Below are positions 1-64,000 of a DNA stretch of 64,000 nucleotides, piece by piece. The translations under genes were made by a program, and so were the position numbers. Position 1 is the stretch's first letter. Each line of letters begins with the position of its first letter. Source of the stretch: Actinocorallia herbida (GTDB lineage: Bacteria; Actinomycetota; Actinomycetes; Streptosporangiales; Streptosporangiaceae). The DNA lies in the NCBI RefSeq assembly GCF_003751225.1, contig NZ_RJKE01000001.1:1-64000 (forward strand), in the 5' to 3' direction. A model generated the notes under the pieces. That model had not been told where the DNA came from and did no database searches. It was given only the letters and a program-made list of their open reading frames with translations.

Positions 1-102
1 TCGGTCACCGCCCCGGACTCGCCACCGGACGCTGACGTCGTGGCGGTCGCAGCCGCACGGGCCGGATCCGTGGCAGCGGCCGGTCCTCGCAGTCGCCGCA
101 GG

Positions 103-1218
103 TCACGTCGTAGTAGCCGTTTGGAGGATCTTGCTTTGGTGGTTTAACGACGGACACCTGTTCCGGCCGGGGTCCGCGTCAGTGCGGCGTTGACGATCTT
201 CCGCATGCGCAGGGTCCGGCCTTGCTCCGGAAATTCGAGGTCCTGGCCCTCGGTTCCCTCCTGCACCGGGCCAGTTCCGCACACGGACGTAACGCTCAGC
301 CCCGCTCGATCGCGAAGCTCCCGGGGCGGGAAGCGGCTGGTGTGGAACGGCGCGGGTTCCGCCTCGTGGCGACGCGGGGCCAGGCCGCGGGCAACGCTGG
401 CTCCGCCGCCGGGCGAGGTAGTCGTGGGCGACGCAGTCGTCGGCCTCGCACTGGTACATGTCGTCGTCGGTCATGTCGGGCTCGGCGCAGCGGCAGACCG
501 CAGCGTTCGTGGCTGCGGTCACTTGCCAGCTCCGTTCCGCGCGATGAGGGTGAACTGGCCGTGGATTTCCTCGGCGTCGCCGGGTCGGCCAGTTCTCGCC
601 GTCAGGGTTGATCAGGGTGTTCGGCGCGGTGCACCGCCACTCGGTGTTGTTCTCGTCCGTCACGACGTCGTTGGTGCGGATGTCGCTGGCCTTGATGGGG
701 CGGGGCAGCGTTTCGGTCGTGGTGCCGCAGTCGAGGCCCGGGGCCTTGTTCCCGGTCTGGGCTTTGCGGAACTCGGCGATGTGCTCCTCGGCGCACTCGA
801 CCAGGCCGGTCCCGGCGTGGAACAAGGCGCTGCCGATCTGCTCGATCAGGTGCCCGCACACGGAGCAGGCGGGATTGCCCGAGACGCTTTCTCCTCCGAG
901 CGTGGCAGTCGGTGCAGGAGGAAGCGAGACCGTGGCGGGGACGTCTCCGCAGGTGAGCGGCGGAAGCTCGAAGTTCATCTCCGAGGCGAGGAGCTGGAGG
1001 GCGCGGATTCGGAGCGGCAGGGCGACGGCGTTGAGCGCGAGGCAGTTCTCGGCGTCGGCGAGCTGCTTCTGCAACTGGTCGATCTGCGCTTTCAGCAGGG
1101 GGACGTCACGGGTCGCGCGCTGGACGGAGTCCTGGGTCGTCGCGATCGCGGCGTGCTCGCTGCGGAAGTAGGCGATCTGCTCAGCGGTGACGCTGACGGC
1201 GGGGTCTACCATGGTCAT
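103..1218 (-). CDS. Coiled-coil, possible zinc-binding protein; C-terminus frameshifted
   Basis: The ATG at 1218 overlaps the stop of the preceding gene (ATGA) and follows a GAAGGGATC-like ribosome site. Residues ~20-60 form a predicted coiled coil (VPLLKAQIDQLQKQLADAE). A CSVCGH pair and later Cys/His residues could bind zinc. The open frame runs to 103, but beyond about residue 212 (after GENWP) it turns into Arg-rich shadow sequence. One frame over, DAEEIHGQFTLIARNGAGK ends in a TGA at 519-521 that overlaps the next GTG start. The original gene was therefore probably 519-1218 with a one-base shift near 580. It is the penultimate visible gene of the leftward element operon. Function is unknown. 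Confidence 0.5.
   Translation of the reverse strand: MTMVDPAVSVTAEQIAYFRSEHAAIATTQDSVQRATRDVPLLKAQIDQLQKQLADAENCLALNAVALPLRIRALQLLASEMNFELPPLTCGDVPATVSLPPAPTATLGGESVSGNPACSVCGHLIEQIGSALFHAGTGLVECAEEHIAEFRKAQTGNKAPGLDCGTTTETLPRPIKASDIRTNDVVTDENNTEWRCTAPNTLINPDGENWPTRRRRGNPRPVHPHRAERSWQVTAATNAAVCRCAEPDMTDDDMYQCEADDCVAHDYLARRRSQRCPRPGPASPRGGTRAVPHQPLPAPGASRSSGAERYVRVRNWPGAGGNRGPGPRISGARPDPAHAEDRQRRTDADPGRNRCPSLNHQSKILQTATTT
144..522 (-). pseudogene. Small Cys-rich protein, apparently frameshifted
   Basis: A GTG start at 522 overlaps a TGA (GTGA) of the upstream reading frame and gives a Cys-containing N-terminus (CRCAEPD, QCEADDC). After about 40 residues this frame becomes Arg/Pro-rich and shadow-like. 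The +1 frame becomes natural, ending in a stretch like LEFPEQGRTLRMRKIVNAAL and a TAA at 144-146. I infer a one-base indel near 390-400, either real decay or a sequence error. Below 144 another Cys-rich piece (VTCGDCED, then HGSGPCGCD one frame over) suggests a third frameshifted small zinc protein running to the left edge. Function is unknown. Confidence 0.35.
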
Positions 1219-1679
1219 GTTCGTGATCCCTTCTTCAGGGGAGCCGGGGCCTGGCGGGCGCAATCGCCGGGCCTTTTGGCGTTGTGGGGGTGGTGCGGGC
1301 GGCGCGGCGGGCGCTCATCCGGTTGAGGGCGCTGCCGGTCGGTCGGGGCCGTCCAGGCGTGCAGCCCGGGGATCGCCGAGTAGCGGATGCCGTGCCCGGT
1401 CTGCGCGTAGCCGCACCAGCCGCAGCCGTTCACGGCGGGGGCAACCGTCGCGGCGGGCTGCGTGTCCCACCAGTTGAGAAGTTCGCGGGCCGCGTCGAGC
1501 CGGACCGCGTCGGCGGACACCTCGGTGTCGGGGACGACGACCGCCGTGGTGTCGAACTTGGCGGCGACGAACGCGGCGAACCGGTCGGCGATCTCCCGTT
1601 CGACGAAGCGCCCGTAGGCGTAGCCGGTCTCCCCTCCGGGGACGACGACAGCCCAGGGCCCGAGCTCGGTGGCGCTCAT
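1215..1679 (-). CDS. Hypothetical protein with CGWCG motif
   Basis: A 154-aa protein whose ATG (1679) overlaps the TGA of the exonuclease gene (ATGA) and whose own stop overlaps the next start, so it is translationally coupled on both sides. The N-terminal ~75 residues look folded (GYAYGRFVEREIADRFAAFV). A CGWCGY element followed by GHGIRYSAIPGLHAW could be a small Cys/His metal site. The C-terminus is Arg/Pro/His-rich and probably disordered. I do not recognise the family. Its place in a nuclease operon suggests a phage-type DNA-metabolism accessory role, which is inference. Confidence 0.65.
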   Translation of the reverse strand: MSATELGPWAVVVPGGETGYAYGRFVEREIADRFAAFVAAKFDTTAVVVPDTEVSADAVRLDAARELLNWWDTQPAATVAPAVNGCGWCGYAQTGHGIRYSAIPGLHAWTAPTDRQRPQPDERPPRRPHHPHNAKRPGDCARQAPAPLKKGSRT

Positions 1680-2509
1680 GCCTTCACCGCGGCGGGCTTG
1701 TAGGGGCGCATCGGCCACAGGCCGTCGGCGTCGCAGGGCTTGCCCTGCTTCGCGAAGTGGTCGCGGAGTTCGGCGTCCTGCTTGCGCTTGGCCTTGATCT
1801 GGGCCTGGTGCAGCTGGACCAAGTCGATCTCGGTGAGCCGCTGGTAGTTGCGGTGCAGGTCCCGCGCCGCTTGGTCCGAGGTTTGCTTCTTGCTGTTCTG
1901 GACGTGCGGGAACTGGAGGAAGAACTCGACGGGCTTGCTTCCCCACGTGACCATCTGCCAGGCGATCCGGCAGGACGCGAGGGCATCGGCACCGGCGTCG
2001 TGCGCGTTGTCGAGCCGGACACCGTAGTGCTTGGCCATCGCGCCGAGCTTCCTGCCTCCGCTGTTCTTAGTCGGCCGCCACGGATCGCACAGCTTGTCGA
2101 GGACGTAGACGTCGACGACGGGGCCGATCGCGCGGCCGAGACGGGCGTCGAGTGTGCGGAGCCCGTGGCGGCGCAGCTCGCGGTCGAACAGGGTGAAGTC
2201 GTAGGCGAGGTTCATGCCGACGATGGGGGTGCCGCCGGCCATGGCCGAGGACAGCTCGTCGGCGTAGTGCTCCAGGACCTTCTTCGGGTCGAGGCCTTCG
2301 GCACGCATCCGCTCGGTGGTGATGCCGTGGATGGCGGAGGCACCCTCGGGGATGTCGACTCCGGCGTTGATGAGCTGGACGTCCTGGGTGGTGGTGCGGT
2401 TGCGGGCGTCGGCCATGACCTGGGCGATCTGCACGATCCGCGCGGTCTCGACGTCGACAGACGTGGTTTCGGTGTCGAAGCCGAACATCGTCTCGGCGAT
2501 CCAGCTCAT
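1676..2509 (-). CDS. DnaQ-like DEDD 3'-5' exonuclease
   Basis: A 277-aa protein beginning with the Exo I motif FDTETT (Asp12, Glu14), followed by a central Exo II-like segment (GMNLAYDFTLFDREL) and an Exo III segment with HDAGADALAS. This is the order of DEDDh exonucleases of the DNA polymerase III epsilon family. These remove nucleotides from DNA 3' ends using two metal ions. The C-terminal ~80 residues are basic and helical and lack a recognised domain. A clear AGGAGG precedes the ATG. It follows the recombination-type nuclease genes in the same leftward operon, but a hairpin at 2561-2583 may partly uncouple it. Confidence 0.85.
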   Translation of the reverse strand: MSWIAETMFGFDTETTSVDVETARIVQIAQVMADARNRTTTQDVQLINAGVDIPEGASAIHGITTERMRAEGLDPKKVLEHYADELSSAMAGGTPIVGMNLAYDFTLFDRELRRHGLRTLDARLGRAIGPVVDVYVLDKLCDPWRPTKNSGGRKLGAMAKHYGVRLDNAHDAGADALASCRIAWQMVTWGSKPVEFFLQFPHVQNSKKQTSDQAARDLHRNYQRLTEIDLVQLHQAQIKAKRKQDAELRDHFAKQGKPCDADGLWPMRPYKPAAVKA

Positions 2510-2560
2510 CGGTCCTCCTGCAGGGTGGGGGCCTGCTCGTGGTCGGGGGTGGCTCCCCGG

Positions 2561-2583
2561 GCCGGGCTCGTGGTGAGCCCGGC
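2561..2583 (-). terminator. Hairpin between Gp3-like and exonuclease genes
   Basis: A perfect 9-bp inverted repeat (GCCGGGCTC / GAGCCCGGC) with a 5-nt loop lies in the 101-bp gap between the two genes. There is no U-tract, so it may act as an attenuator or RNA-processing site rather than a strong terminator. Confidence 0.5.
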
Positions 2584-2610
2584 GGGAGCGTGCGGGGGAA
2601 CGTCAACGGC

Positions 2611-3924
2611 CTAGAAGGGCGGCTCGTCGTGCGCCGGGGCGGGCGGCAGCGGCACCTCGTCGACGGCCGGGGCGGAGTACTCACCGGAGCGAATGGCGTC
2701 GAGGAACTCGGCGAGGTCGAGCGCAGTGGCCTGGTGCGGCGGAACTCCGTACCTGCCGGTGAAGGCCTTCTCGCAGTCGCTGGTGCGGTCGCCCGGCCAC
2801 GCCGGGACGATCTGCTGCCACAGCTCCTGCGGGCTCGCGGTAACGGGCGGCCGGGCGGGCTGCATGGGCTCGGACGAGACCGGCGTCGAGGGCGCGGACA
2901 GGAAGGTGCGGCGGCCGGTGAACGCCCCGGAGACGTCGGACCCGTCCTCCAAGTTCTCGGCGAACCCGGCGGCACGCGCCGCGGTGAGCGCCACCGACAA
3001 CTCCTCCAGCGTCTTGGCCGACATCGCGGCCATGAGGTGCGGCTTGACCAGCTCCTGGGACCGCTCGCGGGCCGCCTGCTCGACCGGGGCGCTGGGGACG
3101 CCAGCGGCCTTCGCCCGCTCCCACAGCACCTTGATCTCCGCGCGGGATTCGGCGCGGGCGATCATCGCCGGGAAGTCCGACGAGGTCGGGGACTCGATCG
3201 CGGGCTTCTCCCCGGTGGCGACGGCGCGCGCACGGTCGGCCTCGATCGCCTTCGTGGAGATCGCGCCCTCGCCCGCGAGGAGCTGGGCGGGAGAGACGGC
3301 CACGTCGATCTTCGGGACCATGAACTCGGCGACCTTGCCGTCGGCGCGGGTGACGCGCTTGAGCTCCATCGTCAGCCAGGCGTCGACATAGCCGCTGGTC
3401 TGGGCGAGGAAATCCGCGACCATCGGCAGCTCGACCGCGGCGTAGTAGCCGTGGGTGGTGAGCAGCCACACGCCGAGGCCCGGCACGTCGCGGAGCATCA
3501 CGTTGAGGCGGGTGGTGATCTGGCACGCCCGGTTCTCCGGGTCGCACATACACGGCTTGTCGGACTTCTGCTCGATCTGGCCGTCACAGCGGCGCTCGCA
3601 GCGGCTGCCCCGGTACAGCTCGAAGTACTGGGTGACGGCGTTGCGCGGCGGGATGATGACGGGGATGCGGTCGGTGTCGGTGTAGACCTCCCACTCCTGA
3701 GGTCCGCCGTTCGGCGGCGTCCAGGGCTGGACCGTCCCGCCATACAGGGCGGCGATGGGCTCGAGGGTGGCGCGGGACGCGGCGGTGAGGCGAAACTGCT
3801 GGAGCTTCTCGGGCCGGAGGATCGCCTTGCCTGTCTTCGCGGAGGTCCGGCCGGTGTCGACGGTGTGGCCGATCCGGATCTCGCCGAGCTGCCGCATCCG
3901 CATCTGCAGACCGATGATGGACAT
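2611..3924 (-). CDS. phiC31 Gp3-like (recombination directionality factor family) protein
   Basis: A 437-aa protein. The first ~250 residues match the actinophage/ICE family related to phiC31 Gp3: an IIGLQMRMRQLGEIRIG start, RPEKLQQFRLT, LYGGTVQPW, a Cys cluster (CERRCDG, CMCD, C) and LRDVPGLGVWLLTT. In phiC31 the family acts as the directionality factor for a serine integrase. Here the visible integrase is a tyrosine recombinase, so the role may be general DNA metabolism; this is inference. The C-terminal ~170 residues are Ala/Glu-rich and probably helical. The ATG at 3924 follows the nuclease stop by 2 nt, indicating coupled translation. Assignment is from remembered family features, not a search. 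Confidence 0.65.
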   Translation of the reverse strand: MSIIGLQMRMRQLGEIRIGHTVDTGRTSAKTGKAILRPEKLQQFRLTAASRATLEPIAALYGGTVQPWTPPNGGPQEWEVYTDTDRIPVIIPPRNAVTQYFELYRGSRCERRCDGQIEQKSDKPCMCDPENRACQITTRLNVMLRDVPGLGVWLLTTHGYYAAVELPMVADFLAQTSGYVDAWLTMELKRVTRADGKVAEFMVPKIDVAVSPAQLLAGEGAISTKAIEADRARAVATGEKPAIESPTSSDFPAMIARAESRAEIKVLWERAKAAGVPSAPVEQAARERSQELVKPHLMAAMSAKTLEELSVALTAARAAGFAENLEDGSDVSGAFTGRRTFLSAPSTPVSSEPMQPARPPVTASPQELWQQIVPAWPGDRTSDCEKAFTGRYGVPPHQATALDLAEFLDAIRSGEYSAPAVDEVPLPPAPAHDEPPF

Positions 3925-3926
3925 GG

Positions 3927-5240
3927 TCAGGCCGCCTTTCGCACGGTGGGGAGCTGGAGGGCGTTGCCGACGACGCCCTTGGAGGGGCCGGTGGCCCAGT
4001 CGGCGACACCGCGGATGAACTTGAAGGCCTCGAACACCTCGTCGCCGCAGTTCACGGGGTAGAGGCGGTAGCCCTCGGGACGCAGGTGCAGGACGACACC
4101 GACGCTGTGCCGCGCGGGCATGACGACGCGGGTGCCGTCGCGGAGCCACCCGTACTTGGCCTTGCGGTAGGCGGACATCTGGACGCCGGCCTCGGGGTAG
4201 ACGCCGTAGACGTCGCCGCTGGAGGTGCGCTCGTCGAGTTCGCCGCCGGTCTTGGTGTCTCCGAGGATGTCCTCGTCGGGATGGCAGCCGAGGGCGGCGG
4301 CGAGGAGCGGGCTCTTGAGGAGGTAGTCCAGGGTTCCGGCGAACCGTTCGTCGTAGTCGGCGACGACCATCTCCGAGGCGGTGAAGGTGACCTGCCAGTC
4401 CTGCACGAACTGCTCGAAGTGCTCCAGGTAGGGCCGCATCTCCGGGTCGTTGCGGATGGCCTCGGGGATGGGCTGCTTGAGGATCTTCGTCTCGATGATC
4501 TTGTGGGCGGCGTCGCCGATGTGCCCGCGCTCGTCCTTCTTCCGGACGTGGGCCTTGCGCAGCCAGTCGTACGCCTCCTTGCGGGCGTCGGGGTCGAAGC
4601 TGGCGCGGTTCAGCTTGGGCAGGTTGTCGAGCGCGGTCTCGGCGACGAGGTTTCCGGCCCAGAAGGTCAGCGCAGGCTTGGGCATGCCGTGGCCGATGAT
4701 CGTGGTGACCGAGCGGAGCTGGTCGTCGGTGATCGGGCAGGTGTAGTAGCCGTTGCGGGCGCGGCGGGGAATCCGGGCTGCGCCGATCTTCGTGCCGGAG
4801 CCGGTGCAGCGGACGGGGCTGCCGTGCTTGCGGAGCCCGCCGTCCTTGTTGACCGGGACGTCGGGCTTTCCACAGGTGGGGCAGGGGGCGTTGGCCGGGA
4901 GGTCGTCGGACAAAGGCACCTCCGTGAGGTGGCTCGGTGCGGTGACTCCGGCCCCGGTGGGGGCTGCCTTCCGCACGACGTAGGGGGTCAGGGCGGCGGC
5001 GCGGGCCGGGGTCACCTGGGCGGAGACGAGGTCGCCGCGCTCGAACCTGGGCTCCAGCTGGTCGCCGTAGGCACCGTCCGTCGCGACGCCGAACGCGTAG
5101 CGGGTGCTGTTGTCGATCCAGGTGGGGTCGGAGACGAGACGCCAGGTGACGGGCTCACCGGTCTTCGGGTGCGCGGAGATGAGGTCACCGAAGCGCAGGT
5201 GCTCGGCGGGGACGTTGCCGATGGTCTGGAGTGCGCTCAC
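3927..5240 (-). CDS. RecB-like PD-(D/E)XK nuclease with N-terminal zinc module
   Basis: A 437-aa protein. An N-terminal ~80-residue module (LRFGDLISAHPKTGEPVTWR) is followed by a Cys/His segment (CPTCGKP, then LRKHGSPVRCTGSG) typical of actinophage proteins. The C-terminal ~290 residues have the signature order of Cas4/RecB-type phage exonucleases: VTTIIGHGMPKPALTFWA, RGHIGDAAH, FAGTLDYLL, DILGDTKTG and VQMSAYRKAK. These supply the PD-(D/E)XK metal site. The likely role is 5'-3' resection for element replication or recombination. The GTG start at 5240 overlaps the upstream TGA (GTGA), and the Gp3-like gene follows immediately. Confidence 0.85.
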   Translation of the reverse strand: MSALQTIGNVPAEHLRFGDLISAHPKTGEPVTWRLVSDPTWIDNSTRYAFGVATDGAYGDQLEPRFERGDLVSAQVTPARAAALTPYVVRKAAPTGAGVTAPSHLTEVPLSDDLPANAPCPTCGKPDVPVNKDGGLRKHGSPVRCTGSGTKIGAARIPRRARNGYYTCPITDDQLRSVTTIIGHGMPKPALTFWAGNLVAETALDNLPKLNRASFDPDARKEAYDWLRKAHVRKKDERGHIGDAAHKIIETKILKQPIPEAIRNDPEMRPYLEHFEQFVQDWQVTFTASEMVVADYDERFAGTLDYLLKSPLLAAALGCHPDEDILGDTKTGGELDERTSSGDVYGVYPEAGVQMSAYRKAKYGWLRDGTRVVMPARHSVGVVLHLRPEGYRLYPVNCGDEVFEAFKFIRGVADWATGPSKGVVGNALQLPTVRKAA

Positions 5241-5605
5241 TGGGGCACCCCCGTCAGAAAGTCGAGCACCGCGGTGACCTCGTGCTCATCGCCGTGCGCT
5301 ACGTGCATGGACAGCACGTCGAGCTGCTCGAGGGCGCGCGGGGAGTCGGTGCCGAGGTGGCCGCAGTACAGGTCGCAGAGGGACGCCCATGCCTCGGTCC
5401 GGAACGGGTGGGTGGGCAGTACGGCGACGTCGACGAAGTGGGCGCGCCGCAGCCGGTATGCCTCGCGGACGGCGTCCACGATCGAGCTGCCCTTGATCAC
5501 GAGGGCCAGGACGCCGCGGCATTCGTGGTCGAGCAGCAGGGCCGGAGCCTCGCCCAGGACTGACGTGGTCGGGTCGACGGCGGCAACGAGCCGGTTCCGG
5601 ATCAT
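5237..5605 (-). CDS. Hypothetical protein
   Basis: A 122-aa protein starting at an ATG (5605) that overlaps the TGA of the membrane-protein gene and ending in overlap with the nuclease start. The composition is balanced, with predicted mixed alpha/beta structure (LDHECRGVLALVIKGSSIVD, RRAHFVDVAVLPTHPF). No family is recognised. Operon position suggests a small accessory protein of the DNA-processing module. Confidence 0.65.
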   Translation of the reverse strand: MIRNRLVAAVDPTTSVLGEAPALLLDHECRGVLALVIKGSSIVDAVREAYRLRRAHFVDVAVLPTHPFRTEAWASLCDLYCGHLGTDSPRALEQLDVLSMHVAHGDEHEVTAVLDFLTGVPQ

Positions 5606-5889
5606 CGGGCCGCACCCCCGCGCAGGAGCTGGAGTTCGGTGAGCAGGTCGGCGAGGACCTCGCGGATGCGGGCGCCTCCGTCGGGCTGCTCCCACCACGC
5701 CCAGGTGACGGCGGCGGCGAACAGGGCGGCGAGCGCGGCGAGCAAGGCGTCGTCGGCGAGGACGAGGGCGGCGGCCGCGATCCAGCACGCGGCGGCGGTC
5801 CGGCCGAGGAAGTGGTGGAGGCTGGCGGCGGTGTCGGCGAAGACGATCAGCGCGGCCGCGGCGAGGGCGAGGGCGTAGGCGAAGATCAC
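5602..5889 (-). CDS. Small membrane protein
   Basis: A 95-aa protein with two or three hydrophobic helices (IFAYALALAAAALIVFA, ACWIAAAALVLADDALLAAL, LFAAAVTWAWW) and a charged tail. The GTG start at 5889 overlaps the preceding stop (GTGA) and its own stop overlaps the next ATG. No family is recognised. A holin-like or superinfection role is possible but not shown. Confidence 0.65.
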   Translation of the reverse strand: MIFAYALALAAAALIVFADTAASLHHFLGRTAAACWIAAAALVLADDALLAALAALFAAAVTWAWWEQPDGGARIREVLADLLTELQLLRGGAAR

Positions 5890-6242
5890 GCCGCCTCCCC
5901 GAGGAGCTTGGCGAGCAGGCCGTCGGCGTCGCGGGTGGAGGACTCGGCGACCTGGAGGTCGCGGTCGGTGCCGATGGTGTCGGGGGCGGCCTCGGACCAG
6001 TCCATGTCGCCGCTGTTCAGGGCGTCGGCCTTGACGCGAATCTCGCGCCAGTTCGCGAAGGCCTCGACGGCCTGGTCGATGGGGAGATGGTCGGCGATGC
6101 GGCCGAGGACCTTGCGGACGGCGTCGTCGGAGACGCCTTCCTCGTCGGCGAGCCAGACCGCGAGGTCGCGGCGGGCCTTCAGCGCGAGGTACGGGCCGAG
6201 CCGGGGGACGGCGTCCTGGGGACGGTTGGTACGGGGGTTCAT
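5886..6242 (-). CDS. Hypothetical helical protein, first gene of the leftward operon
   Basis: A 118-aa mostly helical protein. I chose the ATG at 6242 because AGGAG lies 6 nt upstream, although the frame is open further. A segment such as RRDLAVWLADEEGVSDDAVRKV could be helix-turn-helix-like, but no motif is convincing. It is the first gene after the hairpin behind the XRE-excisionase gene and is coupled to the membrane-protein gene by GTGA. Confidence 0.65.
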   Translation of the reverse strand: MNPRTNRPQDAVPRLGPYLALKARRDLAVWLADEEGVSDDAVRKVLGRIADHLPIDQAVEAFANWREIRVKADALNSGDMDWSEAAPDTIGTDRDLQVAESSTRDADGLLAKLLGEAA

Positions 6243-6298
6243 CGTCGCTCCTGGGGTTGCTAGGGTTTGCGGCGTGCGGCGCTCGTCGCTCCGCATCA

Positions 6299-6326
6299 GG
6301 CCCGGCGTGTTACAGCACGCTGGGCC
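6299..6326 (-). terminator. Hairpin downstream of the XRE-excisionase gene
   Basis: An 11-bp stem with one mismatch (GGCCCGGCGTG / CACGCTGGGCC) and a 6-nt loop lies 9 nt beyond the stop of the 6335-6808 gene. It probably separates that gene from the nuclease operon. Confidence 0.5.
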
Positions 6327-6334
6327 TTCGCCGT

Positions 6335-6808
6335 TTAAGGGGCCTTGGCCGTGGTCTTCCTGCTACGGCGTCGGTGGGCACGCTGAGCGTGCGTAAGCGC
6401 AGGCCGCCGAAAGGCCTGGATGATCTCGGCAATGTCCCGGTCCGAGAACCGGATCTCCTTGCCGAGCTTCGTGTGCGAGATCTCCTGAGCTCCGGCCTTG
6501 CGGCGCAGAGTCGTGGGTGACCAGGCGTTGCCCAGCCGCTCCGCGGTTTCCTCGGGCGTGTAGAGGCGCGCCGGCTCTTGTCGGTAGGCCTCCGGCAGCA
6601 CGTCGTTCAGCGTCAGGCCGAGAGCCGAGACGACCTTGTGCAGGACGTCGAGACCTGCCTGGCCCTTTTCGAGCTTGGTGACGCTGGCCGGGTTGACGCC
6701 CGCCTTGAGGCCGAGTTCGGTCTGGCTCATCCCCGCCGCGGTACGCGCAACGACGATGCGCATCGGGTCGAAGAGCCCGGGAGCGATCTCGTCTGTGGAA
6801 GTCGTCAC
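6335..6808 (-). CDS. XRE repressor fused to an excisionase-type HTH
   Basis: About 157 aa. Residues ~15-70 are an XRE/Cro HTH (RIVVARTAAGMSQTELGLKA, then NPASVTKLEKGQAGLD). Residues ~88-140 are a second winged-HTH of the excisionase/MerR type (LYTPEETAERL, SPTTLRRKAG, KEIRFSDRDIAEII). The tail is basic. Such an architecture could join repression with integrase directionality; this is inference. The GTG at 6808 is the preferred start. A TTG at 6823 and an ATG at 6763 are alternatives, and none has a strong ribosome site. It is transcribed divergently from another XRE gene across a repeat-rich control region. Confidence 0.75.
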   Translation of the reverse strand: MTTSTDEIAPGLFDPMRIVVARTAAGMSQTELGLKAGVNPASVTKLEKGQAGLDVLHKVVSALGLTLNDVLPEAYRQEPARLYTPEETAERLGNAWSPTTLRRKAGAQEISHTKLGKEIRFSDRDIAEIIQAFRRPALTHAQRAHRRRSRKTTAKAP

Positions 6809-6842
6809 AGGAGTAGACAACAGCAAACTGCCGGTTCTTGCA

Positions 6843-6949
6843 AGCAGGATCCGGCAGTATTTGGCAGTCTCACGGCTAGGTGAACGAAGTTCTGGTTACC
6901 GGCGGGGAACTTCCGTACAGTGGCGGCAGAATCTGGCAGGATTTGGCAG
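6843..6949. promoter_or_regulatory. Divergent control region with 10-bp-phased GGCAG repeats
   Basis: GGCAG occurs at 6853, 6863, 6925, 6935 and 6945, and AGCAG at 6843. Members of each cluster are exactly 10 bp apart. The two best-conserved units are GGCAGTATTTGGCAG (6853-6867) and GGCAGGATTTGGCAG (6935-6949). One helical turn per repeat on one DNA face suggests cooperative binding by one or both flanking XRE proteins. These are probably the lysogeny/excision operators. Confidence 0.65.
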
Positions 6950-6975
6950 AGCCACGTAGACGGGAACCCACGACC

Positions 6976-7467
6976 ATGACGACGGACCAACCGCCGCCAG
7001 ACGAGTCACGTGAAGATCCGTTTCCGGAAGCACTCCTGATCCGCCGGAGCCGGGACGCCGTGAACCTGACGCAAGCAGAAGCCGCGCGAAGAGCCGGAAC
7101 GAAGCTTGCTGAGCGGCGCTGGCGCCAGCTTGAAGAGGGCAAGGAACGCGCGCCCGACAAGACGTTGGCCCACATGGCAGCGGTCGTCGGGGTCTCACCC
7201 GAGGACCTGATCGCCGTCGACCGCCTCGAAGCGGCAGAGACGCTAAGGCGAATCCTCGCGCTCCGCATCGCTGAGGAGCCGCCGCCCGCGGCCGCCCCCA
7301 TCGACTTCCCGGAAGGCGTGAAGGGCGACCCGTTCTTCGAGTGGATCTGGCGGTTCGACGGGGTACCCGAGGCGGAGCGGCAGATGGCGATCCACGGCGT
7401 ACGCCTGTTCCGGAACCCGCCTGGATCGAGCGCCGGATACTCGCAAAGCGACCGCCGCAGAGCGTGA
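6976..7467 (+). CDS. XRE-family transcriptional regulator
   Basis: A 163-aa protein. Residues ~18-75 form an XRE-type HTH (LLIRRSRDAVNLTQAEAARR, then RRWRQLEEGKERAP and LAHMAAVVGVSPEDL). The remainder (VKGDPFFEWIWRFDGVPEAE) is unassigned. I take the ATG at 6976, although the frame is open back to 6880 through the operator cluster. It faces the XRE-excisionase fusion and probably forms the other half of the element's switch. Confidence 0.75.
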   Translation: MTTDQPPPDESREDPFPEALLIRRSRDAVNLTQAEAARRAGTKLAERRWRQLEEGKERAPDKTLAHMAAVVGVSPEDLIAVDRLEAAETLRRILALRIAEEPPPAAAPIDFPEGVKGDPFFEWIWRFDGVPEAERQMAIHGVRLFRNPPGSSAGYSQSDRRRA

Positions 7468-7498
7468 TCCGCTTCGTTGCGTTTGTGTAACGCGGACT

Positions 7499-7522
7499 GC
7501 GAATTCCTGTTCGATTCCTGCG
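7499..7522 (+). repeat. ATTCCTG direct repeat, left copy
   Basis: GCGAATTCCTGTTCGATTCCTG closely resembles 10075-10096 on the other side of the integrase gene and attachment core. The tandem ATTCCTG units 11 bp apart resemble arm-type recombinase sites. Function is inferred. Confidence 0.4.
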
Positions 7523-7592
7523 TGATGTGAGTGGATATAGGGAGCCACGAGGAGTCACTGGCCCAACTCGACGAAGACGTAGAGGACGGACA

Positions 7593-8165
7593 GTGGACTT
7601 CACACCTGCATCACCTGCACCATCCGCCCTCAGCAGCATCTCCGCCCACTGGGAGCGGAAGGTCAGCCAGCTGGAGGCGCAGAACCTCCAGCTCCGCATG
7701 GAGGTCGCCGGCCTGCAAGCCGCGGACGACGTCCGTCGCGAGGAGTACGTTCGCATCGTCGGCGAACACGGGCAGCCGCCTGTGGAGTTCACGGCTGCGC
7801 TCGGCCGAACGGGCGTCGGGCCGGGGCCTCGCGCTGCCTGGGTTCCGCTGGACAGGACCGGCATCTACACCACCGTCCTGATCCTGCCCTGGCAGCCGAT
7901 CGTCGACCCGTACGTCATCGCGGACCTGTGGGCTCAGGTTCGCGGCACCCCGCCGAAGCGGGTCGCCGAGGTCCCGCGCGACGGCATCTGCTCCTCGATC
8001 GAGCCGCTCCGGTTGCCGCAGCCGCTGATGGCCTACACCCACCTGATCGCCCCGCTCCCACACGTCGTCGTCGACTGCGAGATCGAGCCGGACGCACGCA
8101 AGTTCGCCGTTCTGTGCCTGCGCGATATGTGGGAGCGCCACAACCGCGCACTCAAGACCGGCTGA
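7593..8165 (+). CDS. Hypothetical protein with N-terminal coiled coil, upstream of integrase
   Basis: About 190 aa. The GTG start at 7593 follows AGAGGACGG. Residues ~12-50 form a short coiled coil (ISAHWERKVSQLEAQNLQLR). The C-terminal ~130 residues look like a compact alpha/beta domain (YTTVLILPWQPIVDPYVIAD; HVVVDCEIEPDARKFAVLCL). It lies 14 nt before the integrase and is probably co-transcribed, so a recombination-accessory role is conceivable. No family is recognised. Confidence 0.65.
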   Translation: MDFTPASPAPSALSSISAHWERKVSQLEAQNLQLRMEVAGLQAADDVRREEYVRIVGEHGQPPVEFTAALGRTGVGPGPRAAWVPLDRTGIYTTVLILPWQPIVDPYVIADLWAQVRGTPPKRVAEVPRDGICSSIEPLRLPQPLMAYTHLIAPLPHVVVDCEIEPDARKFAVLCLRDMWERHNRALKTG

Positions 8166-8179
8166 ACGAAAGGAGCGCA

Positions 8180-9916
8180 ATGGCCAGCGCAGAGAAACGC
8201 GGCCTGTACTGGCGCGGCCGCTACGAACTCCCCAAGCATCTGTGGAACGACCCGAAGAAGCCGAAGAAAGGCACCATCTCACGGGATGAGTTCGACCAGC
8301 CGTTCGCGCGGGAGCAGGACGCGCTCAACGCCGCCATCCTGAAAGAAGAGGAGATCAAACGGGCTGGACCCGGCTGGAGGGACCCGAAGAAGGGCGACAT
8401 CACCGTCCGGGAATGGCTCGAGCCGGACAAATGGTGGCGGGGTGTCGATGTCGAACCCGCCACCGACCGCAACACCAGGTACCTGATCGAGTACCACATC
8501 CTCCCGCGGTGGGGGGAACGCCCCCTGAACAGCATCATCGACCGCAAAGAGGTCGACGAATGGGAGCGCTCGATCCCTAAGCTCGTGAAGGCGGTAGGAA
8601 AGGGCACCTACGCCAAACGCACCGCGAAGGATGCACGGAACCTGCTGTCGGTCATCCTCGGCGACGCGGTTCCTGAGCGGATCGACGTGAACGCCGCCGC
8701 CCGGCAGAAAGGCCGCGGCCGCAAGCGCGATCGGAAGCAGGCGGTGGTCTCCGCAGAGCTGCAGGAGGAGAAGTTCGCGACTCCGATCGAAGCGCTTCTC
8801 ATCGCGGAGCGGGCCGGGATTCTGACCGGCCGGGACGACGAGTGCTGGCTGCTCATCTCGACGGCCTGGACGGGCATGCGGTGGGGCGAGGCGATTGGCG
8901 CCCGCCGCAGCTACCTTCAGCCGGGTAAGAGCCGGTACCGGCTGCTGGAGCAGCTCCAAGAGCTCGACGGGTTCAACCTCGTCCCGCCGAAGGACGACTC
9001 CACCCGCATCGTCGACCTCCCGCCGTTCCTACTCGCGCTCACCGAGCAGCAGGCCGACCGCACACGCGGCAAGGTCTGCAGCACCTGCTCAGGGAAGTGC
9101 GGTGCCACCGACTACCTGTTCCTGACGCGCAACGCCGCCCACCCCAGCCGCTCCGACTTCGGCGAACGCGTCTGGCACCCAGCAGCCGATGGCGCGACCC
9201 CGGAGATCGGCGGAGCCCAGCCCCGGCCGAAGATGCCGGTCCTCGAGGATGCCCGCAGCGGCCTGCTGCTGCGCCCGGCCTGGCCGTACGCAGACATCGA
9301 CGACCCCTCGGCCTCCTACGAGCCGCCGCGGGGCGGGGGCCGGCCGCGGTGGGACGCGCCCTACGTGAGCGGCGTGGGCTGCCCGACGTGCGAAGCGGCG
9401 CCGGGTGCGGGCTGCAGGTCGGCGACGGGCGGGAAGATCCCGCAGCACTCGGCGCGGCGGCGCATGGCGGTCGACCTCGACATGTACTACGCGCCGGTGT
9501 CGTGGCGGCCGCTCAAGGTCGGGTTGACGCCGCACGGGCTGCGGCACTCTCAGCAGACCTGGCTCCGCGCGGCCCGTATCGACCCCGTCCTCATCAAGGA
9601 GCGTCTCGGTCATGAGAAGCGCGGCATGTCGGAGCACTACACCCACATCACCGAGGAGATGCGGGCCGAGCTCCGCGAGGTCCTGGAGAGCCTGTGGTGG
9701 AAGGCGATCGACGAGCGGATCCGGATGGACGAGGTCGCGGGGCGACGGCCGGGCTCCCGGGTGAGGCTCATCAACGCGGCCATCCGGGAAAGGATCGCGG
9801 CTCGAACGCCTGACTTGCGGGAAGCTCCGACCCCGGAGCCCATCGTTGAGTCCGTCCCCAATCCGTCCCCAGTTCGGCGGGGACGGCGTGATCGGGGGCA
9901 TCTTCGTGTGGTCTGA
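8180..9916 (+). CDS. int: Tyrosine site-specific integrase with zinc-finger insertions
   Basis: A 578-aa phage/ICE-type integrase. A strong AAAGGAG precedes the ATG. The N-terminal ~180 residues cover arm/core binding (ITVREWL, RNTRYLIEYHILPRWGERPL). Catalytic residues are visible as TGMRWGE (Arg234), HGLRH (His452, Arg455), LGH (His478) and HY (Tyr487). The catalytic domain is long because a ~150-residue insert between the Arg and His boxes carries CSTCSGKC (300-307) and a second Cys/His motif (Cys401, Cys404, Cys412, His423) of the kind found on small actinobacterial zinc proteins. The gene points at the attachment core 48 bp downstream, the usual layout for tRNA-targeting elements. Confidence 0.95.
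   Translation: MASAEKRGLYWRGRYELPKHLWNDPKKPKKGTISRDEFDQPFAREQDALNAAILKEEEIKRAGPGWRDPKKGDITVREWLEPDKWWRGVDVEPATDRNTRYLIEYHILPRWGERPLNSIIDRKEVDEWERSIPKLVKAVGKGTYAKRTAKDARNLLSVILGDAVPERIDVNAAARQKGRGRKRDRKQAVVSAELQEEKFATPIEALLIAERAGILTGRDDECWLLISTAWTGMRWGEAIGARRSYLQPGKSRYRLLEQLQELDGFNLVPPKDDSTRIVDLPPFLLALTEQQADRTRGKVCSTCSGKCGATDYLFLTRNAAHPSRSDFGERVWHPAADGATPEIGGAQPRPKMPVLEDARSGLLLRPAWPYADIDDPSASYEPPRGGGRPRWDAPYVSGVGCPTCEAAPGAGCRSATGGKIPQHSARRRMAVDLDMYYAPVSWRPLKVGLTPHGLRHSQQTWLRAARIDPVLIKERLGHEKRGMSEHYTHITEEMRAELREVLESLWWKAIDERIRMDEVAGRRPGSRVRLINAAIRERIAARTPDLREAPTPEPIVESVPNPSPVRRGRRDRGHLRVV
9851..9871 (+). repeat. CCGTCCCCA direct repeats, left of core
   Basis: Two tandem copies of CCGTCCCCA 10 bp apart lie inside the integrase 3' end. 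They are matched by three copies at 10116-10143 beyond the core. They may be integrase arm sites. Confidence 0.4.
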
Positions 9917-9963
9917 CCTGCGGCGGAGCGGAACGCATCGAGGTCTCCCGCAAAGTTCGCATC

Positions 9964-9999
9964 GAAGGGGTCAGGGGTTCGAATCCCCTCATCTCCACC
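9964..9999 (+). other. Attachment core: 3' end of a tRNA-Ala or tmRNA gene
   Basis: A T-arm (stem AGGGG/CCCCT, loop TTCGAAT, 9973-9989) is followed by an acceptor strand CATCTCC and ACC. The U of the acceptor strand would pair as G3-U70, the alanine identity element shared by tRNA-Ala and tmRNA. Upstream sequence does not complete a tRNA, so this is a duplicated 3' end left by integration. The intact gene would lie at the other element end, outside the window to the left. Confidence 0.75.
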
Positions 10000-10009
10000 T
10001 GAGGTAAAG

Positions 10010-10058
10010 AAGCCCCCGAGGGCCGTGACCAGCGGAAACGCTACGGCCCCGGGGGCTT
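10010..10058 (+). terminator. Terminator behind the attachment core
   Basis: An AAGCCCCC...GGGGGCTT stem is extended by GGCCGT/ACGGCC. It ends in TTTC and lies directly after the tRNA/tmRNA 3' end. Confidence 0.7.
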
Positions 10059-10074
10059 TCTCATGCCATCCTTT

Positions 10075-10143
10075 GCGGATTCCTGTTGCATTCCTGTCGG
10101 ATTCCCGACGTCTTTCGTCCCCACTCCGTCCCCACTCGTCCCC
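10075..10143 (+). repeat. Arm-like repeats to the right of the core
   Basis: ATTCCTGT-type units (10075-10105) are followed by three CGTCCCCA/CGTCCCC units (10116-10143). Both types also occur to the left of the core (7499-7522 and 9851-9871). Arms on both sides are expected for attP or for tandem elements, not for a simple attR. Confidence 0.45.
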
Positions 10144-10216
10144 GGGGAATCGGACAACACGGACAACACAGGGGCCAGCATTGTGTGACTTGGCTCACCT
10201 TGCCTAGGGTCACTGC

Positions 10217-11005
10217 ATGGACGACCCGTACCCCCCGCACGAAATCGACACCAGCCTCAACAGCGTCGCCGGCATGACCGACGCAGCCCGCGGCGGCCGC
10301 AACCGCAGCCGAGACCACCAGACCGTCGCCGAGTTCGCACGGCGCTGGCCCAAAGTCCCCGGCGCGGCGCCCGATGACGAGGAGTTCCCGTTCAGGTCTG
10401 TCAGCCACATCGTCAGTCAGACCGGCGTCGACCAGTTCTTGAACCTGGGCGCGGGCAAGCCGCTGAAGGAGGGCAAGAACCTTCACGACCTGTTCCCCGG
10501 GCAGTGGCTGCACACCGATGCGGACCCTGAGATCCGCGCTGTCGGCGGCGCCCTGTTCAACAGCGCCACCACCGCCTACCTGGAGGCCGACAGCCGCGAC
10601 GTCGACGTCATCCTCGGCTCACCGGAGGCTCAGCGGATCCTCGACCTCACCCGGCCCGTATGCGTCCTGGCGTCCAACCTCTGGCACTACGTGCCCGGAG
10701 ACGAGCCCCTGCAGGCGACGAAGGCCTACATGGACGCCGTGCCCTCAGGAAGCTCCCTCGTCCTCGCGCATGCCTGCCTCGACGGCCTTGACCCGGAGCT
10801 CCTGGACGGGCTCAACGCGGTCTTCGCCGGGACGTTCGCTGGGGGGATTTGGCCGCGGACCGGAGGGGAGATCCGCGGCTTCCTCGACGGCCTGGAGGTA
10901 CTAGACCCTGGCCTGGTGCCGCCTCAGCACTGGCGGCCCGACCACGCGCCGGCGGTGGAGGAGCGGAGCCTCCCGGTGCTCGGCGCAGTGGCCATCAAGT
11001 CCTGA
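10217..11005 (+). CDS. SAM-dependent methyltransferase, PF04672-like
   Basis: A 262-aa protein resembling the actinomycete PF04672 family. It has a TGVDQFLNLGAGKPL SAM-binding segment, LHTDADPEIRAVG as motif II, and an ILDLTRPVCVLASNLWHYV strand. The family usually starts with a longer segment ending in LLGGK-like sequence. That part is reduced here to NSVAGMTDAARGGRNRSRDH, so this copy is short or divergent. The substrate is unknown. It is a single gene right of the attachment site, preceded by an AT-richer promoter-like stretch. Confidence 0.75.
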   Translation: MDDPYPPHEIDTSLNSVAGMTDAARGGRNRSRDHQTVAEFARRWPKVPGAAPDDEEFPFRSVSHIVSQTGVDQFLNLGAGKPLKEGKNLHDLFPGQWLHTDADPEIRAVGGALFNSATTAYLEADSRDVDVILGSPEAQRILDLTRPVCVLASNLWHYVPGDEPLQATKAYMDAVPSGSSLVLAHACLDGLDPELLDGLNAVFAGTFAGGIWPRTGGEIRGFLDGLEVLDPGLVPPQHWRPDHAPAVEERSLPVLGAVAIKS

Positions 11006-11185
11006 GGCTGCCCAAGAAGCGACCCCAGGCGGCGGGAGCAACACAGAGCTTCCCGCCGCTTGGGTTCTTCGAATCGCGGATCAGCACGTCGCGGGCCCTG
11101 CGAGGGGCATCGACGATCGCCCCGACCTCAACGCAATTGCCTTCGCCGCTCGCGGAAGCCTTCCGCCATCCAGTGAAAATTGCGC

Positions 11186-12064
11186 TCATCCCCCTAGCTC
11201 ACCCATCCATCCTTTGAGTAGTTCTCTTGTCTTTTCCCGATCAAGCGCAGCCCTCGTGGTAGCGATGAAGAGATTAGAGTAAGAGGCTACTTGCTGTGGA
11301 TCATCGAACCAGGCATTGGTCTGCGTGAGAAGTTCGACATTGACAGTCTCGGGATCGGTCGGAACGCGAGATGAGAAGATCGTAAACGGCTCCGAGGCGC
11401 GCATCGCCCCCGACTTGAACGGGCTCACCAGAACTTGCACGTTAGGGAGCCAAGAGCATTCGATCAGGTGGGCTATCTGCTCCCTCATCACGGGGACTCC
11501 GCCGACAAGACGCCTGATCGCAGCCTCGTCAATGATCGCCCACAGGCTCTCTAGCTTGTGCTCTCCGCGCAATAGGCGACGCTGGCGTTCAAGGCGGAGC
11601 GCGATGAGAGCTTCCCGTTTCTCGGGCGCAGTGTCCTCGTAGACATCAATCTGGGCTTCCATATATGAACGGCATTGCAGGAGGCCGGGGATGAGCCGGG
11701 GCTCCCATGTGCGGATCTCTGCGGCCTCGTCTTCGCTTCGCAAATGGGTGATGAAGCCGGGTGTCAGGGCTGGCTGGTATTCGTCGCGGTCCCACCAGTC
11801 GGGCTGGCGGGCGTCGGCGACGAGCTGGGCGATGCGGTCCCGCTCGGCCTGGTCGTGAACACCGAGCTCATCGAGCAGGTCCAGGATGCCGCCGCTTGCC
11901 CCGCTGAGCATCGGCTTGATGACGTCGCCGGCCTCCCAGCGGATGATCTTCTTGGGGTGCCAGCCGCAGGCCTCGGCCACGTCCTCGGGAGTTCGTCCGG
12001 TCGCTTGTCGGAGCTCCTCAAGGGCTTTGCCGAGGCGTCTCCGTCTCATGTTACGTGTCGGCAT
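11186..12064 (-). CDS. XRE regulator with DUF5753-type C-terminal domain
   Basis: A 292-aa protein. An N-terminal HTH (LGKALEELRQATGRTPEDVA, then WHPKKIIRWEAGDV) is followed by ~180 residues with the hallmarks of Streptomyces DUF5753 regulators: IRTWEPRLIPGLLQCRSYME, RLERQRRLL, WAIIDEAAIRRLVGG and MREQIAHLIE. These are abundant in streptomycetes and often pair with a small DUF397 protein. None is visible next to it here. The ATG at 12064 is the best start, with only a weak ribosome site. Confidence 0.85.
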   Translation of the reverse strand: MPTRNMRRRRLGKALEELRQATGRTPEDVAEACGWHPKKIIRWEAGDVIKPMLSGASGGILDLLDELGVHDQAERDRIAQLVADARQPDWWDRDEYQPALTPGFITHLRSEDEAAEIRTWEPRLIPGLLQCRSYMEAQIDVYEDTAPEKREALIALRLERQRRLLRGEHKLESLWAIIDEAAIRRLVGGVPVMREQIAHLIECSWLPNVQVLVSPFKSGAMRASEPFTIFSSRVPTDPETVNVELLTQTNAWFDDPQQVASYSNLFIATTRAALDREKTRELLKGWMGELGG

Positions 12065-12429
12065 GTATCGCTCGTTTCACCAGAAGTAGCCGGATCTGTC
12101 CCTAGACAGATTTTCAGCTGCGGTGCATAGTAGGGCATGCCGTCAGGATTCGGAGATCCGCCGGAAATCCGGGAAAGACGCGGCGAGCCAGGCCCCTTCA
12201 CCAGGGACTCCTCGTGGCCCGAGAGGCTCGCCGCGTCTGCCGGGAACTCTACTCCCTGGGAGATTCTCACCGAAGGCGCCTGCCTGTCCTGGTAGGGCCA
12301 TGCGTCCCAAACACGCCGTACATGCACGCGTGGTGACCAGGCCAAACCCTCTCCAGAGCCACATTCCGGCCAGCACGATCGTGCATGCACGGTTGATCCG
12401 CAAGACGTAGCCTGCCAGCCCCTGCCAAG
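12065..12429. other. Intergenic region with a palindrome, no gene seen
   Basis: A 365-bp gap between divergent genes. Open frames here lack ribosome sites and natural composition. It contains a perfect 12-bp palindrome CGTGCATGCACG (12380-12391) and a related ATGCACG at 12318. These could be operator sites for the XRE gene or the downstream membrane protein. Confidence 0.4.
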
Positions 12430-13260
12430 ATGCAGCCACAGCGCGGGTCCAGATGCCCCCCAGCCGACCCGCCCGGCGGCCAGGAGCAGCTCGTGCAGGA
12501 GAGCCCCCAGCAGCACCCCACCAAGCCACGTCAACGCCGGCCGACCGCCCTCCCGGCCATCGTCGGCGTTGCCCTGCTCGGCATAGTCGGGATCGGCGCG
12601 ATCTTCTACCAAGCCTCCGCGACGAGCGACACCCCCACCACCCCACCCAGCCCCACGCGTGAGCTGGACGCGCTCCTCGACCCCGCTAGCGAGCCAGTTA
12701 CCCTCCCTGAAAAGGAAAGAGCGTTCGTCGATGCCGTGCGAGCCGCCGGTGACGACGAGATCTACGAGGCATACCTCGGTACGGACGGTCCCGTCGGAGA
12801 CCTCAGCCTCGCCAACGAAGGCCGGGAGGTTTGCGGCCAGCCGCGCTATGTCGACAGCGCGCTTACCGAAGGCGAATCCGACCTCGACTCCAGGCGGCCG
12901 ACCCTCGAAGGCTGGATCGAAGACCCGCCCGATGGCCTGGGCCAAACCGCGGTCGAGGTGCTGTGCCCGAAGTACAGCAAGATGCTGATGAAGGCACTTG
13001 GCGGCTTCGACGACGGCCAGTACGAGGTCACCGCAGAGCAGCCTGACGACGAGATCGGGAGCTTCCGCACCACGATCCGGCCCGGCACCTACCGGACCGT
13101 CGGCAAGGCTTCGGACTGCTACTGGGAGCGGTCGACCTCGAGTGGCGGTCGGCTGGCGAACGACTTCGTGACGAACGCGCCGGGCGGGGTGACGGTGACG
13201 GTCCTGGCCAGCGATGGAGGGTTCACCTCCGAGGGCTGCGGCTACTGGGTGAAGGCCTGA
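12430..13260 (+). CDS. Membrane-anchored extracytoplasmic protein
   Basis: A 276-aa protein. A ~38-residue Gln/Pro-rich cytoplasmic start precedes one transmembrane helix (ALPAIVGVALLGIVGIGAIF, about 40-60), then a Pro/Thr linker and two outside parts. Residues ~75-180 are acidic and helical with two Cys (EVCGQ, VLCPK), resembling DUF732-like actinobacterial proteins. The C-terminal ~70 residues (RPGTYRTVGKASDCYWERS, ending SEGCGYWV) form a conserved actinomycete module with a likely Cys-Cys pair. Role unknown. The ribosome site is weak. Confidence 0.75.
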   Translation: MQPQRGSRCPPADPPGGQEQLVQESPQQHPTKPRQRRPTALPAIVGVALLGIVGIGAIFYQASATSDTPTTPPSPTRELDALLDPASEPVTLPEKERAFVDAVRAAGDDEIYEAYLGTDGPVGDLSLANEGREVCGQPRYVDSALTEGESDLDSRRPTLEGWIEDPPDGLGQTAVEVLCPKYSKMLMKALGGFDDGQYEVTAEQPDDEIGSFRTTIRPGTYRTVGKASDCYWERSTSSGGRLANDFVTNAPGGVTVTVLASDGGFTSEGCGYWVKA

Positions 13261-13279
13261 GCTGGGCACTGGACTCCCT

Positions 13280-14497
13280 TCACGCGGTCTCCTGACCTTC
13301 GCACTGGGCGGCGGGATCGGTGTAGGGGAGCGGGCGGCACCCGTCCTCGGCGGCGAGGGAGGCCTCGCGTTCCTGCCAGACCTCAGGGGAGAAAGCGAGG
13401 ACCTCGCCAAGGGCTGAGGGCCTGCGCGTGCGGGCGCTGCTCTGCTGGTTCTTGCGCTCCCGCTCTGTGCGGCCCCGGGCCAAGTACTGCTCCAGGAGCG
13501 CCCGGCCCGCAGCGTCGTCGGCATCGTGATCGGCGGCGACGGAGGGGCTGGGCTGCGCCCTGGCGGTCTTGATCCCGCAGAGCAGGCAGCCTCCGCCAAC
13601 CGGATCGACGGAGTCACGGTGTCCGCATGAAGGCCGCTCGCGGACGAGAGGCCGGGCACGCAGCTCGGCGAGGCGGCGGGGGAAGTCCTCCTGCCCTGCA
13701 GGGGTGCTCATCCAGGCGACGAGATTGCGGATGCCGTCGCGCCGGGCGAGGGCCAGGACCGCAGTCACCTCCTCGGCGGTGCCGCTGTGCTCGGACATGA
13801 GCCGTGTGGTGAGCCGGTCTGGGCTGAGGGGTCGGTCCTCAAGATCGTCTCTCTCGGCCTCCTCGTGCGGGACGTGAGTGTCTCGCGAGAGAGATGAGGT
13901 GACCTGAGGAGACTGAGGAGAAGGGTCCCCTTGACGGGGGACCTTTGAGGACCAGGCGGGGGAGCTTTGGGACCCTGCGGGGGACCTTTGATCCCCCGCA
14001 GGGGGACCTTCCCCGTCATAGCTCCCCTCGACAGGGGAGCTATCGAGGTCAGAAGAATCCCTCTGCTCGCCAAAGCCCCCCCAGTCGGGGGACCTTTCGT
14101 CAGCTCCCCCGGTTCGGGGACCTTCGAAGCTTCCCCAGGCAGGGGACCTAACGAGGGCAGGGCAAGACTCCGCCGTCGGCACGACGAACTCAAGACCGTG
14201 ACCCTTTGCGGCGAACAGCAGGCGGCCGGCCTTGTCGCGTACGGCCTGGCCGTCCTTGCCGAGGATCGGAGCGCGCAGCTCGATCCCGCGGGCCGCGAGC
14301 TTGCCGAGCACCTTGCCGACCTGCTTCATGTCCGCGAACCCCGTGCGGTGCACGAGCTTGGACAGGGTCTCGACGCCGAACGCGCGCCGGGTGTGGTCGT
14401 TCGCCAGGTCGGCGATCTCGAGCGCGAGAAGGCGCTCGCCGGAGGACGTCTCCGGGGGGAGCCGGTCCGCCAGCCAGCGGCGAAGTTCGTAGCCCAT
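13280..14497 (-). CDS. Plasmid/phage-type replication initiator-like protein
   Basis: A 405-aa protein. Residues ~1-75 form a winged-helix like those of actinomycete plasmid and phage initiators (RRWLADRLPPETSSGERLLA, LSKLVHRTGFADMKQVGKVL). A Ser/Pro/Gly-rich linker (~120-200) is encoded by palindromic DNA repeats. The C-terminal half includes ALARRDGIRNLVAWM and a zinc-like CGHRDSVDPVGGGCLLC. The arrangement resembles initiators whose origin iterons lie inside their own gene, as in lambda O and pSLA2-type plasmids. The start overlaps a short upstream open frame (TGATG), suggesting translational coupling. Confidence 0.65.
   Translation of the reverse strand: MGYELRRWLADRLPPETSSGERLLALEIADLANDHTRRAFGVETLSKLVHRTGFADMKQVGKVLGKLAARGIELRAPILGKDGQAVRDKAGRLLFAAKGHGLEFVVPTAESCPALVRSPAWGSFEGPRTGGADERSPDWGGFGEQRDSSDLDSSPVEGSYDGEGPPAGDQRSPAGSQSSPAWSSKVPRQGDPSPQSPQVTSSLSRDTHVPHEEAERDDLEDRPLSPDRLTTRLMSEHSGTAEEVTAVLALARRDGIRNLVAWMSTPAGQEDFPRRLAELRARPLVRERPSCGHRDSVDPVGGGCLLCGIKTARAQPSPSVAADHDADDAAGRALLEQYLARGRTERERKNQQSSARTRRPSALGEVLAFSPEVWQEREASLAAEDGCRPLPYTDPAAQCEGQETA
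13924..14150. repeat. Palindromic iteron array inside the initiator gene (candidate origin)
   Basis: About eight copies of a GGTCCCC-N4/5-GGGGACC-type palindrome. GGGGGACCTTT-like cores lie at 13936, 13958, 13979 and 14001, about 22 bp apart, with further units near 14033, 14087, 14115 and 14141. One member, GCTCCCCTcgacAGGGGAGC (14021-14040), is a perfect palindrome. Two-helical-turn spacing suits initiator binding. The repeats dictate the linker sequence of the encoded protein. Confidence 0.65.
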
Positions 14498-14532
14498 CAG
14501 GCAGCGCCGATGGGGCGGAGGAATGCGGGCAT
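14497..14532 (-). CDS. Possible 11-aa leader peptide (MPAFLRPIGAA)
   Basis: A short frame whose TGA overlaps the initiator's ATG (TGATG). An AGGGG-containing stretch precedes it. It is too short to judge by composition, but the exact stop/start overlap suggests coupled translation of the initiator, which itself lacks a good ribosome site. Confidence 0.3.
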   Translation of the reverse strand: MPAFLRPIGAA

Positions 14533-14611
14533 GCTGAGAAACCCCTGGTGATCGCGGGGCGGAAAGAGAAGCTCCTGCTGCTGTGCAGATGGGGGAGAAG
14601 GCGCGGGAGCG

Positions 14612-14974
14612 CTACGAGGACTTGCCGGCCTCGTCGACCGTTGCGCGGACGCCGAGCGCTCGGAGGAACTCGGCGCAGGCGTCGGCCGCGGCGTCGAGGT
14701 CCAGGCCGGGCCGCAGCTGCAGGCCGGTGTGCTGGACCACGAAGTTGATCACGGTCCAGGGGTCTGCCTCGGGAGCGCCCTCGGGGAGTTCGCGTCCGTA
14801 GAGGGCGAGGTGCGCCTTGACGACGTCGGTCATCGTCAGGCCATCGCCGGTGGCCCGTTCGACGGCGGGCTTCCAGACCGAGTCCTCGATGCGGAAGGGC
14901 CCGCGGCGGGGCGTCTCTCCGGTCGCTGGTCTCGGCATGCGCTCATGCTCCCACGTGAGCACGTGGTTGGTCAT
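14612..14974 (-). CDS. Ribbon-helix-helix-like DNA-binding protein
   Basis: A 120-aa protein. Residues ~22-58 (GPFRIEDSVWKPAVERATGD, then LTMTDVVKAHLALYGREL) have the strand-helix-helix pattern of MetJ/Arc-type proteins. The ATG at 14974 is chosen because GGAGGAG lies 6 nt upstream; an internal ATG at 14938 also has a weak site. The C-terminus (TVINFVVQHTGLQLRPGLDL) is unassigned. Lying beside the initiator and divergent from the Spd operon, it may control copy number, partition or transfer. Confidence 0.7.
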   Translation of the reverse strand: MTNHVLTWEHERMPRPATGETPRRGPFRIEDSVWKPAVERATGDGLTMTDVVKAHLALYGRELPEGAPEADPWTVINFVVQHTGLQLRPGLDLDAAADACAEFLRALGVRATVDEAGKSS

Positions 14975-15127
14975 CTGGCTCCTCCAGGCTTGAAAGTGTC
15001 TGAACACTTTGCTTATGCTGTCTGCACAATAACCCATTAGGCGCTGCTGTCCGCAAGGCCCCCGCTGAAAACGATCAGGCAGCACCCCCGCCCACCAGGG
15101 AAAACGCCCGTCCCAGGGAGGTCCGCC

Positions 15128-15418
15128 ATGCCCAACGTCCTGCCCGTCCTGCTCAGCCACGTCCTCGGCATCACCCCCAACGCCTGCCAATCCGTCACCA
15201 GGCGCGGCATCACCACCACCACCGCGGCCGGGCACCTCGACGCCATCGCCGAGTTCGCCGAGCAGCTCCTCACCCCCAGCATCGGCGTCGTCATCGCCAT
15301 CGCCCGTGACTGCACCTGCATCACCCGGGCCTGGCTCACCGACGACCCCACCAAGGCCGGCCGCATCATCACCGAGGTCGACCCCCCGCACACCTGCCCG
15401 GCGGAACCCCCGTCATGA
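15128..15418 (+). CDS. Small protein of the Spd-type operon
   Basis: A 96-aa protein preceded by GGGAGG. It contains an amphipathic helix, a VIAIARDCTCITRAWLTDDP segment and paired Cys. Its stop overlaps the next ATG (ATGA). Small proteins like this sit before spdB genes in actinomycete plasmids and AICEs. Its specific role is unknown. Confidence 0.6.
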   Translation: MPNVLPVLLSHVLGITPNACQSVTRRGITTTTAAGHLDAIAEFAEQLLTPSIGVVIAIARDCTCITRAWLTDDPTKAGRIITEVDPPHTCPAEPPS

Positions 15419-15576
15419 ACGCCCACACCCTCCGCGTGCTGCTGTCCACCCTCGTCGCCGTCAGTCCCTGCGGCTGCACCACCACCGCCCTACTCACCGA
15501 CCACCACAACTACGCGGGGCGCGTCCGCCGAGGCAGCGGCCCGGCACACGCCTGCCCCCGCCAGGAGAACCGATGA
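15415..15576 (+). CDS. 53-aa protein of the Spd-type operon
   Basis: Starts at an ATG overlapping the previous stop and ends in TGA overlapping the next ATG. It shares a Cys pattern with its upstream neighbour (VSPCGCTTTALLTDHHNYAG, HACP versus RDCTCITRAWLTDD, HTCP), suggesting the two are related. Function unknown. Confidence 0.5.
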   Translation: MNAHTLRVLLSTLVAVSPCGCTTTALLTDHHNYAGRVRRGSGPAHACPRQENR

Positions 15577-15689
15577 CCACACTCCTCCTGCTCAGCGCGC
15601 CCACCGGCGCCTCGCTCCTCGTCCTGCTCGCCCCCCACCTCACCAGCTCGATCGGCACCGGCCGCTACGAAGACGGAGACGACCAGTGA
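15573..15689 (+). CDS. 38-aa hydrophobic peptide of the Spd-type operon
   Basis: A very short frame (MTTLLLLSAPTGASLLVLL...) with one possible membrane helix and a charged tail. It is coupled to both neighbours by ATGA and GTGA overlaps. SpdA/SpdB-type operons often contain such peptides. It is supported mainly by the overlap pattern. Confidence 0.45.
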   Translation: MTTLLLLSAPTGASLLVLLAPHLTSSIGTGRYEDGDDQ

Positions 15690-17161
15690 AACTCCGCCTC
15701 CGCCGCCTCAACGTCCGGTACTTCATCGCCGTCGCCCTCGGCACCGCGGTCGCCGGTATCGGCTTCTTCAGCTCCTTCTCCAACCTCTCCCGTTGGGCCG
15801 AACTCCACTTCTTCACGCCCGGCATCGTCCTGCCCCTCGGGCTCGACCTCGCCATCCCGGCCCTGCTGCTCCTCGACTCGCTCCGCCCGTCCCTGTTCCT
15901 GCGCTCGACGGCCTGGTGCATCACCGCTGGCACCGTCGCCGCTAACTGGGCCGTTACCCCCGGCGACGACCCCTGGGCTCGCGCCCTACACGCCGTCCTC
16001 CCCGCCATCTCCGCGGTCTTCTTCGAGGCCGCCCGCCGCCACGTCCTGCCCGACGACGGCGCCCTCATGGACCGGATCCGCTGGGCCCGCTACCTTGTCG
16101 CCCCGATCCGCACCGCCCGCATCCGCTCTCGCATGGTCGCCTGGGAGACCACCTCCTACCGCGAGGCACTCGCCCGCGAAGCCGTCGTGCTCTACGCACG
16201 CACCGTCCTCATCGCCTGGCACGGCAAGAAGACCTGGAGGAGCACCCGCAAGCACGTCCCCCTGGCCCTCCTGCACCAGCTCGCCGAAGGCGACATCCCC
16301 ACCTCGGTCCTGCACGCCATGGACCGGCCCACCGCGGTCCGCGCCTGGATCCTGCAGGCCGTCCAGGACATGGCCAACCTCCGGCAGAGCACCACCGCCG
16401 CGCGGCCGGTGATCTGCCACCACGGGGGCCCGATCCTCCCGCACCGCCCGACCGCCCGACCGACCGGAGCACTCGCCGGACGCGAGGGCGATCGAGCAGA
16501 CCTGAGCGCTCTGCTCAACGGGCTACACCATCCGATCGTCTACCTCGCCACCCACGGCGACCGTGTAGCGCTCGGCTCGACCCAGAACCTCAGACGAGCG
16601 CTCGCCGACCATTGGCTACGTCCCACCGATGTAGCGCTTGCCCTCCACGGAGGCCCAGCGCTCGAACGGTCGATCGGCGCTCGATTCGCAGACGAGCACC
16701 TGACCGGCCGCTGGTACGCGCTCAGCGGCGAACTCGCCGCATGGATCAGCCGCGGCGGCGTTGACGAGCCACCCGCACCAACCGCGGCCAGTGAATCCGC
16801 ACCCGAACCCCTCGCCGTAGAGGTCGCTCCGCCAGCCGCACCTCCGCCGCCGGCGGCGGAGAGGACCACGCGCAGGCCTTCGCGCGGCCGGTACATGGAC
16901 GAGTGGATCGAGGTCGCGAAGCCTTACGTGAAGGAGCTGATCATCGAGCTGCGCAAGCGGCCGTCCGGCGACGACCTGGCCGCCGCGCTCGCCGACGCTG
17001 AGATCGAGGACCCGCCCGCCGTGTCGACCGCCCGCAAAATCTGCGCCGCAGTCCTCAACAAACACCCCGAGTACCTCACGCCCATCCTCGCCAGCCACAC
17101 GCTCGACGAGCCCACCGAGCCGGACGAGCAGAGCGCTCAACCGGCTATCGCCACCGCCTGA
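15686..17161 (+). CDS. SpdB-like (DUF2637) intramycelial spread membrane protein
   Basis: A 491-aa protein, GTG start overlapping the previous TGA. The N-terminal ~120 residues hold four hydrophobic segments with the DUF2637 pattern (YFIAVALGTAVAGIGFFSSF, FFTPGIVLPLGLDLAIPALL, AWCITAGTVAANWAV, HAVLPAISAVFFE). In plasmids and AICEs such proteins help spread an element through the mycelium after TraB-driven transfer. The central region is basic. A C-terminal segment (MDEWIEVAKPYVKELI through VSTARKICAAVL) resembles a helical DNA-binding module. No TraB/FtsK translocase is present nearby, so the transfer function is incomplete here. Confidence 0.75.
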   Translation: MKLRLRRLNVRYFIAVALGTAVAGIGFFSSFSNLSRWAELHFFTPGIVLPLGLDLAIPALLLLDSLRPSLFLRSTAWCITAGTVAANWAVTPGDDPWARALHAVLPAISAVFFEAARRHVLPDDGALMDRIRWARYLVAPIRTARIRSRMVAWETTSYREALAREAVVLYARTVLIAWHGKKTWRSTRKHVPLALLHQLAEGDIPTSVLHAMDRPTAVRAWILQAVQDMANLRQSTTAARPVICHHGGPILPHRPTARPTGALAGREGDRADLSALLNGLHHPIVYLATHGDRVALGSTQNLRRALADHWLRPTDVALALHGGPALERSIGARFADEHLTGRWYALSGELAAWISRGGVDEPPAPTAASESAPEPLAVEVAPPAAPPPPAAERTTRRPSRGRYMDEWIEVAKPYVKELIIELRKRPSGDDLAAALADAEIEDPPAVSTARKICAAVLNKHPEYLTPILASHTLDEPTEPDEQSAQPAIATA

Positions 17162-17189
17162 CCAGCACCGCCACTCGATCGGAACGCCC

Positions 17190-18056
17190 ATGCCCACCCA
17201 CCGCTACATCACCGTCGAGCACCTGACCATCACCCGGTCCGGCGCCACTGATCGAGCGTCCGCGCGCATCCGCTTCACCAACGTTGGAGGACGAGCGATC
17301 GAGCGGTGCGCGGCCGCTCGATCGCTCGCCCGCCTCTACAACGTCGAGGCATACTCGATCAACCGAGGCTTCGTCGACGACTACTACTCGCCCGACTACG
17401 GGCGCCCGCTCTGGGACCGTCGAGCGATCGACATCGGCGGCGACCCCGCCCGCGTCGCCCAGTTCGCTGCCGCGCTCAACCCGCTCCTGGCCGAGCTGGA
17501 GCGGCTCGCCACCGCCGCAGTGCGCCGCTACGGCCGGTGGCTCCGTACCGACCCGCAGGCCGAGGATGAGTGGATGCCAGCCGAGCACCGCGCAGCGCAG
17601 CGAGCTTTCCGGGCCGAGGCATTCGCCGCGCTTGCCGACCTCGCCGCGGGCAGCGCCGAGCCGGTCCGCTATCGGGACAGCGAGTCGATGACCCGGCAGG
17701 CCGCCGCAATCGCCAGCGAACTTCCGCTGCTGCCTGAACCGTGGCGCATGTATGAAGACGACGACGTCGTCGAGCTGCTAGTCAGCGCTGACTGGGTCGT
17801 CCCCGTCGATCCGGAACTCGATGATGACCCGCCCCGCGGCGTAGCAGCGAACGTCACCGTCGGCACGCTCGACCACCGTGATGAACGCCCCCTCCGCAAC
17901 CCTGAACCGGTCACTGTCGGCCTCGCTCGCGATCCGACTCGCCACCCTCGTCGCAGGCCCGACCCTGATGACCTCAGGCTCCAGGCGATCGGCGACCCGG
18001 TAAGGAAGACCTCGCCCGGCCGGGACCACAAGGCCCTCCGCGACCAAGATCGGTAG
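17190..18056 (+). CDS. Hypothetical protein overlapping an antisense regulator gene
   Basis: The first ~205 residues look like a genuine protein (PTHRYITVEHLTITRSGATD; WLRTDPQAEDEWMPAEHRAA) and follow the SpdB-like gene by 28 bp. From about 17,820 the frame is Arg/Pro/Asp-rich and runs antisense to the GntR gene, 279 bp in total. Either the gene once ended earlier and lost its stop, or it overlaps in the convergent direction. No family is recognised. Confidence 0.55.
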   Translation: MPTHRYITVEHLTITRSGATDRASARIRFTNVGGRAIERCAAARSLARLYNVEAYSINRGFVDDYYSPDYGRPLWDRRAIDIGGDPARVAQFAAALNPLLAELERLATAAVRRYGRWLRTDPQAEDEWMPAEHRAAQRAFRAEAFAALADLAAGSAEPVRYRDSESMTRQAAAIASELPLLPEPWRMYEDDDVVELLVSADWVVPVDPELDDDPPRGVAANVTVGTLDHRDERPLRNPEPVTVGLARDPTRHPRRRPDPDDLRLQAIGDPVRKTSPGRDHKALRDQDR

Positions 18057-18215
18057 AGCCCGGCGGATCGTGCCCGCCCCGACCCCGAATTCCTCCTCGA
18101 GCTGCAGTTCACTCGGCAGCGGCTCGCCCCGCCGGAGTCTGCCCCGCTTGATCTGCCGCCTCAGCTCGTCGGCCACCTGCCGGTATTGAGGACGCGCGGA
18201 TAGGGGGTTGACCAT
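17778..18215 (-). CDS. GntR-family regulator
   Basis: A 145-aa protein. The N-terminal GntR winged helix is clear: QYRQVADELRRQIKRGRLRR, then LPSELQLEEEFGVGAGTIRR and VAEGLVVPAGRGLPYRV. The C-terminal ~70 residues are too short for a full UTRA or FadR domain. In pSAM2-like elements a KorSA-type GntR protein represses replication and transfer genes, and this one sits beside the Spd operon in keeping with that. A palindrome-rich segment precedes its start. The ATG at 18215 lacks a clear ribosome site. Confidence 0.8.
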   Translation of the reverse strand: MVNPLSARPQYRQVADELRRQIKRGRLRRGEPLPSELQLEEEFGVGAGTIRRALPILVAEGLVVPAGRGLPYRVADRLEPEVIRVGPATRVASRIASEADSDRFRVAEGAFITVVERADGDVRCYAAGRVIIEFRIDGDDPVSAD

Positions 18216-18227
18216 GGCGCGAACGTA

Positions 18228-18274
18228 AGGGCCCTAAGAGCCTAAGTCCCTCAAACCCTAGGATCCTAGGATCC
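18228..18274 (-). promoter_or_regulatory. CCTAGG-rich putative operator upstream of gntR
   Basis: Contains GGGCCC, CCTAAGAGCCTAAG and the perfect palindrome CCTAGGATCCTAGG (18257-18270), an unusually CTAG-rich cluster 15-60 bp upstream of the GntR start. Probably the autoregulatory site. Confidence 0.5.
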
Positions 18275-18336
18275 GAACTGGCCTTGAGCTGCTAGCTTGG
18301 GCGGCTGCTACGCGACACGCACGCGCAGCCATGAAC

Positions 18337-18381
18337 GCTCCGGGCCTGGGTTCCTGACGGCATCAGTTCCAGGCCCGGAGC
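18337..18381 (-). terminator. Terminator hairpin after the flavin split-barrel gene
   Basis: A perfect 13-bp stem, GCTCCGGGCCTGG / CCAGGCCCGGAGC, with a 19-nt loop, 5 bp beyond the stop of the 18386-18871 gene. Confidence 0.75.
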
Positions 18382-18385
18382 CCCT

Positions 18386-18871
18386 CTACCGGTAGTGGGG
18401 CTCGATCTCCGCGAGGATCTCCTGCCGCGGGTCTGCGGGGAACGCCTCCTCGTCGAACAGGATCCACCGCTCGACCGATACTTCGTAAAGCCGCATCGCT
18501 GACGTGCCGTCAGCGAGCGCCTGGCGGTCGAGTGGCCCGGCAGCCTTCGGCCAGCGCGCGACGAACGCATCGAGTTGCTGGTCGATCCCCGAGGTCGGTA
18601 GTTCTCGAGCGAAGCCGGCGAATCGTACGCCGCGCACGGCATCGCCCAGCCCATCCGGCTCGGCGGCCACGATGGAACCGGCCACGTTTCCTCGGAGACG
18701 TACCGTCCGGCTATGCGCCCGGTCCACCCGCGAGATCCACCGCAGGACGTCAGGCTTCCAACCCGCCTGGTACCAGACCGGAAACACCTGCAGGGGACTG
18801 CTGCCCACCCCCAGGTGCATCAGCCTGCCGGCGTCGACGACCTCGCGGACCAGGCCCCTCACGCGGCTCAA
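18386..18871 (-). CDS. Pyridoxamine 5'-phosphate oxidase-like (FMN split-barrel) protein
   Basis: A 161-aa protein resembling small PPOX-family proteins: a WKPDVLRWISRVDRAHSRTV strand pair, then GNVAGSIVAAEPDG, GVRFAGFARELP and a C-terminal strand (MRLYEVSVERWILFDEEAFP). The family binds FMN or F420 in a split beta-barrel, and substrates vary. A GGAG five nt upstream supports the TTG at 18871; a GTG at 18862 is the alternative. A hairpin separates it from the GNAT gene. Confidence 0.65.
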   Translation of the reverse strand: MSRVRGLVREVVDAGRLMHLGVGSSPLQVFPVWYQAGWKPDVLRWISRVDRAHSRTVRLRGNVAGSIVAAEPDGLGDAVRGVRFAGFARELPTSGIDQQLDAFVARWPKAAGPLDRQALADGTSAMRLYEVSVERWILFDEEAFPADPRQEILAEIEPHYR

Positions 18872-18904
18872 CGCGGCTCCTCAATCACCTTCCGGTACCC
18901 CGAG

Positions 18905-18939
18905 CAGTACCCCGCCCAGTTCAGCGGGGCGGGGTACTG
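18905..18939 (-). terminator. Terminator hairpin after the GNAT gene
   Basis: A perfect 12-bp stem (CAGTACCCCGCC / GGCGGGGTACTG) with an 11-nt loop between two minus-strand genes. Confidence 0.75.
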
Positions 18940-18975
18940 GCGTTGGTGTACGCAGGACCAGCCTAAGGTCCCGGG

Positions 18976-19533
18976 TCAGCTCGGGAGCGGAAGCGGCAAA
19001 ACGAACGCATCAAAATGCGGAGAATCCGGATACGGCTGCAGCTTGCCGACCTTCCTCCATCCCCATCGCGCGTAGGCGGCCTGCGCCGACCTGTTGTCCT
19101 CGCGCGTCAGGACCGTCGCCCGCTCCTCCGCCCGGCCACGCAGCAACTCGTCGTGGAGCGCGTGCGCCAGGCCCTGCCCTTGCCGTTCGGGCAAGACCAT
19201 CAACTCGGTGAACGCGAAGGTCCTGCCGCCGCCGCGCTCGTCGGTGAAGTCCTCGGGCAGCTCAACGGTCGGCGTCAGCCCTTCCCACCAACGGCCCGTG
19301 ATTAGCCCGTAGCCGAAGGCCTGCCCGATCGGCACGCCATCGATGCGGGCGATCACAATCTCGAAGGTCGGCGCCGCCGCGTAACCGCGGATCCTCTCCG
19401 CGGCGCGTTCGGCGGAGTAGAAAGGGTTGCCCGCGACCTCGGTGTGGGTGTCGACGTAGAGCGGAACGATGAGCTCGTCGACGAGCTCACGCGCCTCCAC
19501 AGGGTCGAGGCGAGTGAAGGTCATTTCGGTCAT
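18976..19533 (-). CDS. GNAT-family N-acetyltransferase
   Basis: A 185-aa protein with the GNAT core: FEIVIARIDGVPIGQAFGY (beta4 region), FTELMVLPERQGQGLAHALH as the acetyl-CoA-binding motif A (R/Q-x-x-G-x-G/A), then VLTREDNRSAQAAYARWGWR as the beta5-alpha4 segment. The acceptor substrate is unknown. Its ATG overlaps the TGA of the upstream HTH-TPR regulator (ATGA), so regulator and enzyme are translated together. Confidence 0.85.
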   Translation of the reverse strand: MTEMTFTRLDPVEARELVDELIVPLYVDTHTEVAGNPFYSAERAAERIRGYAAAPTFEIVIARIDGVPIGQAFGYGLITGRWWEGLTPTVELPEDFTDERGGGRTFAFTELMVLPERQGQGLAHALHDELLRGRAEERATVLTREDNRSAQAAYARWGWRKVGKLQPYPDSPHFDAFVLPLPLPS

Positions 19534-20837
19534 CGGCGTCCTCCCGGTTCCAGGGCCAGCGCTTCGAACGCTGCGCGGATTGGCGCGGATCGGGCCTGCG
19601 CCGGGGTAGCGAGGCCGAGGGTGCTCACCGCAGTCGTTTTGAGGAGACCATCATGGCGAAGCCGCGGCGGCACCGACTCCAGCACCCGAACAGCGTGGCG
19701 GGCACCCTCGTCGATGTCGCCGGCGCGGATGAGACACCCAGCGCGGTGCAACTCGACCTGTACCCGGCCCTGAGACGGCCGCGGAGAGTAGAACTCCAGG
19801 GCGCGGTCCTGTGCGGCGAACGCACGATCGGTGTCGCCTGCGTAGGTGTGGACGTAGCTGCGGACGTGGTAGAGCCGTTGCTCCGACCAGCCCCACTGGG
19901 AGCGCCGGTCCACACGGACGTCTTCGGGCAGCAGCTCGAACGTCCGCTCCAGATCGCGGAGCGCGTCTTCGGCATCGTCAAACCGGCCGAGGTAGGCGTA
20001 CGCCTGTGCCTTCGCTGCGTGCGCGCTCGCGACGCCACCGCACGGGATGCTGCCCCCGGCGGCGAGCGCGTCGTCCGCCAGGCTGAGGGTGCGCGGGCCG
20101 GGGCTTGGGCCGTAGACAGAGAAGACCGCCTGGCGGCCACGGACTCGGGCGGCAAGCGCATGATCGCCGCACTCGCTCGCTGCCCGCGCGGCCGTGCGCC
20201 ACCAGCGGCCCGCCGCTCGGGTCTCCTCGGCGTTCAAGAGTGCGATGGCAGTAAGCGCCGCCATGTTGGCAGACGCACGCAGGAGGTGCTGGCGCACCGT
20301 GCCCTGAGCGACGTTCAGAACGCTGTGCAACTCCTCGACGTCCGTGAGTAGCTCAGGGAGCAGTCGTTCAGGGGCGAGCGCGCCGACCTCGAAGGAGTAG
20401 TCGAAAGCCACGCGTTCCCAGTCGTCGGCATCCGACATGGTCGGTGCACTCGAAAAGGAGTCGTTGAGCCGAGCCCGGACTGGTTCAAACTGCTGAGCTG
20501 CCCCCGCCGCTGCAGCGGCCCCGAGCAGTCCCAGGAGCCTGCGCCGGTTCACCTCGTCGTCCTCGAGCGGCTGCGGCGCAGGAGCCTCGGCACTGCCGAA
20601 CAGCTCGACTTCGGCGACGCCGAGGGCTTGCGCGAGCAAAGAGCGATTCCGTGGCCCAGGCTTGTGGGCGCCAGTCTCCCAGTCACTGCGGATCGAGTGC
20701 GCCAGCGATCTGACAGATGGCAGGTCTGTGCTGAACCGCTTCATCTCGCGGGCAAGGTCGGACCGACCCCAGCCGCGCGCTTCGCGCATTTCCGTTAGTC
20801 GCTTCGCCCATGCAGGAAGCGTTGCACCGTTGTCCAT
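19530..20837 (-). CDS. XRE regulator with TPR-like repeats
   Basis: A 435-aa protein. Residues ~8-70 are an HTH (KRLTEMREARGWGRSDLARE, SIRSDWETGAHKPGPRNRSL). A hydrophobic Arg-preceded stretch (NRRRLLGLLGAAAAAGAAQQ) follows, then helical TPR-like repeats (AKAQAYAYLGRFDDAEDALR; QDRALEFYSPRPSQGRVQVE; LHRAGCLIRAGDIDEGARHA). This is a widespread Streptomyces regulator type. The ATG at 20837 follows AAAGGTG. A perfect 16-bp inverted repeat immediately upstream is the likely operator, and the coupled GNAT gene is the likely target. Confidence 0.85.
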   Translation of the reverse strand: MDNGATLPAWAKRLTEMREARGWGRSDLAREMKRFSTDLPSVRSLAHSIRSDWETGAHKPGPRNRSLLAQALGVAEVELFGSAEAPAPQPLEDDEVNRRRLLGLLGAAAAAGAAQQFEPVRARLNDSFSSAPTMSDADDWERVAFDYSFEVGALAPERLLPELLTDVEELHSVLNVAQGTVRQHLLRASANMAALTAIALLNAEETRAAGRWWRTAARAASECGDHALAARVRGRQAVFSVYGPSPGPRTLSLADDALAAGGSIPCGGVASAHAAKAQAYAYLGRFDDAEDALRDLERTFELLPEDVRVDRRSQWGWSEQRLYHVRSYVHTYAGDTDRAFAAQDRALEFYSPRPSQGRVQVELHRAGCLIRAGDIDEGARHAVRVLESVPPRLRHDGLLKTTAVSTLGLATPAQARSAPIRAAFEALALEPGGRR

Positions 20838-20857
20838 CGCGCACACCTTTCGCGATG

Positions 20858-20897
20858 CGTAGACGTGCATAGATCTTGGCGTCTATGCACGTCTACG
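20858..20897 (-). promoter_or_regulatory. Perfect 16-bp inverted repeat, operator of the HTH-TPR gene
   Basis: CGTAGACGTGCATAGA (20858-20873) and TCTATGCACGTCTACG (20882-20897) are exact inverted copies around an 8-nt spacer, 20 bp upstream of the regulator's ATG. Confidence 0.75.
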
Positions 20898-20981
20898 TCT
20901 GTCCCCCCAGTATCCCCATGGCGTCGTCGCCCAGGCGGCAATTAACTGGACGCGACCGAATCGCTACTGACGGAGGCGCTC

Positions 20982-21473
20982 ATGGTGTACGCGTCGAAGG
21001 AACTGCCGTGGGATGAGGCGGACTGGCCCGACTGGATCTTGGGCCGGACCAGTCCCGACGGCACCGGCCTCTACAAAGCAACACGGCGGCGGACGCTCAC
21101 CGACGTCGAGATATCGATCGGGCTCGCGATGACCCTGATCGAAGACACCGCCGACAGCCTTGTGAACTCGCTCAACGAGCAGTCGGGCTTCGAGTGCGTT
21201 GCTCAGGCACGCCTCCTCCAGACCCTCGCGCAGTACCTGCTGACCGAGCACGCTGTGCAATCCGACCTCGAGCAGGGGCGCGCCCTGCGGGTCGGGGTGA
21301 CGCTCGTCGTCACCGTCCGCACGGACCCGGACGGCACTCATCGCCTCCTGGTCAACGACGACCACGCCGTGGCGACTTCGGACGCGACGGACCCCGAGTG
21401 GCTCGCCGTGGTGGCGGAGAACATCCTCCAGTTGCGTCGCAGGGTGCCCGCCACAACCGCAGCGGCATCATGA
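20982..21473 (+). CDS. Hypothetical protein, first gene of an HATPase cluster
   Basis: A 163-aa protein preceded by CGGAGGCGCTC. It opens with VYASKELPWDEADWPDWILG and contains a helical centre and a beta strand pair (RVGVTLVVTVRTDPDGTHRL, NDDHAVATS). Its stop overlaps the ATG of the HATPase gene. No family is recognised. Confidence 0.7.
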   Translation: MVYASKELPWDEADWPDWILGRTSPDGTGLYKATRRRTLTDVEISIGLAMTLIEDTADSLVNSLNEQSGFECVAQARLLQTLAQYLLTEHAVQSDLEQGRALRVGVTLVVTVRTDPDGTHRLLVNDDHAVATSDATDPEWLAVVAENILQLRRRVPATTAAAS

Positions 21474-21919
21474 GCAGGGGCGCCCTCCTGGACGCATCCG
21501 AAACGCCGCCGCGCGCCGAGGAACCGCCGAAGGCCAGCATGATCGTCCGGGACACAGGGCAGCTTGCCGTCTTCCGCGGCTTCCTCTCGCTCCAGGCCAC
21601 CAAAGCGCAGATGCAGGCCAGGCTCCGGCACACCCTGATAGCCGCCGCCAACGAGGCCGTCACTAACGCGTTGTGCCACGGGGCGCCGCCGTACGTCGTC
21701 CATGTGCACTCGAACGGGGATGAGCTCGTGGTCGACGTCATCGACCGTGGCGGCACCCCCTTCACCCCCGGCGACGGCATCGAGACGGCTCGCCTGCTGG
21801 TGCGGGCTCTGGTGATCGGCACCGGCAACGGGCTCACACAGGTCCAGCTCCGGCAGCCCCTGCGTGACGCCCCGGAAACACAGACCCCCGCCCCCGAACT
21901 CGCCGACGCCGTACGGTGA
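21470..21919 (+). CDS. HATPase_c (anti-sigma-like) ATP-binding protein
   Basis: A 149-aa protein. HTLIAAANEAVTNALCHGAP is the N-box of GHKL ATPases in SpoIIAB/RsbW style, followed by LVVDVIDRGGTPF (G1 box) and a shortened GIETARLLVRALVIGTGNGL segment. Such proteins are typically anti-sigma kinases or regulatory ATPases. The G2 region is weak, so catalysis is uncertain. ATGA and GTGA overlaps tie it to both neighbours. Confidence 0.75.
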   Translation: MSRGALLDASETPPRAEEPPKASMIVRDTGQLAVFRGFLSLQATKAQMQARLRHTLIAAANEAVTNALCHGAPPYVVHVHSNGDELVVDVIDRGGTPFTPGDGIETARLLVRALVIGTGNGLTQVQLRQPLRDAPETQTPAPELADAVR

Positions 21920-22242
21920 GCGCCGAGCTCGACGCCGCCGTCCATCACGCGGCAAAAGAGACCATGAACTTCCACATCCTGCTGGCCGCCAACGGCATCC
22001 GGCGCGGAGAACTGGAACACCTCTTCATCAAGCCCGCCGGCGTGGCCGAAGCAGCAGCTTCAGCCGAGGCTGCGCTGAGGCGCGTCGTCCACCAGCTCGC
22101 CCACGAACGAGGCATCGAGCACGTCGTGGCCCTGTCCGAGGCCGATAAGACGAACCTCGCCGCGCACGCTTACGAGCTGGTCATGTCAGCGCCGATCAAG
22201 GCCGAAACGACCACCCGCCTCACCCCGCTCGATCTGCGCTAA
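21916..22242 (+). CDS. Hypothetical helical protein of the HATPase cluster
   Basis: A 108-aa helical protein with GTG start overlapping the HATPase stop (GTGA). Contains HILLAANGIRRGELEHLFI and HELVMSA-like helices (AAHAYELVMSAPIKAETT). It is possibly a partner of the ATPase. No family is recognised. Confidence 0.65.
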   Translation: MSAELDAAVHHAAKETMNFHILLAANGIRRGELEHLFIKPAGVAEAAASAEAALRRVVHQLAHERGIEHVVALSEADKTNLAAHAYELVMSAPIKAETTTRLTPLDLR

Positions 22243-22262
22243 CCCCCAGATAGGAGTCACCT

Positions 22263-23078
22263 GTGAGCACCGCCTTCTACCCGCCCTCCGGGCGGATCTC
22301 CCGCGTCACGGTCGGCGACGGATACGGCCAGATGCTGGTCGACGCCTTCGCGGCCGGCCCGCGCCGCGGATCCCACCGGCAGGTCATCGAGCGGTCCGAC
22401 GGCTACGTCAGCGTTGAGGACGCCTATCGTTACTTCTCGCACTACGAGGAATGGGTCGAGGCCGAACAGGTCGCCATGACCAAGCTCCGCGGCCGGATCC
22501 TCGACGTCGGCTGCGCCGCCGGCCGCCACATGCTCGAAGCCCGGCAGCGCGGACACACCGACATCATCGGCATCGACCCGTCGGCGGGCGCCGTCGACGT
22601 CGCGTGCGCCCAGGGCCTGGACGTCCGCCTCGGCAGCGTCCAGGAGCCCGGCGACGACCTCGGAACGTTCGACACGATCCTGCTGCTCGGCGGAAACCTC
22701 GGTCTCCTCGGCTCGCTGGACACGGCCTCCGCTGTCCTCCGCAGCCTCGCGCGTGTCGCCCGGCCCGGCGCGCAAATCCTCGCCAACGGCCACGACCCCT
22801 ACACCCAGGCCGAGGAACACTCCAGCTACCACGCCGAGAACCGGCGGGCGGGGCGGCTCCCGGGCCAGGTCCTCATGCGGGTCCGCTACGGATCCCTGGC
22901 CAGCGACTGGTTCGGGCGGCTCATGCTGTCGGCCACCGAACTGCACACCCTCCTTGAAAGCAGCCCCTGGAAGCTCCGCTCCGCAGGCAGCTACGGGCCG
23001 ACCGGTTTCTACCTCGCGCACCTCGAACTCCGCGACGAAACCCCCGACCAGGACGGATCCCCCGAACTCCCCGCCTGA
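22263..23078 (+). CDS. Class I SAM-dependent methyltransferase
   Basis: A 271-aa protein with GTG start after ATAGGAG. The Rossmann SAM-binding motif is clear (GRILDVGCAAGRHMLEARQR), followed by IIGIDPSAGAVDVA (motif II acidic loop), FDTILLLGGNLGLLG (motif IV) and ARPGAQILANGHDP. The substrate is unknown. It is 20 bp after the HATPase cluster and probably co-transcribed. Confidence 0.85.
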   Translation: MSTAFYPPSGRISRVTVGDGYGQMLVDAFAAGPRRGSHRQVIERSDGYVSVEDAYRYFSHYEEWVEAEQVAMTKLRGRILDVGCAAGRHMLEARQRGHTDIIGIDPSAGAVDVACAQGLDVRLGSVQEPGDDLGTFDTILLLGGNLGLLGSLDTASAVLRSLARVARPGAQILANGHDPYTQAEEHSSYHAENRRAGRLPGQVLMRVRYGSLASDWFGRLMLSATELHTLLESSPWKLRSAGSYGPTGFYLAHLELRDETPDQDGSPELPA

Positions 23079-23105
23079 CCCCGACCCGCGTGTTAGGAAG
23101 CCACC

Positions 23106-23435
23106 ATGGAAACTTTCAACGCCGAGGAGGCCGTCCAGAGCCTCAACACCAAGGTCGACCGCCTCACAGAACTCGTCGAGTCCTTCGCCATCCCGGCCAA
23201 GGCCCGGCACGCCGTCGACGCGCACCGGATCACCCCGATGGACATCCGGCGGGTGAAGTTCGTATCGACGCGGCTCGCCCCTGGATACGTGCAGAGCGAG
23301 GTCGACGAGTTCCTCGACAAGGTCGAAGCCGAGATCGGCAGCCTGATCGTCGAACGCGACGCCGCGCGGGACGAGGCGGCGAAGCTCCGCGAGGAGCTGT
23401 CCGCGGCCGCGGCACCGCAAGAGGGCATGGCCTGA
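23106..23435 (+). CDS. DivIVA-domain small protein
   Basis: A 109-aa protein. Residues ~42-80 match the DivIVA N-terminal domain (ITPMDIRRVKFVSTRLAPGY, then VQSEVDEFLDKVEAEIGSLI). It lacks the long C-terminal coiled coil of the polar-growth protein DivIVA/Wag31, so it is an accessory domain protein. AGGAAG precedes the ATG. Confidence 0.8.
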   Translation: METFNAEEAVQSLNTKVDRLTELVESFAIPAKARHAVDAHRITPMDIRRVKFVSTRLAPGYVQSEVDEFLDKVEAEIGSLIVERDAARDEAAKLREELSAAAAPQEGMA

Positions 23436-23460
23436 TCAAAAGCCGATCAAGATCAATGCG

Positions 23461-23490
23461 CGGGGAGCCCGCCACCCGGCAGGCTCCCCG
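23461..23490 (+). terminator. Hairpin after the DivIVA-domain gene
   Basis: A perfect 9-bp stem CGGGGAGCC / GGCTCCCCG with a 12-nt loop. It ends 2 bp before the next small gene's ATG, so it could also shield that start. Confidence 0.6.
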
Positions 23491-23492
23491 TC

Positions 23493-23633
23493 ATGACCAA
23501 GGACCGCGACGAGCAACTCCTCGACGAAGTCGCGGAGGCTTACGCCCTCATCGACCCGCCGCCCGAGCACACCATCAAAGCGGCTCGCAAAGCCTTCCTC
23601 GGCGAGGGTGAGGTCAGTGCTGGGGAGGCATGA
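23493..23633 (+). CDS. 46-aa hypothetical protein
   Basis: An acidic-start peptide (MTKDRDEQLLDEVAEAYALI, then DPPPEHTIKAARKAFLGEGE). It resembles the N-terminus of small Streptomyces proteins that begin with a helix and a DP-x-P-x-x-V/I turn, but it ends early. Its 3' end overlaps the convergent gene by 20 bp. It could be a truncated remnant at the edge of the phage region. Confidence 0.45.
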   Translation: MTKDRDEQLLDEVAEAYALIDPPPEHTIKAARKAFLGEGEVSAGEA

Positions 23634-23976
23634 CCGGCCGAGCGCGGCGGCGCCCTTCCTCCATCCACAGCTCCGCGACCGCCGGGTCCCCGCCCGCCTT
23701 CATCAGCAGGTCCGCGCGGGCCGCGTGCCCCATCTCCACGCCGCCCGCCTCCAGCCGATACTGCGCATGTCCGCGGTTGAGGCCAGCAGCCTTGCCGAGC
23801 AGGTCCGTCCGCAGCGTCTCGGTCCTATCGGTCGCGACCTCGTGCAGCTCGGCGATCGCCGCCTTCAGCGCGTCGTCTTCAGGGCAGGTGTGGGGCGCCC
23901 AGCGGGCGGCGACGCCCGCGATCCACGCGGACATGATCCGGTCGGCGGGCGGGATCGCGTTCGGGTCGGAGAGCAC
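23614..23976 (-). CDS. Hypothetical protein at the left edge of the phage region
   Basis: A 120-aa, mainly helical protein with GTG start (23976). It contains NRGHAQYRLEAGGVEMGHAA and VATDRTETLRTDLLGKAAGL, the latter slightly HTH-like. No ribosome site is evident, so the start is uncertain. It is convergent with the 46-aa gene. Confidence 0.55.
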   Translation of the reverse strand: MLSDPNAIPPADRIMSAWIAGVAARWAPHTCPEDDALKAAIAELHEVATDRTETLRTDLLGKAAGLNRGHAQYRLEAGGVEMGHAARADLLMKAGGDPAVAELWMEEGRRRARPVMPPQH

Positions 23977-24042
23977 GTCTCGATGCTAGAACACCGGTTC
24001 GATCTGAGGTGTGCGACCCACCCGGGCGCAGCGCCATCTCAG

Positions 24043-24402
24043 TTAGGAGTGCTGCGCGGCACGGCACTCGGGGCAGCGGCATCCCTGATGCCGGTAGGTT
24101 CCCCGCCGCCCGTGGTCAAGCGTCTCGTCACGGCCCTCCATCAGCGCCGCATCCAGGCGGCGGGACCAGTCGACATCCCAGCTTGCGCGCCCGTGGAGGG
24201 CCACGGAGGTGACGCCGTGCGCCTCAGCCACTTCGGCGATCCTGCCTCCCGCGGCAAGCGCGGCGAGGATCTGCTCCTCCACCGGAGCAAGGGCCGCCAC
24301 CGCCCACGCGCGGCGCATCTCGCGGGTCTGCTCGTTATGGCCTTCGCGAGCGCCGGCGTCGCGGTCGCCTTTGCGCCAGCGGGAGTTCGCGGTGATGGGC
24401 AT
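24043..24402 (-). CDS. HTH protein with C-terminal GCRCxxC motif
   Basis: About 119 aa. EEQILAALAAGGRIAEVAEA, then HGVTSVALHGRASWD, suggests a helix-turn-helix. The C-terminus GTYRHQGCRCPECRAA is a Cys/His motif that recurs on actinomycete phage and ICE proteins and probably binds zinc. The ATG at 24402 is chosen because GAGGA lies 5 nt upstream; a GTG at 24414 is the alternative. It lies just downstream of the CRISPR-like repeats. Confidence 0.65.
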   Translation of the reverse strand: MPITANSRWRKGDRDAGAREGHNEQTREMRRAWAVAALAPVEEQILAALAAGGRIAEVAEAHGVTSVALHGRASWDVDWSRRLDAALMEGRDETLDHGRRGTYRHQGCRCPECRAAQHS

Positions 24403-24427
24403 GCTGTTCCTCACGACACCGACACGT

Positions 24428-24612
24428 GATGTATCCCCGCCTGTGCGGGGCAGGTTGCGTCAGCCCTAGCCCGGGGAGCCGGAGGCGGGCCATCCCCGCG
24501 CACGCGGGGCCAATTGCCATGTGAGGCATCCCCGCTCTCGCAGGGCGGTCTTGCTTCGACCGCAGGGCCGAAAACCCAAGACGGTCCACCCCCGCTCTCA
24601 CGGGGCGTGGTG
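24428..24612 (-). CRISPR. Degenerate type I-E-like repeat mini-array
   Basis: Four copies of an imperfect CCCCGC-N4-GCGGGGATG-type repeat on the minus strand, with stem cores starting (plus coordinates) at 24435, 24494, 24530 and 24590. Intervals are 59, 36 and 60 bp. The 59/60-bp periods match a 28-nt repeat plus ~32-nt spacer of type I-E systems; the middle spacer is truncated. Repeats R2 and R1 carry stem mismatches. No cas genes are in the window. The interval has no convincing gene. A set of independent hairpins is the alternative. Confidence 0.45.
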
Positions 24613-24660
24613 CCGATGCTACGGCACCAGTGGCGGCCTGTCAGGTGCCCGAAGCCACCG

Positions 24661-25308
24661 TTAGTAGTCGCCCTTGAGGGAGGTGATGTACATGCTGGCC
24701 TCGCGCTTGGACATCTCCGCGACGCCCTTGCGGGTGGTCGGGCCGCCGAAGTAGAAGCCGCCGCCGTCGCCGGTGCGCTGGCGGTCGGCGAGGAGCTCCA
24801 TGATGAAGTCGACCTGGCGGGGCGTTGCGAGGGGCCCTTTCTCGGCTTCCAGGGCCCGGCGGCGGTCGGCCTCCGCCTCCTGCTCGGCCGCCTTGGCATC
24901 GGCGTCGGCCTGGGCGGCGACGCGGCGGTCGATCCCGGCGACGTGGTCGGTGACCTTCCGGATGAGGGCGGCGCTGACGGTGTCGGCCGGCTTCTGGTCG
25001 TCCTCGAAGGTGCGGGACTTGAGCTCACCGGGGTCGCCGGGGGCGGCTCCGGTGATCAGCCAGAAGTGGCGGCCCTTGTGGAGGTTGCGCTCGATGCGGT
25101 AGTCGTCGGGAGTGCCGTTGAGGAACGCGGCCACGATCTCGGCGAGACCCCGGTCACTGTAGAGGTGGTTGTGGGCGCGGTAGTCCTTGCCGGGGCCCCA
25201 GCCGGTCGGGGTGCCGTCGGTGCGGACGACGGCCCAGCGGTCGGAGAGGCGGCCGAGGCTCTGGACCTGGGTCTTCTCGACCTTGTATCGGGCGGGGGTG
25301 TCGGTCAT
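24661..25308 (-). CDS. Hypothetical phage protein with coiled coil
   Basis: A 215-aa protein coupled to its upstream neighbour (ATGA). The N-terminal ~120 residues are alpha/beta (VRTDGTPTGWGPGKDYRAHN; RGLAEIVAAFLNGTPDDYRI). Residues ~135-165 are an Ala/Glu coiled coil. The C-terminus (LATPRQVDFIMELLADRQ, then MSKREASMYITSLKGD) matches a motif recurrent at the end of actinophage proteins. No function is known. Confidence 0.7.
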   Translation of the reverse strand: MTDTPARYKVEKTQVQSLGRLSDRWAVVRTDGTPTGWGPGKDYRAHNHLYSDRGLAEIVAAFLNGTPDDYRIERNLHKGRHFWLITGAAPGDPGELKSRTFEDDQKPADTVSAALIRKVTDHVAGIDRRVAAQADADAKAAEQEAEADRRRALEAEKGPLATPRQVDFIMELLADRQRTGDGGGFYFGGPTTRKGVAEMSKREASMYITSLKGDY

Positions 25309-25946
25309 GCGGGCCTCGTGGCGGGGGCGCTGTGCTGGCGGAGGTAGTCGCGCACTGCCCGGTCGGTGGGTTCTGCGATGGCGCGGAGCCGCTCGGCCTC
25401 GGCCTTCTGCTCGCGGACGAGGTCGAGCATGCGCCGGTCCTCGCCGGGCAGCAACTCCTGCCAGTACTGGTGCCGACCGCTGGCGATCATGCCGAGCCCG
25501 GTCCAGTCCGGGAACCTGCCGTGTGTCCCGCCCGGGTTGAGCAGCCACCGCTCCCGCATCGCCTCGTGCCGGTCGAGGGCCGCCTGGTCGTACTGCTCGC
25601 TCTCGGGCAGCTCGGAGGTGGCCAGGCGGGTTCCTGCCCAGCCGGAGTCCAGGGCCCTGATTCGGCGCCAGGCCGCGGCGGCGGGCTGGGAGGCGACGGA
25701 TGCGGCCACCCTGACCTGCATGAGCCGGATCAGGTACTCGTTCTCGGGACTGTCCCACCGGCCGGGCTCGGCGGGCATGGTCACCACGATCTCGCCGTCG
25801 ATGCGGCCTTGGATCGTCCTGGGGTGGCCCTCGGCCGGGGTCATGCATATGACCGCGTAGGGCTCGTGCTCGTAGCCGAATCCGCTGCCGTGCACGGGGA
25901 TCTCTTCGGGGGGCATGACCGTCGGAATGCTGCTCATGCTGCTCAT
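25305..25946 (-). CDS. Hypothetical phage protein
   Basis: A 213-aa protein. AAAGGAG precedes the first of two ATGs in a MSSMSS repeat. The centre (EPYAVICMTPAEGHPRTIQG; SPENEYLIRLMQVRVAA) looks folded, and the C-terminal ~50 residues are helical. It is co-transcribed with the 24661 gene. A CRISPR-like hairpin and a terminator lie upstream. No family is recognised. Confidence 0.7.
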   Translation of the reverse strand: MSSMSSIPTVMPPEEIPVHGSGFGYEHEPYAVICMTPAEGHPRTIQGRIDGEIVVTMPAEPGRWDSPENEYLIRLMQVRVAASVASQPAAAAWRRIRALDSGWAGTRLATSELPESEQYDQAALDRHEAMRERWLLNPGGTHGRFPDWTGLGMIASGRHQYWQELLPGEDRRMLDLVREQKAEAERLRAIAEPTDRAVRDYLRQHSAPATRPA

Positions 25947-25983
25947 GCTGCTCCTTTGCGGGAGGTGGGTATCTTGGGACTCT

Positions 25984-26007
25984 GCTCCCCGCTCGCGCGG
26001 GGGTCAC
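25984..26007 (-). other. Isolated CRISPR-like hairpin
   Basis: CTCCCCGCTCGCGCGGGGGTCAC resembles the repeats at 24.4-24.6 kb but stands alone, 38 bp upstream of the 25946 start. It may be a 5'-leader hairpin. Confidence 0.3.
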
Positions 26008-26008
26008 A

Positions 26009-26037
26009 GAGCCCACCGGCTAGGCCCCGGTGGGCTC
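26009..26037 (-). terminator. Terminator after the 26098 gene
   Basis: A perfect 11-bp stem GAGCCCACCGG / CCGGTGGGCTC with a 7-nt loop, about 60 bp beyond the upstream gene's stop. Confidence 0.7.
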
Positions 26038-26097
26038 ATCCAGCAGCGTAGGACGCCGGGCCGGTCCTCGGCGGGTACTTCGCCTGGCCCGGCCAGC

Positions 26098-26469
26098 TCA
26101 CAGGAGCTGGTCGTGGAGGCGCTCACCGAGGGCGATGAGCGCGGCCTGGGGGATGCGGCGTGGCGGGTTCGCGATGGTAACCCGGCCGTCCCGGGAGCCG
26201 ATGGCGAACCCGCCGGCGAGGAGGTCGCGGGGCTCGGCGCACAGGACGATGCGGGTCTGGCCGAGTTCGAAGACGGCCTGGGCGCGGAGGGTGGGGTCGA
26301 TCGCGGCGAGCTCGTCCGGCAGGAGTGCGGCCAGGCCGCTGACGGAGATGAGCCGCAGGCCGCTCCGGACCCGGTCGCGAACCTGGACCTGGACGGTGTG
26401 GGTCGTCCCGACCTCGTCGGTGTAGGTGAGGGTCGCGCCGAGGTCGACGGCGTCGGGGGTCTGGGTCAC
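26098..26469 (-). CDS. Hypothetical protein under a palindrome-controlled promoter
   Basis: A 123-aa protein, GTG start with GGAG 5 nt upstream. Predicted beta-rich start (LGATLTYTDEVGTTHTVQVQ) and helical end. It is transcribed from the consensus-like promoter at 26551-26592, whose palindrome it shares with the divergent zinc-protein gene. No family is recognised. Confidence 0.65.
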   Translation of the reverse strand: MTQTPDAVDLGATLTYTDEVGTTHTVQVQVRDRVRSGLRLISVSGLAALLPDELAAIDPTLRAQAVFELGQTRIVLCAEPRDLLAGGFAIGSRDGRVTIANPPRRIPQAALIALGERLHDQLL

Positions 26470-26550
26470 TTGGGCTCCGATCTCGATGCGGCGCAGCAGG
26501 CTCGCGGTCGCGATGACCCAGCGGCTGGCTGCTGCGGTGTTCTGCCCCCA

Positions 26551-26592
26551 ATTATGCTCAGACCGTCTGCCTATGTCAAGTCGGTCTGAGCA
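26551..26592 (-). promoter_or_regulatory. Promoter P2 with TGCTCAGACCG / CGGTCTGAGCA palindrome
   Basis: On the minus strand TTGACA (26579-26574), a 17-bp spacer and CATAAT (26556-26551) form a near-consensus promoter. The inverted arms TGCTCAGACCG (26555-26565) and CGGTCTGAGCA (26582-26592) flank it. The unit is almost identical to P1 at 26.9 kb in the opposite orientation. Confidence 0.8.
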
Positions 26593-26858
26593 TTCCTCGG
26601 GTCGGATCCTTTCGAGGCCAGCCGCTCCCTGGAGGCGCGCTTCTTCTCCGCCGCGGTGCGCGCGGCCTCGGGGTCCAGCATCTGGTGCAGCCCGTTCCGG
26701 CTCACGCCCAGTACCTGCATCAGCTGCGCCCTGGTCCTTCCCGAGGTGAGTGCCCTGTTCAGGTCGGCGGCGCGGCGCTTGCGCAGCTCCTCTGTCATGG
26801 CTGCGAGGTCGCGCTCGTACGCGCCCTGGACGTCGCGGATCTCCTTGTCGCTCATCAT
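26571..26858 (-). CDS. Small HTH regulator between twin promoters
   Basis: About 95 aa (tandem ATGs at 26858 and 26855). A helical N-terminus is followed by an HTH (SGRTRAQLMQVLGVSRNGLH), then a basic helix. Its 3' end runs into promoter P2, and P1 lies just upstream on the other strand. It is the obvious candidate to bind the shared TGCTCAGACCG palindromes and control both divergent units. No ribosome site is evident. A T-rich stretch near 26876 precedes it. Confidence 0.65.
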   Translation of the reverse strand: MMSDKEIRDVQGAYERDLAAMTEELRKRRAADLNRALTSGRTRAQLMQVLGVSRNGLHQMLDPEAARTAAEKKRASRERLASKGSDPRNAQTDLT

Positions 26859-26880
26859 GGTCCAGAGGCTACCACTTTTT

Positions 26881-26930
26881 TGCTCAGACCGACTTGACAT
26901 GTTCAGACGGTCTGAGCATACTTAAGGGCG
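26881..26930 (+). promoter_or_regulatory. Promoter P1 with palindrome; leaderless transcript
   Basis: TTGACA (26894-26899), a 17-bp spacer and CATACT (26917-26922) sit between palindrome arms TGCTCAGACCG (26881-26891) and CGGTCTGAGCA. The expected start of transcription coincides with the GTG at 26930, implying a leaderless mRNA. Confidence 0.8.
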
Positions 26931-27253
26931 TGACGACGACGCAGACCGCCCCCGCCCCCCGCCTCGAGACCGTCGAGTGCGGCGGCACCCACCACAGCAA
27001 GGACCACCGCATGGTCCGCTGGAGCATCCGCCGCCACGGCGCGGTCTGCCCCGCCTGCGCGAACACCGGCTTCTACACCCGCTGCGCCCGCTGCCTCGTC
27101 ACCAACTGCACCGGCGGCAAGGACTGCCCGACCTGCCTGAACTGCGACGACAACAAGGACGTCGCCTGCGAGTGCGACGGCGGGATCGTCGACGGCGACC
27201 AGAACTGCACCATCTGCGCCGGCACCGGCCACCTGGTCTGCCCCGCCTGCTAG
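26930..27253 (+). CDS. DnaJ-type multi-zinc-finger protein
   Basis: A 107-aa Cys-rich protein: CPAC (40-43), CARC, CPTCLNC, CECDGG, CTICAGTG and a terminal CPAC, alternating CxxC and CxxCxGxG-like units as in the DnaJ zinc region. No J-domain is present. Such stand-alone modules occur in actinophages and may bind protein or nucleic acid. It is expressed from a strong palindrome-controlled promoter with no leader, so it is probably early or regulated. Confidence 0.7.
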   Translation: MTTTQTAPAPRLETVECGGTHHSKDHRMVRWSIRRHGAVCPACANTGFYTRCARCLVTNCTGGKDCPTCLNCDDNKDVACECDGGIVDGDQNCTICAGTGHLVCPAC

Positions 27254-27259
27254 GCCTTC

Positions 27260-27283
27260 GGGTCCGCCCTCCGGGGCGGGCCC
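27260..27283 (+). terminator. Terminator after the zinc-protein gene
   Basis: A 10-bp stem with one G-U pair (GGGTCCGCCC / GGGCGGGCCC), 6 bp beyond the stop codon. Confidence 0.65.
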
Positions 27284-27413
27284 TCCCGAACCCCTACGCG
27301 TAGCGGGGCAAGTCCGTACCGTCGTCACGGATGCGCCCGCCAAGGAGAACGATCATTCCGAAGACCCCCAGCTGACGAAACGCCCCACTGATCCCAACAA
27401 GAGGACCCGGACC

Positions 27414-27866
27414 ATGACCGCTCGAACTCTCGACCAGGTAATCGCCTCCGGCCCGTTCCCCACCCAGCAGGCCGCCGCCATCGCCTCACAGATCGCCACC
27501 CAGCTCGTGGCCCTCCACACCGAGGTGCACCTGCGCTACGCCCTCACGCCCGACACCATCGTCCTGGCCGACGACGGCACCGTCCTACTGCTGGACCGGA
27601 ACGTCGCGGGCTGGTGGCAGGGAGAAGCACCCGAGCTCTGGCCCCAAGGCACATCCATCGACTCCGGGCCCGACGTCTACAGCCTCGGCATCATCATCAA
27701 GAGCCTGGTCCTCGGCGAGAACCCGCCCCACCTGTCCATGCATGCCGGCGCTCTCGGCAGCCTGGAGGATCTGGCCCTGCAGATGGCAGAGACCGACCCT
27801 GGCGCAAGGCCGTGGCTCCGCGACGCCGCCGCCCGCCTGGCTGAGCGGGCTCATGGTCACACCTGA
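27414..27866 (+). CDS. Miniature kinase-like protein, probably inactive
   Basis: A 150-aa protein resembling only the C-lobe of a Ser/Thr kinase. RYALTPDTIVL (41-51) aligns with the catalytic loop HRDLKPxNIL, DRN (61-63) with DFG, EAPELWPQG (71-79) with the APE motif, DVYSLGIIIKSLVLG (87-101) with helix F, and ARPWLRDA with the final Arg helix. The catalytic Asp, Lys and Asn of the loop are lost and there is no N-lobe or ATP-binding loop. It would be a pseudokinase or scaffold. AGAGGAC precedes the ATG, and a strong terminator follows. Confidence 0.65.
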   Translation: MTARTLDQVIASGPFPTQQAAAIASQIATQLVALHTEVHLRYALTPDTIVLADDGTVLLLDRNVAGWWQGEAPELWPQGTSIDSGPDVYSLGIIIKSLVLGENPPHLSMHAGALGSLEDLALQMAETDPGARPWLRDAAARLAERAHGHT

Positions 27867-27892
27867 GCCGAACACCTCTCCCCGACAGCGCA

Positions 27893-27935
27893 GGCCCTTT
27901 CCTGTGGAATTCCATTCCTTCCACAGGAAAGGGCC
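27893..27935 (+). terminator. Strong terminator after the kinase-like gene
   Basis: A perfect 15-bp stem, GGCCCTTTCCTGTGG / CCACAGGAAAGGGCC, with a 13-nt loop. Confidence 0.8.
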
Positions 27936-28001
27936 GAAACGAATGCCGCACCCCATCTGGCCTGGGCCATCATCAGCTCAGGCCCCAACCCGAGGAGCAG
28001 C

Positions 28002-28775
28002 ATGAGCGACTACGCTGGCCCCGCGACAATCACCACCCCGGACGGCACCACGATCAACGTCGCCCTGGACATCCGGGACCATACCGGCCTGCCCGTCCCG
28101 TCCTGGAGCGGCCACGCCACCGACCTTCCGCAGGACGGCGCGCGGCGCCTGGCCGATGCCGACATCCTCACCTTCACGCTCCCCGACGGACGGAGCGGAC
28201 AGGGCTACATCACCGAGCTGCACCTGGAGGCGGAGACGGCCTCCGCCCGCATCCGCGGCGCGGGCGGGAAGCTCTTCACCGGCTCCGCCGGCCAGAGCAT
28301 CGAGGACCAGGTCGACGCGATCACCAAGGCCGCGGGGAAGGACTACTACTCGCTGCCGGAGCTGTACATGGCCGCCGTCGCCGACGCGCTCGACCGTGCC
28401 GGGGTCTCCGTTGCCTCGCACTGGGCGAACCCCGACGACCCCCGCAACGGCGCGATCGAGCTGGCCGTCCCTGCCCCCTACGAGGAGCGGCACGTGGCGT
28501 GGAGCGAGACCGACGGCTGGGGCTACATCCCCACCACCGACACGACCAAAGGCGGCGACCGTTTCGAGGTCCTGCCCGTCGACCTCCTCGCGCTGCCCGA
28601 GGACGTGGTCGCCGCGGCCATGGCCCGTCTCACCCGGGACAAGGAGCCCCGCCCGGCCGCCGCCTGGACGCCCCCGGACGACTACACGACCGCGCCCTTC
28701 AGCCAGGAAGAGTACTGCCTGGAGCTGGAGCGCGGCCTGGCCGCCTACGCCACCCACCCGGCCAACCAGCCCTGA
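28002..28775 (+). CDS. Hypothetical phage protein with DUF4873-like start
   Basis: A 257-aa protein, GAGGAG upstream. The N-terminal ~90 residues (YAGPATITTPDGTTINVALD, SWSGHATDL, GRSGQGYITEL) resemble the actinobacterial DUF4873 beta fold. The C-terminal half (PAPYEERHVAWSETDGWGYI) is a second alpha/beta part. The function is unknown. It is flanked by terminators on both sides, indicating a stand-alone unit. Confidence 0.65.
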   Translation: MSDYAGPATITTPDGTTINVALDIRDHTGLPVPSWSGHATDLPQDGARRLADADILTFTLPDGRSGQGYITELHLEAETASARIRGAGGKLFTGSAGQSIEDQVDAITKAAGKDYYSLPELYMAAVADALDRAGVSVASHWANPDDPRNGAIELAVPAPYEERHVAWSETDGWGYIPTTDTTKGGDRFEVLPVDLLALPEDVVAAAMARLTRDKEPRPAAAWTPPDDYTTAPFSQEEYCLELERGLAAYATHPANQP

Positions 28776-28788
28776 CCCGGACACGCGA

Positions 28789-28817
28789 AAGCGCCCCGCC
28801 AGGCAGGCGAGGCGCTT
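28789..28817 (+). terminator. Terminator after the 28002 gene
   Basis: A 12-bp stem with one mismatch (AAGCGCCCCGCC / GGCGAGGCGCTT), 14 bp beyond the stop. Confidence 0.7.
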
Positions 28818-28884
28818 CTCTGGTCGCAGACCGGACGCGACGGAAGCCGCAAGTCTAGAACTGCCGTGCCACTCACGCACGAGA

Positions 28885-28916
28885 ACGGCCCGCCTCCCCG
28901 AAGGGAGACGGGCCGT
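28885..28916 (-). terminator. Hairpin downstream of thyX
   Basis: Stem ACGGCCCG...CGGGCCGT extended by CTCCC/GGGAG around a CGAA tetraloop, 58 bp beyond the thyX stop. Could serve both strands. Confidence 0.65.
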
Positions 28917-28973
28917 CGCGTTTGCCCCGCGCGACTTCACCAAGCTACGCCGAGATCCGGAACCCCGCCAGAC

Positions 28974-29771
28974 CTACACCTTGCGCCACCGCGGCACCCA
29001 CGCCCCGTCGACGACCTCATAGTCACCGAACAACGCAGGCGCCTCAGCCACCAGCACCTCACCGATCTTGCCGAACAGCAGCCGGATCTCCTCCTCAGCA
29101 CCCTCAGCCGTCCGAGCCTCCAGCGTGTGCCGGAGCGTCCGCACGTTCGCCGTCCAGACCAGGCCGGTGGCGACGCCCTCGGGGGCGAAGCGGCGCATGA
29201 AGGAGGTGCGGTGCTTCTTCTCCTTGAAGGGCACGCCCTCGGCGTCGAGGCCGAAGTGCCCGGCCATCCAGCCCTGGAACTGCTCCATCTGCTCCAGCAG
29301 CGCCGTCGCCTTCTCCATCAGCTCCGCATCCTCCTGCGCCCACTCGGGGAACCAGAACGGCAGCTCATCCAGCCGGACGAACCGGAGCGACTCCTGCGAG
29401 ATCGCCACACCCGGACGATGCCGAATCAGCTCATGCGTCGTCACGCGCGAGCAGTTGTGCAGCGCGAAGCTGAAGCTCACGTGCTCCAGGACCGAGCCGT
29501 GCAGGCTCGCCAGGATGTTCTGGAGGTAGGCGGTCTGGTCGGTGCGGACCCGGGTGACGTTCGGGTTCAGGCCGGGCTCCCAGGAGCGGTAGCACAGGCG
29601 GCCCGCGAACTCGGCGAGATTCTGGGGGTCGTTCAGATGGGTGTCGAGGTCGCCGCGGTCCAGCCGCTCCAGCCAGGACTCGCCGCCGACCTCCTTGAGG
29701 TAGCGGGCCACCTCGTCGTAGTCCAGCTGCGGCTTGGCGAGGAGGAAGACCTCCGGCTCAACGTGCTTCAC
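28974..29771 (-). CDS. thyX: Flavin-dependent thymidylate synthase ThyX
   Basis: A 265-aa protein with the ThyX signature RHRPGVAISQESLR (117-130), which fits RHRx7S, and conserved partners such as HVSFSFALHNCSRVTTHELI, AGRLCYRSW and ANVRTLRHTLEART. ThyX makes dTMP from dUMP with FAD, NADPH and methylene-tetrahydrofolate. Phages carry it to raise thymidine supply for DNA synthesis. The GTG at 29771 follows AGAAGGGA. It stands alone between the lysis/cargo genes and the plus-strand units. Confidence 0.95.
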   Translation of the reverse strand: MKHVEPEVFLLAKPQLDYDEVARYLKEVGGESWLERLDRGDLDTHLNDPQNLAEFAGRLCYRSWEPGLNPNVTRVRTDQTAYLQNILASLHGSVLEHVSFSFALHNCSRVTTHELIRHRPGVAISQESLRFVRLDELPFWFPEWAQEDAELMEKATALLEQMEQFQGWMAGHFGLDAEGVPFKEKKHRTSFMRRFAPEGVATGLVWTANVRTLRHTLEARTAEGAEEEIRLLFGKIGEVLVAEAPALFGDYEVVDGAWVPRWRKV

Positions 29772-29815
29772 GAGATCCCTTCTGCAGCTCGAATCTTAGG
29801 AGCCGTCAAGCCACG

Positions 29816-30529
29816 CTACTCGGGCTGCTCGACCTCGCACTCCTCCACCCAGCGGGCCACCACGCTCAAGGTCGCCAAGTATTCAAGGGCCTCCTGCTCC
29901 GACCAGGCCACCTGCTCCTGGTGGGCCGCAATGTTCCTGATCGCGAGGAACGCGCCCGCCGCCACGTACTTCGCGCCCTCCTGCTTTGCCTTCCAGGTCG
30001 GCAACAGCCGGTCGCCGGGGAAACGGAGCCGAGGCTTCCCTGCAACCGCATCCTTCGTGTCGAAGGACTGCATGCACAGGTCCGTCTCGCCAATGTCGTG
30101 GCGTTCCAGCTTCTGCTGGATACGCGCGTTGACCGTCCGGGCAGCCGCCAGCACAGCGTCTTGACGTGCCCCCGCGTCCCAAAGAGCCGCCGCACCTCCC
30201 CACACCCACGGGTGAAGCTGATCGGCCGAGAGAGCCGGGGCCTGCGGGCCCAGCTTGGACTCCACGTCGTCCATATCCCGCAGGATTCCGAGGCCCCGCT
30301 GGCACTGGCCGCGGGCGGTGGTTTCACCGGCCATCAGGTCGAGGTTGACCTCACTGCCGAGGCCGGGCTGCAGCCTGTCCAGGATCTGCTTCACAGTCGG
30401 CTCAGCCTGAAGAAGCTTCTCCCGAATGCTCCGATCCCCGAAGATCTCGCCAGGGCGCTTCGTCGGCATGTACCGGTCGACAAGGTCAACGAACGCCTGA
30501 AGCTGTGCACCCACCCAATCGCGATCCAC
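29816..30529 (-). CDS. TIGR02391 (Ymh)-like protein
   Basis: A 237-aa protein whose C-terminal ~120 residues match the TIGR02391 pattern: LWDAGARQDAVLAAARTVNA, ETDLCMQSFD, AAGAFLAIRNIAAHQEQVAW. The RN-x-x-AH element near the end is characteristic. Members are scattered among phages, plasmids and defence-associated loci with no proven activity. It forms a pair with the membrane protein upstream (19-bp gap). Confidence 0.75.
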   Translation of the reverse strand: MDRDWVGAQLQAFVDLVDRYMPTKRPGEIFGDRSIREKLLQAEPTVKQILDRLQPGLGSEVNLDLMAGETTARGQCQRGLGILRDMDDVESKLGPQAPALSADQLHPWVWGGAAALWDAGARQDAVLAAARTVNARIQQKLERHDIGETDLCMQSFDTKDAVAGKPRLRFPGDRLLPTWKAKQEGAKYVAAGAFLAIRNIAAHQEQVAWSEQEALEYLATLSVVARWVEECEVEQPE

Positions 30530-30548
30530 TGTCGTGCACGCTCCTTTC

Positions 30549-31133
30549 CTAATCAGGCTTGCTCTCTCGCCGCAGGAGGCGGCGCATCAGTGAAGGCTTC
30601 TCGATGAGGCCCCGTCGGCGATCAACGCGCCCCCGAAGCTCCGCCAGCTCCTGCCGGAAGGCCTCAGCCTTCTCATCGAACACCGCCCTGTCTCTGATCA
30701 GTGAATCCTGCAGGGGCTCAAGGGCGAAAGCCAGAGCCTTAGCCTGCTCGACGATCGCGACCTCGCCGCCTCGCCAAGTGGTGACCCGTAGGAGGGCCAG
30801 CGTCAGCCGGTCGAGCCGCGGGAGCAGAACTTCATGAAAGTCCCGGGCCACGCGGCGCCGAGTGCGAAGCCTGTCCCACAGGGTGTCCTCGATCCAACCG
30901 CCTCGAATCAGCGCGATCGCTCCGCCCGCGCTGACTGCGGCTGCGAGCATCTCGGCGAGCTGCCGGTCCCACTGGTCCTGGTCTTCCAGGAGTTCGCGGC
31001 GCTTCTGCTGCTTCGTGCTGATCCGGGCCTGGCCCAAGTTCGCGATGAGGCCAGCCATGAGCACACCGGCTATGCCGATCAACGCAGCGACGACCTCAGG
31101 GCCCGAAGCCACTGCGCCGGTGACGAAGTCCAT
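30549..31133 (-). CDS. Membrane-anchored coiled-coil protein paired with the TIGR02391 gene
   Basis: A 194-aa protein. One N-terminal transmembrane helix (VVAALIGIAGVLMAGLIANL, about 14-33) is followed by a long charged helical region (ISTKQQKRRELLEDQDQWDR through FRQELAELRGRVDRRRG). The ATG at 31133 is the best start. Being next to a TIGR02391 gene and outside the lysis cassette (hairpin at 31165-31196), the pair looks like cargo such as lysogenic conversion or superinfection control. This is inference. Confidence 0.65.
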   Translation of the reverse strand: MDFVTGAVASGPEVVAALIGIAGVLMAGLIANLGQARISTKQQKRRELLEDQDQWDRQLAEMLAAAVSAGGAIALIRGGWIEDTLWDRLRTRRRVARDFHEVLLPRLDRLTLALLRVTTWRGGEVAIVEQAKALAFALEPLQDSLIRDRAVFDEKAEAFRQELAELRGRVDRRRGLIEKPSLMRRLLRRESKPD

Positions 31134-31164
31134 CCGTCCATCATCTGGTCCGGGTACGACAAAA

Positions 31165-31196
31165 CGCGCCCTGCTCCCCGAAGGGAACAGGGCGCG
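31165..31196 (-). terminator. Terminator at the end of the lysis cassette
   Basis: Stem CGCGCCCTG / CAGGGCGCG plus TCCC/GGGA around a CGAA loop, 14 bp beyond the holin stop. Confidence 0.8.
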
Positions 31197-31209
31197 ACGG
31201 GTAGGCGCG

Positions 31210-31560
31210 TCAGTCGCGCTGGGCGAGCTTCGCCTTCGAGGCGACCTCCGGGCCGAGGACCGCGGCAAGGAGCAGCGACAGCACCGTCACCAGCCCACCG
31301 ACCTGGTCGGCGGTCAGCTCGTAGCCGAACGCGGCGACGGAGGTGAGGATCGTGGTCGTCGCCGAGGCGATGCCGGACACGACGATCGGCCGAGTCTGGA
31401 TCACCACGATGATCGACAGGCCTCCGGTCACGATCGCGGTGATGGCCGTCGCCTTCGCGTCCGACAGGGGCAGACCGAACGAGACGAGGAGCGCCAGGAG
31501 CGCGTTGAGGGCGTAGAGGGCTCGGGCGGTCTCGAACCGCAGGCTGAAGAACTTGATCAC
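31210..31560 (-). CDS. Putative holin
   Basis: A 116-aa protein with three to four hydrophobic segments (ALYALNALLALLVSFGLPL, AITAIVTGGLSIIVVIQ, IASATTTILTSVAAFG, VGGLVTVLSLLLAAVLG) and a charged C-terminus (EVASKAKLAQRD). Size, topology and position after the amidase and peptidase genes fit an actinophage holin that perforates the membrane to release endolysin. The GTG start overlaps the preceding TGA. Confidence 0.75.
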   Translation of the reverse strand: MIKFFSLRFETARALYALNALLALLVSFGLPLSDAKATAITAIVTGGLSIIVVIQTRPIVVSGIASATTTILTSVAAFGYELTADQVGGLVTVLSLLLAAVLGPEVASKAKLAQRD

Positions 31561-31859
31561 GACGAACTCCCTGGGACGTCCCGACGGGCGTCGGGGTGGG
31601 GGTTGGGAAGGTCTGGCCAGTGCCAGGTGCCCGGTGCGCGGGCCGGGTCGTAGGGCACGTTCATCTCCGGGAAGCTGTTCGCCGGCGAGGGCGTGAACAC
31701 CGCCAGGTGGACGTGCGTCTCGTCGTCGAGCGGCACGAGGTCGCCGCCCGGCACCACGTCCGCGGTCGTGCAGGACACGATCGCGGCGCGCGTCGCGTGG
31801 ATTCCGAACCGGCCGACGTACCGGACGATGTCGCCGAGCTGGGGCTGTCGCATGCTCAT
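31557..31859 (-). CDS. Small protein of the lysis cassette
   Basis: A 100-aa protein. It contains GDIVRYVGRFGIHATRAAIV, SCTTADVVPGG and a C-terminus with HVHLAVFTPSP, resembling small beta-barrel proteins found near actinophage lysis genes. It is coupled to the peptidase (TGATG) and the holin (GTGA). Function unknown. Confidence 0.7.
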   Translation of the reverse strand: MSMRQPQLGDIVRYVGRFGIHATRAAIVSCTTADVVPGGDLVPLDDETHVHLAVFTPSPANSFPEMNVPYDPARAPGTWHWPDLPNPHPDARRDVPGSSS

Positions 31860-32677
31860 CACCGGCCGGACAGAAGGCTGCGGATGGCGTCTCCGACGCG
31901 GTGCATCCAGTTGCACCGCGGCTTCTCGTCCTCTGGGTAGGGGATCCCTGGCAGTGGAGTCGGGACGGGCGGCGGCTCGGTGGCCGCCAGGAGGACGGTG
32001 ACGTCGCCCTGCTCGGCGAGGAGCTGGCCGAAGTCGTCCCACGACAGCCACGCTCGCCCGCCGACGCCCCAGTTCGGGCCCCAGGAGTTCGTCAGCCACA
32101 CCCGGCGGTTGGCCACGTCGAGCTCGTCGAGGACGACTTCATGGCCACCATCCGGGCCGGTGCCGCGGTGCACGCGGAGACGGCCGTCGAGGTCGGGCTC
32201 GAACATCGAGCTGTACCAGGGCAGGCCGGTGATGACGGGCGCCTCAGCGAGCGCGGTGAGCGCCGCGGCGAGGGAGAACGCGTGCCGGTAGCCGCTGATC
32301 CAGCCCACCGACTTCAGGACCTTGGCGACCGCCAGGCCGGACGAGCCGGTGTCGGTCGGCGGGTACTCGCCCTCCCAGTCGTCCATCGTCGTCGCGGTGG
32401 CGTAGACGGACACCGCGGTGGTCTCGACCTCGTCGGCGGTGCGGCCGAGGAGTTCGCGGGCGGAGTCGGGGAGGGCGAGGAACAGGTGACCGGAGCCGAT
32501 CGCGCCGATCGCGGCGTTGCCGGTGCACGAGCCGAGAGTGCCCTGGTCGAGGACCGGCACGAACCGGGCATGCCGGACGGAGGTGAGGGTGCTCGGGTCG
32601 GCGGCGCGGGCGGGGTATCGGCGGCTGCGCACGTCGTGGTCGACGCGCCGGCCGAGCTTGAAGGCGGGGTGGGGCAC
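31859..32677 (-). CDS. Papain-like (C1A) cysteine peptidase
   Basis: A 272-aa protein. VLDQGTLGSCTGNAAIGAI carries the oxyanion Gln and catalytic Cys51, GGHEVVLDELD the catalytic His179, and NSWGPNWG the Asn197 of a C1A triad. GGAGG precedes the GTG at 32677. No signal peptide is visible, so export would rely on the holin or the protein acts in virions or cytoplasm. Its place between amidase and holin suggests a role in lysis or wall-protein cleavage, which is inference. The last ~45 residues are Pro-rich. Confidence 0.85.
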   Translation of the reverse strand: MPHPAFKLGRRVDHDVRSRRYPARAADPSTLTSVRHARFVPVLDQGTLGSCTGNAAIGAIGSGHLFLALPDSARELLGRTADEVETTAVSVYATATTMDDWEGEYPPTDTGSSGLAVAKVLKSVGWISGYRHAFSLAAALTALAEAPVITGLPWYSSMFEPDLDGRLRVHRGTGPDGGHEVVLDELDVANRRVWLTNSWGPNWGVGGRAWLSWDDFGQLLAEQGDVTVLLAATEPPPVPTPLPGIPYPEDEKPRCNWMHRVGDAIRSLLSGR

Positions 32678-32733
32678 GGGACCTCCGGGGACGACGAAGC
32701 CCCCGGAGCCAGGGCGCCGAGGGCCGAAGAGGA

Positions 32734-32754
32734 AGGTGCGACCAGGTCGCACCT
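32734..32754 (+). promoter_or_regulatory. Palindromic operator of the PadR gene
   Basis: AGGTGCGACC-A-GGTCGCACCT is a perfect 10-bp inverted repeat around one base. It abuts a TAGAAT -10 box (32758-32763), and the ATG at 32770 is at or near the expected transcription start, implying a leaderless mRNA. Confidence 0.8.
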
Positions 32755-32769
32755 AGGTAGAATCCATGC

Positions 32770-33120
32770 ATGAGTGAGTGGAAGCCGCACATGACCTTGG
32801 CCATGCAGCTCGTCCTCGGAAGCCTGCTCGCGGACCCGCAGACTCCGAGGTACGGCCTCGAGATCGGGCGTGAGGTCCGCCTGAGCAGCGGCTCGATCAG
32901 CCCGATCCTCGCGAGGCTCAAGACACATGGCTGGGTGACCTCCACATGGGAGGACATCGACCCCGTCACCGAGAAACGACCGAGGCGTCACCTCTACCGG
33001 CTCACCGAGGTCGGGCTCGAGGCCACGAAGCCGTACGGCCATGAGCTCCTGGTGCGGATCTACCGGCAGATGGCCGCGGTCTCCGTCGGACTCCAGGAAG
33101 AGACCGCGCTCGCCCCGTGA
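32770..33120 (+). CDS. PadR-family regulator inside the lysis region
   Basis: A 116-aa PadR-type winged helix: MTLAMQLVLGSLLADPQTPR, YGLEIGREVRLSSGSISPIL, RLKTHGWVTSTWED, then RRHLYRLTEVGLEA. Its opposite strand and private palindromic promoter mark it as an independently regulated insertion between amidase and peptidase genes, probably expressed in the lysogen. Its target beyond its own operator is unknown. Confidence 0.85.
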   Translation: MSEWKPHMTLAMQLVLGSLLADPQTPRYGLEIGREVRLSSGSISPILARLKTHGWVTSTWEDIDPVTEKRPRRHLYRLTEVGLEATKPYGHELLVRIYRQMAAVSVGLQEETALAP

Positions 33121-33127
33121 ATTGGGT

Positions 33128-33319
33128 TCACTGCATCGGCGTGGCGGGGCACGTTGAACACGCGGACGACGTCGACGTCTGGACGCCCTGACCGTCCGCC
33201 ACCTCGACGCGGACCTCGGCGACGGACGGCAGTGCACAGGCGCGGCACCAGTGTCCGGTGCTCACCGTGTGGCCCAGGACATGCACCGGCAGCAGCACCG
33301 GCTTAGGAGGTGAGGCCAT
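33128..33319 (-). CDS. 63-aa Cys-containing protein coupled to the amidase
   Basis: The ATG at 33319 overlaps the amidase TGA (TGATG). The peptide contains HVLGHTVSTGHWCRACALPS and ends in Ser/Thr/Cys-rich sequence. Coupling and the HWCRAC motif, possibly metal-binding, argue that it is real. Function unknown. Confidence 0.55.
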   Translation of the reverse strand: MASPPKPVLLPVHVLGHTVSTGHWCRACALPSVAEVRVEVADGQGVQTSTSSACSTCPATPMQ

Positions 33320-34179
33320 CAGCGGCCGAGACGCAGAGCGAGCGCCTGGAGGAGCTGCTCGGCGAACGACTCGCCGACGCTTGCGATGACACGCTCGGCG
33401 ATGGCGTCGACGCTGAGCCCTGCGAGGACGCCCTGGACGATCGCGGCCTCGTCCACAGCCGCCGGGACCGGGGCCGGGAGGGCGGCGACCGCAGCGGCCA
33501 GGCCGCGGACCTGCTTGGCGACGTAGCCGACGGTCGTCGCGCCGGTCCAGTACGCGTTGTCGGGGTTGCCGTCCGCGGCGGGGATGATGCCGTCCCTCTT
33601 CCACACCCGCTCGGCGACCTTGTCGGCGATCTTCGCGATGTCGGCGTCCGAAAGTGCCACGTCTTCCTCCTTGGTCTTGGGGCGAGGCGCTCCGTCCTGC
33701 ACCCACTTGTAGAGCTGAGGACCCGGGCAGTCCGTCGCGTAGCCGTCGCGGTGGCCCTTGACCTCGGTCCCGGCGCCGCCCTGGGCGCGGACGTGGTCGA
33801 TGGCGTCGCGGATGCCGTGCAACATCAGGTCCGGCGGAACGGTGAGGCCGCTGTTCCCGACGAGCCCGAGCACGGCGTAGTGGTCGCTGTTCAGCCCGGC
33901 GCCATTCGCGGCGGGCAGCTTGTGCAGGCCGCGGCCCTCGAACACGTACCGGTGCGGACAGACCGCGAAGCTGTATCCGATGTCGTTCCAGCCGTTGCCG
34001 TCCATGTGGCCGTTCTGGATCTGACGGACCAGCGCCGCGCAGAGGTCATGGTCATCGACGATCTTCGGATCCACCCGGCTGCCCGTGTAGTGGACCTTCA
34101 CGCCCTTCGTGCTGGCCAGGTAGGACGCCGCGGCTTTCGGTGTCCGGGCGCCCCACTGCTTGCGGGTGACGAGTTGCAC
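33319..34179 (-). CDS. Endolysin: N-acetylmuramoyl-L-alanine amidase (Amidase_2/PGRP type)
   Basis: A 286-aa protein. The N-terminal ~160 residues form a T7-lysozyme/PGRP-like amidase: VTRKQWGAR start, zinc ligands in VHYTGS (His30) and KGHRDGYATDCPG (His143, Cys151), and WNDIGYSFAVCPHRYVFEGR. It cleaves the amide between MurNAc and L-Ala in peptidoglycan. After a linker, the C-terminal ~100 residues (SDADIAKIADKVAERVWKRD; VQGVLAGLSVDAIAERVIAS) are a helical wall-binding or oligomerising tail. GTG start. Confidence 0.92.
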   Translation of the reverse strand: MQLVTRKQWGARTPKAAASYLASTKGVKVHYTGSRVDPKIVDDHDLCAALVRQIQNGHMDGNGWNDIGYSFAVCPHRYVFEGRGLHKLPAANGAGLNSDHYAVLGLVGNSGLTVPPDLMLHGIRDAIDHVRAQGGAGTEVKGHRDGYATDCPGPQLYKWVQDGAPRPKTKEEDVALSDADIAKIADKVAERVWKRDGIIPAADGNPDNAYWTGATTVGYVAKQVRGLAAAVAALPAPVPAAVDEAAIVQGVLAGLSVDAIAERVIASVGESFAEQLLQALALRLGR

Positions 34180-34189
34180 GAGCGGCCCC

Positions 34190-34507
34190 CTACTGGACGA
34201 TCGCGATGATGATGGAAGTCAGCGCACCGACCGCGATGCCCAGGACCGACGTGATGAGTCCGAGGGTCGCGATGGTGCGGCGGCTCTTCTCGTTCAGGTC
34301 CTCCCGGGTAACGGCAGTGCGGTCCAGCACATCGAGACGCTCGTCATGCCGGTCGAGGCGCTGCCCGTGGTCGAGGTGCCGGACATCCTGCTGATCCAGA
34401 CGCTGGCCAAGGAGACCGATCTGCCCGGCCAGACGCTCGATGCCCACCTCCAAGAGTCGGTGCAGGTCAGAGAGCCGAGCTTCGACGTTCGGCTGTTCGT
34501 TGGTCAC
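34190..34507 (-). CDS. XhlA-like membrane protein
   Basis: A 105-aa protein with a long charged helix (RLSDLHRLLEVGIERLAGQI through HDERLDVLDR) and a single C-terminal transmembrane helix (TIATLGLITSVLGIAVGALT). This is the layout of XhlA-type lysis accessory proteins. The GTG at 34507 overlaps the tail-gene stop. It may regulate the holin or anchor at the membrane during lysis. Confidence 0.65.
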   Translation of the reverse strand: MTNEQPNVEARLSDLHRLLEVGIERLAGQIGLLGQRLDQQDVRHLDHGQRLDRHDERLDVLDRTAVTREDLNEKSRRTIATLGLITSVLGIAVGALTSIIIAIVQ

Positions 34508-35163
34508 AGCGGTCGCCTCCACAGGGCTTCCATGCGGGTCGAGGCCAGGACGTTGAGCGCGCCGCCGCTGTTCTGCCACACGACGATCTCCGCGACCTGC
34601 CCGGCGTTCATCGCGACCGCGAGCGCAAGGCTGTTGATGACCAGCGTGTTCGACGAGACGTGGATCGAGCTGCCCTGGTAAGTCGTGCCGTTGACCCGCC
34701 AGTTCGCCTCCCGGCGACCGACGTTGTCGTTGCTCCACGGGACGGCTCCGCTCAACTGGTAGATCCCGTTCGCGGGCGCGGTGAACGCCATCACGGCCGT
34801 CGCGGTCTGGTCGGTCACGACCTGGGTGGCGCCCTTGACCCCCAGCCCGTAGGGCGGGTTGAGGAGCAGCGCGATGTCGGCGCCGGTCAGGTCCTGGCCG
34901 CCGACGGTGATGAGGGTCGCTGCAAGGCTGTCGGCGGTGAGTGCGTCCGCGGCGACGTCCCCGTCGACGGCGATCGCGGTGGCGGCAAGGAAGCCGCCGA
35001 CCTCGAAGTCGCCGGCGATTGCCCCGTTTCCGGTGCCGTTCAGCGCGGAGGTGGTGACGGGCCCGACCTTCGGCGTGTTCTCCAGCGCCATGATCCGGCG
35101 CTGGACCTCGAGCATCTCCCGGATCGAGGTCCGCTCGTCACGCGGCGCGTTCTGCGTGCTCAT
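34504..35163 (-). CDS. Tail/receptor-binding protein, C1q-like end
   Basis: A 219-aa protein. A short helical start (SIREMLEVQRRIMALENTP) leads to repetitive beta-rich sequence (VGGFLAATAIAVDGDVAADA). The end resembles trimeric C1q/TNF-like domains (AFTAPANGIYQLSGAVPWS; NWRVNGTTYQGSSIHVSSN), common on phage fibre tips. It is coupled by ATGA to the 35160 gene. Confidence 0.65.
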   Translation of the reverse strand: MSTQNAPRDERTSIREMLEVQRRIMALENTPKVGPVTTSALNGTGNGAIAGDFEVGGFLAATAIAVDGDVAADALTADSLAATLITVGGQDLTGADIALLLNPPYGLGVKGATQVVTDQTATAVMAFTAPANGIYQLSGAVPWSNDNVGRREANWRVNGTTYQGSSIHVSSNTLVINSLALAVAMNAGQVAEIVVWQNSGGALNVLASTRMEALWRRPL

Positions 35164-36326
35164 GCGACGGCCACCGCCGCTCGTGGCTCCTCGATCAGCA
35201 GCTGGGTCGTCTCATGCGGACCCGGTACGACACGGAGCCCGACGACGCGGACGATCGCCTCGAACGGGACCTGGGAGGAGCCGGGCCACCAGTCCTCGTC
35301 CTCGATCCGGACGCGCACGTGGTCGCCCGGCGACACCCCGATCGGGTACCCCTCGATCGTGATCGACGGCACGACCTTGTCGCCCTTGCGCAGCCCCATG
35401 TCCGTGGCCGTCCGGCCCTTGAGGATCTGCAGGTTCGAGTCGGCCTTGTGAGAGACCGCGGCCTCGAGGAGCGGGAACCCATTGTCGAGCTCCTGGTCGT
35501 GGTAGCAGTCCGCCCAGATCATCGCGTCGCCCTCGCCAGTGCCGAGCGCCGCCACGTAGTTCGCCGACGATTCGCCATCCTCGGGCCACTCGTAGTCGAC
35601 GATGATGCCCGGGTACTCGAAGGTGACGATGCCGGGGTGGTCGGCGGGGGTGCCGAGTCGCGGCGATCCGAGCAGCAGCCGCCGCTTCAGCTCGTGGCTG
35701 GCACCGAGGTAGGCCTCGATCCTCCACTCCAGCCCGGGGTCGGAGGCGGCGAGGTCGTCGAACAGCTGCCCGTAGGTGGCCCACAGGTAGCCGCGGTAGG
35801 CCGCCAGCTCGGTCCCGATGTCGATTCTGCTGATCAGCGTGCCGGACAGGTTATTGCCCGGCTCGATCCCGAGGTTTCCCGGCTGGGAGCCGTTGCGGGT
35901 GAGGTTCTGGCCGTCAGCGAGCAGCGCCCGGAAGACGGTGAACATGTCGGTGTCGGTGAACGCGAGGGTCTTCGCGCTGCCGTAGCCGAGTTCGGGCCGG
36001 AGGAACCGGCGATCCCAGTAGGAGCGCGTCTCCTTCGCAGAGACGACGAGGTTGTTCTCCCCGCCCGCGCGGCGCCGCCGCCGAGTCCAGATGATCCCGT
36101 CCCACATCACCTGCTCGTCCCGGTACAGCGCCAAGACCGTGCGGCGGGGGACGATGACCTCGCGCGGCTGCTTGATGCGGATCCCAGCGTCGCCGAGCGG
36201 GAGCGTGGCGTTCAGGACGCCGGACTCCATCAGCATGATGGTGTACTCGGAGATGTCGAACGGCATGTGGTCGACGAGGAGGCGACTGGTGCGCAGGTCG
36301 TGGAGCGCGTACCGCCACTCGGTCAT
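35160..36326 (-). CDS. Minor tail protein, ReqiPepy6 Gp37-like
   Basis: A 388-aa protein starting MTEWRYALHDLRTSRLLVD, then PFDISEYTIMLMESGVLNAT, as in the Gp37-like minor tail proteins of actinophages. These are tail-tip hub components (gp27/Tal-like folds). It continues with VIVPRRTVLALYRDEQVMWD and a C-terminal VSPGDHVRVRIEDEDWWPGS barrel region. The start at 36326 overlaps the upstream stop (ATGA). Confidence 0.75.
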   Translation of the reverse strand: MTEWRYALHDLRTSRLLVDHMPFDISEYTIMLMESGVLNATLPLGDAGIRIKQPREVIVPRRTVLALYRDEQVMWDGIIWTRRRRRAGGENNLVVSAKETRSYWDRRFLRPELGYGSAKTLAFTDTDMFTVFRALLADGQNLTRNGSQPGNLGIEPGNNLSGTLISRIDIGTELAAYRGYLWATYGQLFDDLAASDPGLEWRIEAYLGASHELKRRLLLGSPRLGTPADHPGIVTFEYPGIIVDYEWPEDGESSANYVAALGTGEGDAMIWADCYHDQELDNGFPLLEAAVSHKADSNLQILKGRTATDMGLRKGDKVVPSITIEGYPIGVSPGDHVRVRIEDEDWWPGSSQVPFEAIVRVVGLRVVPGPHETTQLLIEEPRAAVAVA

Positions 36327-37276
36327 GCGGCTCGCCAAGCCTCGAACGTTGACCCGGCGTAGACGATCATGGGGGTGGCGTTGCTGGTGTCCTGCGCCCA
36401 CTGGAGGATGACGTCACCGCCGTCACCCGACCAGATGCTGCCCTGCAGGATCGCGCCCATCTTGCTGGTGTTGTTGGTGGTCCATCCGCCGATGCGGGGC
36501 TCTGAGCCCTGGTCGAGGAGGTCCCAGGCGGGTGTGCCGGAGTTCCCGTCGGCCTGGCCCGCGCCGGCCTTGGAGCTGATGACCCAGTCCATCGTGGCGT
36601 TGGCAGGGACCGCGAACTTGACCTTGCCGTCGGTGTCAGACCGCACCCCGTAGGCGAGCATCAGGTGGAACCGGTAGCGGGTCTGGGGCTCAATCGTCAG
36701 CCGCAGCGCCGAGTCGTTCTGCATCGTCGTCGACGACGGCAGCGACTGGTTCGACGACTTGCGGATGAACAGGTGCCCGTGGTGGCGGGCGTTGTCCGCG
36801 ACCGTGGAGATGTTCGAGGTGAGGATCGACGAGACACCCGCACCGACCGCGATGTTCGCGATCCGTAGCCACCGCGCGGTCGGCTGGTCGGCCGGAGGCA
36901 GGGCAGGCTCGGACGGTGACCCGGCCGGGGTGCCGGTGATGATCCGCAGGCGGCGGATGCTGCCCGCCCCGCCGTCGACGAACTCGCCGATCAGGCTGTC
37001 GATCCGCGGGTTCGTCAGCGATGCCGGGTCGATGTCCAGGTCCGTCGTCGCGGCCAGCTCCAGCGGGATGAAGCCGTTCTGGCCGTCGCTGATGACGCAC
37101 TGCCCGGCCGGGACACGGATCGCCATGCCCGGTGTCGGGATCTGGGTGGCGCGCAGCCCGCGGACGAGGCCGGGGGTCTGCCAGATGCCGTAGAAGACGG
37201 CGGCGCGCATCTCGGCGCCGCTGATCTGGACGCCGTCGACCCATGCGGGGGCGCGGCAGGTCACGGCGGTGGCCAC
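36323..37276 (-). CDS. Minor tail protein
   Basis: A 317-aa protein. The N-terminal ~150 residues (VDGVQISGAEMRAAVFYGIW; PTPGMAIRVPAGQCVISDGQ) resemble actinophage baseplate-upper-type proteins. The rest is beta-rich (LRLTIEPQTRYRFHLMLAYG; GDVILQWAQDTSNATPMIVY), probably jelly-roll carbohydrate-binding. An AGGAG precedes the GTG start. Confidence 0.7.
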   Translation of the reverse strand: MATAVTCRAPAWVDGVQISGAEMRAAVFYGIWQTPGLVRGLRATQIPTPGMAIRVPAGQCVISDGQNGFIPLELAATTDLDIDPASLTNPRIDSLIGEFVDGGAGSIRRLRIITGTPAGSPSEPALPPADQPTARWLRIANIAVGAGVSSILTSNISTVADNARHHGHLFIRKSSNQSLPSSTTMQNDSALRLTIEPQTRYRFHLMLAYGVRSDTDGKVKFAVPANATMDWVISSKAGAGQADGNSGTPAWDLLDQGSEPRIGGWTTNNTSKMGAILQGSIWSGDGGDVILQWAQDTSNATPMIVYAGSTFEAWRAA

Positions 37277-37288
37277 GGTGGGGGCTCC

Positions 37289-38209
37289 TTAGATCCAGGC
37301 GGAATACAGGGCGATGTCCGCGCTGGGCGGCGTGGGGGCGGTGAGGGTGCCGAACAGCCGATAGAGGTTGTCTCCGGGGTCGGCGAGGAACCGGGCGACG
37401 ACGGTCGATCCCGTCTTCGGCGCGCGCACGGCGGTGCCATTGAGCAGGACCGTCCCGGACGCGGTGTCGATCTGGAGCCAGTCGGATGAGCCGAGGACCT
37501 GCTCGAATGCCAGGTACTGGCCGGTGGTCAGGTTGTGGATGGACAGGTCGGAGCCGGGCCCGCGCAGGGTGATGACCGGCGGCGAGTAGTAGTCACCGAG
37601 GTTCGTCAGGAGCGCCTGGGAGGGGCCGACGGGGATCTCCGGCAGCAGGACCGGCGGTGTCCAGGGCGGGGCGAGCCCGCCCGTAGAGGGCAGGACGGCG
37701 ATCGTCGCGGACGCCGGCGTGATGCTGTACTTGCGCGGATCGGGGCACAGCAGCGCCACGCTGAACGTCGAGTGGACGTCGGTGGTCGCCTTGATGAGGG
37801 GGCGGCCAGACCGGCGGCAGGTGACGAACTTCGGGGTCGTCTCCTCGACCCGCAGCGTCACGTACTTATCGCGGGGGACAGCGGCACGCAGCCGGTACTC
37901 GGCCGCCTCACGCGCCTCGTACGTAGGCGCGGTGATCAGCCCGGACAGGGTCACGATGCGTCCGCCGAACCACGGCTCGGTGTCCCACAAGCCGTCGCTG
38001 CCGGACCTCTTCGAGGCGCCCTCGTCCATGTCGGGCGAGTCCCAGCCCTCCATCCCGCCGAGCGCCCAGGCGACCCCGTGGGAGTCGGTGCGGTTGAAGG
38101 GGATGACCAGGTTCGCCGCGGGGGCTTCGAGCGTGGCGGTGAGCCGAGACACGGCACCCGGCAGCAGGCCGCTGGTCGGGTTGACGGGCTCGATTGCGGG
38201 GATCGTCAA
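37289..38209 (-). CDS. Distal tail (Dit-like) protein
   Basis: A 306-aa protein with TTG start (38209) after GAGGAGG. The central part (GRIVTLSGLITAPTYEAREA, YRLRAAVPRDKYVTLRVEET) and VALLCPDPRKYS are typical of siphovirus Dit/tail-component proteins. The later half (YYSPPVITLRGPGSDLSIHN; YLAFEQVLGSSDWLQIDTAS) is the galectin-like C-terminal domain. It joins the tail tube to the tip. Confidence 0.75.
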   Translation of the reverse strand: MTIPAIEPVNPTSGLLPGAVSRLTATLEAPAANLVIPFNRTDSHGVAWALGGMEGWDSPDMDEGASKRSGSDGLWDTEPWFGGRIVTLSGLITAPTYEAREAAEYRLRAAVPRDKYVTLRVEETTPKFVTCRRSGRPLIKATTDVHSTFSVALLCPDPRKYSITPASATIAVLPSTGGLAPPWTPPVLLPEIPVGPSQALLTNLGDYYSPPVITLRGPGSDLSIHNLTTGQYLAFEQVLGSSDWLQIDTASGTVLLNGTAVRAPKTGSTVVARFLADPGDNLYRLFGTLTAPTPPSADIALYSAWI

Positions 38210-38219
38210 CGGGCCCTCC

Positions 38220-40418
38220 TCAGCGCCTGGCGAGGAGCGCGAAGTTGACCGCGACCTCGGCGACGGTCGCGGTGGCACCGCTGGTCTGCTTGACGATCCC
38301 GTAGAACTGCTCGCCAGCCAGGCCGCGCCAGACATCCACGGCCTGGACCGTGACCCAGTCGCCGGACGAGCCGCCGGGGCCGACGCCGTACGCCTCCATC
38401 ACGAGCTGGTTGTCGGACGTGCGGTAGAGCTGGACGATCCGGGAGCCGCCGTTGACGCCGGCGTTCTGGAAGACGGCCTTGAGGGTGATGAGCCAGTCGG
38501 CGTTGATGGCCGGGCAGGTGAGGTTCGCACCCGTTGTCCAGGTCGGTCCGCTTCCACTGCTGAAGTCCTGCGTGTCCCAGTTGAAGGTCTGGGATACGCC
38601 GGTCGCCGCGGTGAACGTGGTGGCGATCCGGCGGATCTTCGCCCTGGGTACGGCGATGAACCCACCCTGAGTGGTGGCCACCGAGTGGTCGTGGTCGGTA
38701 GGGGTCCGCGCGTTGCTGAGCCTGCTGTCGTTACCGACGCACGCCGTCGTGGCCGACGTGCCGTAGGCGACGGTGAGGGTCCGGTCGGCGGACAGGTCAC
38801 CCCCACCGGTGAGTCCCGTTCCCGCAGCGATGATGCGGGAGGCCAGAGCACGGAGGTCGACGTATTGCTTCGGGGCCGCCTGGAGTGCGGTGCTGGGGTT
38901 CCCCGGAAGGACGATCGCGCCGTAGGCGGTAGCGCCCTGGTCCAAGAGGACCGAGCCGTTGAACTCCGAAGCGGCGTCGGTGTACAGGTAGCCGTGCACG
39001 ACCAGCCCGTTGGCGCCGTCGTTGAGGATGTTGCAGGTCCCGGCTGCCAACGACAGGGCCGTCGTGGCTGTGATGCCGTGCAGGTTGATGCCGGTGCAGC
39101 CCGCGAGGACCTTCAGCGAGGCCGTCGCGCCGACGCCGGGCGTGTTCTCGACGATGCCGATCAGGTTGATGTTCGTGGCGCCGCCGCCGACCTGGTAGGC
39201 GACGCCGCGGTTGGTGAGGTCCCAGCACGACGTGAGCGTGATGCCGAAGCCGCCGTCGATCTCGAAGCCGATGCCGCCGGAGGTCATGACCTCCGAGCCA
39301 CAGGCGTTGACCGCGATGCCCTGGCAGTCCTCGAACAGGAAGTTCTTCGGGTGGCCCTCCGACGCGCACGCGTTGAGCGCCAGGTAGGCCATGTTCAGGA
39401 TGTGGAACCCGGCGCCGGTGTTGGTGTTGGCGTAGCAGCTGTTGAGGCTGACGCTCGTTCCTGCGGCACCGGCGACGACGCCGTGCAGCCACCAGCCGCG
39501 GCCGCAGTTCTCTGCGACCACCTGGTCGAAGGAGCTGACGATGCAGTTGGAGATCGCGACGCCGTCCCCACCGAACAGGCGGACGTACACCGAGTCGAGC
39601 CGGACGTAGCGGACGTTGCCCTCGACGCTGCGCGTCAGGACCAGGCCGTCCCCGGACCCAGATCCGGGGCCTTGCAGTTGCAGGTCCTTGATCGTGAGGT
39701 GGTGGACGTCGACACCCGCCAGGCAGTCCGCGCTGCCCGTCGCCTGCTTGATGATCGAGCTGTTCACGCCGGTGCCGATGAGGGCGAGGTACGGCCTCAA
39801 CTCCAGCGCAGCAGTGATCTTGTAGGTGCCAGGCGGCACCCACACGACACCACCCGCTGAGGGGAGCGCGTCGATCGCCGCCTGGATAGCGAGGGTGTCG
39901 TCCGCGACGCCATCGCCGACCGCGCCGTGGTCCTTCACCGAGATGTAGCCGAGCGCCGCTGCCGCGCCCGCTCCGATCACCACGGTGTTGCCCGCGGAGT
40001 CCATGAGGGTCGGCGCGCCGGAGTCGCTGAACAGCGCGAACGCGCCGGAGGCGGGCACCGCTGGTGCCGCGGTGCTGGGGAAGGTGAGCACGCCGTTGAT
40101 CTGGAGATCGCCGTCGACGGTGCCGCCTTCGAGGAGCGCGTCGACGGGCTCCAGGCGGACGCGCTCAACGCCGGTCACGATCCCGGACGGGTCGCCGATG
40201 GCGTAGACGTCGCGATCGTCGGTGTCGATGAACGGCGGCAGGTAACCCCACTGGTCGCAGGTCAGCGGCGGGGACAGGGTGTTGCCGTCGAGGTCGGTGA
40301 GGCCGGTGACGATCTGGCTGCCACCGGTCCGCGCCGTCCACAGACTGACCTGGGCAGCGGGGATGGGGGTGCCGTAGCGGCCTTCGGCCCGGAACGCCCT
40401 GTCGTAGACGCGCGCCAT
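38220..40418 (-). CDS. Tail spike with pectate-lyase-like beta-helix
   Basis: A 732-aa protein. The N-terminal ~100 residues attach to the tail (MARVYDRAFRAEGRYGTPIP; PPLTCDQWGYLPPFIDTDDR). From ~155 the pectate_lyase_3 start ISVKDHGAVGDGVADDTLAI opens a beta-helix with many short Asn/Gly turns. After ~520, GLTGGGDLSADRTLTVAYG and a C-terminal receptor-binding domain follow. Such spikes bind or depolymerise surface glycans; no catalytic residues can be assigned by eye. GAGGAGG precedes the ATG. Its position between tape measure and Dit is unusual. Confidence 0.85.
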   Translation of the reverse strand: MARVYDRAFRAEGRYGTPIPAAQVSLWTARTGGSQIVTGLTDLDGNTLSPPLTCDQWGYLPPFIDTDDRDVYAIGDPSGIVTGVERVRLEPVDALLEGGTVDGDLQINGVLTFPSTAAPAVPASGAFALFSDSGAPTLMDSAGNTVVIGAGAAAALGYISVKDHGAVGDGVADDTLAIQAAIDALPSAGGVVWVPPGTYKITAALELRPYLALIGTGVNSSIIKQATGSADCLAGVDVHHLTIKDLQLQGPGSGSGDGLVLTRSVEGNVRYVRLDSVYVRLFGGDGVAISNCIVSSFDQVVAENCGRGWWLHGVVAGAAGTSVSLNSCYANTNTGAGFHILNMAYLALNACASEGHPKNFLFEDCQGIAVNACGSEVMTSGGIGFEIDGGFGITLTSCWDLTNRGVAYQVGGGATNINLIGIVENTPGVGATASLKVLAGCTGINLHGITATTALSLAAGTCNILNDGANGLVVHGYLYTDAASEFNGSVLLDQGATAYGAIVLPGNPSTALQAAPKQYVDLRALASRIIAAGTGLTGGGDLSADRTLTVAYGTSATTACVGNDSRLSNARTPTDHDHSVATTQGGFIAVPRAKIRRIATTFTAATGVSQTFNWDTQDFSSGSGPTWTTGANLTCPAINADWLITLKAVFQNAGVNGGSRIVQLYRTSDNQLVMEAYGVGPGGSSGDWVTVQAVDVWRGLAGEQFYGIVKQTSGATATVAEVAVNFALLARR

Positions 40419-40482
40419 CGCCCCTCCTCTCTGGGTCGGGTCGAACGGGAAAGAGGAAGAGGTGATGTGGTCTTAGCGCAGG

Positions 40483-43400
40483 TCAGCGCAGTTCCCATGC
40501 GGCCTGGCGGGCGGCCTCGCGCGCCATCGCCGACGGCGAGAACGGGATCTCGTGGAAGTGCTGCTCGACCGTCGTCGAAGGCAGCGCCGCAGCGCCGTCG
40601 CTGCCCCGAACGCCCCCAGCCCAACCGCCGGTCACGTACCGCTTCGGCGCCGGCATGCCGGAGTTGATGGCCTCCAGGTACGGGGCGTGGCGAGACGCGG
40701 CCCCGGCGTTGACGACGAACTCTTTCCGGGTGAGCATCGCCGGGACTCGGTCGATGCCGTCGGGGCCGGCCACCCAGCCGCCGCGGGCATATCCGTGCGC
40801 GGCCATGTCGGCCATCAGGTTCGGTCCGGCGACGTCGGGCATCGCGTGCAGGACCTCGGCGAGGGTGCCGGGGTCCAGACCGGTGGACTCCAGAAGCTGC
40901 ATCCACGAGCCGCCCTGACCGGACCGGATCGCGGCCCGGACGGGCAGAGACTCCGGCATCAGGCTGAGCTGAGCCTGCTGCTGCTGGCGCTGCTCGATCT
41001 GCCCCTGCAGGGCGCCGAGCTGCCCGTTCGAGAGGGTGACGGCGTCGGCGGCCATCTTCTCGGCCTCCGCACCACCCGTCGCGAGGAGCTGCTGAGCGAG
41101 GTTGCCGAAGCCGCGGTCAGCCAGGGTGGTCAGGTTGGCGATGAAGGCGCCGGTGTTGGTGATGCCCATGGCGAGCGCTGCGGACAGCTGGTCCGTCGGC
41201 CTCATCAAGTCGAACTTCCGGCGGTCCTCCACGTCCAGGAGCGCCGCGGTCGCCTCCGCGAGGTCGACCCGAGCGTCCCGAATCCGCTCTTCGGCCTCGC
41301 GGACCTGCTCATAGGAGGCCTTGGAGCGGGAGTCACGGAGCCGCTGCTCGGCGGCCTCGAGCCGGGCGAGGGATTCCTCGTTCGCGGTGGTCCGGTCCCG
41401 CTTGGCCTCGGAGACACCCCGCTTGGCGTCAGCGATGGCCTCCTTGGCGTCGCGCTTCGTCCGCTTGAGATCCTTCTCAGCGTCCTTGATCGCCTGCTTG
41501 TCCTTCTCCTTCTTCGCCCGCTTGAGGGCCGTCTCGGCGTCCTTGATCGCGTCGGCCTGGTCCTGCCGGGTCCTCTTCAGGTCCCGCTCCGCGTCGGCAA
41601 CCCGCTGCCGGGCATCGCGCATCGTGTCCCGGCGGTCCTTGCGCACCTCGGTGAGGTTGCGGGAAGCGTCCCGGATCTCCTGCTGGCGCGCCTTCTGCGC
41701 CTCCGCCAGACCACCGATGGAGTCCGAGACGGCTTCCTGCCTGCTCTTGCGGTTCTCCAGCGCCTGCTCGAGCTCGTCGGCGGTGGACGGGTTGACGACG
41801 CCCCGCCAGTCTCCGAGCAGGCTTGCAAGGGAGATGTCGGTCTGGGTCAGGCCGCCGGCGGCGTAAGCGGTGAGCAGCCCGCCTTGAGCCATGGGCCGGA
41901 CGAGGTCGAGACCGAACCGGTCGGCGACGGTCGCGAGGATGGAGGTGGAGCGGCTGCGCTTGGCCGGGGACAGAGGGATGTACGCCTCACCCCCGGTTTC
42001 CGGCTCTGCCCACAGCCTCATCGCGCCCGCTTGGGCGATCTGGGCGACGTGGTGTTCGCCGCCGTTTGCGTAGCCGTAGATGTTCCCGTCGGCGTTCGGC
42101 TTGGCCGGGGCGACGGGGATGGTGGCGTACAGGTTGTTGAGGTAGTCGAGCGCCGCCTGGCCCTCGGCGATCACGCCGGAGGTGTCGGCGGTGACCTTGA
42201 TGTCGACGTTCTTGTCGATCTTGTTGATGGCAGCCGAGACGCCAATGAGCTCGTCCGCGAGCTCGTTGGCCTGCTTCCGGCTGTAGTCCATCCCCATGGC
42301 GGCGTCAATGATCGCCTTGCGCGCTGCTCTGAAATGTGCAGCCAGTTCCGCCGTAGTGGCCTTATTAGCTGACAGTGCGAGAGTAGCCTCATGAGCCGTC
42401 TTGGCGATCTTGAGGAGGCCATCCCAGTTGGCCATGCCCTTGACTGAATAGTCGTGTGCCTTGCCGTTCTTCTTCAGCGATTCCGACATCGCGTCGATGG
42501 CCCGCTGGAAAGCGATCAGCGATTCCTTTTCGCTGATAGGCCCGGACACGAGGTCATCGAGACGCTTCTTCAGATCCGCAGCCGACAAAGATGCCAGCTC
42601 CAGGGAAGTGATAAGCGGGTCCGTCGCCTGGGGGAGATTGAGCATCTCCATACCCAGGTCGTGGATCGTCGTTGCTGCTTGGCCCGATGATACCGAGGAA
42701 GAATCAAGCGATTCTCCGAGGCGGAGGAAAGCATTGAAGACAGTCCCGATCGGACCTGTCGAAAAGGCAAGTAGCTCTCGCCCCAGGTTGCCGAACAAGC
42801 TCGCGAAAGTCCCCAGCGGGCCGAGAGAAGACCCGAGAACCGTGTTGAAGACCGACAGCAGGTCAAACCACATCTTGAAGGCCGGATACGCCTCCACAGC
42901 AGCCGCGCCGAGCAGCGTGATCGACTGGACCACATCACCCAGATCCTGCAGGAGCGCACCAAACATCGCGGGGTTGTCACGTATGGCCCGACCCAGAGCG
43001 CCGATCGCCTCACCCCAGGTCGCGAGGATGGCCGGCATCTGCTGAGACAGGTCACCCAGCAACGCCACGAACCCATCCGCGAGATCCCGGAACATCGGCT
43101 TGAGAGCCACCGTCGCCGTTCCAAAATCCTGCAGGAAAGACGATGTGGCGGGCCGGATGGACTCGAAAATGCTCGCGAGCTCCGGCTTCCACAAGCTACC
43201 CATGTGCCGGACGATCGAGGTCCAGCCAGCGACCTCCGCCTCCCACATGGGAGTGATCTCGCGAATACCACCACGGATGTCGCGCCACAGGTCCGAATAT
43301 GCCTCGCGGACCCCATCCGACCCTTTCCAAGCCAGCGTCGGAATTGCGGCAAGTGCAGCACCAAAAGCGAACGTGACCAGCCCGGCGACCGCTGTTGAAA

Positions 43401-44022
43401 TCGCCGGATAGGCGACAGCTACAGCAGCCGCAATCTGGGCGGCCTGACCGCCGCCCCCTCCGCTGAACCCTCCGCCGCTGTTGCCGTCTCCGAAGGACGA
43501 GCCCAGCCGGGGCCGGATCTGGAGCCGCCGCTCCATGGCCGACGTCCAGTCCGCCAGCTGGCGGCTCGCCGCGTCCAGATCACCGTGCGGCGCCCGGTCG
43601 ACGCGGATGCGGATGCGCGTCTGCCGACGCAGGTACTGGACCTTCGCGACGATCTCGCTGAGCTCGGGCTCGGTCTGGTTGTCGAGGTCGACCTTGATCG
43701 TAGTCGCGCCCATGGCGCGCAGCCGCTCGAGCTTCGCCTCAACCCGGCCCAGCGTCCGGTCGATCTGGTCCTCAAGCTCAACCTTGATCTTGATCTTGCC
43801 GTGCTGGGTCTCCCACGCCCGCAGCCGCTGCTGCAGCGTCCGCAACTCGTCCGACGACTTGTCATCGACATCGACGGTGACCCGCACCCGCGGGTCTGGC
43901 AGGTCACGGAGCTTCCGCTCAAGCCGGTCGACCTCATCACCGGCAGCCCGGATCTCCCGCCGGAACTGCGCAGTCTCCGCCCGAAGGACGACCCGGACGG
44001 ACCGGTCCGCGGTGGGGGCCAC
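40483..44022 (-). CDS. Tape measure protein
   Basis: A 1179-aa protein, the longest in the window, placed right after the tail chaperones. It has an N-terminal beta/coil region (VRVVLRAETAQFRREIRAAG), a Gly-rich hinge near 175-195, hydrophobic helices (~200-235, AVAVAYPAISTAVAGLVTFA), and a very long charged coiled coil (~740-880: repeated KR-DAKEAIADA, AEKDLKRTKRD). It sets tail length and is injected with the DNA. A GTG start follows a GA-rich site. Confidence 0.93.
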   Translation of the reverse strand: MAPTADRSVRVVLRAETAQFRREIRAAGDEVDRLERKLRDLPDPRVRVTVDVDDKSSDELRTLQQRLRAWETQHGKIKIKVELEDQIDRTLGRVEAKLERLRAMGATTIKVDLDNQTEPELSEIVAKVQYLRRQTRIRIRVDRAPHGDLDAASRQLADWTSAMERRLQIRPRLGSSFGDGNSGGGFSGGGGGQAAQIAAAVAVAYPAISTAVAGLVTFAFGAALAAIPTLAWKGSDGVREAYSDLWRDIRGGIREITPMWEAEVAGWTSIVRHMGSLWKPELASIFESIRPATSSFLQDFGTATVALKPMFRDLADGFVALLGDLSQQMPAILATWGEAIGALGRAIRDNPAMFGALLQDLGDVVQSITLLGAAAVEAYPAFKMWFDLLSVFNTVLGSSLGPLGTFASLFGNLGRELLAFSTGPIGTVFNAFLRLGESLDSSSVSSGQAATTIHDLGMEMLNLPQATDPLITSLELASLSAADLKKRLDDLVSGPISEKESLIAFQRAIDAMSESLKKNGKAHDYSVKGMANWDGLLKIAKTAHEATLALSANKATTAELAAHFRAARKAIIDAAMGMDYSRKQANELADELIGVSAAINKIDKNVDIKVTADTSGVIAEGQAALDYLNNLYATIPVAPAKPNADGNIYGYANGGEHHVAQIAQAGAMRLWAEPETGGEAYIPLSPAKRSRSTSILATVADRFGLDLVRPMAQGGLLTAYAAGGLTQTDISLASLLGDWRGVVNPSTADELEQALENRKSRQEAVSDSIGGLAEAQKARQQEIRDASRNLTEVRKDRRDTMRDARQRVADAERDLKRTRQDQADAIKDAETALKRAKKEKDKQAIKDAEKDLKRTKRDAKEAIADAKRGVSEAKRDRTTANEESLARLEAAEQRLRDSRSKASYEQVREAEERIRDARVDLAEATAALLDVEDRRKFDLMRPTDQLSAALAMGITNTGAFIANLTTLADRGFGNLAQQLLATGGAEAEKMAADAVTLSNGQLGALQGQIEQRQQQQAQLSLMPESLPVRAAIRSGQGGSWMQLLESTGLDPGTLAEVLHAMPDVAGPNLMADMAAHGYARGGWVAGPDGIDRVPAMLTRKEFVVNAGAASRHAPYLEAINSGMPAPKRYVTGGWAGGVRGSDGAAALPSTTVEQHFHEIPFSPSAMAREAARQAAWELR

Positions 44023-44043
44023 GAACTCACCCCCTCGACCTGC

Positions 44044-44945
44044 CTACTTGCGGTGGACCTCGTACAAGAGGGCCGTTGGATGGGCGTTCTTGGAGGCGGC
44101 GTCCTGCTGGATCGACACCGCGGTGCAGGCGTGGCAGCGCAAGGGGAGCGGCGCGTCGTAGGCGCCCTCGGCGGAGGCCTCCGTCGATTCGGACAGAGGC
44201 TGCCCGCACCCCTTGCACTCGTCCGCCTCAAAGTGGGCGAGGGCTTCGGCCCAGCCGCGGTCCTCATCGGTCCACAGCGGCTCCGTCTCCGTGACGGAGC
44301 GCAGGAGCCGGCCGCCATCGTCGTACTCGTACGTGGTGACGGTGCGGGGCTCGCGGCCGAGCCAGCGGGAGCGCGGGACGCCCCAGGCGCGGGCGAGCTC
44401 TACTTCCTGCCGGTGCTCGCGCGAATCGCGGAGGCGCTCAAGGAGAAAGGGACGGACACGTCCCTCCGGCACAGCTCGAACGCAGCGGCCACCAGCTTCG
44501 CCCACTGGATCGGAGTGAGGGCGTTCTCCAGCTTGCCGACCTGCTCGATGCTCATCGGCGGGTTGACCGCGCACGCAGCCAGGAGTTCGGGCTCGAGCGA
44601 CTCCCAGTTCGAGTCGGCGCCCCCCTTGCGCTGATCCTCGGTCGGCGGGTGCTGGGCGGTGAGGTTGCTGTAGGCGCGCTTGCCGAGCCCGCGGAAGACG
44701 AAGGTGCGGGTCGAGGCCTGCATCTGCTCCTCGATCGCGACGATCTGATCGGCGATCTCCTGACCGGCCGACCGGTCAGGACCAGCCAGAGAATCAGCGT
44801 CCGCTTCGGCCGCCTCCGCCTTGCGCACCGCCGCCAGCTCGGCCTCGAGCCGCTCCCATTCAGCCTGCAGGTCACCGCGCAGGCACAGCTGCACGGACTT
44901 CTCCGGCAGCTTGGCCTCAGAGAGAATGTCCTCGATGTCCTGCAT
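44044..44945 (-). CDS. Tail assembly chaperone GT (frameshift product)
   Basis: The gene-G frame (starting 44945) and the T frame (open to 44044) overlap between the slippery site 44445-44451 and the G stop at 44400. The T frame has no start of its own in this overlap, but reads naturally from the slip site (LLERLRDSREHRQEVELARA). A -1 slip gives a protein of about 300 aa. Its T part contains CKGCGQPL...CHAC, a likely zinc site. GT chaperones coat the tape measure during tail assembly in lambda-like siphophages. Confidence 0.75.
44400..44945 (-). CDS. Tail assembly chaperone G
   Basis: A 181-aa, mostly helical protein between the major tail protein and tape measure, the conserved place of gpG-type chaperones. 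It contains EKSVQLCLRGDLQAEWERLE, FRGLGKRAYSNLTAQHPPTE and LTPIQWAKLVAAAFELCRRD. Its last codons include the slippery heptamer, and translation normally ends at TAG 44400-44402. The ATG overlaps the major-tail-protein stop (TGATG). Confidence 0.85.
   Translation of the reverse strand: MQDIEDILSEAKLPEKSVQLCLRGDLQAEWERLEAELAAVRKAEAAEADADSLAGPDRSAGQEIADQIVAIEEQMQASTRTFVFRGLGKRAYSNLTAQHPPTEDQRKGGADSNWESLEPELLAACAVNPPMSIEQVGKLENALTPIQWAKLVAAAFELCRRDVSVPFSLSASAIRASTGRK
44445..44451 (-). other. Programmed -1 frameshift site CCCTTTC
   Basis: In the G frame the site reads C CCT TTC, a perfect X-XXY-YYZ slippery heptamer (CCC/TTT). Slippage by -1 gives CCC TTT CTC and enters the T frame, 14 codons before the G stop. 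Confidence 0.8.
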
Positions 44946-45433
44946 CAGGCAGCCACCACCGCGCGGGTGTCGGCGGGGATGTGGTTGAAGAGTTTGACGG
45001 CGAACTTCTGCACGCTGTTGCGCTCGGGCGCGGCCATGATCGGATCACCGCATCGCGCCGGGTAGACCTCGACGGGCTGGGCGGCGGCCCACGCAGTGGC
45101 GACCGGCAGGTTCCGGCGCACGACGAGGTGACCTTCCGCCCGGTAGGTGAGGGTCTCCCAGGCGAGGTCCTCGGCGGGGGAGTCCTTCCTCTTTGCGGTG
45201 ATGTTGATGTCGCGCTTGATTCGGCCCGCGTCCTCGGTGTCGGCCACGCTGCACAGGGCGGCGTTGTCGACGGCCGCGGTCTCGCCTTCGATGCCGAGGC
45301 CGTCGGCGGTGATGAGGCACGAGAGGTCGACGGCGGAACCGCCGGTCAGCTCGGCAACGGTGGGGGCGCTGATGTCGGCGATCGCGGGGACCCAGATCGC
45401 CTTGACGTTGCCATCGGCCAGCAGGTCGGCCAT
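44945..45433 (-). CDS. Major tail protein
   Basis: A 162-aa beta-rich protein (AVDLSCLITADGLGIEGETA; AGRIKRDINITAKRKDSPAE; LTYRAEGHLVVRRNLPVATA), directly upstream of the tail chaperones. This fits the tube protein of small siphophage tails. The position between connectors and chaperones is the main evidence. Confidence 0.75.
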   Translation of the reverse strand: MADLLADGNVKAIWVPAIADISAPTVAELTGGSAVDLSCLITADGLGIEGETAAVDNAALCSVADTEDAGRIKRDINITAKRKDSPAEDLAWETLTYRAEGHLVVRRNLPVATAWAAAQPVEVYPARCGDPIMAAPERNSVQKFAVKLFNHIPADTRAVVAA

Positions 45434-45437
45434 GGGC

Positions 45438-45683
45438 TTACTCCTTGTCCTTCTTGGCCGGGCTGGCGGCCTGGGTGGGCTTGGCGGGCTTGTCCGGCAC
45501 CGCGGGCGCAGGGGCCTCGGCCGGTAGCTCGGGGGAGGTCGCGGAGGCCTCGGCCGACGGCTCGTCGGCGGGAGACTCGGCGGGGAGCGGCTCGTAGTCC
45601 GCGAAGTGCTTGAGCGCCGTTTCGGGCAGCTCCGCGAAGGCGCCGGTCTTGGTGTTCCGGCACGGGATCATGCGGATCGCCAT
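45438..45683 (-). CDS. Small head-tail region protein with Ala/Pro tail
   Basis: An 81-aa protein. The first ~30 residues are folded-looking (MAIRMIPCRNTKTGAFAELP); the rest is a Pro/Ala/Glu-rich disordered tail ending in lysines. Similar short proteins accompany actinophage tail genes. Function unknown. Confidence 0.65.
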   Translation of the reverse strand: MAIRMIPCRNTKTGAFAELPETALKHFADYEPLPAESPADEPSAEASATSPELPAEAPAPAVPDKPAKPTQAASPAKKDKE

Positions 45684-45684
45684 G

Positions 45685-46014
45685 TCAGGCCCGCAGGTAG
45701 TCGAAGGTGACCGACGCCGTTGCCGACCAGGCGAGGGCGACCTTGTAGGCGTCGGAGGGATCGCCGTAGGCGCGCAGGACCTTCAGGTAGCGGGTGGCCC
45801 CGGCGGCGATCGTGAAGACCTTGGCGGGGTTCGCGACGCCGTAGCCGGTGGTGCCGGGCGGGGTGATCGTGAGCGTTATCGAGCTCACGGAGGCGTTGTT
45901 GACCCGCAGGAAGCGGCCATCACCGGGGTCGACGAGCTTGTCGCCGGCGGCGGCGGACCTCGAGGTCGCGGCGATCCCGGCGTGCGAGATCGACTCGGGC
46001 AGGTAGTCGGCCAC
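45685..46014 (-). CDS. Hypothetical head-tail protein
   Basis: A 109-aa beta-rich protein (GRFLRVNNASVSSITLTITP; KVFTIAAGATRYLKVLRAYG), probably a small jelly-roll such as a decoration or tail accessory protein. It lies between connector-type and tube genes. Confidence 0.65.
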   Translation of the reverse strand: MADYLPESISHAGIAATSRSAAAGDKLVDPGDGRFLRVNNASVSSITLTITPPGTTGYGVANPAKVFTIAAGATRYLKVLRAYGDPSDAYKVALAWSATASVTFDYLRA

Positions 46015-46087
46015 GTGGGCTCTCCTTCAGGGCATGCCGAAGAGCCCGCACGGCGGCGCCGGCGGGCTGGGTCAGGGAAGGGCGGGA

Positions 46088-46528
46088 CTAAGCGGCTTCG
46101 GACCGCATCTCGAACTGCGCGACCCCGACGTGCAGAGCTGGGGTCACGGTGTCGACCCGATCTGTCGGGCGGCCGAGGGTGAGCTGAACCGGGTAGGTGG
46201 AGCGGTTCGGCACGGTGAGCCGAACGCCGACGAGCGCGGCCCGGACCTGGTCCATCACGGTCTCGACACCCTCTTGGGTCGAGGCGTAGGCGGTGACCTG
46301 GAACTTGTAGTCGAGGTACCCGTACGGCTCGGCGAGCGAGGCCTCGCTGGAGTCGCCCGGCGACGGCCACAGCACCACGTAGGGCACGTACGCTGACGCG
46401 CCGGGCTCGCTCTGCCAGCCGCCGCCGGGCGGGATCTCACCGCGGCCGACCAGCACACCGCGCGCCTCGATCGCGGCCTTGACCGCGGCGGTGTGCGGGC
46501 CGGTTGGTGCGACCGGGACGCCGGTCAC
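46088..46528 (-). CDS. Tail terminator-like protein
   Basis: A 146-aa protein with GTG start overlapping the previous TGA. HTAAVKAAIEARGVLVGRGE, GYLDYKFQVTAYASTQEGVE and TVMDQVRAALVGVRL give the alpha/beta pattern and the order (after the gp10-like gene) expected for a tail terminator (lambda gpU-like). Assignment rests mainly on order. Confidence 0.6.
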   Translation of the reverse strand: MTGVPVAPTGPHTAAVKAAIEARGVLVGRGEIPPGGGWQSEPGASAYVPYVVLWPSPGDSSEASLAEPYGYLDYKFQVTAYASTQEGVETVMDQVRAALVGVRLTVPNRSTYPVQLTLGRPTDRVDTVTPALHVGVAQFEMRSEAA

Positions 46529-47007
46529 AGGATGCGCTCGACGATGTCGCCGAGCTCGTCGACGAACTCGGGCAGATGCCGGTCGAAGGACGGGAGCATG
46601 TACGGCTGCGGCGATGTGCCCGGGTGCCACACTCTCTCCCGGAGGTGCCAAACGTCGTGGACGTCGGGGAAGTACAGCATCGGCCCGCCGGGCTTCATGC
46701 TGATCTCGTGCGGCCGTGTGCCGAACTCGACGTGCCTGCCGTAGTCAGCGGTCGGCCCGGCCTCGTAGCCCATGCCGTCGCTGTCCCTGTCGGCGCTGAT
46801 GCTCTTGCGCAAATGGCCGCCGGGCGGCTTGCGCGGATCGGTCGGCGGGGGAGTCCTGACCGGGGCGTCGCGCTTGGCGGTCCGCACAACGTCCCGTTCG
46901 TTTGCCTTGACCGCGCGCCGGACCTTCTCGTCGACCCGGTCCGGGGCACGGCGGAGGTCTTCGGCCAGGTCCCCGAGGTCGAACGCGTCGATGTCCACGC
47001 TGATCAT
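46525..47007 (-). CDS. HK97 gp10-like tail-completion protein
   Basis: A 160-aa protein. It has LGDLAEDLRRAPDRVDEKVR, RTAKRDAPVRTPPPTDPRKP, GGHLRKSISAD, ADYGRHVEFGTRPHEISMKP and PQPYMLPSFDRH, the standard gp10 pattern including YGRHVEFGT. It acts at the head-tail joint. ATG (47007) overlaps the upstream stop. Confidence 0.85.
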   Translation of the reverse strand: MISVDIDAFDLGDLAEDLRRAPDRVDEKVRRAVKANERDVVRTAKRDAPVRTPPPTDPRKPPGGHLRKSISADRDSDGMGYEAGPTADYGRHVEFGTRPHEISMKPGGPMLYFPDVHDVWHLRERVWHPGTSPQPYMLPSFDRHLPEFVDELGDIVERIL

Positions 47008-47441
47008 GTGATCGCCTCCACCTCCCAGCAGACGAGGTCGCGCTGCCACTGCTCGGACGCGTAGTCGATCGAGGAGACGCGCAGGCGCCGGCCGATGAGG
47101 TTCGCGTCGTGGGACTGGGTGATCTCGACGATGTCGTCGACCTGGACCGGTGCGCTGTCCCACAGGAGGGACACCATGTAGCGGCGGGAGGTCTGCTGCG
47201 CGGCCGCGGCCGGCTGGACCTTCTCGCCGGAGATCGTCTGCGCGACGATGACCCGGCAGGGCCCGTCGTAGACCGTCGTCCTGCTCGCGGGCGTCCAGGT
47301 GCCGTCAGGGCCGGTGGTTCCCGCACCGCTGGCGCGGGTGAGGGTGCAGTGGGAGGTGAGGGTGCCGGACGCTGTGGACCGGTGGTGCTCGCTCCACAGC
47401 GGGTGGATCGTGCGGGGCGGCCCGTTCAGCATCAGAGACAC
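47004..47441 (-). CDS. Head-tail stopper-like protein
   Basis: A 145-aa beta-rich protein. YDGPCRVIVAQ, RRYMVSLLWDSAPVQVDDIV and GRRLRVSSIDYASEQWQRDL match the small beta-barrel stoppers of siphophages (SPP1 gp16/HK97 gp7-like). The GTG at 47441 follows AGGAGTAG and overlaps the previous gene by 10 bp. Confidence 0.65.
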   Translation of the reverse strand: MSLMLNGPPRTIHPLWSEHHRSTASGTLTSHCTLTRASGAGTTGPDGTWTPASRTTVYDGPCRVIVAQTISGEKVQPAAAAQQTSRRYMVSLLWDSAPVQVDDIVEITQSHDANLIGRRLRVSSIDYASEQWQRDLVCWEVEAIT

Positions 47442-47785
47442 CTACTCCTGGTGAACGGGTCGACGAAGTCGACGATCTGGAGTTCGCCAGCGGTGGTCGC
47501 GTCGTCCTCGTCAGCCTGGCGGCGGAGCTCGCGGGCACGGGCGCGGAGCTCGGCGGAGACCTTCGCGCCGTCCGTGCTGAGGTCCTGGGACTTGATGACC
47601 TTGCTGACGAGGGCCTCGTTGGTGGCGATCGACTCCAGCGCGGCGGCCGCGGCCCGCTTGACCGTCCCGCCCTCGATCCCGAGGAACGCGTCGACCTGCT
47701 CGTCGGTGAGGAGCGGGTAGGTCTCGTTGGTGTCCGGGATGAGAAGCCGGACCTGCCCGGCTGCGGTGCTGTAGTCGATGGGCAT
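47432..47785 (-). CDS. Head-tail adaptor (connector)
   Basis: A 117-aa helical protein beginning PIDYSTAAGQVRLLIPDTNE with LLTDEQVDAFLGIEGGTVKR and AAAAALESIATNEALVSKVI, the recognised pattern of gp6/gp15-type adaptors. It docks beneath the portal. Confidence 0.75.
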   Translation of the reverse strand: MPIDYSTAAGQVRLLIPDTNETYPLLTDEQVDAFLGIEGGTVKRAAAAALESIATNEALVSKVIKSQDLSTDGAKVSAELRARARELRRQADEDDATTAGELQIVDFVDPFTRSRCL

Positions 47786-47786
47786 G

Positions 47787-47996
47787 TCAGGGGGCCATCA
47801 GGCCTGCGGTCCGGAGGGCGGCGAGCGCGTTGTTGAGGGCGGTGCGCGTCGCGGCGAGGTCCGCCTGGAGCGCGTTGTACTCGGCCTCGGTGGGGCTTTC
47901 GCCGCCGGTGATCTGCGCGGAGGTGAGCGCGGGCACGTTGGCGACGGCTGTGGCCCTGGGCTTGGTGCCGTAGTACGCGGCCTTGGAAGCGGGCAT
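47787..47996 (-). CDS. Small head protein
   Basis: A 69-aa protein (PASKAAYYGTKPRATAVANV, then a helical SPTEAEYNALQADLAATRTA). Short proteins of this kind follow capsid genes in actinophages. Function unknown. Confidence 0.6.
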   Translation of the reverse strand: MPASKAAYYGTKPRATAVANVPALTSAQITGGESPTEAEYNALQADLAATRTALNNALAALRTAGLMAP

Positions 47997-47999
47997 GGG

Positions 48000-48275
48000 T
48001 CAGGCCTCCTTGCTGGACTGGCGGGGCTTGCGCTGGGCACGGGCAGCGGGCTTGCGCGCGGGCTTCGTCGCGGGCTCGGTGAGCAGCTCTGTGGACTCCG
48101 TGGTGGCCGGCTCCGGAGCTGGCTCGGAGAAGGACGGCGCGACGGGGATCTCCCGCGGCCCGCCACCCTGCTGAAGGAGCTGGGTGAGGAGCTCGGCCTG
48201 GCGGTCGAGCCGCGCGCACACCCCGGCCAGGTACTGCTGGTCGGGGGTGCGCGGGATCTCCGGCAGGTCGGTCAT
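48000..48275 (-). CDS. Small head-region protein with basic tail
   Basis: A 91-aa protein: helical start (DQQYLAGVCARLDRQAELLT), then a Pro/Glu linker and a Lys/Arg-rich C-terminus (KPARKPAARAQRKPRQSSKE). Its ATG overlaps the capsid stop (TGATG). The basic tail could contact DNA. Function unknown. Confidence 0.65.
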   Translation of the reverse strand: MTDLPEIPRTPDQQYLAGVCARLDRQAELLTQLLQQGGGPREIPVAPSFSEPAPEPATTESTELLTEPATKPARKPAARAQRKPRQSSKEA

Positions 48276-49417
48276 CAGACGCCGGTGCCGTTGGAGGCGA
48301 CCGACATCTTCTCGTCGACGAAGGTGCCGCCGTAGACGTGCTTGACCTTCTTCTCCGCGGTCTCGGTCTCGAAGGACACGCCCTCGTCGCCCCCGCCCAT
48401 GCGGCGCATGTCCGGGATCCGCTCGTAGAGCGCCGGGGCTTCGAAGCCGCGGAGCCGGCCGAACTCCAGGGCCGGGCGGACGCCGTTGGGGGCGGCGAAG
48501 ACCCACCAGGAGGTGTTGGCGTTGGCGGTGGTGGCGACGGAGTCGATCCAGTAGTTGGTGTCGACGCCGAGGTTGGCCGAGACGCCGTTGCCCTTGATGA
48601 TGCGGACGTTGCCGTTGGGGTCGACGACGCGGTATTCGGTGGTGTTGATGATCTCCTGGGCGACCAGGGACAGGCCGGTGCCGACGACGAGCCGGACGCC
48701 GTTGACGACGATCGGGTTGCCGCGCTCGTCCTTGCGCTTCATGAGGACCGTGATCGCGGCCTGGAGGCTGTCGCGGGTGAGGGCCGGGTTCCCGGTCAGC
48801 AGGTTGCCCTTGAGGGCGGTGTAGTTGGTGGCGTGCGGGCCGGAGGTGTCGCAGTACAGGCGGGTGACGAACTCCTCCTCGGAGTCCCTGACGCTGTCGG
48901 CGAGGTCCTGGGGCATGCGGAAGAACGCGCCCAGGTCGTCGTTGATCATCGTCTCCCAGGTCAGGCCGAAGCCCGCCTCGTACTTGTCGACGGAGTACTT
49001 GTACTCCGTCTCGGTCTGGGCCCGGCGCTCGTGCGGCGCGCCCTCGCCGACCTTGGTGAGCAGCCCGCGCACGCCGGAGGTCGCGAACCTCTTCACCTCG
49101 CGGAAGTCGTTCACCGTGGCCGCGCGGGCGTAGTTCATCCAGGTCGGCACGGTGGCCATGTAGGCGCCGTACAGCTGCCGGTCGAGCGAGTCAGCGAACA
49201 ACTTCGGGAAGTCCGAGGTCGACATGGCCTCGGCGAAGTCGGTGTGGCGGCGGCGACCGACGCGGATCTCGTCCATGAACCGCTCGGCCTCGGCGACCTT
49301 GACCTGCCATTCCGGGTTGCGGTGGTAGCCGCTGGTCTTGCGCTGGCCGCCGAACTGGCCGTGGATGGTGGCGGATTCCTGGTTGATCCGCTCGACGCTG
49401 GAGCTGAAGGTCTTCAC
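48275..49417 (-). CDS. Major capsid protein
   Basis: A 380-aa protein downstream of the protease/scaffold and cement genes. Features include MSTSDFPKLFADSLDRQLYG, AATVNDFREVKRFATSGVRG, DKYEAGFGLTWETMINDDLG and NTSWWVFAAPNGVRPALEFG, typical of Mu gpT/HK97-fold capsids of actinophages. The GTG start is 10 bp after the cement gene. Confidence 0.88.
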   Translation of the reverse strand: MKTFSSSVERINQESATIHGQFGGQRKTSGYHRNPEWQVKVAEAERFMDEIRVGRRRHTDFAEAMSTSDFPKLFADSLDRQLYGAYMATVPTWMNYARAATVNDFREVKRFATSGVRGLLTKVGEGAPHERRAQTETEYKYSVDKYEAGFGLTWETMINDDLGAFFRMPQDLADSVRDSEEEFVTRLYCDTSGPHATNYTALKGNLLTGNPALTRDSLQAAITVLMKRKDERGNPIVVNGVRLVVGTGLSLVAQEIINTTEYRVVDPNGNVRIIKGNGVSANLGVDTNYWIDSVATTANANTSWWVFAAPNGVRPALEFGRLRGFEAPALYERIPDMRRMGGGDEGVSFETETAEKKVKHVYGGTFVDEKMSVASNGTGV

Positions 49418-49427
49418 GGGCGGGTCC

Positions 49428-49784
49428 TCAGTATCCGATCTTGACGGGGATGGTGGCGGTGACGCCGGAGCCGACGTCGGCGAGGGCGTAGCCGTAGCGG
49501 ACGCCGTTCGTGTTGTCCTTGTTGATCTTGTGCGGGCTGGCGGCAGCGTCGTAGTAGACGATGTCGCCCGCCGTGATCGCGGCGTTCACGGTCGTCTCGC
49601 CCTTGACCAGCAGGTTCGCCACCCCGGTGCACAGGACCGAGGTCTTGCCGTCGGACTGCTCGTCGGTGATGGCGACGCCGGGGATCTGACCGATCAGGAC
49701 CGGGTCACCGGAGACGGGGGTCGCCGGGGCGGTCACGGCCACGTAGAGGGCGTCGCCCGCTTCGTGCACGATGTTTCGAGCCAT
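49428..49784 (-). CDS. Capsid cement (DUF2190-like) protein
   Basis: A 118-aa beta-barrel protein: VHEAGDALYVAVTAPATPVS, GDPVLIGQIPGVAITDEQSD, GDIVYYDAAASPHKINKDN and VGSGVTATIPVKIGY. This is the characteristic DUF2190 pattern of decoration proteins that stabilise expanded capsids. Confidence 0.8.
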   Translation of the reverse strand: MARNIVHEAGDALYVAVTAPATPVSGDPVLIGQIPGVAITDEQSDGKTSVLCTGVANLLVKGETTVNAAITAGDIVYYDAAASPHKINKDNTNGVRYGYALADVGSGVTATIPVKIGY

Positions 49785-49801
49785 GAGTGCTCAGACCTCT
49801 C

Positions 49802-51229
49802 TCAGAAGGGGCGGCCGGTGGCGGCGAGCTCGGCGGCCTCGGGCGACATGCCGCGGGCGATGTAGGACTCGCGCAGCGAGGCCGTCGCGACGGAGGCGTC
49901 CGGGGCGGCAGGCTGGCCGGACTCTCCGAGGTCGGACGGGCGGCCGACGCCGGTCTGCTCGGCGAGCTCGGCGACGTAGGCGCGCTCGGTCGCGATGGCC
50001 CCGGCGACGCGGGCCCGGTAGATCGACTCGTCCAGGGCGCCGTCGCGCAGCGGGATGCTGGTGGACTCCGTGAGGGCCGCCTGCAGGCGGGTCCGGGACG
50101 GGGCGGGCAGGTCGGACTCGGAGAGCAGGGTCGCGGCGATCGGCCGGGCGGCCTCGGTCGCCTCGAAGCGGGCGAGCCGCTCGTTGGTGGCGGCCTGCGC
50201 GGCGGTCGCCTCCTCGGCGGCCTGGCGGGCGGCGGCGGCCTCGGCGAGCGCGGCGTCCCGCTCGGCGTTCATCGTCGCGATCTGGGCTTCGGACAGCTCG
50301 GGCACGCGGCCCTCCTTCTCGGTAGCGGGCGGGGTGCCCGGGGCGTTCTCGGTGACCGGAGCAGGCACGGGCGGCTCCGGCTTGGTGTCGGGGATCAGGT
50401 CGGGCTTCGCGGGGGTGGCCTCAGAGACCTCGGTGGAGTCCTCGGGCGACTGCCACCGGCCGCGGGCGTAGAGCTGCGGGTGGTCGGCCTCGACCCGGCG
50501 CACGAAGACGGAGAGGGCGTCGCCGAGCGCGGACGACAGGCCGATGCGCTCGGGGCGGGTGAGGTAGCCGTTGCCGTACATCTCGTCGGCGATGCCGGTG
50601 AAGATCGAGTGGAGGCGCGCTTCGAGGTGCACCCCGGCAGTCGCGCGCTCCTGCAGCAGCGCCGCGGCGCCTTCCTTCAGCTCGGCCGTCTTCTCCACGG
50701 CCGGCGGCCCGCTGATCGACTCGATCAGCGCGAGGACCTTGCCGCCAGCCCCGGCCCGGGTCACCCAGTCGACGCTGATGCCCTCACCGAGCTCGGTGAC
50801 GATCGGGCCCTTGCGGCCTTCGGCCTCGCCGTACTCGACGGTGCCGGTCGCCCGGATCGACAGGCCGATGGCCTTGGCGTACTCCTCGTTGAGGAGGTCG
50901 GCCCACTGGGGGAAGACCTCGACCTCAGCGACCAGGCCGCGCTCGACGTCGTCCCACACCGGGTGGGACACGGTGACGGAGGCGAGGTTCCGCACCGACC
51001 CTTCGGGACGGACCGCCTGCTCCTCGACTGTCGGGTGGTCGAGGAACTGGAAGGTGCCCTTGGGCCAGCAGCTGGGGCCGTCGCGCTTGAGGACTGCGGC
51101 GGAGTAGTAGCCGCTCGATCCCCAGCCCTCCTTGATGAGGAGGGTCTTGAATCGGCGCTTGTCGGTGGGGCCGCGCTGCACGTCGGCCAGGGAGCCGAAG
51201 GCCTCGCTCAGCTCCTGTGATTCGGGCAC
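49802..51229 (-). CDS. Capsid maturation protease/scaffold-like protein
   Basis: A 475-aa protein. GTG at 51229 after GAGGAGGACCAT. The N-terminal ~180 residues (YYSAAVLKRDGPSCWPKGTF, FLDHPTVEEQAVRPEGSV, EYAKAIGLSIRATGTVEYGE) resemble actinophage prohead proteases. The middle is Pro-rich, and ~315-385 is an Ala/Glu coiled coil (AERDAALAEAAAARQAAEEA) typical of a fused scaffold. Catalytic residues cannot be assigned by eye. Confidence 0.7.
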   Translation of the reverse strand: MPESQELSEAFGSLADVQRGPTDKRRFKTLLIKEGWGSSGYYSAAVLKRDGPSCWPKGTFQFLDHPTVEEQAVRPEGSVRNLASVTVSHPVWDDVERGLVAEVEVFPQWADLLNEEYAKAIGLSIRATGTVEYGEAEGRKGPIVTELGEGISVDWVTRAGAGGKVLALIESISGPPAVEKTAELKEGAAALLQERATAGVHLEARLHSIFTGIADEMYGNGYLTRPERIGLSSALGDALSVFVRRVEADHPQLYARGRWQSPEDSTEVSEATPAKPDLIPDTKPEPPVPAPVTENAPGTPPATEKEGRVPELSEAQIATMNAERDAALAEAAAARQAAEEATAAQAATNERLARFEATEAARPIAATLLSESDLPAPSRTRLQAALTESTSIPLRDGALDESIYRARVAGAIATERAYVAELAEQTGVGRPSDLGESGQPAAPDASVATASLRESYIARGMSPEAAELAATGRPF

Positions 51230-51299
51230 ATGGTCCTCCTCGAGGGGCGGCCTGGGCGAAGCAAGGGCAGCTCCAGGCGGGGATCGGTACGTTGGCCGG

Positions 51300-51821
51300 A
51301 TGGAAGACATCGCGGACTGGGCGGCGGTCGTCGTCGCGGGACTTGCGCTGGCCGTCGCGGTGTGGGCGGCCCGAGAGTCACGGGCAGCGCGGAAAGCGAC
51401 GGAGGACGGGGCGTGGGCGGCGCAGGAGAGCGCTGCAGCAGGGGCTCGCTCCGCCAAGGCAGCGGAGGAGTCGGCAAAGACCGCAGAGGAAGCGCTGGCA
51501 ATCCAGCGGGCTCAGCACGCCGCGGCTCAACCGAAGCCAGTGGAGTGGGTGATCACCTGGCAGGGGTTTGCGAGACTTGCGGTGCGCAACATCGGAACGG
51601 GCACGGCCGTCAATGTCACGTTCGACCCAGAGCAGGCCGGGTCACTTGATGTCCCGAGGGAACCGGTGACCTTGCCTTCCGGCCAGTCGGTCGGTTGCGA
51701 GGTGAACTTCGGACGGTCTGCTTCACAGCAGGTTCCCGGCGAGTTGCTGCTTTGCTGGGATGGGTCCGGTGAAGCGCATCCTGTGCCGATCCCTGGACGT
51801 CCGCCGCGGCGAGTTAGGTAG
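51300..51821 (+). CDS. Plus-strand membrane protein inside the head operon (moron)
   Basis: A 173-aa protein. An N-terminal transmembrane helix (DWAAVVVAGLALAVAVWAAR) is followed by an Ala-rich coiled coil (~25-75) and a C-terminal beta domain (GFARLAVRNIGTGTAVNVTF, SGQSVGCEVNFGRSASQQVP) resembling an Ig-like fold. It is transcribed against all surrounding virion genes and overlaps the MuF gene end by 8 bp. This is typical of an independently expressed lysogenic-conversion or exclusion gene. Confidence 0.75.
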   Translation: MEDIADWAAVVVAGLALAVAVWAARESRAARKATEDGAWAAQESAAAGARSAKAAEESAKTAEEALAIQRAQHAAAQPKPVEWVITWQGFARLAVRNIGTGTAVNVTFDPEQAGSLDVPREPVTLPSGQSVGCEVNFGRSASQQVPGELLLCWDGSGEAHPVPIPGRPPRRVR

Positions 51822-52854
51822 TCGGCCGTAGGTCGCGGAGCGGGACCACCTGATAGGAGTCTCTCCACCCCGGGTTCCGGCGGAGTCTCGTCAGGTCCGC
51901 CCACCGGACCTTGCCGGACCGGAGTAGGGCGAGCCTGCGGTCACCCATGATCTGCCTCTGGGTGGCCTCGGGCAGCGCCCAGAACAGCGTCTCGCCGTCC
52001 GGGATCTCGTCCTCGGGCTCGCTCATCCCGGAGAAGCCGAGCTCCTCCCACGTCTTCGCCTTCGGCACCCGCATGCACCGGCCGTTGGCGTGGTCGTACG
52101 GGCCAGCCTGCACGAGTTCGAACACCTCGCCGTGCAGCGCCCAGCAGGACGCACACGTCGACCCGTCCGCACGCGACAGCCACACCCACCCGGCGAGCAC
52201 GTCCGCGGACTCGTCCTGAACCTGCCGGGCGGCCTCACGGTGCGCGTCCATCACCTCGGTCCGCACGACGGTCAACGCCTTGGACAGGCCCTGGCCGTAC
52301 GTCTTCTCGAGCCGTTCCATGACGCGCCGGATCGTGGTGTCGGGGTCGCTGCTGACCCGGACGCCCTTGAGCATCGCCTGGACCATCTCCCGGGTCACCG
52401 TGACCGGAAGCTCTCTGGTGTGCCGGTGGACGTCGCGGTCGGCGTCCCGGACGATCCGGCCGACCGCAGCATCGTTGAGCGTCGGAACGGTCGGCAGCTC
52501 CCGGGGCGGGTACTGCGAGGCGACCATGTGCTGATGCGCTGTCAGCGTTGCCGACACGGCGTCCTGGATCGCGTCGTTCCCTTGGCCGCGGACGATCCTC
52601 TGCAGGGTCGTCATCGCCTGCTCGACCGCGGTCATCGCGGCACGCCACCGCGGCGAGGAGGTGACCGCGCGGCGGCCTGGCCACTTCGTAGCCCGATCGA
52701 GGAGCGCGGCAACGGCACCGCGGAGACGCTCGACCAGGCCGTCCCATGCGACCGACCAGCCGCGAACGATCATGCGGGTTGCGCGGTCGATGATCCGATC
52801 GAGGTACGTGCGGAGCGTCGAGGTCAGCTGGAGTGTCTGCCTGGTGACCGCCAT
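51814..52854 (-). CDS. MuF-like head morphogenesis protein
   Basis: A 346-aa protein. The MuF core is visible: ALTVVRTEVMDAHREAARQV, GWVWLSRADGSTCASCWALH, GEVFE and HANGRCMRVP. It contributes to head-portal assembly and minor capsid content. ATG overlaps the portal stop (TGATG). The N-terminal ~130 residues are helical. Confidence 0.88.
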   Translation of the reverse strand: MAVTRQTLQLTSTLRTYLDRIIDRATRMIVRGWSVAWDGLVERLRGAVAALLDRATKWPGRRAVTSSPRWRAAMTAVEQAMTTLQRIVRGQGNDAIQDAVSATLTAHQHMVASQYPPRELPTVPTLNDAAVGRIVRDADRDVHRHTRELPVTVTREMVQAMLKGVRVSSDPDTTIRRVMERLEKTYGQGLSKALTVVRTEVMDAHREAARQVQDESADVLAGWVWLSRADGSTCASCWALHGEVFELVQAGPYDHANGRCMRVPKAKTWEELGFSGMSEPEDEIPDGETLFWALPEATQRQIMGDRRLALLRSGKVRWADLTRLRRNPGWRDSYQVVPLRDLRPTT

Positions 52855-54473
52855 CAGGCAGCTTCCGGCTCGGTTTCGGCGTCGGGGTTGAGCAGCGCGG
52901 CGGGGTCGCCGCCCTTCCGGAACCGGGCCATCAGCGCCTGGCCGATGGCGCCGTCTTCGCCGCCGGGCGGCTCCCACTCGCCGTCGTCTCCGGTGACGGC
53001 GGTGATGATCGAGTCGATGTCCCGGACGCCGAGCGCCTGCAGCAGGAGCCGGACGACGACGAGGGGCGGCAGGTAGCCGGTGGTGTCGGCCTCGACGATC
53101 GCCGTGACCAGCGAGGTCGGGTCGATCTTGGTGAGGCTCGGCCACACCACGTCGATGGTGGTGTCAGTGTCACCGTCGAGGGAGAGCCGCTCGATCCCGT
53201 CGGCGTCGACGACGATGGAGCCGTGCAACTGCCCGGCCGGGGCGCGGACGGCCTCGGTGATGACGTACTGCAGGATCTCCATGAGCGCCGCGGTATGGAT
53301 GGCGCGGCGGCCTTCCATGGCGAGGCGGGTGGGCTCGTCGAGGGTCTCGGCGGTGGCGCGGGCACCGACCGTCCCGGGGTCACCGAGGAGCATGGTGACG
53401 GGGACGTCCATGGCGGCGGCGACCATCGCGGCGAGAGGCCGGCCGGACTCCGAATCAATGGTCGCCCCGCTCTTCGGCACGGCCTCCAGAGACATGTCGG
53501 TCGGGAGCGAGGCGGTAGCGCCCGCCCAGTTCGATTCGCCGCTGGCGGTGCGGGACGGCAGGGCCGACAGGGCGGATCGGGCGGCGGCCTGCTTGGAGCC
53601 CTTGCTCGTGAGCCGCCACGCGAAGCGGCTGAGGCTCTTCACCAACCTGGCCCAGTCCGTCAGGAAGTCCCTATACGCATACGCCCAGTCGATCGCTGCG
53701 TAGGCGTCGCCGAGCCCGTACTTCCAGCCGAGCTGGGCGTTGACGCGCAGGTGGTAGACCGGCGCGTCCCACCGCACCCGGACTGTCTGCCCGAACTGGT
53801 CCTCTTCCCAATGCGGCCGGTAGTTCGGCCGGTGCCCGAGCGCCGGATAGAGCACAACGTTCGTGGTCGAGGAGGTGCCGGTGGCGGTCGTCCATTCGCG
53901 CCGGTAGAACCACGGCTCCGACACGTCGTCGGGGTTCGTGATGATGTCAACGATCTCGTCGTAGGGCAGCGTCCGGACCTGGACCCTGCCCGTCTTCGGC
54001 GAGGTGAACAGGGCGTAGAAGACGCTGCCGTCCGTGCCGAGCGCCCGCTCATTCGTCTCGCGGGCCTGGGCGCCGCTGAAGGTCCGCAGGTTCGACGGGT
54101 CGGTGAGGAACCGGGCGACGGTCGCGTTGACGTCCTGCTCGCCCTCGTCGTTCCCGGTGGCGCGGGCCGTGACCTCGACGCCCTGCCCCCACACGTAGCC
54201 GTAGCGCAGGGCCAGGCCGCGGCGGATGAGCGGGTTCTTGATCGCCATCAGCCTGCTGACGGAGGCGATCTGGCGGAGGCCTTCGCGGGTGAACTCCTGC
54301 TCGGCGGTTCCGAGCATCCGCTGCCAGCCGGGGTCGTACATGCGCCGCTCAAGGTCGGCCATGCCCTCAGCAAGCTGGCTCGTCATCGCCTGAGAGGCGC
54401 GGAGCTGCTCGGCGAGTTCGGTCTGGCCGGTGACCCGGTACCACTGCTCGTAGAGGCGGCTTCGGATGCCCAT
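52854..54473 (-). CDS. Portal protein
   Basis: A 539-aa protein between terminase and MuF genes. NPLIRRGLALRYGYVWGQGV, NLRTFSGAQARETNERALG, DGSVFYALFTSPKTGRVQV and ALAAMVAAAMDVPVTMLLGD match actinophage SPP1-type portals. It forms the dodecameric DNA channel. GAGGAGGCAGCG precedes the ATG. Confidence 0.9.
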   Translation of the reverse strand: MGIRSRLYEQWYRVTGQTELAEQLRASQAMTSQLAEGMADLERRMYDPGWQRMLGTAEQEFTREGLRQIASVSRLMAIKNPLIRRGLALRYGYVWGQGVEVTARATGNDEGEQDVNATVARFLTDPSNLRTFSGAQARETNERALGTDGSVFYALFTSPKTGRVQVRTLPYDEIVDIITNPDDVSEPWFYRREWTTATGTSSTTNVVLYPALGHRPNYRPHWEEDQFGQTVRVRWDAPVYHLRVNAQLGWKYGLGDAYAAIDWAYAYRDFLTDWARLVKSLSRFAWRLTSKGSKQAAARSALSALPSRTASGESNWAGATASLPTDMSLEAVPKSGATIDSESGRPLAAMVAAAMDVPVTMLLGDPGTVGARATAETLDEPTRLAMEGRRAIHTAALMEILQYVITEAVRAPAGQLHGSIVVDADGIERLSLDGDTDTTIDVVWPSLTKIDPTSLVTAIVEADTTGYLPPLVVVRLLLQALGVRDIDSIITAVTGDDGEWEPPGGEDGAIGQALMARFRKGGDPAALLNPDAETEPEAA

Positions 54474-54487
54474 CGCTGCCTCCTCGG

Positions 54488-56020
54488 TCAGTAGGGGGAG
54501 ATGTCGTAGTCGTCGCCGAGCTCGTCGTCCAGGTCCTCAGTGCCGAGCACGAGCGCACCGGTGAGGATCGGGGACAGCAGCATCCGGTTGATGGCCTGGG
54601 TGGTGCCGTCGACCTGGTCGTCGTGCGCGGCGTTCGGGAAGGCCGCGTGCTCGTCGATGTAGGCGCCAATCCACGGCGCGAGCTCCGGGGATGGCAGATG
54701 AACGTTGCCGGCCTCGATGAACGGGGTGACGGCTGAGGCGCGGGCGAGCTTCGACCCGTCGGGCTCGACGGGAATGATCCCGGGGATCCGCTTGGAGAGG
54801 CTGTTGATGACCGCGGTGCCGTTGGCCTTGTCTTCGACGTATTTCCGGGAGGCCTGCGGCCACTTGGCGGTGAGTTGCCGGAATGCCTTGAGGGTCTGCA
54901 CGAACGACATCCGGGCGCACACCTGGTCGAGCAAGAACAGGTCCATGCCCCACCGGCCCCAGACCTGGCCGACGACGAAGTCGGAGTCCTTCTTGTCCTT
55001 GAAGGTCATGTCCCACGACATGGCGACCTCGTCGGCGTTGAGGGCGATGTGTGTGCCGTCCGGCCGGACCACCCAGCGCGGGGAGTCGTACTCGCGCCAC
55101 CAATCCCGGTTGAAGGTGTCGCCTTCGGGTGGGGTGGGGCGTCCCTGGTAAAGGGCGTTCCACACGCGCGACCCGACCGCAACACGGATCTGCTCCCACT
55201 GGGCGACGGTCCGCTGCCGGGAGGAGACGAGGAACTCGCCGGGCTCCCGCCCGAGCGGATCTACCTGGCCCTTCTTCGGGTCGTGGTCTGCGAGGGCCGG
55301 GATGTTCAGGACCCTCCACCGGTGCGCGTCCTCGGCCGCCAGGAGCCGACCGACGATGTCGTCCTCATGCCAACGCGTAAGGATGACGATGACCGGCGCC
55401 CCCGGGGCAAGGCGGGTATTCGCGACGGCGGTCCAGAACGACCAGACGCGGTCGCGCCAGGCCTGCGAGTTCGCGTCGTTCTCGTCCTTGATCGGGTCGT
55501 CGATGAAGATGATGTCGGCCGGCTTGCCGGTCAGGCCGGACGTGATGCCGACGGACCGGACACCGCCGATGTGGCCATCGAGCCGCCACCTGCGCGCGGC
55601 GCCATTGTCGGGGGCGATCCTGAGCCTGAGGTCGAGCGTGCCGTCCGTGCCGTCGTTGGTGGTGATGTGGTTGCGGATGTTCCGCCCGAACTCGTCCGCC
55701 AGGTCCTGCGCGTAGGACGCGATCGCGATGCGGAGCTTCGGGTTGCGGGTCAGCATCCACAGCGGCCCGATCGTCGTGACCCGGGTGGACTTCCCTTCCT
55801 GCGGAGGCATCGTGATGATCAGCCGGTCGCAGCGGCCTTCGGCGACGTCGATGAGCGCGGCGTCGATGAGGTCGAGCGCGCTGGTCTGGATCGTGCTCGG
55901 GTCGACTGCTGCAGCGAGAGCGCCGGGGCTGGTCCACTGGGGGATGTCGTCGGGCTCGGGCGGGTCGTAGTGGCGCAGGAGGGCGTCGGTGACTCCGCGG
56001 AGGGCGTCGAGCGCGACCAC
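54488..56020 (-). CDS. terL: Terminase large subunit
   Basis: A 510-aa protein. ATPase: PPQEGKST Walker A (72-79), IIFIDDP Walker B (170-176), ILTRWHEDD motif III. Nuclease: MSWDMTFKD (Asp337) and a late HDDQVDGT acidic motif. It packages and cuts phage DNA at the portal. GTG start with GGGAGG upstream. No clear small terminase gene adjoins; the HTH protein at 56227-56469 is the only candidate. This gene marks the right end of the virion operon. Confidence 0.95.
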   Translation of the reverse strand: MVALDALRGVTDALLRHYDPPEPDDIPQWTSPGALAAAVDPSTIQTSALDLIDAALIDVAEGRCDRLIITMPPQEGKSTRVTTIGPLWMLTRNPKLRIAIASYAQDLADEFGRNIRNHITTNDGTDGTLDLRLRIAPDNGAARRWRLDGHIGGVRSVGITSGLTGKPADIIFIDDPIKDENDANSQAWRDRVWSFWTAVANTRLAPGAPVIVILTRWHEDDIVGRLLAAEDAHRWRVLNIPALADHDPKKGQVDPLGREPGEFLVSSRQRTVAQWEQIRVAVGSRVWNALYQGRPTPPEGDTFNRDWWREYDSPRWVVRPDGTHIALNADEVAMSWDMTFKDKKDSDFVVGQVWGRWGMDLFLLDQVCARMSFVQTLKAFRQLTAKWPQASRKYVEDKANGTAVINSLSKRIPGIIPVEPDGSKLARASAVTPFIEAGNVHLPSPELAPWIGAYIDEHAAFPNAAHDDQVDGTTQAINRMLLSPILTGALVLGTEDLDDELGDDYDISPY

Positions 56021-56048
56021 CCGCGCCTCCCGAATGGTCCTTGTGCAT

Positions 56049-56086
56049 GCGAAAAGCCCCAGGTCACAGGGTCCTGGGGCTTTCGC
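56049..56086. terminator. Terminator between tRNA and terminase
   Basis: Inverted repeat GCGAAAAGCCCCAGG / CCTGGGGCTTTCGC with a single bulge, lying between the tRNA 3' end and the terminase start. It would end the tRNA transcript. Confidence 0.75.
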
Positions 56087-56105
56087 GGTGGTGGGGGTGC
56101 CGAGG

Positions 56106-56179
56106 TGGCAGGGGCGGGATTTGAACCCGCGGCCTTCGGGTTATGAGCCCGACGAGCTACCGAGCTGCTCCACCCTGCT
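56106..56179 (-). tRNA. tRNA-Met(CAT), initiator-like
   Basis: A 74-nt cloverleaf without encoded CCA. Anticodon CAT lies in loop CTCATAA. The anticodon stem TCGGG/CCCGA contains the three G-C pairs of initiator tRNAs, the D stem GAGC/GCTC gives the bacterial initiator A11-U24 pair, and the first acceptor pair is mismatched (A1-C72). The T loop is TTCAAAT. Initiators normally carry C1-A72, so position 1/72 is atypical. It sits between the terminase gene and an HTH gene and is therefore probably phage-borne. Confidence 0.9.
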
Positions 56180-56226
56180 CCGGCCGACGATATAAGTCAT
56201 CGACTGTGGACTTAGTTTCGGACACC

Positions 56227-56469
56227 CTAGGTCAAGCTGTCAACCCGCGCGCCGGGACGGCCTCGGCGGGCGGCCTGGTGGCGGTCCCGCTCGCACTCCA
56301 GGACAGCACGGCGGGTGACCCAGCTACCTGCGAGCCCGGGAGCCGTCAGGAGCTCGAGGTGGCCGGCCTCGACCCAGCGGCGGATGGTGCGTTCGGAGAC
56401 GTTCGCGGCGGCGGCCGCGGTCTTGAGAGGGATGACCTCGCTGAGCGGGTCTTTGGGGTCGAGCAGCAT
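56227..56469 (-). CDS. Excisionase/MerR-type HTH protein
   Basis: About 80 aa. VIPLKTAAAAANVSERTIRR, then WVEAGHLELLTAPGLAGSWV, is a helix-turn-helix of the excisionase type. The C-terminus is basic. A ribosome site is not obvious, so the start is uncertain. It could be a regulator, an excisionase or the missing small terminase. Confidence 0.65.
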   Translation of the reverse strand: MLLDPKDPLSEVIPLKTAAAAANVSERTIRRWVEAGHLELLTAPGLAGSWVTRRAVLECERDRHQAARRGRPGARVDSLT

Positions 56470-56554
56470 GAGGCCAGTGTGACCGGCGGAGGACGACAAA
56501 GGCCGCCACCGCTTCCGATCTCTCGGAGCCGGGGGCGGCCTGCGGGGCGAAGGG

Positions 56555-56911
56555 CTACCTGCGGGGGCAACCACACGAGACGGATTCGACGACCTCGATG
56601 CGTGAGGTCGTCACCTCCCAGTCGCCGCGGCGGACCGTGGTGGAGGTGGTGACCTCTCTAGCCACGCGCTGGGCCCGGCAACGCGCCGCCGCGGAAGGCC
56701 GGTTGGTGCTACGCCGCTCGATCCGGATGCCGAGCAAGAGAGCCAGGACGGCGCAGACCGCGGCAACCGCCGTGGCGCAGTTCGCGAGGAGCGGCGCCAC
56801 GGAGGGGAACAGCAGCATCGCGCCGATCAGGCCGAAGGCGATGAGGCCGCCTGCCGAGAGCACCGGCAAACGGGTACCGTGGCTGGGCAGGGAATGGTTG
56901 CTCGATTGCAT
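56555..56911 (-). CDS. Small membrane protein
   Basis: A 118-aa protein with two transmembrane helices (AGGLIAFGLIGAMLLF, LANCATAVAAVCAVLALLLG) and a charged C-terminal part (VAREVTTSTTVRRGDWEVTT). AGAAAGGG precedes the ATG. Function unknown. Confidence 0.6.
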   Translation of the reverse strand: MQSSNHSLPSHGTRLPVLSAGGLIAFGLIGAMLLFPSVAPLLANCATAVAAVCAVLALLLGIRIERRSTNRPSAAARCRAQRVAREVTTSTTVRRGDWEVTTSRIEVVESVSCGCPRR

Positions 56912-57305
56912 GATCGACGCCCTTTCTTGAGCGCCGGTCCTGGCTGTCTGGTGACCTGCAGGACCGGCGGGTTGTTGGCTTCGCCCCTGGGCTGGCAGGC
57001 CCGGGGGCAAGTCCAATCATCCTCAGCGTGTCCAGGACAAGGCGCGGATTTGCAGCCAGTTTCGTAATCGACATCATCACTGGATGTAATTCGACGTGAT
57101 TTCGTGCGCCTTGACACGCTCTCTGCGTGAAGGCACCTAAGAGCGTCGGCCGCCGCACCCTTCGCTGACCTGGGGATTTTGCTTCCGAGGATGCGGCCGC
57201 GGGTCGTGCTGCACGTGGAACCGGTCCGCTCCGGCGATCAGGGTGTCTGCGGAGAGCCGGAGAACTTGGCGTGGCTGTGCTTGCCGATGACCTCGGTTGC
57301 GGCGG
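56912..57305. other. Gene-poor interval
   Basis: A 394-bp stretch. Several short minus-strand frames exist, including one starting MSITKLAANPRLVLDTLRMI near 57077, but none combines a ribosome site with natural composition to its end. The AT content rises near 57,050-57,120, suggesting a promoter for the leftward genes. Confidence 0.4.
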
Positions 57306-57572
57306 TCAGCTGTCCGGCTTTGCCTTCGGCGGCCGGCCCGGGTGCATGCGGCTCCGGCGGTGGGCGGTTTCGGAGAGGCCGGCTTCGAGGTCGGCGATGT
57401 CTTGGGGGTCGCCGTGTTCGCGGATCATGGCGGCGATGTGGGCGTTGAGGTCTTCGGCGCGGGTGGCTCCGAGGCGCTGGCAGACACGTTCGTAGGCGGT
57501 CCAGATGGGGTCGCTGACGCGGAACTGGCGGGGTTTGGTGGTGCTGCCGGGTGGGGTTGTGGGGTCGGTCAT
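57306..57572 (-). CDS. RHH-type regulator, likely TGTAGCTACA-binding
   Basis: An 88-aa protein. RQFRVSDPIWTAYERVCQRL, then GATRAEDLNAHIAAMIREHG, fits a ribbon-helix-helix (strand, helix, helix) DNA-binding domain; the basic tail is disordered. It lies divergently next to three TGTAGCTACA operators and is the natural candidate to bind them and the two further copies at 59.0 kb. Confidence 0.7.
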   Translation of the reverse strand: MTDPTTPPGSTTKPRQFRVSDPIWTAYERVCQRLGATRAEDLNAHIAAMIREHGDPQDIADLEAGLSETAHRRSRMHPGRPPKAKPDS

Positions 57573-57622
57573 GGTGGTCCGTTCGGGATGGGTTCGGTTG
57601 TGGGGCATGGTCGCATGGATTT

Positions 57623-57691
57623 TGTGTAGCTACAACCTTCCCCGTGGTGTTGTGTAGCTACACATCTTCTGTTAATATGTAGCTACACAAC
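57623..57691. promoter_or_regulatory. Triple TGTAGCTACA operator/promoter
   Basis: Palindrome cores at 57625-57634, 57653-57662 and 57678-57687. The last two, 25 bp apart, enclose GTTAATAT, a probable -10 box for the rightward genes. The unit from 57650 recurs almost exactly at 58.98 kb. Confidence 0.8.
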
Positions 57692-57783
57692 AACTCCACA
57701 GTGGATCCGCCCCCGGGTGGACATCGGGACCTCCCCGGACCGGCTCGCAGCCGGGTCCTCGCTCCCTACCAAAGGAGGTCCCC

Positions 57784-58122
57784 ATGTCCATCTCTTTCTT
57801 CACCCCCGGTGAGGACGCCCCGGAGGAGGTCAACCTGGCCAACGGCAATGCCGCCCGGGTCCTCCACCTCCTGGGCCTCCCCTGCGGGGAGTGGGAGATG
57901 GGAGGTGAGGCCACCGCCGAGGACTTCCTCGGACGGATCCTCATCGCTCAGGCGCTGCTCGACGTCGCCACCGACGACGAGCACGGGCGACCGGACGTCA
58001 CCGACGGCCGGTTCTTCTTCGGAGGCCAGCGGCCCGGCTACCTCGCCGACCGGCTCGCCGAACTGGAGGAGGTCGCCACCTGGGCCACCCGGCACGGGGA
58101 GGACGTCATCTACTGGGGCTGA
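57784..58122 (+). CDS. Hypothetical early phage protein
   Basis: A 112-aa acidic protein with an excellent AAAGGAGG. It contains VNLANGNAARVLHLLGLPCG, FLGRILIAQALLDVATDDEH and YLADRLAELEEVATWATRHG, a pattern common in small actinophage and ICE proteins. First gene after the TGTAGCTACA promoter, so probably early and repressed in the lysogen. No function known. Confidence 0.75.
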   Translation: MSISFFTPGEDAPEEVNLANGNAARVLHLLGLPCGEWEMGGEATAEDFLGRILIAQALLDVATDDEHGRPDVTDGRFFFGGQRPGYLADRLAELEEVATWATRHGEDVIYWG

Positions 58123-58197
58123 CCCCAGGGACGGCGCCCCTCCCCGGGCCATCACCCGGGGCGGATCCACAGCACCACCCGAAAGAGGTTTCGCCCC

Positions 58198-58932
58198 GTG
58201 CCCACCGCCCTCGCCCTCGCACTCACCGTGCCGTCCGCCGAGTTCGCCGCCGCGATCGGTCGCGCCGCCCGCTTCCTGCCCGACCCCGACGCCCGCGGCA
58301 TCTACGCGATGCGCGGCATGCTGCTCACCGCGACCGCCGACGGCGTCGAGGTCATGGCCACCCACGGGCAGGAGACCGCGCGCATCGCCCTGGACGCGGA
58401 CGTCGAAGCGCCGGGCCGGGTGCTGGTGAACGGCCTCATGCTGGCCAGGATCTCCCGCAACCTGCCGAGTGATCCCGTTCTGCTGAGCGAGGGGGCGCGA
58501 GGGCTCGGCATCTCCTGCGGCTCGATCACCTACCGCCTGGCGACGCTGCCGCTGGAGGACTACCCGGTCGGACTGGAGGCGACCTCGGACGGTACCGGCG
58601 TGAGGCCAGCGGGCCGGGATGGGTGGGAGCGCGCGATGAGCACGCCGTCCGCCAGTTCGACGCTGTGGCGTGCGCCGGGCCGCTCGCGCAAGCCGTTCGA
58701 CCCGTCAGGGCTGGAGGTCGGCGCGGCTGTCATCTGGTCTCGGCACGCCGATGACGGATCGCTGGTGTCGGTGTCCGGGCAGGTGTGGTCGGCGGCGGAG
58801 GGGCGGCGGACCGTGTGGGTGGTTGCCGATGGCGAGCGTGTCGCGGTGAAGGTCGCGGAGCGGACGTACGGCGAGGGCTCGTACCGGGATGGGACGTATC
58901 GGCAGGTCACGCGCTTGGTGGAGGTGGAGTAG
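58198..58932 (+). CDS. DnaN (sliding clamp) domain protein, truncated or fused
   Basis: A 244-aa protein. Residues ~1-125 resemble one clamp domain (FAAAIGRAARFLPDPDARGI; GVEVMATHGQETARIALDAD; LARISRNLPSDPVLLSEG; YRLATLPLEDYP). A complete beta clamp has three such domains in ~370 aa, so two are missing. The remaining ~115 residues (FDPSGLEVGAAVIWSRHADD; EGRRTVWVVADGERVAVKVA) are unrelated. An internal ATG at 58636 with GGGAG could start the second part separately. It may modulate the host or phage polymerase clamp. Confidence 0.7.
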   Translation: MPTALALALTVPSAEFAAAIGRAARFLPDPDARGIYAMRGMLLTATADGVEVMATHGQETARIALDADVEAPGRVLVNGLMLARISRNLPSDPVLLSEGARGLGISCGSITYRLATLPLEDYPVGLEATSDGTGVRPAGRDGWERAMSTPSASSTLWRAPGRSRKPFDPSGLEVGAAVIWSRHADDGSLVSVSGQVWSAAEGRRTVWVVADGERVAVKVAERTYGEGSYRDGTYRQVTRLVEVE

Positions 58933-58975
58933 CGCGCTGTGGGGTGGTGTCTTCGAACTTCCCCCTCGAAAAGAG

Positions 58976-59017
58976 TTGTGTAGCTACACGTTTCTTGTTA
59001 ATCTGTAGCTACACAAC
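58976..59017 (+). promoter_or_regulatory. Second TGTAGCTACA operator/promoter pair
   Basis: Cores at 58979-58988 and 59004-59013, 25 bp apart around TTGTTAATCT, almost identical to the 57.65-kb unit. It precedes the SWIM-protein gene with GAGAGGGG. Confidence 0.8.
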
Positions 59018-59033
59018 AACGAGAGGGGCGGGC

Positions 59034-59372
59034 ATGACCACCACCACGACCACCACGGTCAAGTGCGAGCGCTGCCACCGCCCCCTCACCGACCCCAAGC
59101 GCGCCGCCCTCGGCATCGGACGCCACTGCGCCCGCATCCGCCGCCAGGAAGCCGCCACCCTCGCCTTCAAGCCCGCCCAGGTCGAGAAGGCCCGCGAGCT
59201 CATCGAGCAGCGCGCCATCGTTCCCCTCCGCGGCCGCCGCGTCTTCGCCGTCATCGCCTCCAACGGCGTCGACCGCTACCTCACCGCCCCCCATGCCTGC
59301 AACTGCCCGGCCGGGCTCAAGGCCAAGCACACCTGCTACCACCGCGTCGCTGCCGTCCTCCTCGCTGCCTGA
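59034..59372 (+). CDS. SWIM zinc-finger protein with N-terminal DUF6011-like finger
   Basis: A 112-aa protein. The N-terminus CERCHRPLTDPKRAALGIGR, then HCARI, is a DUF6011-like Cys/His finger. The C-terminus (HACNCPAGLKAKHTCYHRVA) has the CxC...CxH pattern of SWIM fingers, which mediate DNA or protein binding. It is under the second TGTAGCTACA promoter and probably part of the early regulon. The ATG at 59034 follows GAGAGGGGCGG. Confidence 0.8.
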   Translation: MTTTTTTTVKCERCHRPLTDPKRAALGIGRHCARIRRQEAATLAFKPAQVEKARELIEQRAIVPLRGRRVFAVIASNGVDRYLTAPHACNCPAGLKAKHTCYHRVAAVLLAA

Positions 59373-59405
59373 CCCCACCCCAACCCCTCACCTCAAGGAG
59401 CCCCC

Positions 59406-59546
59406 ATGGCCGACTACGAGCCCGTTCCCTGCCGGATCTGCGCCGACTTCCACGCGCCGAACATGTGCCCCCCGGCCCCGGACGACTGGGACCCCGTCAG
59501 CGTTCAGCAGCCCATGCAGGACTGCCCCGTCGACGTCTTCTACTGA
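59406..59546 (+). CDS. 46-aa Cys/Asp-rich protein
   Basis: Strong CAAGGAG before the ATG. VPCRICADFHAPNMCPPAPD suggests a small zinc-binding peptide. It is 33 bp behind the SWIM gene and probably co-transcribed. Too short for family assignment. Confidence 0.55.
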   Translation: MADYEPVPCRICADFHAPNMCPPAPDDWDPVSVQQPMQDCPVDVFY

Positions 59547-59659
59547 CCGCTTCGGCGGCCGCTCCAGACCCCTGGGGCCGGACACGCGACCCGCGCCACG
59601 GCGCACCGACTCGCTTCCGGCCCCAGGCCCCACACCCACCCCCACCGAAAGGACCCCTC

Positions 59660-59995
59660 ATGCACGCGCTGCTCATCGCCCTCGACGGCACCGTCTCCGA
59701 ACTCGACCTCCCCAAGAACGACAACCTCGACGTCCTCGTCAAGGCGACCGGCGGCCGCCTCGTCGACGTCGTCCAGCTCACCACCCAGATCGACATGTGG
59801 ATCGACGACGAGGGCGTCTTCACCTCCGAGCCGAACCGCACGGCGACCGCGCTGGCCAAGTCCTTCGGATTCGTCCACCAGGACTACTACGGCCCCGTGG
59901 TCCTCGCCGGATTCAGCCGAAGCGGCGACACGGTGAACCTCACCGCCGACCAAGCCGCCGCCCTCCGCACCCGCCTCGCCGACCTCCAGGTCTGA
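59660..59995 (+). CDS. DUF3846-like protein
   Basis: A 111-aa protein preceded by GAAAGGACC. MHALLIALDGTVSELDLPKN, DNLDVLVKATGGRLVDVVQL and WIDDEGVFTSEPNRTATALA match the DUF3846 pattern often seen in phages and ICEs. Function unknown; third or fourth gene of the SWIM operon. Confidence 0.7.
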   Translation: MHALLIALDGTVSELDLPKNDNLDVLVKATGGRLVDVVQLTTQIDMWIDDEGVFTSEPNRTATALAKSFGFVHQDYYGPVVLAGFSRSGDTVNLTADQAAALRTRLADLQV

Positions 59996-60075
59996 CGAGC
60001 CGTCCGGGGCTGGACTCCACGCCAGCCCCGGACCGTCCGCCCGACCCCGACCCCGGCCCCAACGAACGGAACCCC

Positions 60076-60582
60076 ATGACCCGCCCGAACCACGAAACCC
60101 GCACCATCGGCCACCTGCGCGTCGAGATCATGCCCGACTACGCTTTCGCCGACGCCTGGGCCATCGAGATCCAGCGCAACGGCAAGACGATCGCCACGCT
60201 CGGCAACCTCGCCGAAGCCGCCATCGAGACCACGCTCGCCAGCATGCTCGTCAGCACGAAGATCAAGCCCGGCGCGCTCATCGAGGCCACCATCGCCAGC
60301 ACGAAGCCGCGAACGATCAGGCGCCGGGTGAAGCGCTGCTGGCCGGTGAACCCGCGCTCCACCACGCTCATCACCGACCACGGCCCCATCACCGTCTACA
60401 GCGACAGCATCCGCGTGGTCGAAGAGCCCCCCACCGTCGCCGAGCTGCAGCGCAAGCAGGCCATCGTCGAGGACGCCCGCGACCGAGCAGCCGCGACCGG
60501 CACCCCCGCACCGGACTCCGGCATGCCGGGCTACGCCGAATGGCGACGCCGTGTCCTGCTCGCGGTCGGCGAGCAGGACTAG
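60076..60582 (+). CDS. Hypothetical phage protein
   Basis: A 168-aa protein with weak GAACGGA site. Beta-rich start (IGHLRVEIMPDYAFADAWAI; KTIATLGNLAEAAIETTLAS), then basic (STKPRTIRRRVKRCWPVNPR), then a helical end. The stop (TAG) overlaps the stop of the convergent PIN gene (CTAG). No family recognised. Confidence 0.65.
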   Translation: MTRPNHETRTIGHLRVEIMPDYAFADAWAIEIQRNGKTIATLGNLAEAAIETTLASMLVSTKIKPGALIEATIASTKPRTIRRRVKRCWPVNPRSTTLITDHGPITVYSDSIRVVEEPPTVAELQRKQAIVEDARDRAAATGTPAPDSGMPGYAEWRRRVLLAVGEQD

Positions 60583-62057
60583 GCCCTGCCGCTACCCTTC
60601 GAGCCCTCCGAGCCCCCGCCCGGAGGGCTCTTCGGCTTCCTCTTCCTCCTCCGCTTGCCGCGCGGCTTCGGAACCGCCGCGGGAACCGCCTTCGGAAGGG
60701 CCAGCCCGGCGAGCACGGGGTTCGAGCCCATCATCGACCCGATCTGCGCCGCCAGGCTCTGCGACCCGAATATGGCTTCCTGCATGTGCGCGGTCAGGAG
60801 CTGCGGCCCGAGCATGGCTTTCTGTATCTGATTCACAGACTCCCTCACCTCCTGCAGCGGATCGATCTTGTTGATGGCTGACAGGAGGCTCGGCTCGATC
60901 CCAAGCCGCGCCGCCGCCTTGGCGTGCTCGCTCAAGGTGCTCTCGTACGCCGCGATGTGCTCCCTGAGGCCGTCCATCATGCTGGGGACTTCGGAGATCC
61001 CATGAAGTCCGGCGAGGACGTCGCTGTTGCTGTGGCGCAGGTATTCGGAGAGGCCAGAGACCGCTGGCAGGTGAAGACCTCGAAGCAGGTCCTCAGCGGA
61101 CAGCACGCCGTCCTCTGGCTCGACCTCGTTGATGTCACCTTCACGCGGCTGGTCGAACTTGTCGGTCGTGACCACCCCGCTCACGAGGAGGGTGTAACTC
61201 ATGACCGGGGTGAAGTCGCCGTACTCGACCTCGACAGCGGTCGAGAACGAGCACACGACTCCCCCAGCTTCGAGGCCGGCCATCTCGCCCAGCTCGATCT
61301 CATCTGCCCCGGGCATATTGATCGCGGTGGCGCTCTTCGTCTCCTCATAGCCGTCTTTCAGCCCGGGGAGGAGGCTCTCCAGGATGAAGGTGCGGATCGC
61401 CTTCTCCGAGAGCTCGAGTCGCGCATCGTGCTCGCGCTCGGGCAACTTGTACAGCTTGATCAGGTCATCGACGACCATCCTGATCGAGCTGGCCACTCGA
61501 AGACGGTCCGCGACGCCCCGCTCAGCGGCTTCTGCGAGAAGCTCCTCGTGGAGCTTGCGGGCTTGCGGGTTCCCGAAGTCGGTGTCGCTCGTCACCCAGA
61601 CGATCTCCTCGTCAGGGTTCCGCTCGGCCACGTCGAGGACGGTCAGCCAGTTCAGAGTGTCCCGGTATCCGTCGCCCTTGCTGTCACACGGCCTTCGCCG
61701 TTCGACCTGCCGCCGGACCATTTCGAGCACGGGCACAGCAGCCGGCTCGATGAGCTCAGCGCCGAGAGATCGAGCGTCCTCCATGAACTGCTCTTTCTCT
61801 CGGCTGATCTTGTCCTCCACCTCTCGGAGGGCCGCGGCGAAAGCAGCGCTGTCCTTGTACTTTCTCGCAACTTTCCGTAGCGGGCTTAGCTCTTCCTCCG
61901 CGAGGTCTCTCCCCAGCTTGCCGACCGCCTCGGCAGCGACGACGCGAGGGATCTTGATATGGACGCCCCACTGCCTGCCCATGAGGCCGAGGATGCGCCA
62001 CGAGGTGCGCGTGAGTTCGGTTGCGATCAGGGGGCTGGCGTCGAACAGCACGATCAT
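60579..62057 (-). CDS. PIN-domain (DUF4935-like) protein with long C-terminal region
   Basis: A 492-aa protein. MIVLFDASPLIATELTRTSW, then IPRVVAAEAVGKL, opens a PIN-like nuclease fold. GYRDTLNWLTVLDVAERNPD and EIVWVTSDTDFGNPQARKLH supply the later acidic positions, as in DUF4935 proteins. The PIN part spans ~1-190. Residues ~200-430 are unassigned, including a beta region (VVCSFSTAVEVEYGDFTPVM), and the tail is Lys/Arg/Gly-rich. It opposes its neighbours and is flanked by hairpins, like a cargo toxin or defence gene; this is inference. Confidence 0.75.
   Translation of the reverse strand: MIVLFDASPLIATELTRTSWRILGLMGRQWGVHIKIPRVVAAEAVGKLGRDLAEEELSPLRKVARKYKDSAAFAAALREVEDKISREKEQFMEDARSLGAELIEPAAVPVLEMVRRQVERRRPCDSKGDGYRDTLNWLTVLDVAERNPDEEIVWVTSDTDFGNPQARKLHEELLAEAAERGVADRLRVASSIRMVVDDLIKLYKLPEREHDARLELSEKAIRTFILESLLPGLKDGYEETKSATAINMPGADEIELGEMAGLEAGGVVCSFSTAVEVEYGDFTPVMSYTLLVSGVVTTDKFDQPREGDINEVEPEDGVLSAEDLLRGLHLPAVSGLSEYLRHSNSDVLAGLHGISEVPSMMDGLREHIAAYESTLSEHAKAAARLGIEPSLLSAINKIDPLQEVRESVNQIQKAMLGPQLLTAHMQEAIFGSQSLAAQIGSMMGSNPVLAGLALPKAVPAAVPKPRGKRRRKRKPKSPPGGGSEGSKGSGRA
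60601..60630 (+). terminator. Hairpin at the convergent stop
   Basis: Stem GAGCCCTCC / GGAGGGCTC, about 19 bp past the plus-strand stop and inside the 3' end of the PIN gene. Likely ends the SWIM operon transcript. Confidence 0.6.
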
Positions 62058-62168
62058 GTGGTCGATTCTGCTCTGCACTGGTGACAAAACCGGCTGGTAG
62101 TTGCAGATCAGTTCGTTCTGATGTTGCCCGGGCGGGGCGGCGCGGGTCCGGCCGTAGAATCGGATCCC

Positions 62169-62480
62169 GTGGAAATCCCTCCTGAGCTGCTGCGGCTCCG
62201 CCTCGACTTCCTCGCCGCCCAAGCGCGTTGCGAGGAGCTCTCCGCCGCCATGCCGACCAACGCGCAGCTCCGGGAGGGATACGAGATCAGCCGCGAGGAC
62301 CTCGATGAGAGGAATCGGGCGCTCGGCGAGGCGCGCAAGGCCCGGCTCGTCCTGGCGGTGGAGCTGTCGGGGCACCCCTGGTTCGGGGAGCAGAAGGACG
62401 CCGTCTCGGCGCGGGAGGCTGTTGAGAAGGCGGCGAAGGCCGCGCTCGCAGGCAGTGGGCTGGAGCCCGCGGCGGCCTGA
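62169..62480 (+). CDS. Small coiled-coil protein, leaderless
   Basis: A 103-aa helical protein (IPPELLRLRLDFLAAQARCE; RNRALGEARKARLVLAVELS). The GTG at 62169 lies only 8 bp after a TAGAAT -10 box (62155-62160) and lacks a ribosome site, indicating leaderless translation. A strong terminator follows. Function unknown. Confidence 0.65.
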   Translation: MEIPPELLRLRLDFLAAQARCEELSAAMPTNAQLREGYEISREDLDERNRALGEARKARLVLAVELSGHPWFGEQKDAVSAREAVEKAAKAALAGSGLEPAAA

Positions 62481-62493
62481 CACCGGTAACGCG

Positions 62494-62532
62494 AAGGGCC
62501 GGCCTCGCGCGAGTGCGCTGGGGCCGGCCCTT
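62494..62532. terminator. Terminator with 11-bp stem
   Basis: AAGGGCCGGCC / GGCCGGCCCTT, 14 bp after the 62169 gene and also downstream of the minus-strand 62604 gene, so it may be bidirectional. Confidence 0.8.
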
Positions 62533-62603
62533 TGGTGTTGCGTGCACATGGTCCGTGAGGAGAGGGGGGCCGCCCCGGGCTGGTTGCCGGGGGCGGTGGG
62601 TGG

Positions 62604-62987
62604 TCACTCTAGGAATGGCGGGAAGCCCAGTTCCTCCGCCAGGTGGTCGGAGGCTGAGCCGATGAGTTCTGCCTGGTGTTCGGCCGTGTCCAGCCTCCGT
62701 TGGGAGGCTCCGGCGTGTACGGCTTGTCCGCAGATGTCTGCGAGGCCGTACCACTCCAGGATCATCACCTTGAGCAGTTCCTTCGCGTGGTTGCTGATCG
62801 GCTGTGAGTCGATCAGGTCCAGGCGGACCCTTTCCAGGCGCTTCATCGTCTCGGTGGCGGTGAGGCTGGGGCCGATCTCCGGGAAGCCGATGCGCAGGGG
62901 CAGCGCTTCCAGGATCTTGGCGATCAGGGCCAGGGTGCCGACGAGCAACCGCGCCATGTCGCGCTGTCGCTTCGGGTTGTCTTCCAC
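62604..62987 (-). CDS. Paralogous small helical protein, copy A
   Basis: A 127-aa helical protein with GTG start after AGAGGAG. The N-terminal half (MEDNPKRQRDMARLLVGTLA; AKILEALPLRIGFPE; MKRLERVRLDLI) follows the same pattern as the proteins starting at 63529 and 63767: acidic start, hydrophobic helix, LPLRI-like turn, then an R-x-R-x-x-L helix. I do not recognise the family. Its promoter and leader are one of three repeated copies. Confidence 0.7.
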   Translation of the reverse strand: MEDNPKRQRDMARLLVGTLALIAKILEALPLRIGFPEIGPSLTATETMKRLERVRLDLIDSQPISNHAKELLKVMILEWYGLADICGQAVHAGASQRRLDTAEHQAELIGSASDHLAEELGFPPFLE

Positions 62988-63090
62988 CCGATTCTCCTCT
63001 GTGGACTTGTCAATGTGCGGTGTCGGCGGGGGCTTCTGACTTCCCCTTGCCGACGTCTCTAACTATACCGCAAACCGGGGACTAGTGCAA
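62988..63090 (-). promoter_or_regulatory. Repeated promoter-leader, copy A
   Basis: Minus strand: TTGCAC (63090-63085), 17-bp spacer starting TAGTCCCCG, TATAGT (63067-63062). A leader follows with a hairpin (63054-63022; GTCGGC/GCCGAC and GGGG/CCCC around AAGTCAGAA) and CCGCACATTGACAA, then AGAGGAG. Shared with copies B and C. Confidence 0.85.
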
Positions 63091-63105
63091 CAGATTGGAG
63101 AGGGG

Positions 63106-63135
63106 GTCCCGCCCGACCGGATGCCGGGCGGGGCC
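63106..63135 (-). terminator. Hairpin after the copy B gene
   Basis: Stem CCCGCCCG / CGGGCGGG, about 8 bp beyond the stop of the 63143-63529 gene and upstream of promoter A. Confidence 0.65.
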
Positions 63136-63142
63136 GTGAGAG

Positions 63143-63529
63143 CTAGCTGCCGTCCTCGTCGTCCTCGTTCTCGCAGGGCATCATCTGCATGAACACCGCG
63201 AGGCCCGAGGCCACCTCGTTGATCAGGGCTTCGGCGATGTCGAGCCGGAACCCGTCATCGCCCGCCATGTCCGCGAGGGCGACCGCCTCCATGGCGGCGA
63301 TCCAGCGGACGATGCACCCGCCGAGCACCTTGCCGGGCAGGTCCGGCGTGCCCATCTCGACCATGAGGGTCCGCGCCCGGTTGAGCGAGGCCATCACCTG
63401 GACCGTGTCGCCCTGCTGGACGTCGTCGATCTCGATCGGGAGGGGCAGGTGCTTCGTGAGCGCGTGCCGGATGCTGTCGAACAGCAGCACGAGGTAGCCC
63501 ACCAGCTTCTCAATGGACTGGTCGTCCAT
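63143..63529 (-). CDS. Paralogous small helical protein, copy B
   Basis: A 128-aa acidic helical protein. MDDQSIEKLVGYLVLLFDSI, HALTKHLPLPIEIDD and VMASLNRARTLMVEMGTPDL align by eye with copies A and C. ATG start after AGAGGAGAGAAG. It ends in an acidic tail (CENEDDEDGS). No family recognised; probably homologous to the flanking copies. Confidence 0.7.
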   Translation of the reverse strand: MDDQSIEKLVGYLVLLFDSIRHALTKHLPLPIEIDDVQQGDTVQVMASLNRARTLMVEMGTPDLPGKVLGGCIVRWIAAMEAVALADMAGDDGFRLDIAEALINEVASGLAVFMQMMPCENEDDEDGS

Positions 63530-63632
63530 CTTCTCTCCTCTGTGGATTTGTCAATGTGCGGTGCCGGTCCGGGGCTTCTGACTTCCCCTCGCCAACAGGA
63601 CAACAGTACCACGTTTTCGGGGATTAGTGCAA
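63530..63632 (-). promoter_or_regulatory. Repeated promoter-leader, copy B
   Basis: Minus strand: TTGCAC (63632-63627), 18-bp spacer starting TAATCCCCG, TACTGT (63608-63603). The leader repeats GGGGAAGTCAGAAGCCCC and CCGCACATTGACAA before AGAGGAG. The outer stem differs from copy A but remains pairable. Confidence 0.85.
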
Positions 63633-63665
63633 CGAAAATCCACCCCAAGATCTCGGCTAAATGGG

Positions 63666-63766
63666 TTGCACTAGTCCCCGATATGCCGTAGAGTTTGAGG
63701 TGTCGGAAGGGAAGTCAGAAGCCCGGCCGACAAACCGCAGATTGACAACTCAAGAGAGGAACCCAA
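63666..63766 (+). promoter_or_regulatory. Repeated promoter-leader, copy C
   Basis: Plus strand: TTGCAC (63666-63671), 17-bp spacer starting TAGTCCCCG, TAGAGT (63689-63694). Hairpin 63702-63731 has a GTCGG/CCGAC stem and the same AAGTCAGAAG loop, with the inner stem shortened to GGG/CCC on both sides. GAGAGGA precedes the GTG. It diverges from copy B. Confidence 0.85.
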
Positions 63767-64000
63767 GTGGAAGACGAGTCCAAGGACGCGTTCCGCGAGG
63801 CCATGATCGAGTGCCTGGACGCCTACGAGACGCTGGCCCACATCCTGCGGCGGCACCTGCCGATCGCGATCGAGGTTCCGACCCCCTCCGGGCCGGAGCC
63901 GGTGTGGTCCCTGCGCGAGGCGCTCAACGCCCTCACCCGCACGCGGGAGGAGCTGCTGCCGACCATGGTCGGCCTCTCCGCCCTCTACCGGGAGCTGCTG
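63767..64000 (+). CDS. Paralogous small helical protein, copy C (cut by window end)
   Basis: 78 residues are visible. MEDESKDAFREAMIECLDAY, AHILRRHLPIAIEVPTP and LREALNALTRTREELLPTMV share the acidic start, LPxxI turn and R-T-R-x-x-L helix with copies A and B. The gene continues past position 64000. Confidence 0.7.
   Translation, partial: MEDESKDAFREAMIECLDAYETLAHILRRHLPIAIEVPTPSGPEPVWSLREALNALTRTREELLPTMVGLSALYRELL

Follow-up and report, generated by a model that had tools for sequence, protein, structure and literature searches.

Near the end of a 64,000-bp stretch of Actinocorallia herbida DNA (hereafter, the window), three short genes are each preceded by a copy of the same promoter-like sequence and structured leader. 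This arrangement raises the question of whether the repeated sequence is a DNA promoter or operator or an RNA element, and of what it might do for the genes that it precedes. The original prediction considered it a possible new cis-regulatory RNA or operator family controlling a phage gene family.

Leader copies and family-1 genes in the prophage

The window is located in a prophage. The region belongs to the IMG/VR viral record L015 (100% identical), a terminase is encoded at 54488-56020, and the ORF at 7928-9916 resembles, by eye, a tyrosine integrase. A 10-kb direct repeat with 99.6% identity is shared between positions 1-10002 of the window and C1:97936-107906 of the same genome; it ends at GGTTCGAATCCCCTCATCTCCAC (9976-9998), which resembles a tRNA 3' end and adjoins the integrase-like ORF. 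This repeat represents either a tandem/excised prophage of ~98 kb or sequence that overlaps in the assembly where the contig begins. Additionally, an imperfect palindrome, GTTGTGTAGCTACACA...TGTAGCTACACAACAAC, occurs in two copies at 57649-57694 and 58975-59020 (89% identical, 1.3 kb apart), which are perhaps operators of a repressor.

The three genes, whose products we refer to as family 1, are gene A (62604-62987, minus strand; 127 aa, GTG start), gene B (63143-63529, minus strand; 128 aa, predicted four-helix) and gene C (63767-64000, plus strand, continuing to C1:64174 outside the window; 135 aa, GTG start). A fourth family-1 gene, D, is located at C1:64334-64747. The proposal that the proteins are paralogous was borne out by a blastp comparison of the four alone, with E-values of 1e-16 (C-D), 6e-9 (B-C), 4e-9 (A-D), 2e-7 (B-D), 6e-4 (A-C) and 0.014 (A-B). 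At 22-32% identity they are diverged paralogues, whereas leaders A-C have a mean column identity of 82%. The family-1 proteins tried had no match in Pfam, NCBIfam or PADLOC, and those found in PHROGs were to phrog_33636, of unknown function (L084, E 2e-5; L081, E 0.035), and phrog_19227 (gene B, E 0.16). The AlphaFold model of the gene B product has four helices (pLDDT 88.7) and matches nothing in PDB or BFVD at an E-value of up to 0.001; a tblastn search of named phages with three of the proteins returned no match. Downstream of gene A, a 506-aa PIN-domain (PIN_12) protein is encoded on the minus strand at 60579-62099.

The three predicted promoter and leader copies are present as described, at 62988-63090 (A, minus strand), 63530-63632 (B, minus strand) and 63666-63766 (C, plus strand). 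All three contain TTGCACTAnTCCCCG. The -35-like hexamer TTGCAC (63085-63090 in A, 63627-63632 in B and 63666-63671 in C) is followed, after 17, 18 and 17 nt, by the -10-like hexamers TATAGT (63062-63067), TACTGT (63603-63608) and TAGAGT (63689-63694), read from the sequence as parts of putative promoters. The 15-bp sequence TTGCACTAGTCCCCG (63076-63090 in copy A) is common to the leader copies of this prophage. The 5' arm of a hairpin begins 5-7 nt past the -10-like hexamer. Based on folding and covariation, this hairpin reads GUCGGC-AA-GGGG-AAGUCAGAAG-CCCC-C-GCCGAC in A (63022-63054), UGUUGG...GGGG-AAGUCAGAAG-CCCC...CCGGCA in B (63562-63597) and UGUCGG-AA-GGG-AAGUCAGAAG-CCC-GG-CCGACA in C (63701-63732). 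The loop AAGTCAGAAG is thus accompanied by closing pairs that change from GGGG/CCCC (A and B) to GGG/CCC (C) with pairing kept, as had been noticed before, and all three copies have an outer stem. After the hairpin come ACCGCA[C/G]ATTGACAA and then the Shine-Dalgarno (SD) sequence, which is AGAGGAG in A (62994-63000) and B and AGAGAGGAA in C; CCGCACATTGACAA is perfect in A and B, and C reads CCGCAGATTGACAA. The 3' part of each leader contains a 15-nt motif, present as the variants TTGACAAGTCCACAG in A (62999-63013) and TTGACAAATCCACAG in B (63540-63554) and as TTGACAACTCAAGAG in C (63742-63756), which matches the pattern TTGANAACTCAANAG exactly.

A fourth copy, D, was localized at C1:64234-64331, 234 bases past the window end and ahead of gene D. 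In the 9.8-Mb genome, GGGAAGTCAGAAGCCC at 0 mismatches occurs only in copies A-D, and 2 mismatches add four more sites. Likewise, TTGCACTAnTCCCCG at up to 1 mismatch is found just in copies A-D; its reversed control also yields 4 sites, so the rarity of TTGCACTAnTCCCCG alone says little.

Fold, conservation and distribution of the leader

In an alignment of 48 distinct leaders, fitted to the model and in that respect favouring the structure, the two-helix hairpin has 95.4% of its cells paired and double changes in 6 of its 10 pairs (in one of them, C-G replaces G-C in five sequences). None of 500 shuffles had a covariation score as high, nor did any of six slid registers, all of which were at most 65% paired. 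In single-sequence folding, with simple mononucleotide shuffles as the background, 35 of 46 leaders had a z-score below -1.5 (mean -2.2). The retention of the fold in 48 distinct leaders from related genomes is thus more than would be expected by chance, and the covariation foreseen in the original prediction is present. The loop is variable, with AAGUCAGAAG in this prophage and GUCGGAA, GUGGCAA or GUGACAG elsewhere. A pseudoknot between the loop and the 3' motif (GUCA/UGAC), considered by eye, is broken in D and in element E. A coding N-terminal extension was also rejected: the distance from motif to start codon is 18-31 nt across 42 leaders and falls in all three frames, and since no frame is conserved, the leader is not coding.

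The information content of 26 leaders, one per locus, separates the transcribed part from the rest. In bits per column, the promoter spacer holds 0.44, the -35 hexamer 0.92 and the -10 region 1.14, vs 1.59 in the 5' stem arm, 1.46 in the 3' arm and 1.53 in the 3' motif, indicating that the transcript is the main part common to the elements. The shared -35 and spacer sequence, which had been listed among the family features, is accordingly local to this prophage, where TTGCACTAnTCCCCG may perhaps be a repressor site. It is on this sequence, carried by four local copies with one mismatch in D, that one could build the view that the copies are merely a duplicated DNA promoter or operator carried along by tandem gene duplication. 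However, the spacer is not conserved across elements while the transcribed part is, with covariation, and the leaders agree far better than the diverged proteins behind them; we consider this explanation very improbable.

The leader had no Rfam match at the gathering score; three weak matches to miRNA/snoRNA families (E 0.27-4) were dismissed. The leader family is real, conserved and structured, and as a family it is well supported: the anticipated new cis RNA element, placed on phage-type genes and without an Rfam entry, has both homologues and covariation.

These homologues were located in several sets of sequences. When a profile of the four proteins was run against 341 genomes of the host's family (the one that includes Nonomuraea, Microbispora and Sphaerisporangium), 19 of them, the host's own included, contained relatives. 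The leader was found by eye upstream of 25 of the 27 protein matches read. The two exceptions are L018 in genome G050, a weak match (E 0.006) without a leader that was judged false, and L038, which closely follows another family-1 gene. The covariance model R2, built from the leaders, identified them in 21 of 341 genomes of the family (12 of 68 genera), its own included, and in 4 of 394 genomes of a class-wide sample, namely its own and three outside the family. In these three (L121, L122 and L123) the hairpin stands ahead of a different protein each time; at L122 a shortened version of the leader is followed by a family-1 relative, and L123 is without the 3' motif. In viral contigs, one pattern yielded 30 stretches, which were judged by hand to be 18 real leaders and 12 chance matches (L194, L196, L197, L199, L203, L206-L208, L210, L212, L213 and L219). 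Ten of the 18 are this prophage or loci known from the genomes, and eight are new (L195, L201, L202, L205, L209, L211, L214 and L218). From one search, 13 of 26 stretches were discarded because they came from other phyla, and the Actinocorallia stretch L069 was discarded for want of a clear hairpin. A blastn search of plasmids with a viral leader gave no match.

One leader (E 0.017) was found in the Actinoplanes phage phiAsp2 (NC_005885). This phage (L246/L247) contains repeats of TTGACACTTCACAGTCAA, several with a -10, at nine blast places and at more by a later count. Given these many promoter/operator copies, most of its blast places correspond to the promoter and not to the leader; the array is reminiscent of stoperators.

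The genes behind the leader are diverse. In addition to family 1, it precedes family 2 (TVxxRYAGxHxxxTE...; L072, L075, L076, L087, L096, L108 and L181), often divergent from family 1, as well as various small proteins (L078, L121, L123, L185, L188 and L214). At L085, leaders adjoin a TrwC relaxase gene. In G589, outside the host's family, five leaders stand ahead of five different genes within 12 kb; there the hairpin is kept and the 3' segment is different, so these are only partial members of the hairpin family. With several unrelated families downstream, the idea that the leader controls a phage gene family is not supported, and a leader ahead of different protein families argues for a general signal. 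It also bears on the possibility that the leader is an RNA operator for autoregulation, to which the family-1 protein or another protein encoded by the element would bind. Such an operator would fit the joint occurrence of leader and family-1 gene at nearly all protein matches read, but leaders also precede family-2 genes and those of L078, L121, L123 and L188, no family-1 gene was seen in the 12 kb listed at G589, and the 3' motif recurs in host rRNA and tmRNA leaders. We therefore regard autoregulation as improbable.

In five prophage-type loci, where genes were called by a simple composition rule and not from annotation, the leader and a family-1 gene are located upstream, on the same strand, of packaging/head genes: HNH, terminase and head genes at L080; HNH, terminase, portal and head genes at L081; terminase subunits at L082; terminase and portal genes at L087; and HNH, portal and capsid genes at L075, where the terminase candidate has no Pfam match. 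At many copies, A-D among them, the leader is followed by a short gene; within the window, A/B are separated from the terminase by genes on the plus strand (57784-60582). Recurrent neighbours of the leader are an HTH_17/excisionase-like regulator and a small 'ELPGRxFTV...DPRL' protein of unknown function (L005:2948-3451, L074:8280-8759, L080:9222-9617 and L081:8124-8357); the regulator of this prophage also matches PADLOC PDC-M06B (6e-10).

A related element, type II, was identified in 13 loci: L005:2790-2880 (C1:64790-64880), L074, L075, L077, L078, L080, L081, L084, L085, L088, L182, L201 and L205. Its hairpin is longer and stronger, mostly GGACCGGCGAGG...CCUCGCCGGUCC and often with UCGGAA; after it come a GCAGGUUGAAAACUCC-like segment and GGAG. 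A family-1 frame ends 86-150 nt upstream of that segment at 12 of the 13 loci, and at L182 none was found; in this prophage, type II follows gene D at about C1:64790-64880. Type II has the 3' half of the leader in common, and possibly the two are sites of one kind.

The 3' motif in rRNA and tmRNA leaders

The 3' half of the leader, UUGAnAACUCAAsAG, is similar to the boxC region of the actinobacterial rRNA leader and to the tmRNA 5' leader. The original prediction had been right to see a conserved, structured cis element; gene-family control was not supported, and this likeness had been missed. Our searches of open-access papers met with no description of the leader of these mobile elements (hereafter, mobile leader) or of a tmRNA-leader motif.

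In the same genomes the rRNA leader reads GUUUCUUGAGAACUCAACAG, with AACUC located 168-195 nt before 16S (this genome and the G325 loci). Searching the 9.8-Mb genome with TTGANAACTCAANAG at up to 1 mismatch yielded nine sites, vs 0 for the reversed control. Six are in rRNA leaders, with 16S beginning 182-183 nt further on, two are leaders C and D, and the ninth is neither. Leaders A and B, with their diverged variants, are outside these nine. Eight other genomes contain 62 sites of the pattern, 50 of them exact. At one mismatch the reversed pattern occurs at 0-7 sites per genome there, vs 4-10 for the pattern itself, so only exact matches are informative in these eight genomes. The 32 exact sites that were read comprise 23 of rRNA type, 7 mobile leaders and 2 tmRNA leaders (G153 and G350). 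Among the rRNA-type sites, 16S is downstream in 13, and in the ten where the contig ends first the identification is based on GUUUCUUGAG or GUUCUUUGAG. One site with one mismatch in G142 (L180) is neither rRNA-type nor a mobile or tmRNA leader. All rRNA-type sites read contain TTGAGAACTC, with G at motif position 5; in the mobile leaders that make up alignment A7, the base there is A, C or T, the exception, found elsewhere, being the family-2 leader L181, with G.

Additionally, tmRNA genes were found independently of the motif. Among these, 14 of 24 carry it at up to 3 mismatches just before the mature 5' end and the other 10 have it at at least 4 mismatches; adding the two motif-found genes makes this 16 of 26. 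Neither the upstream nor the shuffled control had the motif in any of its 27 rows, of which one (L228, plus strand) was spurious. Examples of UUGACAACUCAACAG-like tmRNA leaders are L177, L178, L223, L227 and L234. When a matrix from 26 mobile leaders was applied, the two motif-found tmRNA leaders scored 22.4 and 25.7, five rRNA leaders scored 5.2, 2.0, 5.2, 6.1 and 5.2, and the best of 259,678 windows belonging to neither leader nor type II scored ~4.5. Based on these scores, the tmRNA leader looks like the nearest host relative and the rRNA leader like a more distant one.

The position of the motif beside the mature 5' end of tmRNA, together with the close spacing of hairpin and -10-like hexamer in A-C, would suit a leader for RNA stability or processing, in which the mRNA would be shielded by the hairpin at its 5' end and the segment would serve for processing or maturation, as a site common to rRNA and tmRNA precursors. 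In line with this, according to the accessible text of PMC6614801, RNase III processes pre-16S rRNA at a duplex that involves boxC. A protective hairpin, however, requires no conserved 15-nt single-stranded motif, yet the motif is among the best-conserved parts of the leader. Protection or processing seems to us a weak contender, slightly less probable than the translational switch discussed below.

Proposed function and comparison with known systems

What the analysis establishes is a leader family with a shared fold and a modular distribution, related in sequence to rRNA/tmRNA leaders. Judged by its letters, the leader is of Nus type, and from them we infer its function. A 2004 study cited in PMC9695777 reportedly dealt with NusA and the M. 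tuberculosis rrn nut site. By sequence only, the 3' motif was likened to boxC, against what we take to be the letters of the NusA-bound RNA. Among the features of nut sites, the leader has a sequence resembling the boxC/NusA site and a hairpin that adjoins the linear element, boxB-like in placement. The 5' half of boxA (GUUUCUU/GUUCUUU in the rRNA leaders read) is absent from the mobile leaders, which have GCAGGUU, GCACAUU and similar sequences instead; NusB/S10 binding is therefore not supported. In the rrn leaders of M. tuberculosis, NusA binds boxC, according to the accessible text of PMC6614801 (citing Beuth 2005). With the boxC-like part kept and the 5' half of boxA missing, the simplest inference is that NusA is recruited alone or first.

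The reading that we tentatively place first, at a little below an even chance, is that the leader is a reusable, boxA-less, nut-like RNA module that would recruit NusA, alone or with other Nus factors, and give termination resistance. Each copy would comprise a promoter and a transcribed 5' leader, reused by actinobacterial phages and conjugative elements. Transcription would start upstream of the hairpin, which would lie near the predicted 5' end of the transcript and be followed by single-stranded UUGAnAACUCAAsAG, presumably a variant of the element in host rRNA (boxC region) and tmRNA leaders, reaching into the SD sequence. The nascent leader would bring NusA, with or without other Nus factors, to RNA polymerase, and the transcript could thereby resist premature (Rho-type) termination, for example across long packaging operons. 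The leader ahead of packaging/head genes in five loci is where an antitermination site would be useful; against antitermination, the short genes behind A-D and others seem to need little of it.

As the motif abuts the SD sequence, a translational role is equally compatible with this arrangement. In a switch of the suhB kind, NusA or a Nus complex on the motif would block the ribosome and keep the gene low, the hairpin setting the geometry. In the leaders read, the motif adjoins or overlaps the SD (AACUCAAGAGAGGAG), and monocistronic copies would suit such control. There is a precedent in E. coli suhB, where, in the accessible text of PMC5725501, BoxA and the SD are 6 nt apart and translation is repressed by Nus factors, which also repress the Citrobacter gene CKO_00699. 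Nevertheless, suhB relies on BoxA, which is absent from the mobile leaders, tmRNA and rRNA leaders have the motif without an SD and start codon after it, and the position before packaging operons would be left unexplained. We consider a translational switch unlikely, though the foremost alternative to NusA recruitment for termination resistance.

On the latter reading, a signal by which the host controls the transcription of rRNA- and tmRNA-type RNAs may have been borrowed by phages. A bolder form of it, which we hold to be doubtful but worth stating, is that the leader is an RNA cassette of phages and conjugative elements, copied or converged from tmRNA/rRNA leaders, that would give mRNAs boxA-independent, NusA-driven elongation; shared by unrelated elements and genes and paired with type II, it would constitute a new actinophage antitermination system. 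If NusA recruitment holds, these are concrete Nus-type leaders in actinobacterial phages, open to test, and the range of Nus-type RNA elements, so far rRNA and gammaproteobacterial mRNAs, would come to include mobile-element mRNAs and tmRNA. A searchable covariance model is now at hand for a leader family absent from Rfam.

Among known phage elements, the SAS of cluster K mycobacteriophages is GGGATAGGAGCCC, about half of the copies having a 17-bp imperfect inverted repeat (PMC3203893, accessible text). Like SAS/ESAS as described there, the leaders are repeated, start-proximal elements before many phage gene families, but the sequence differs (PMC3203893); by eye, GGGATAGGAGCCC before the start codon is absent from the leader alignment. 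The tmRNA (ssrA) 5' leader of Streptosporangiaceae and relatives is similar in having (G)UUGACAACUCAACAG ahead of the mature RNA, in some cases with a short hairpin preceding the motif; it differs in that tmRNA comes next, not an SD and start codon, and in that the hairpin sequence is, by eye, not conserved. In the rRNA nut element (boxB-boxA-boxC), UUGAGAACUCAACAG agrees with mobile leaders at up to 14 of 15 positions, whereas the mobile leaders are without the 5' half of boxA, rarely have G at motif position 5, and are mRNA leaders ending in an SD. We know of no covarying hairpin in the suhB and CKO_00699 leaders. These share with the mobile leaders a Nus-type RNA element a few nt from the SD of an mRNA leader, but that element is BoxA (GYTCTTTAANA) in the accessible text of PMC5725501, vs the boxC-like motif here; of the suhB-type features, the mobile leaders thus have a motif near the SD and no BoxA. 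Finally, as in lambda-type nut sites, a hairpin and a single-stranded Nus-type element stand, by gene order in five loci, ahead of putative phage operons. No N-like protein was noticed in passing, and unlike those sites, the mobile leaders run from hairpin to linear element, as rRNA does.
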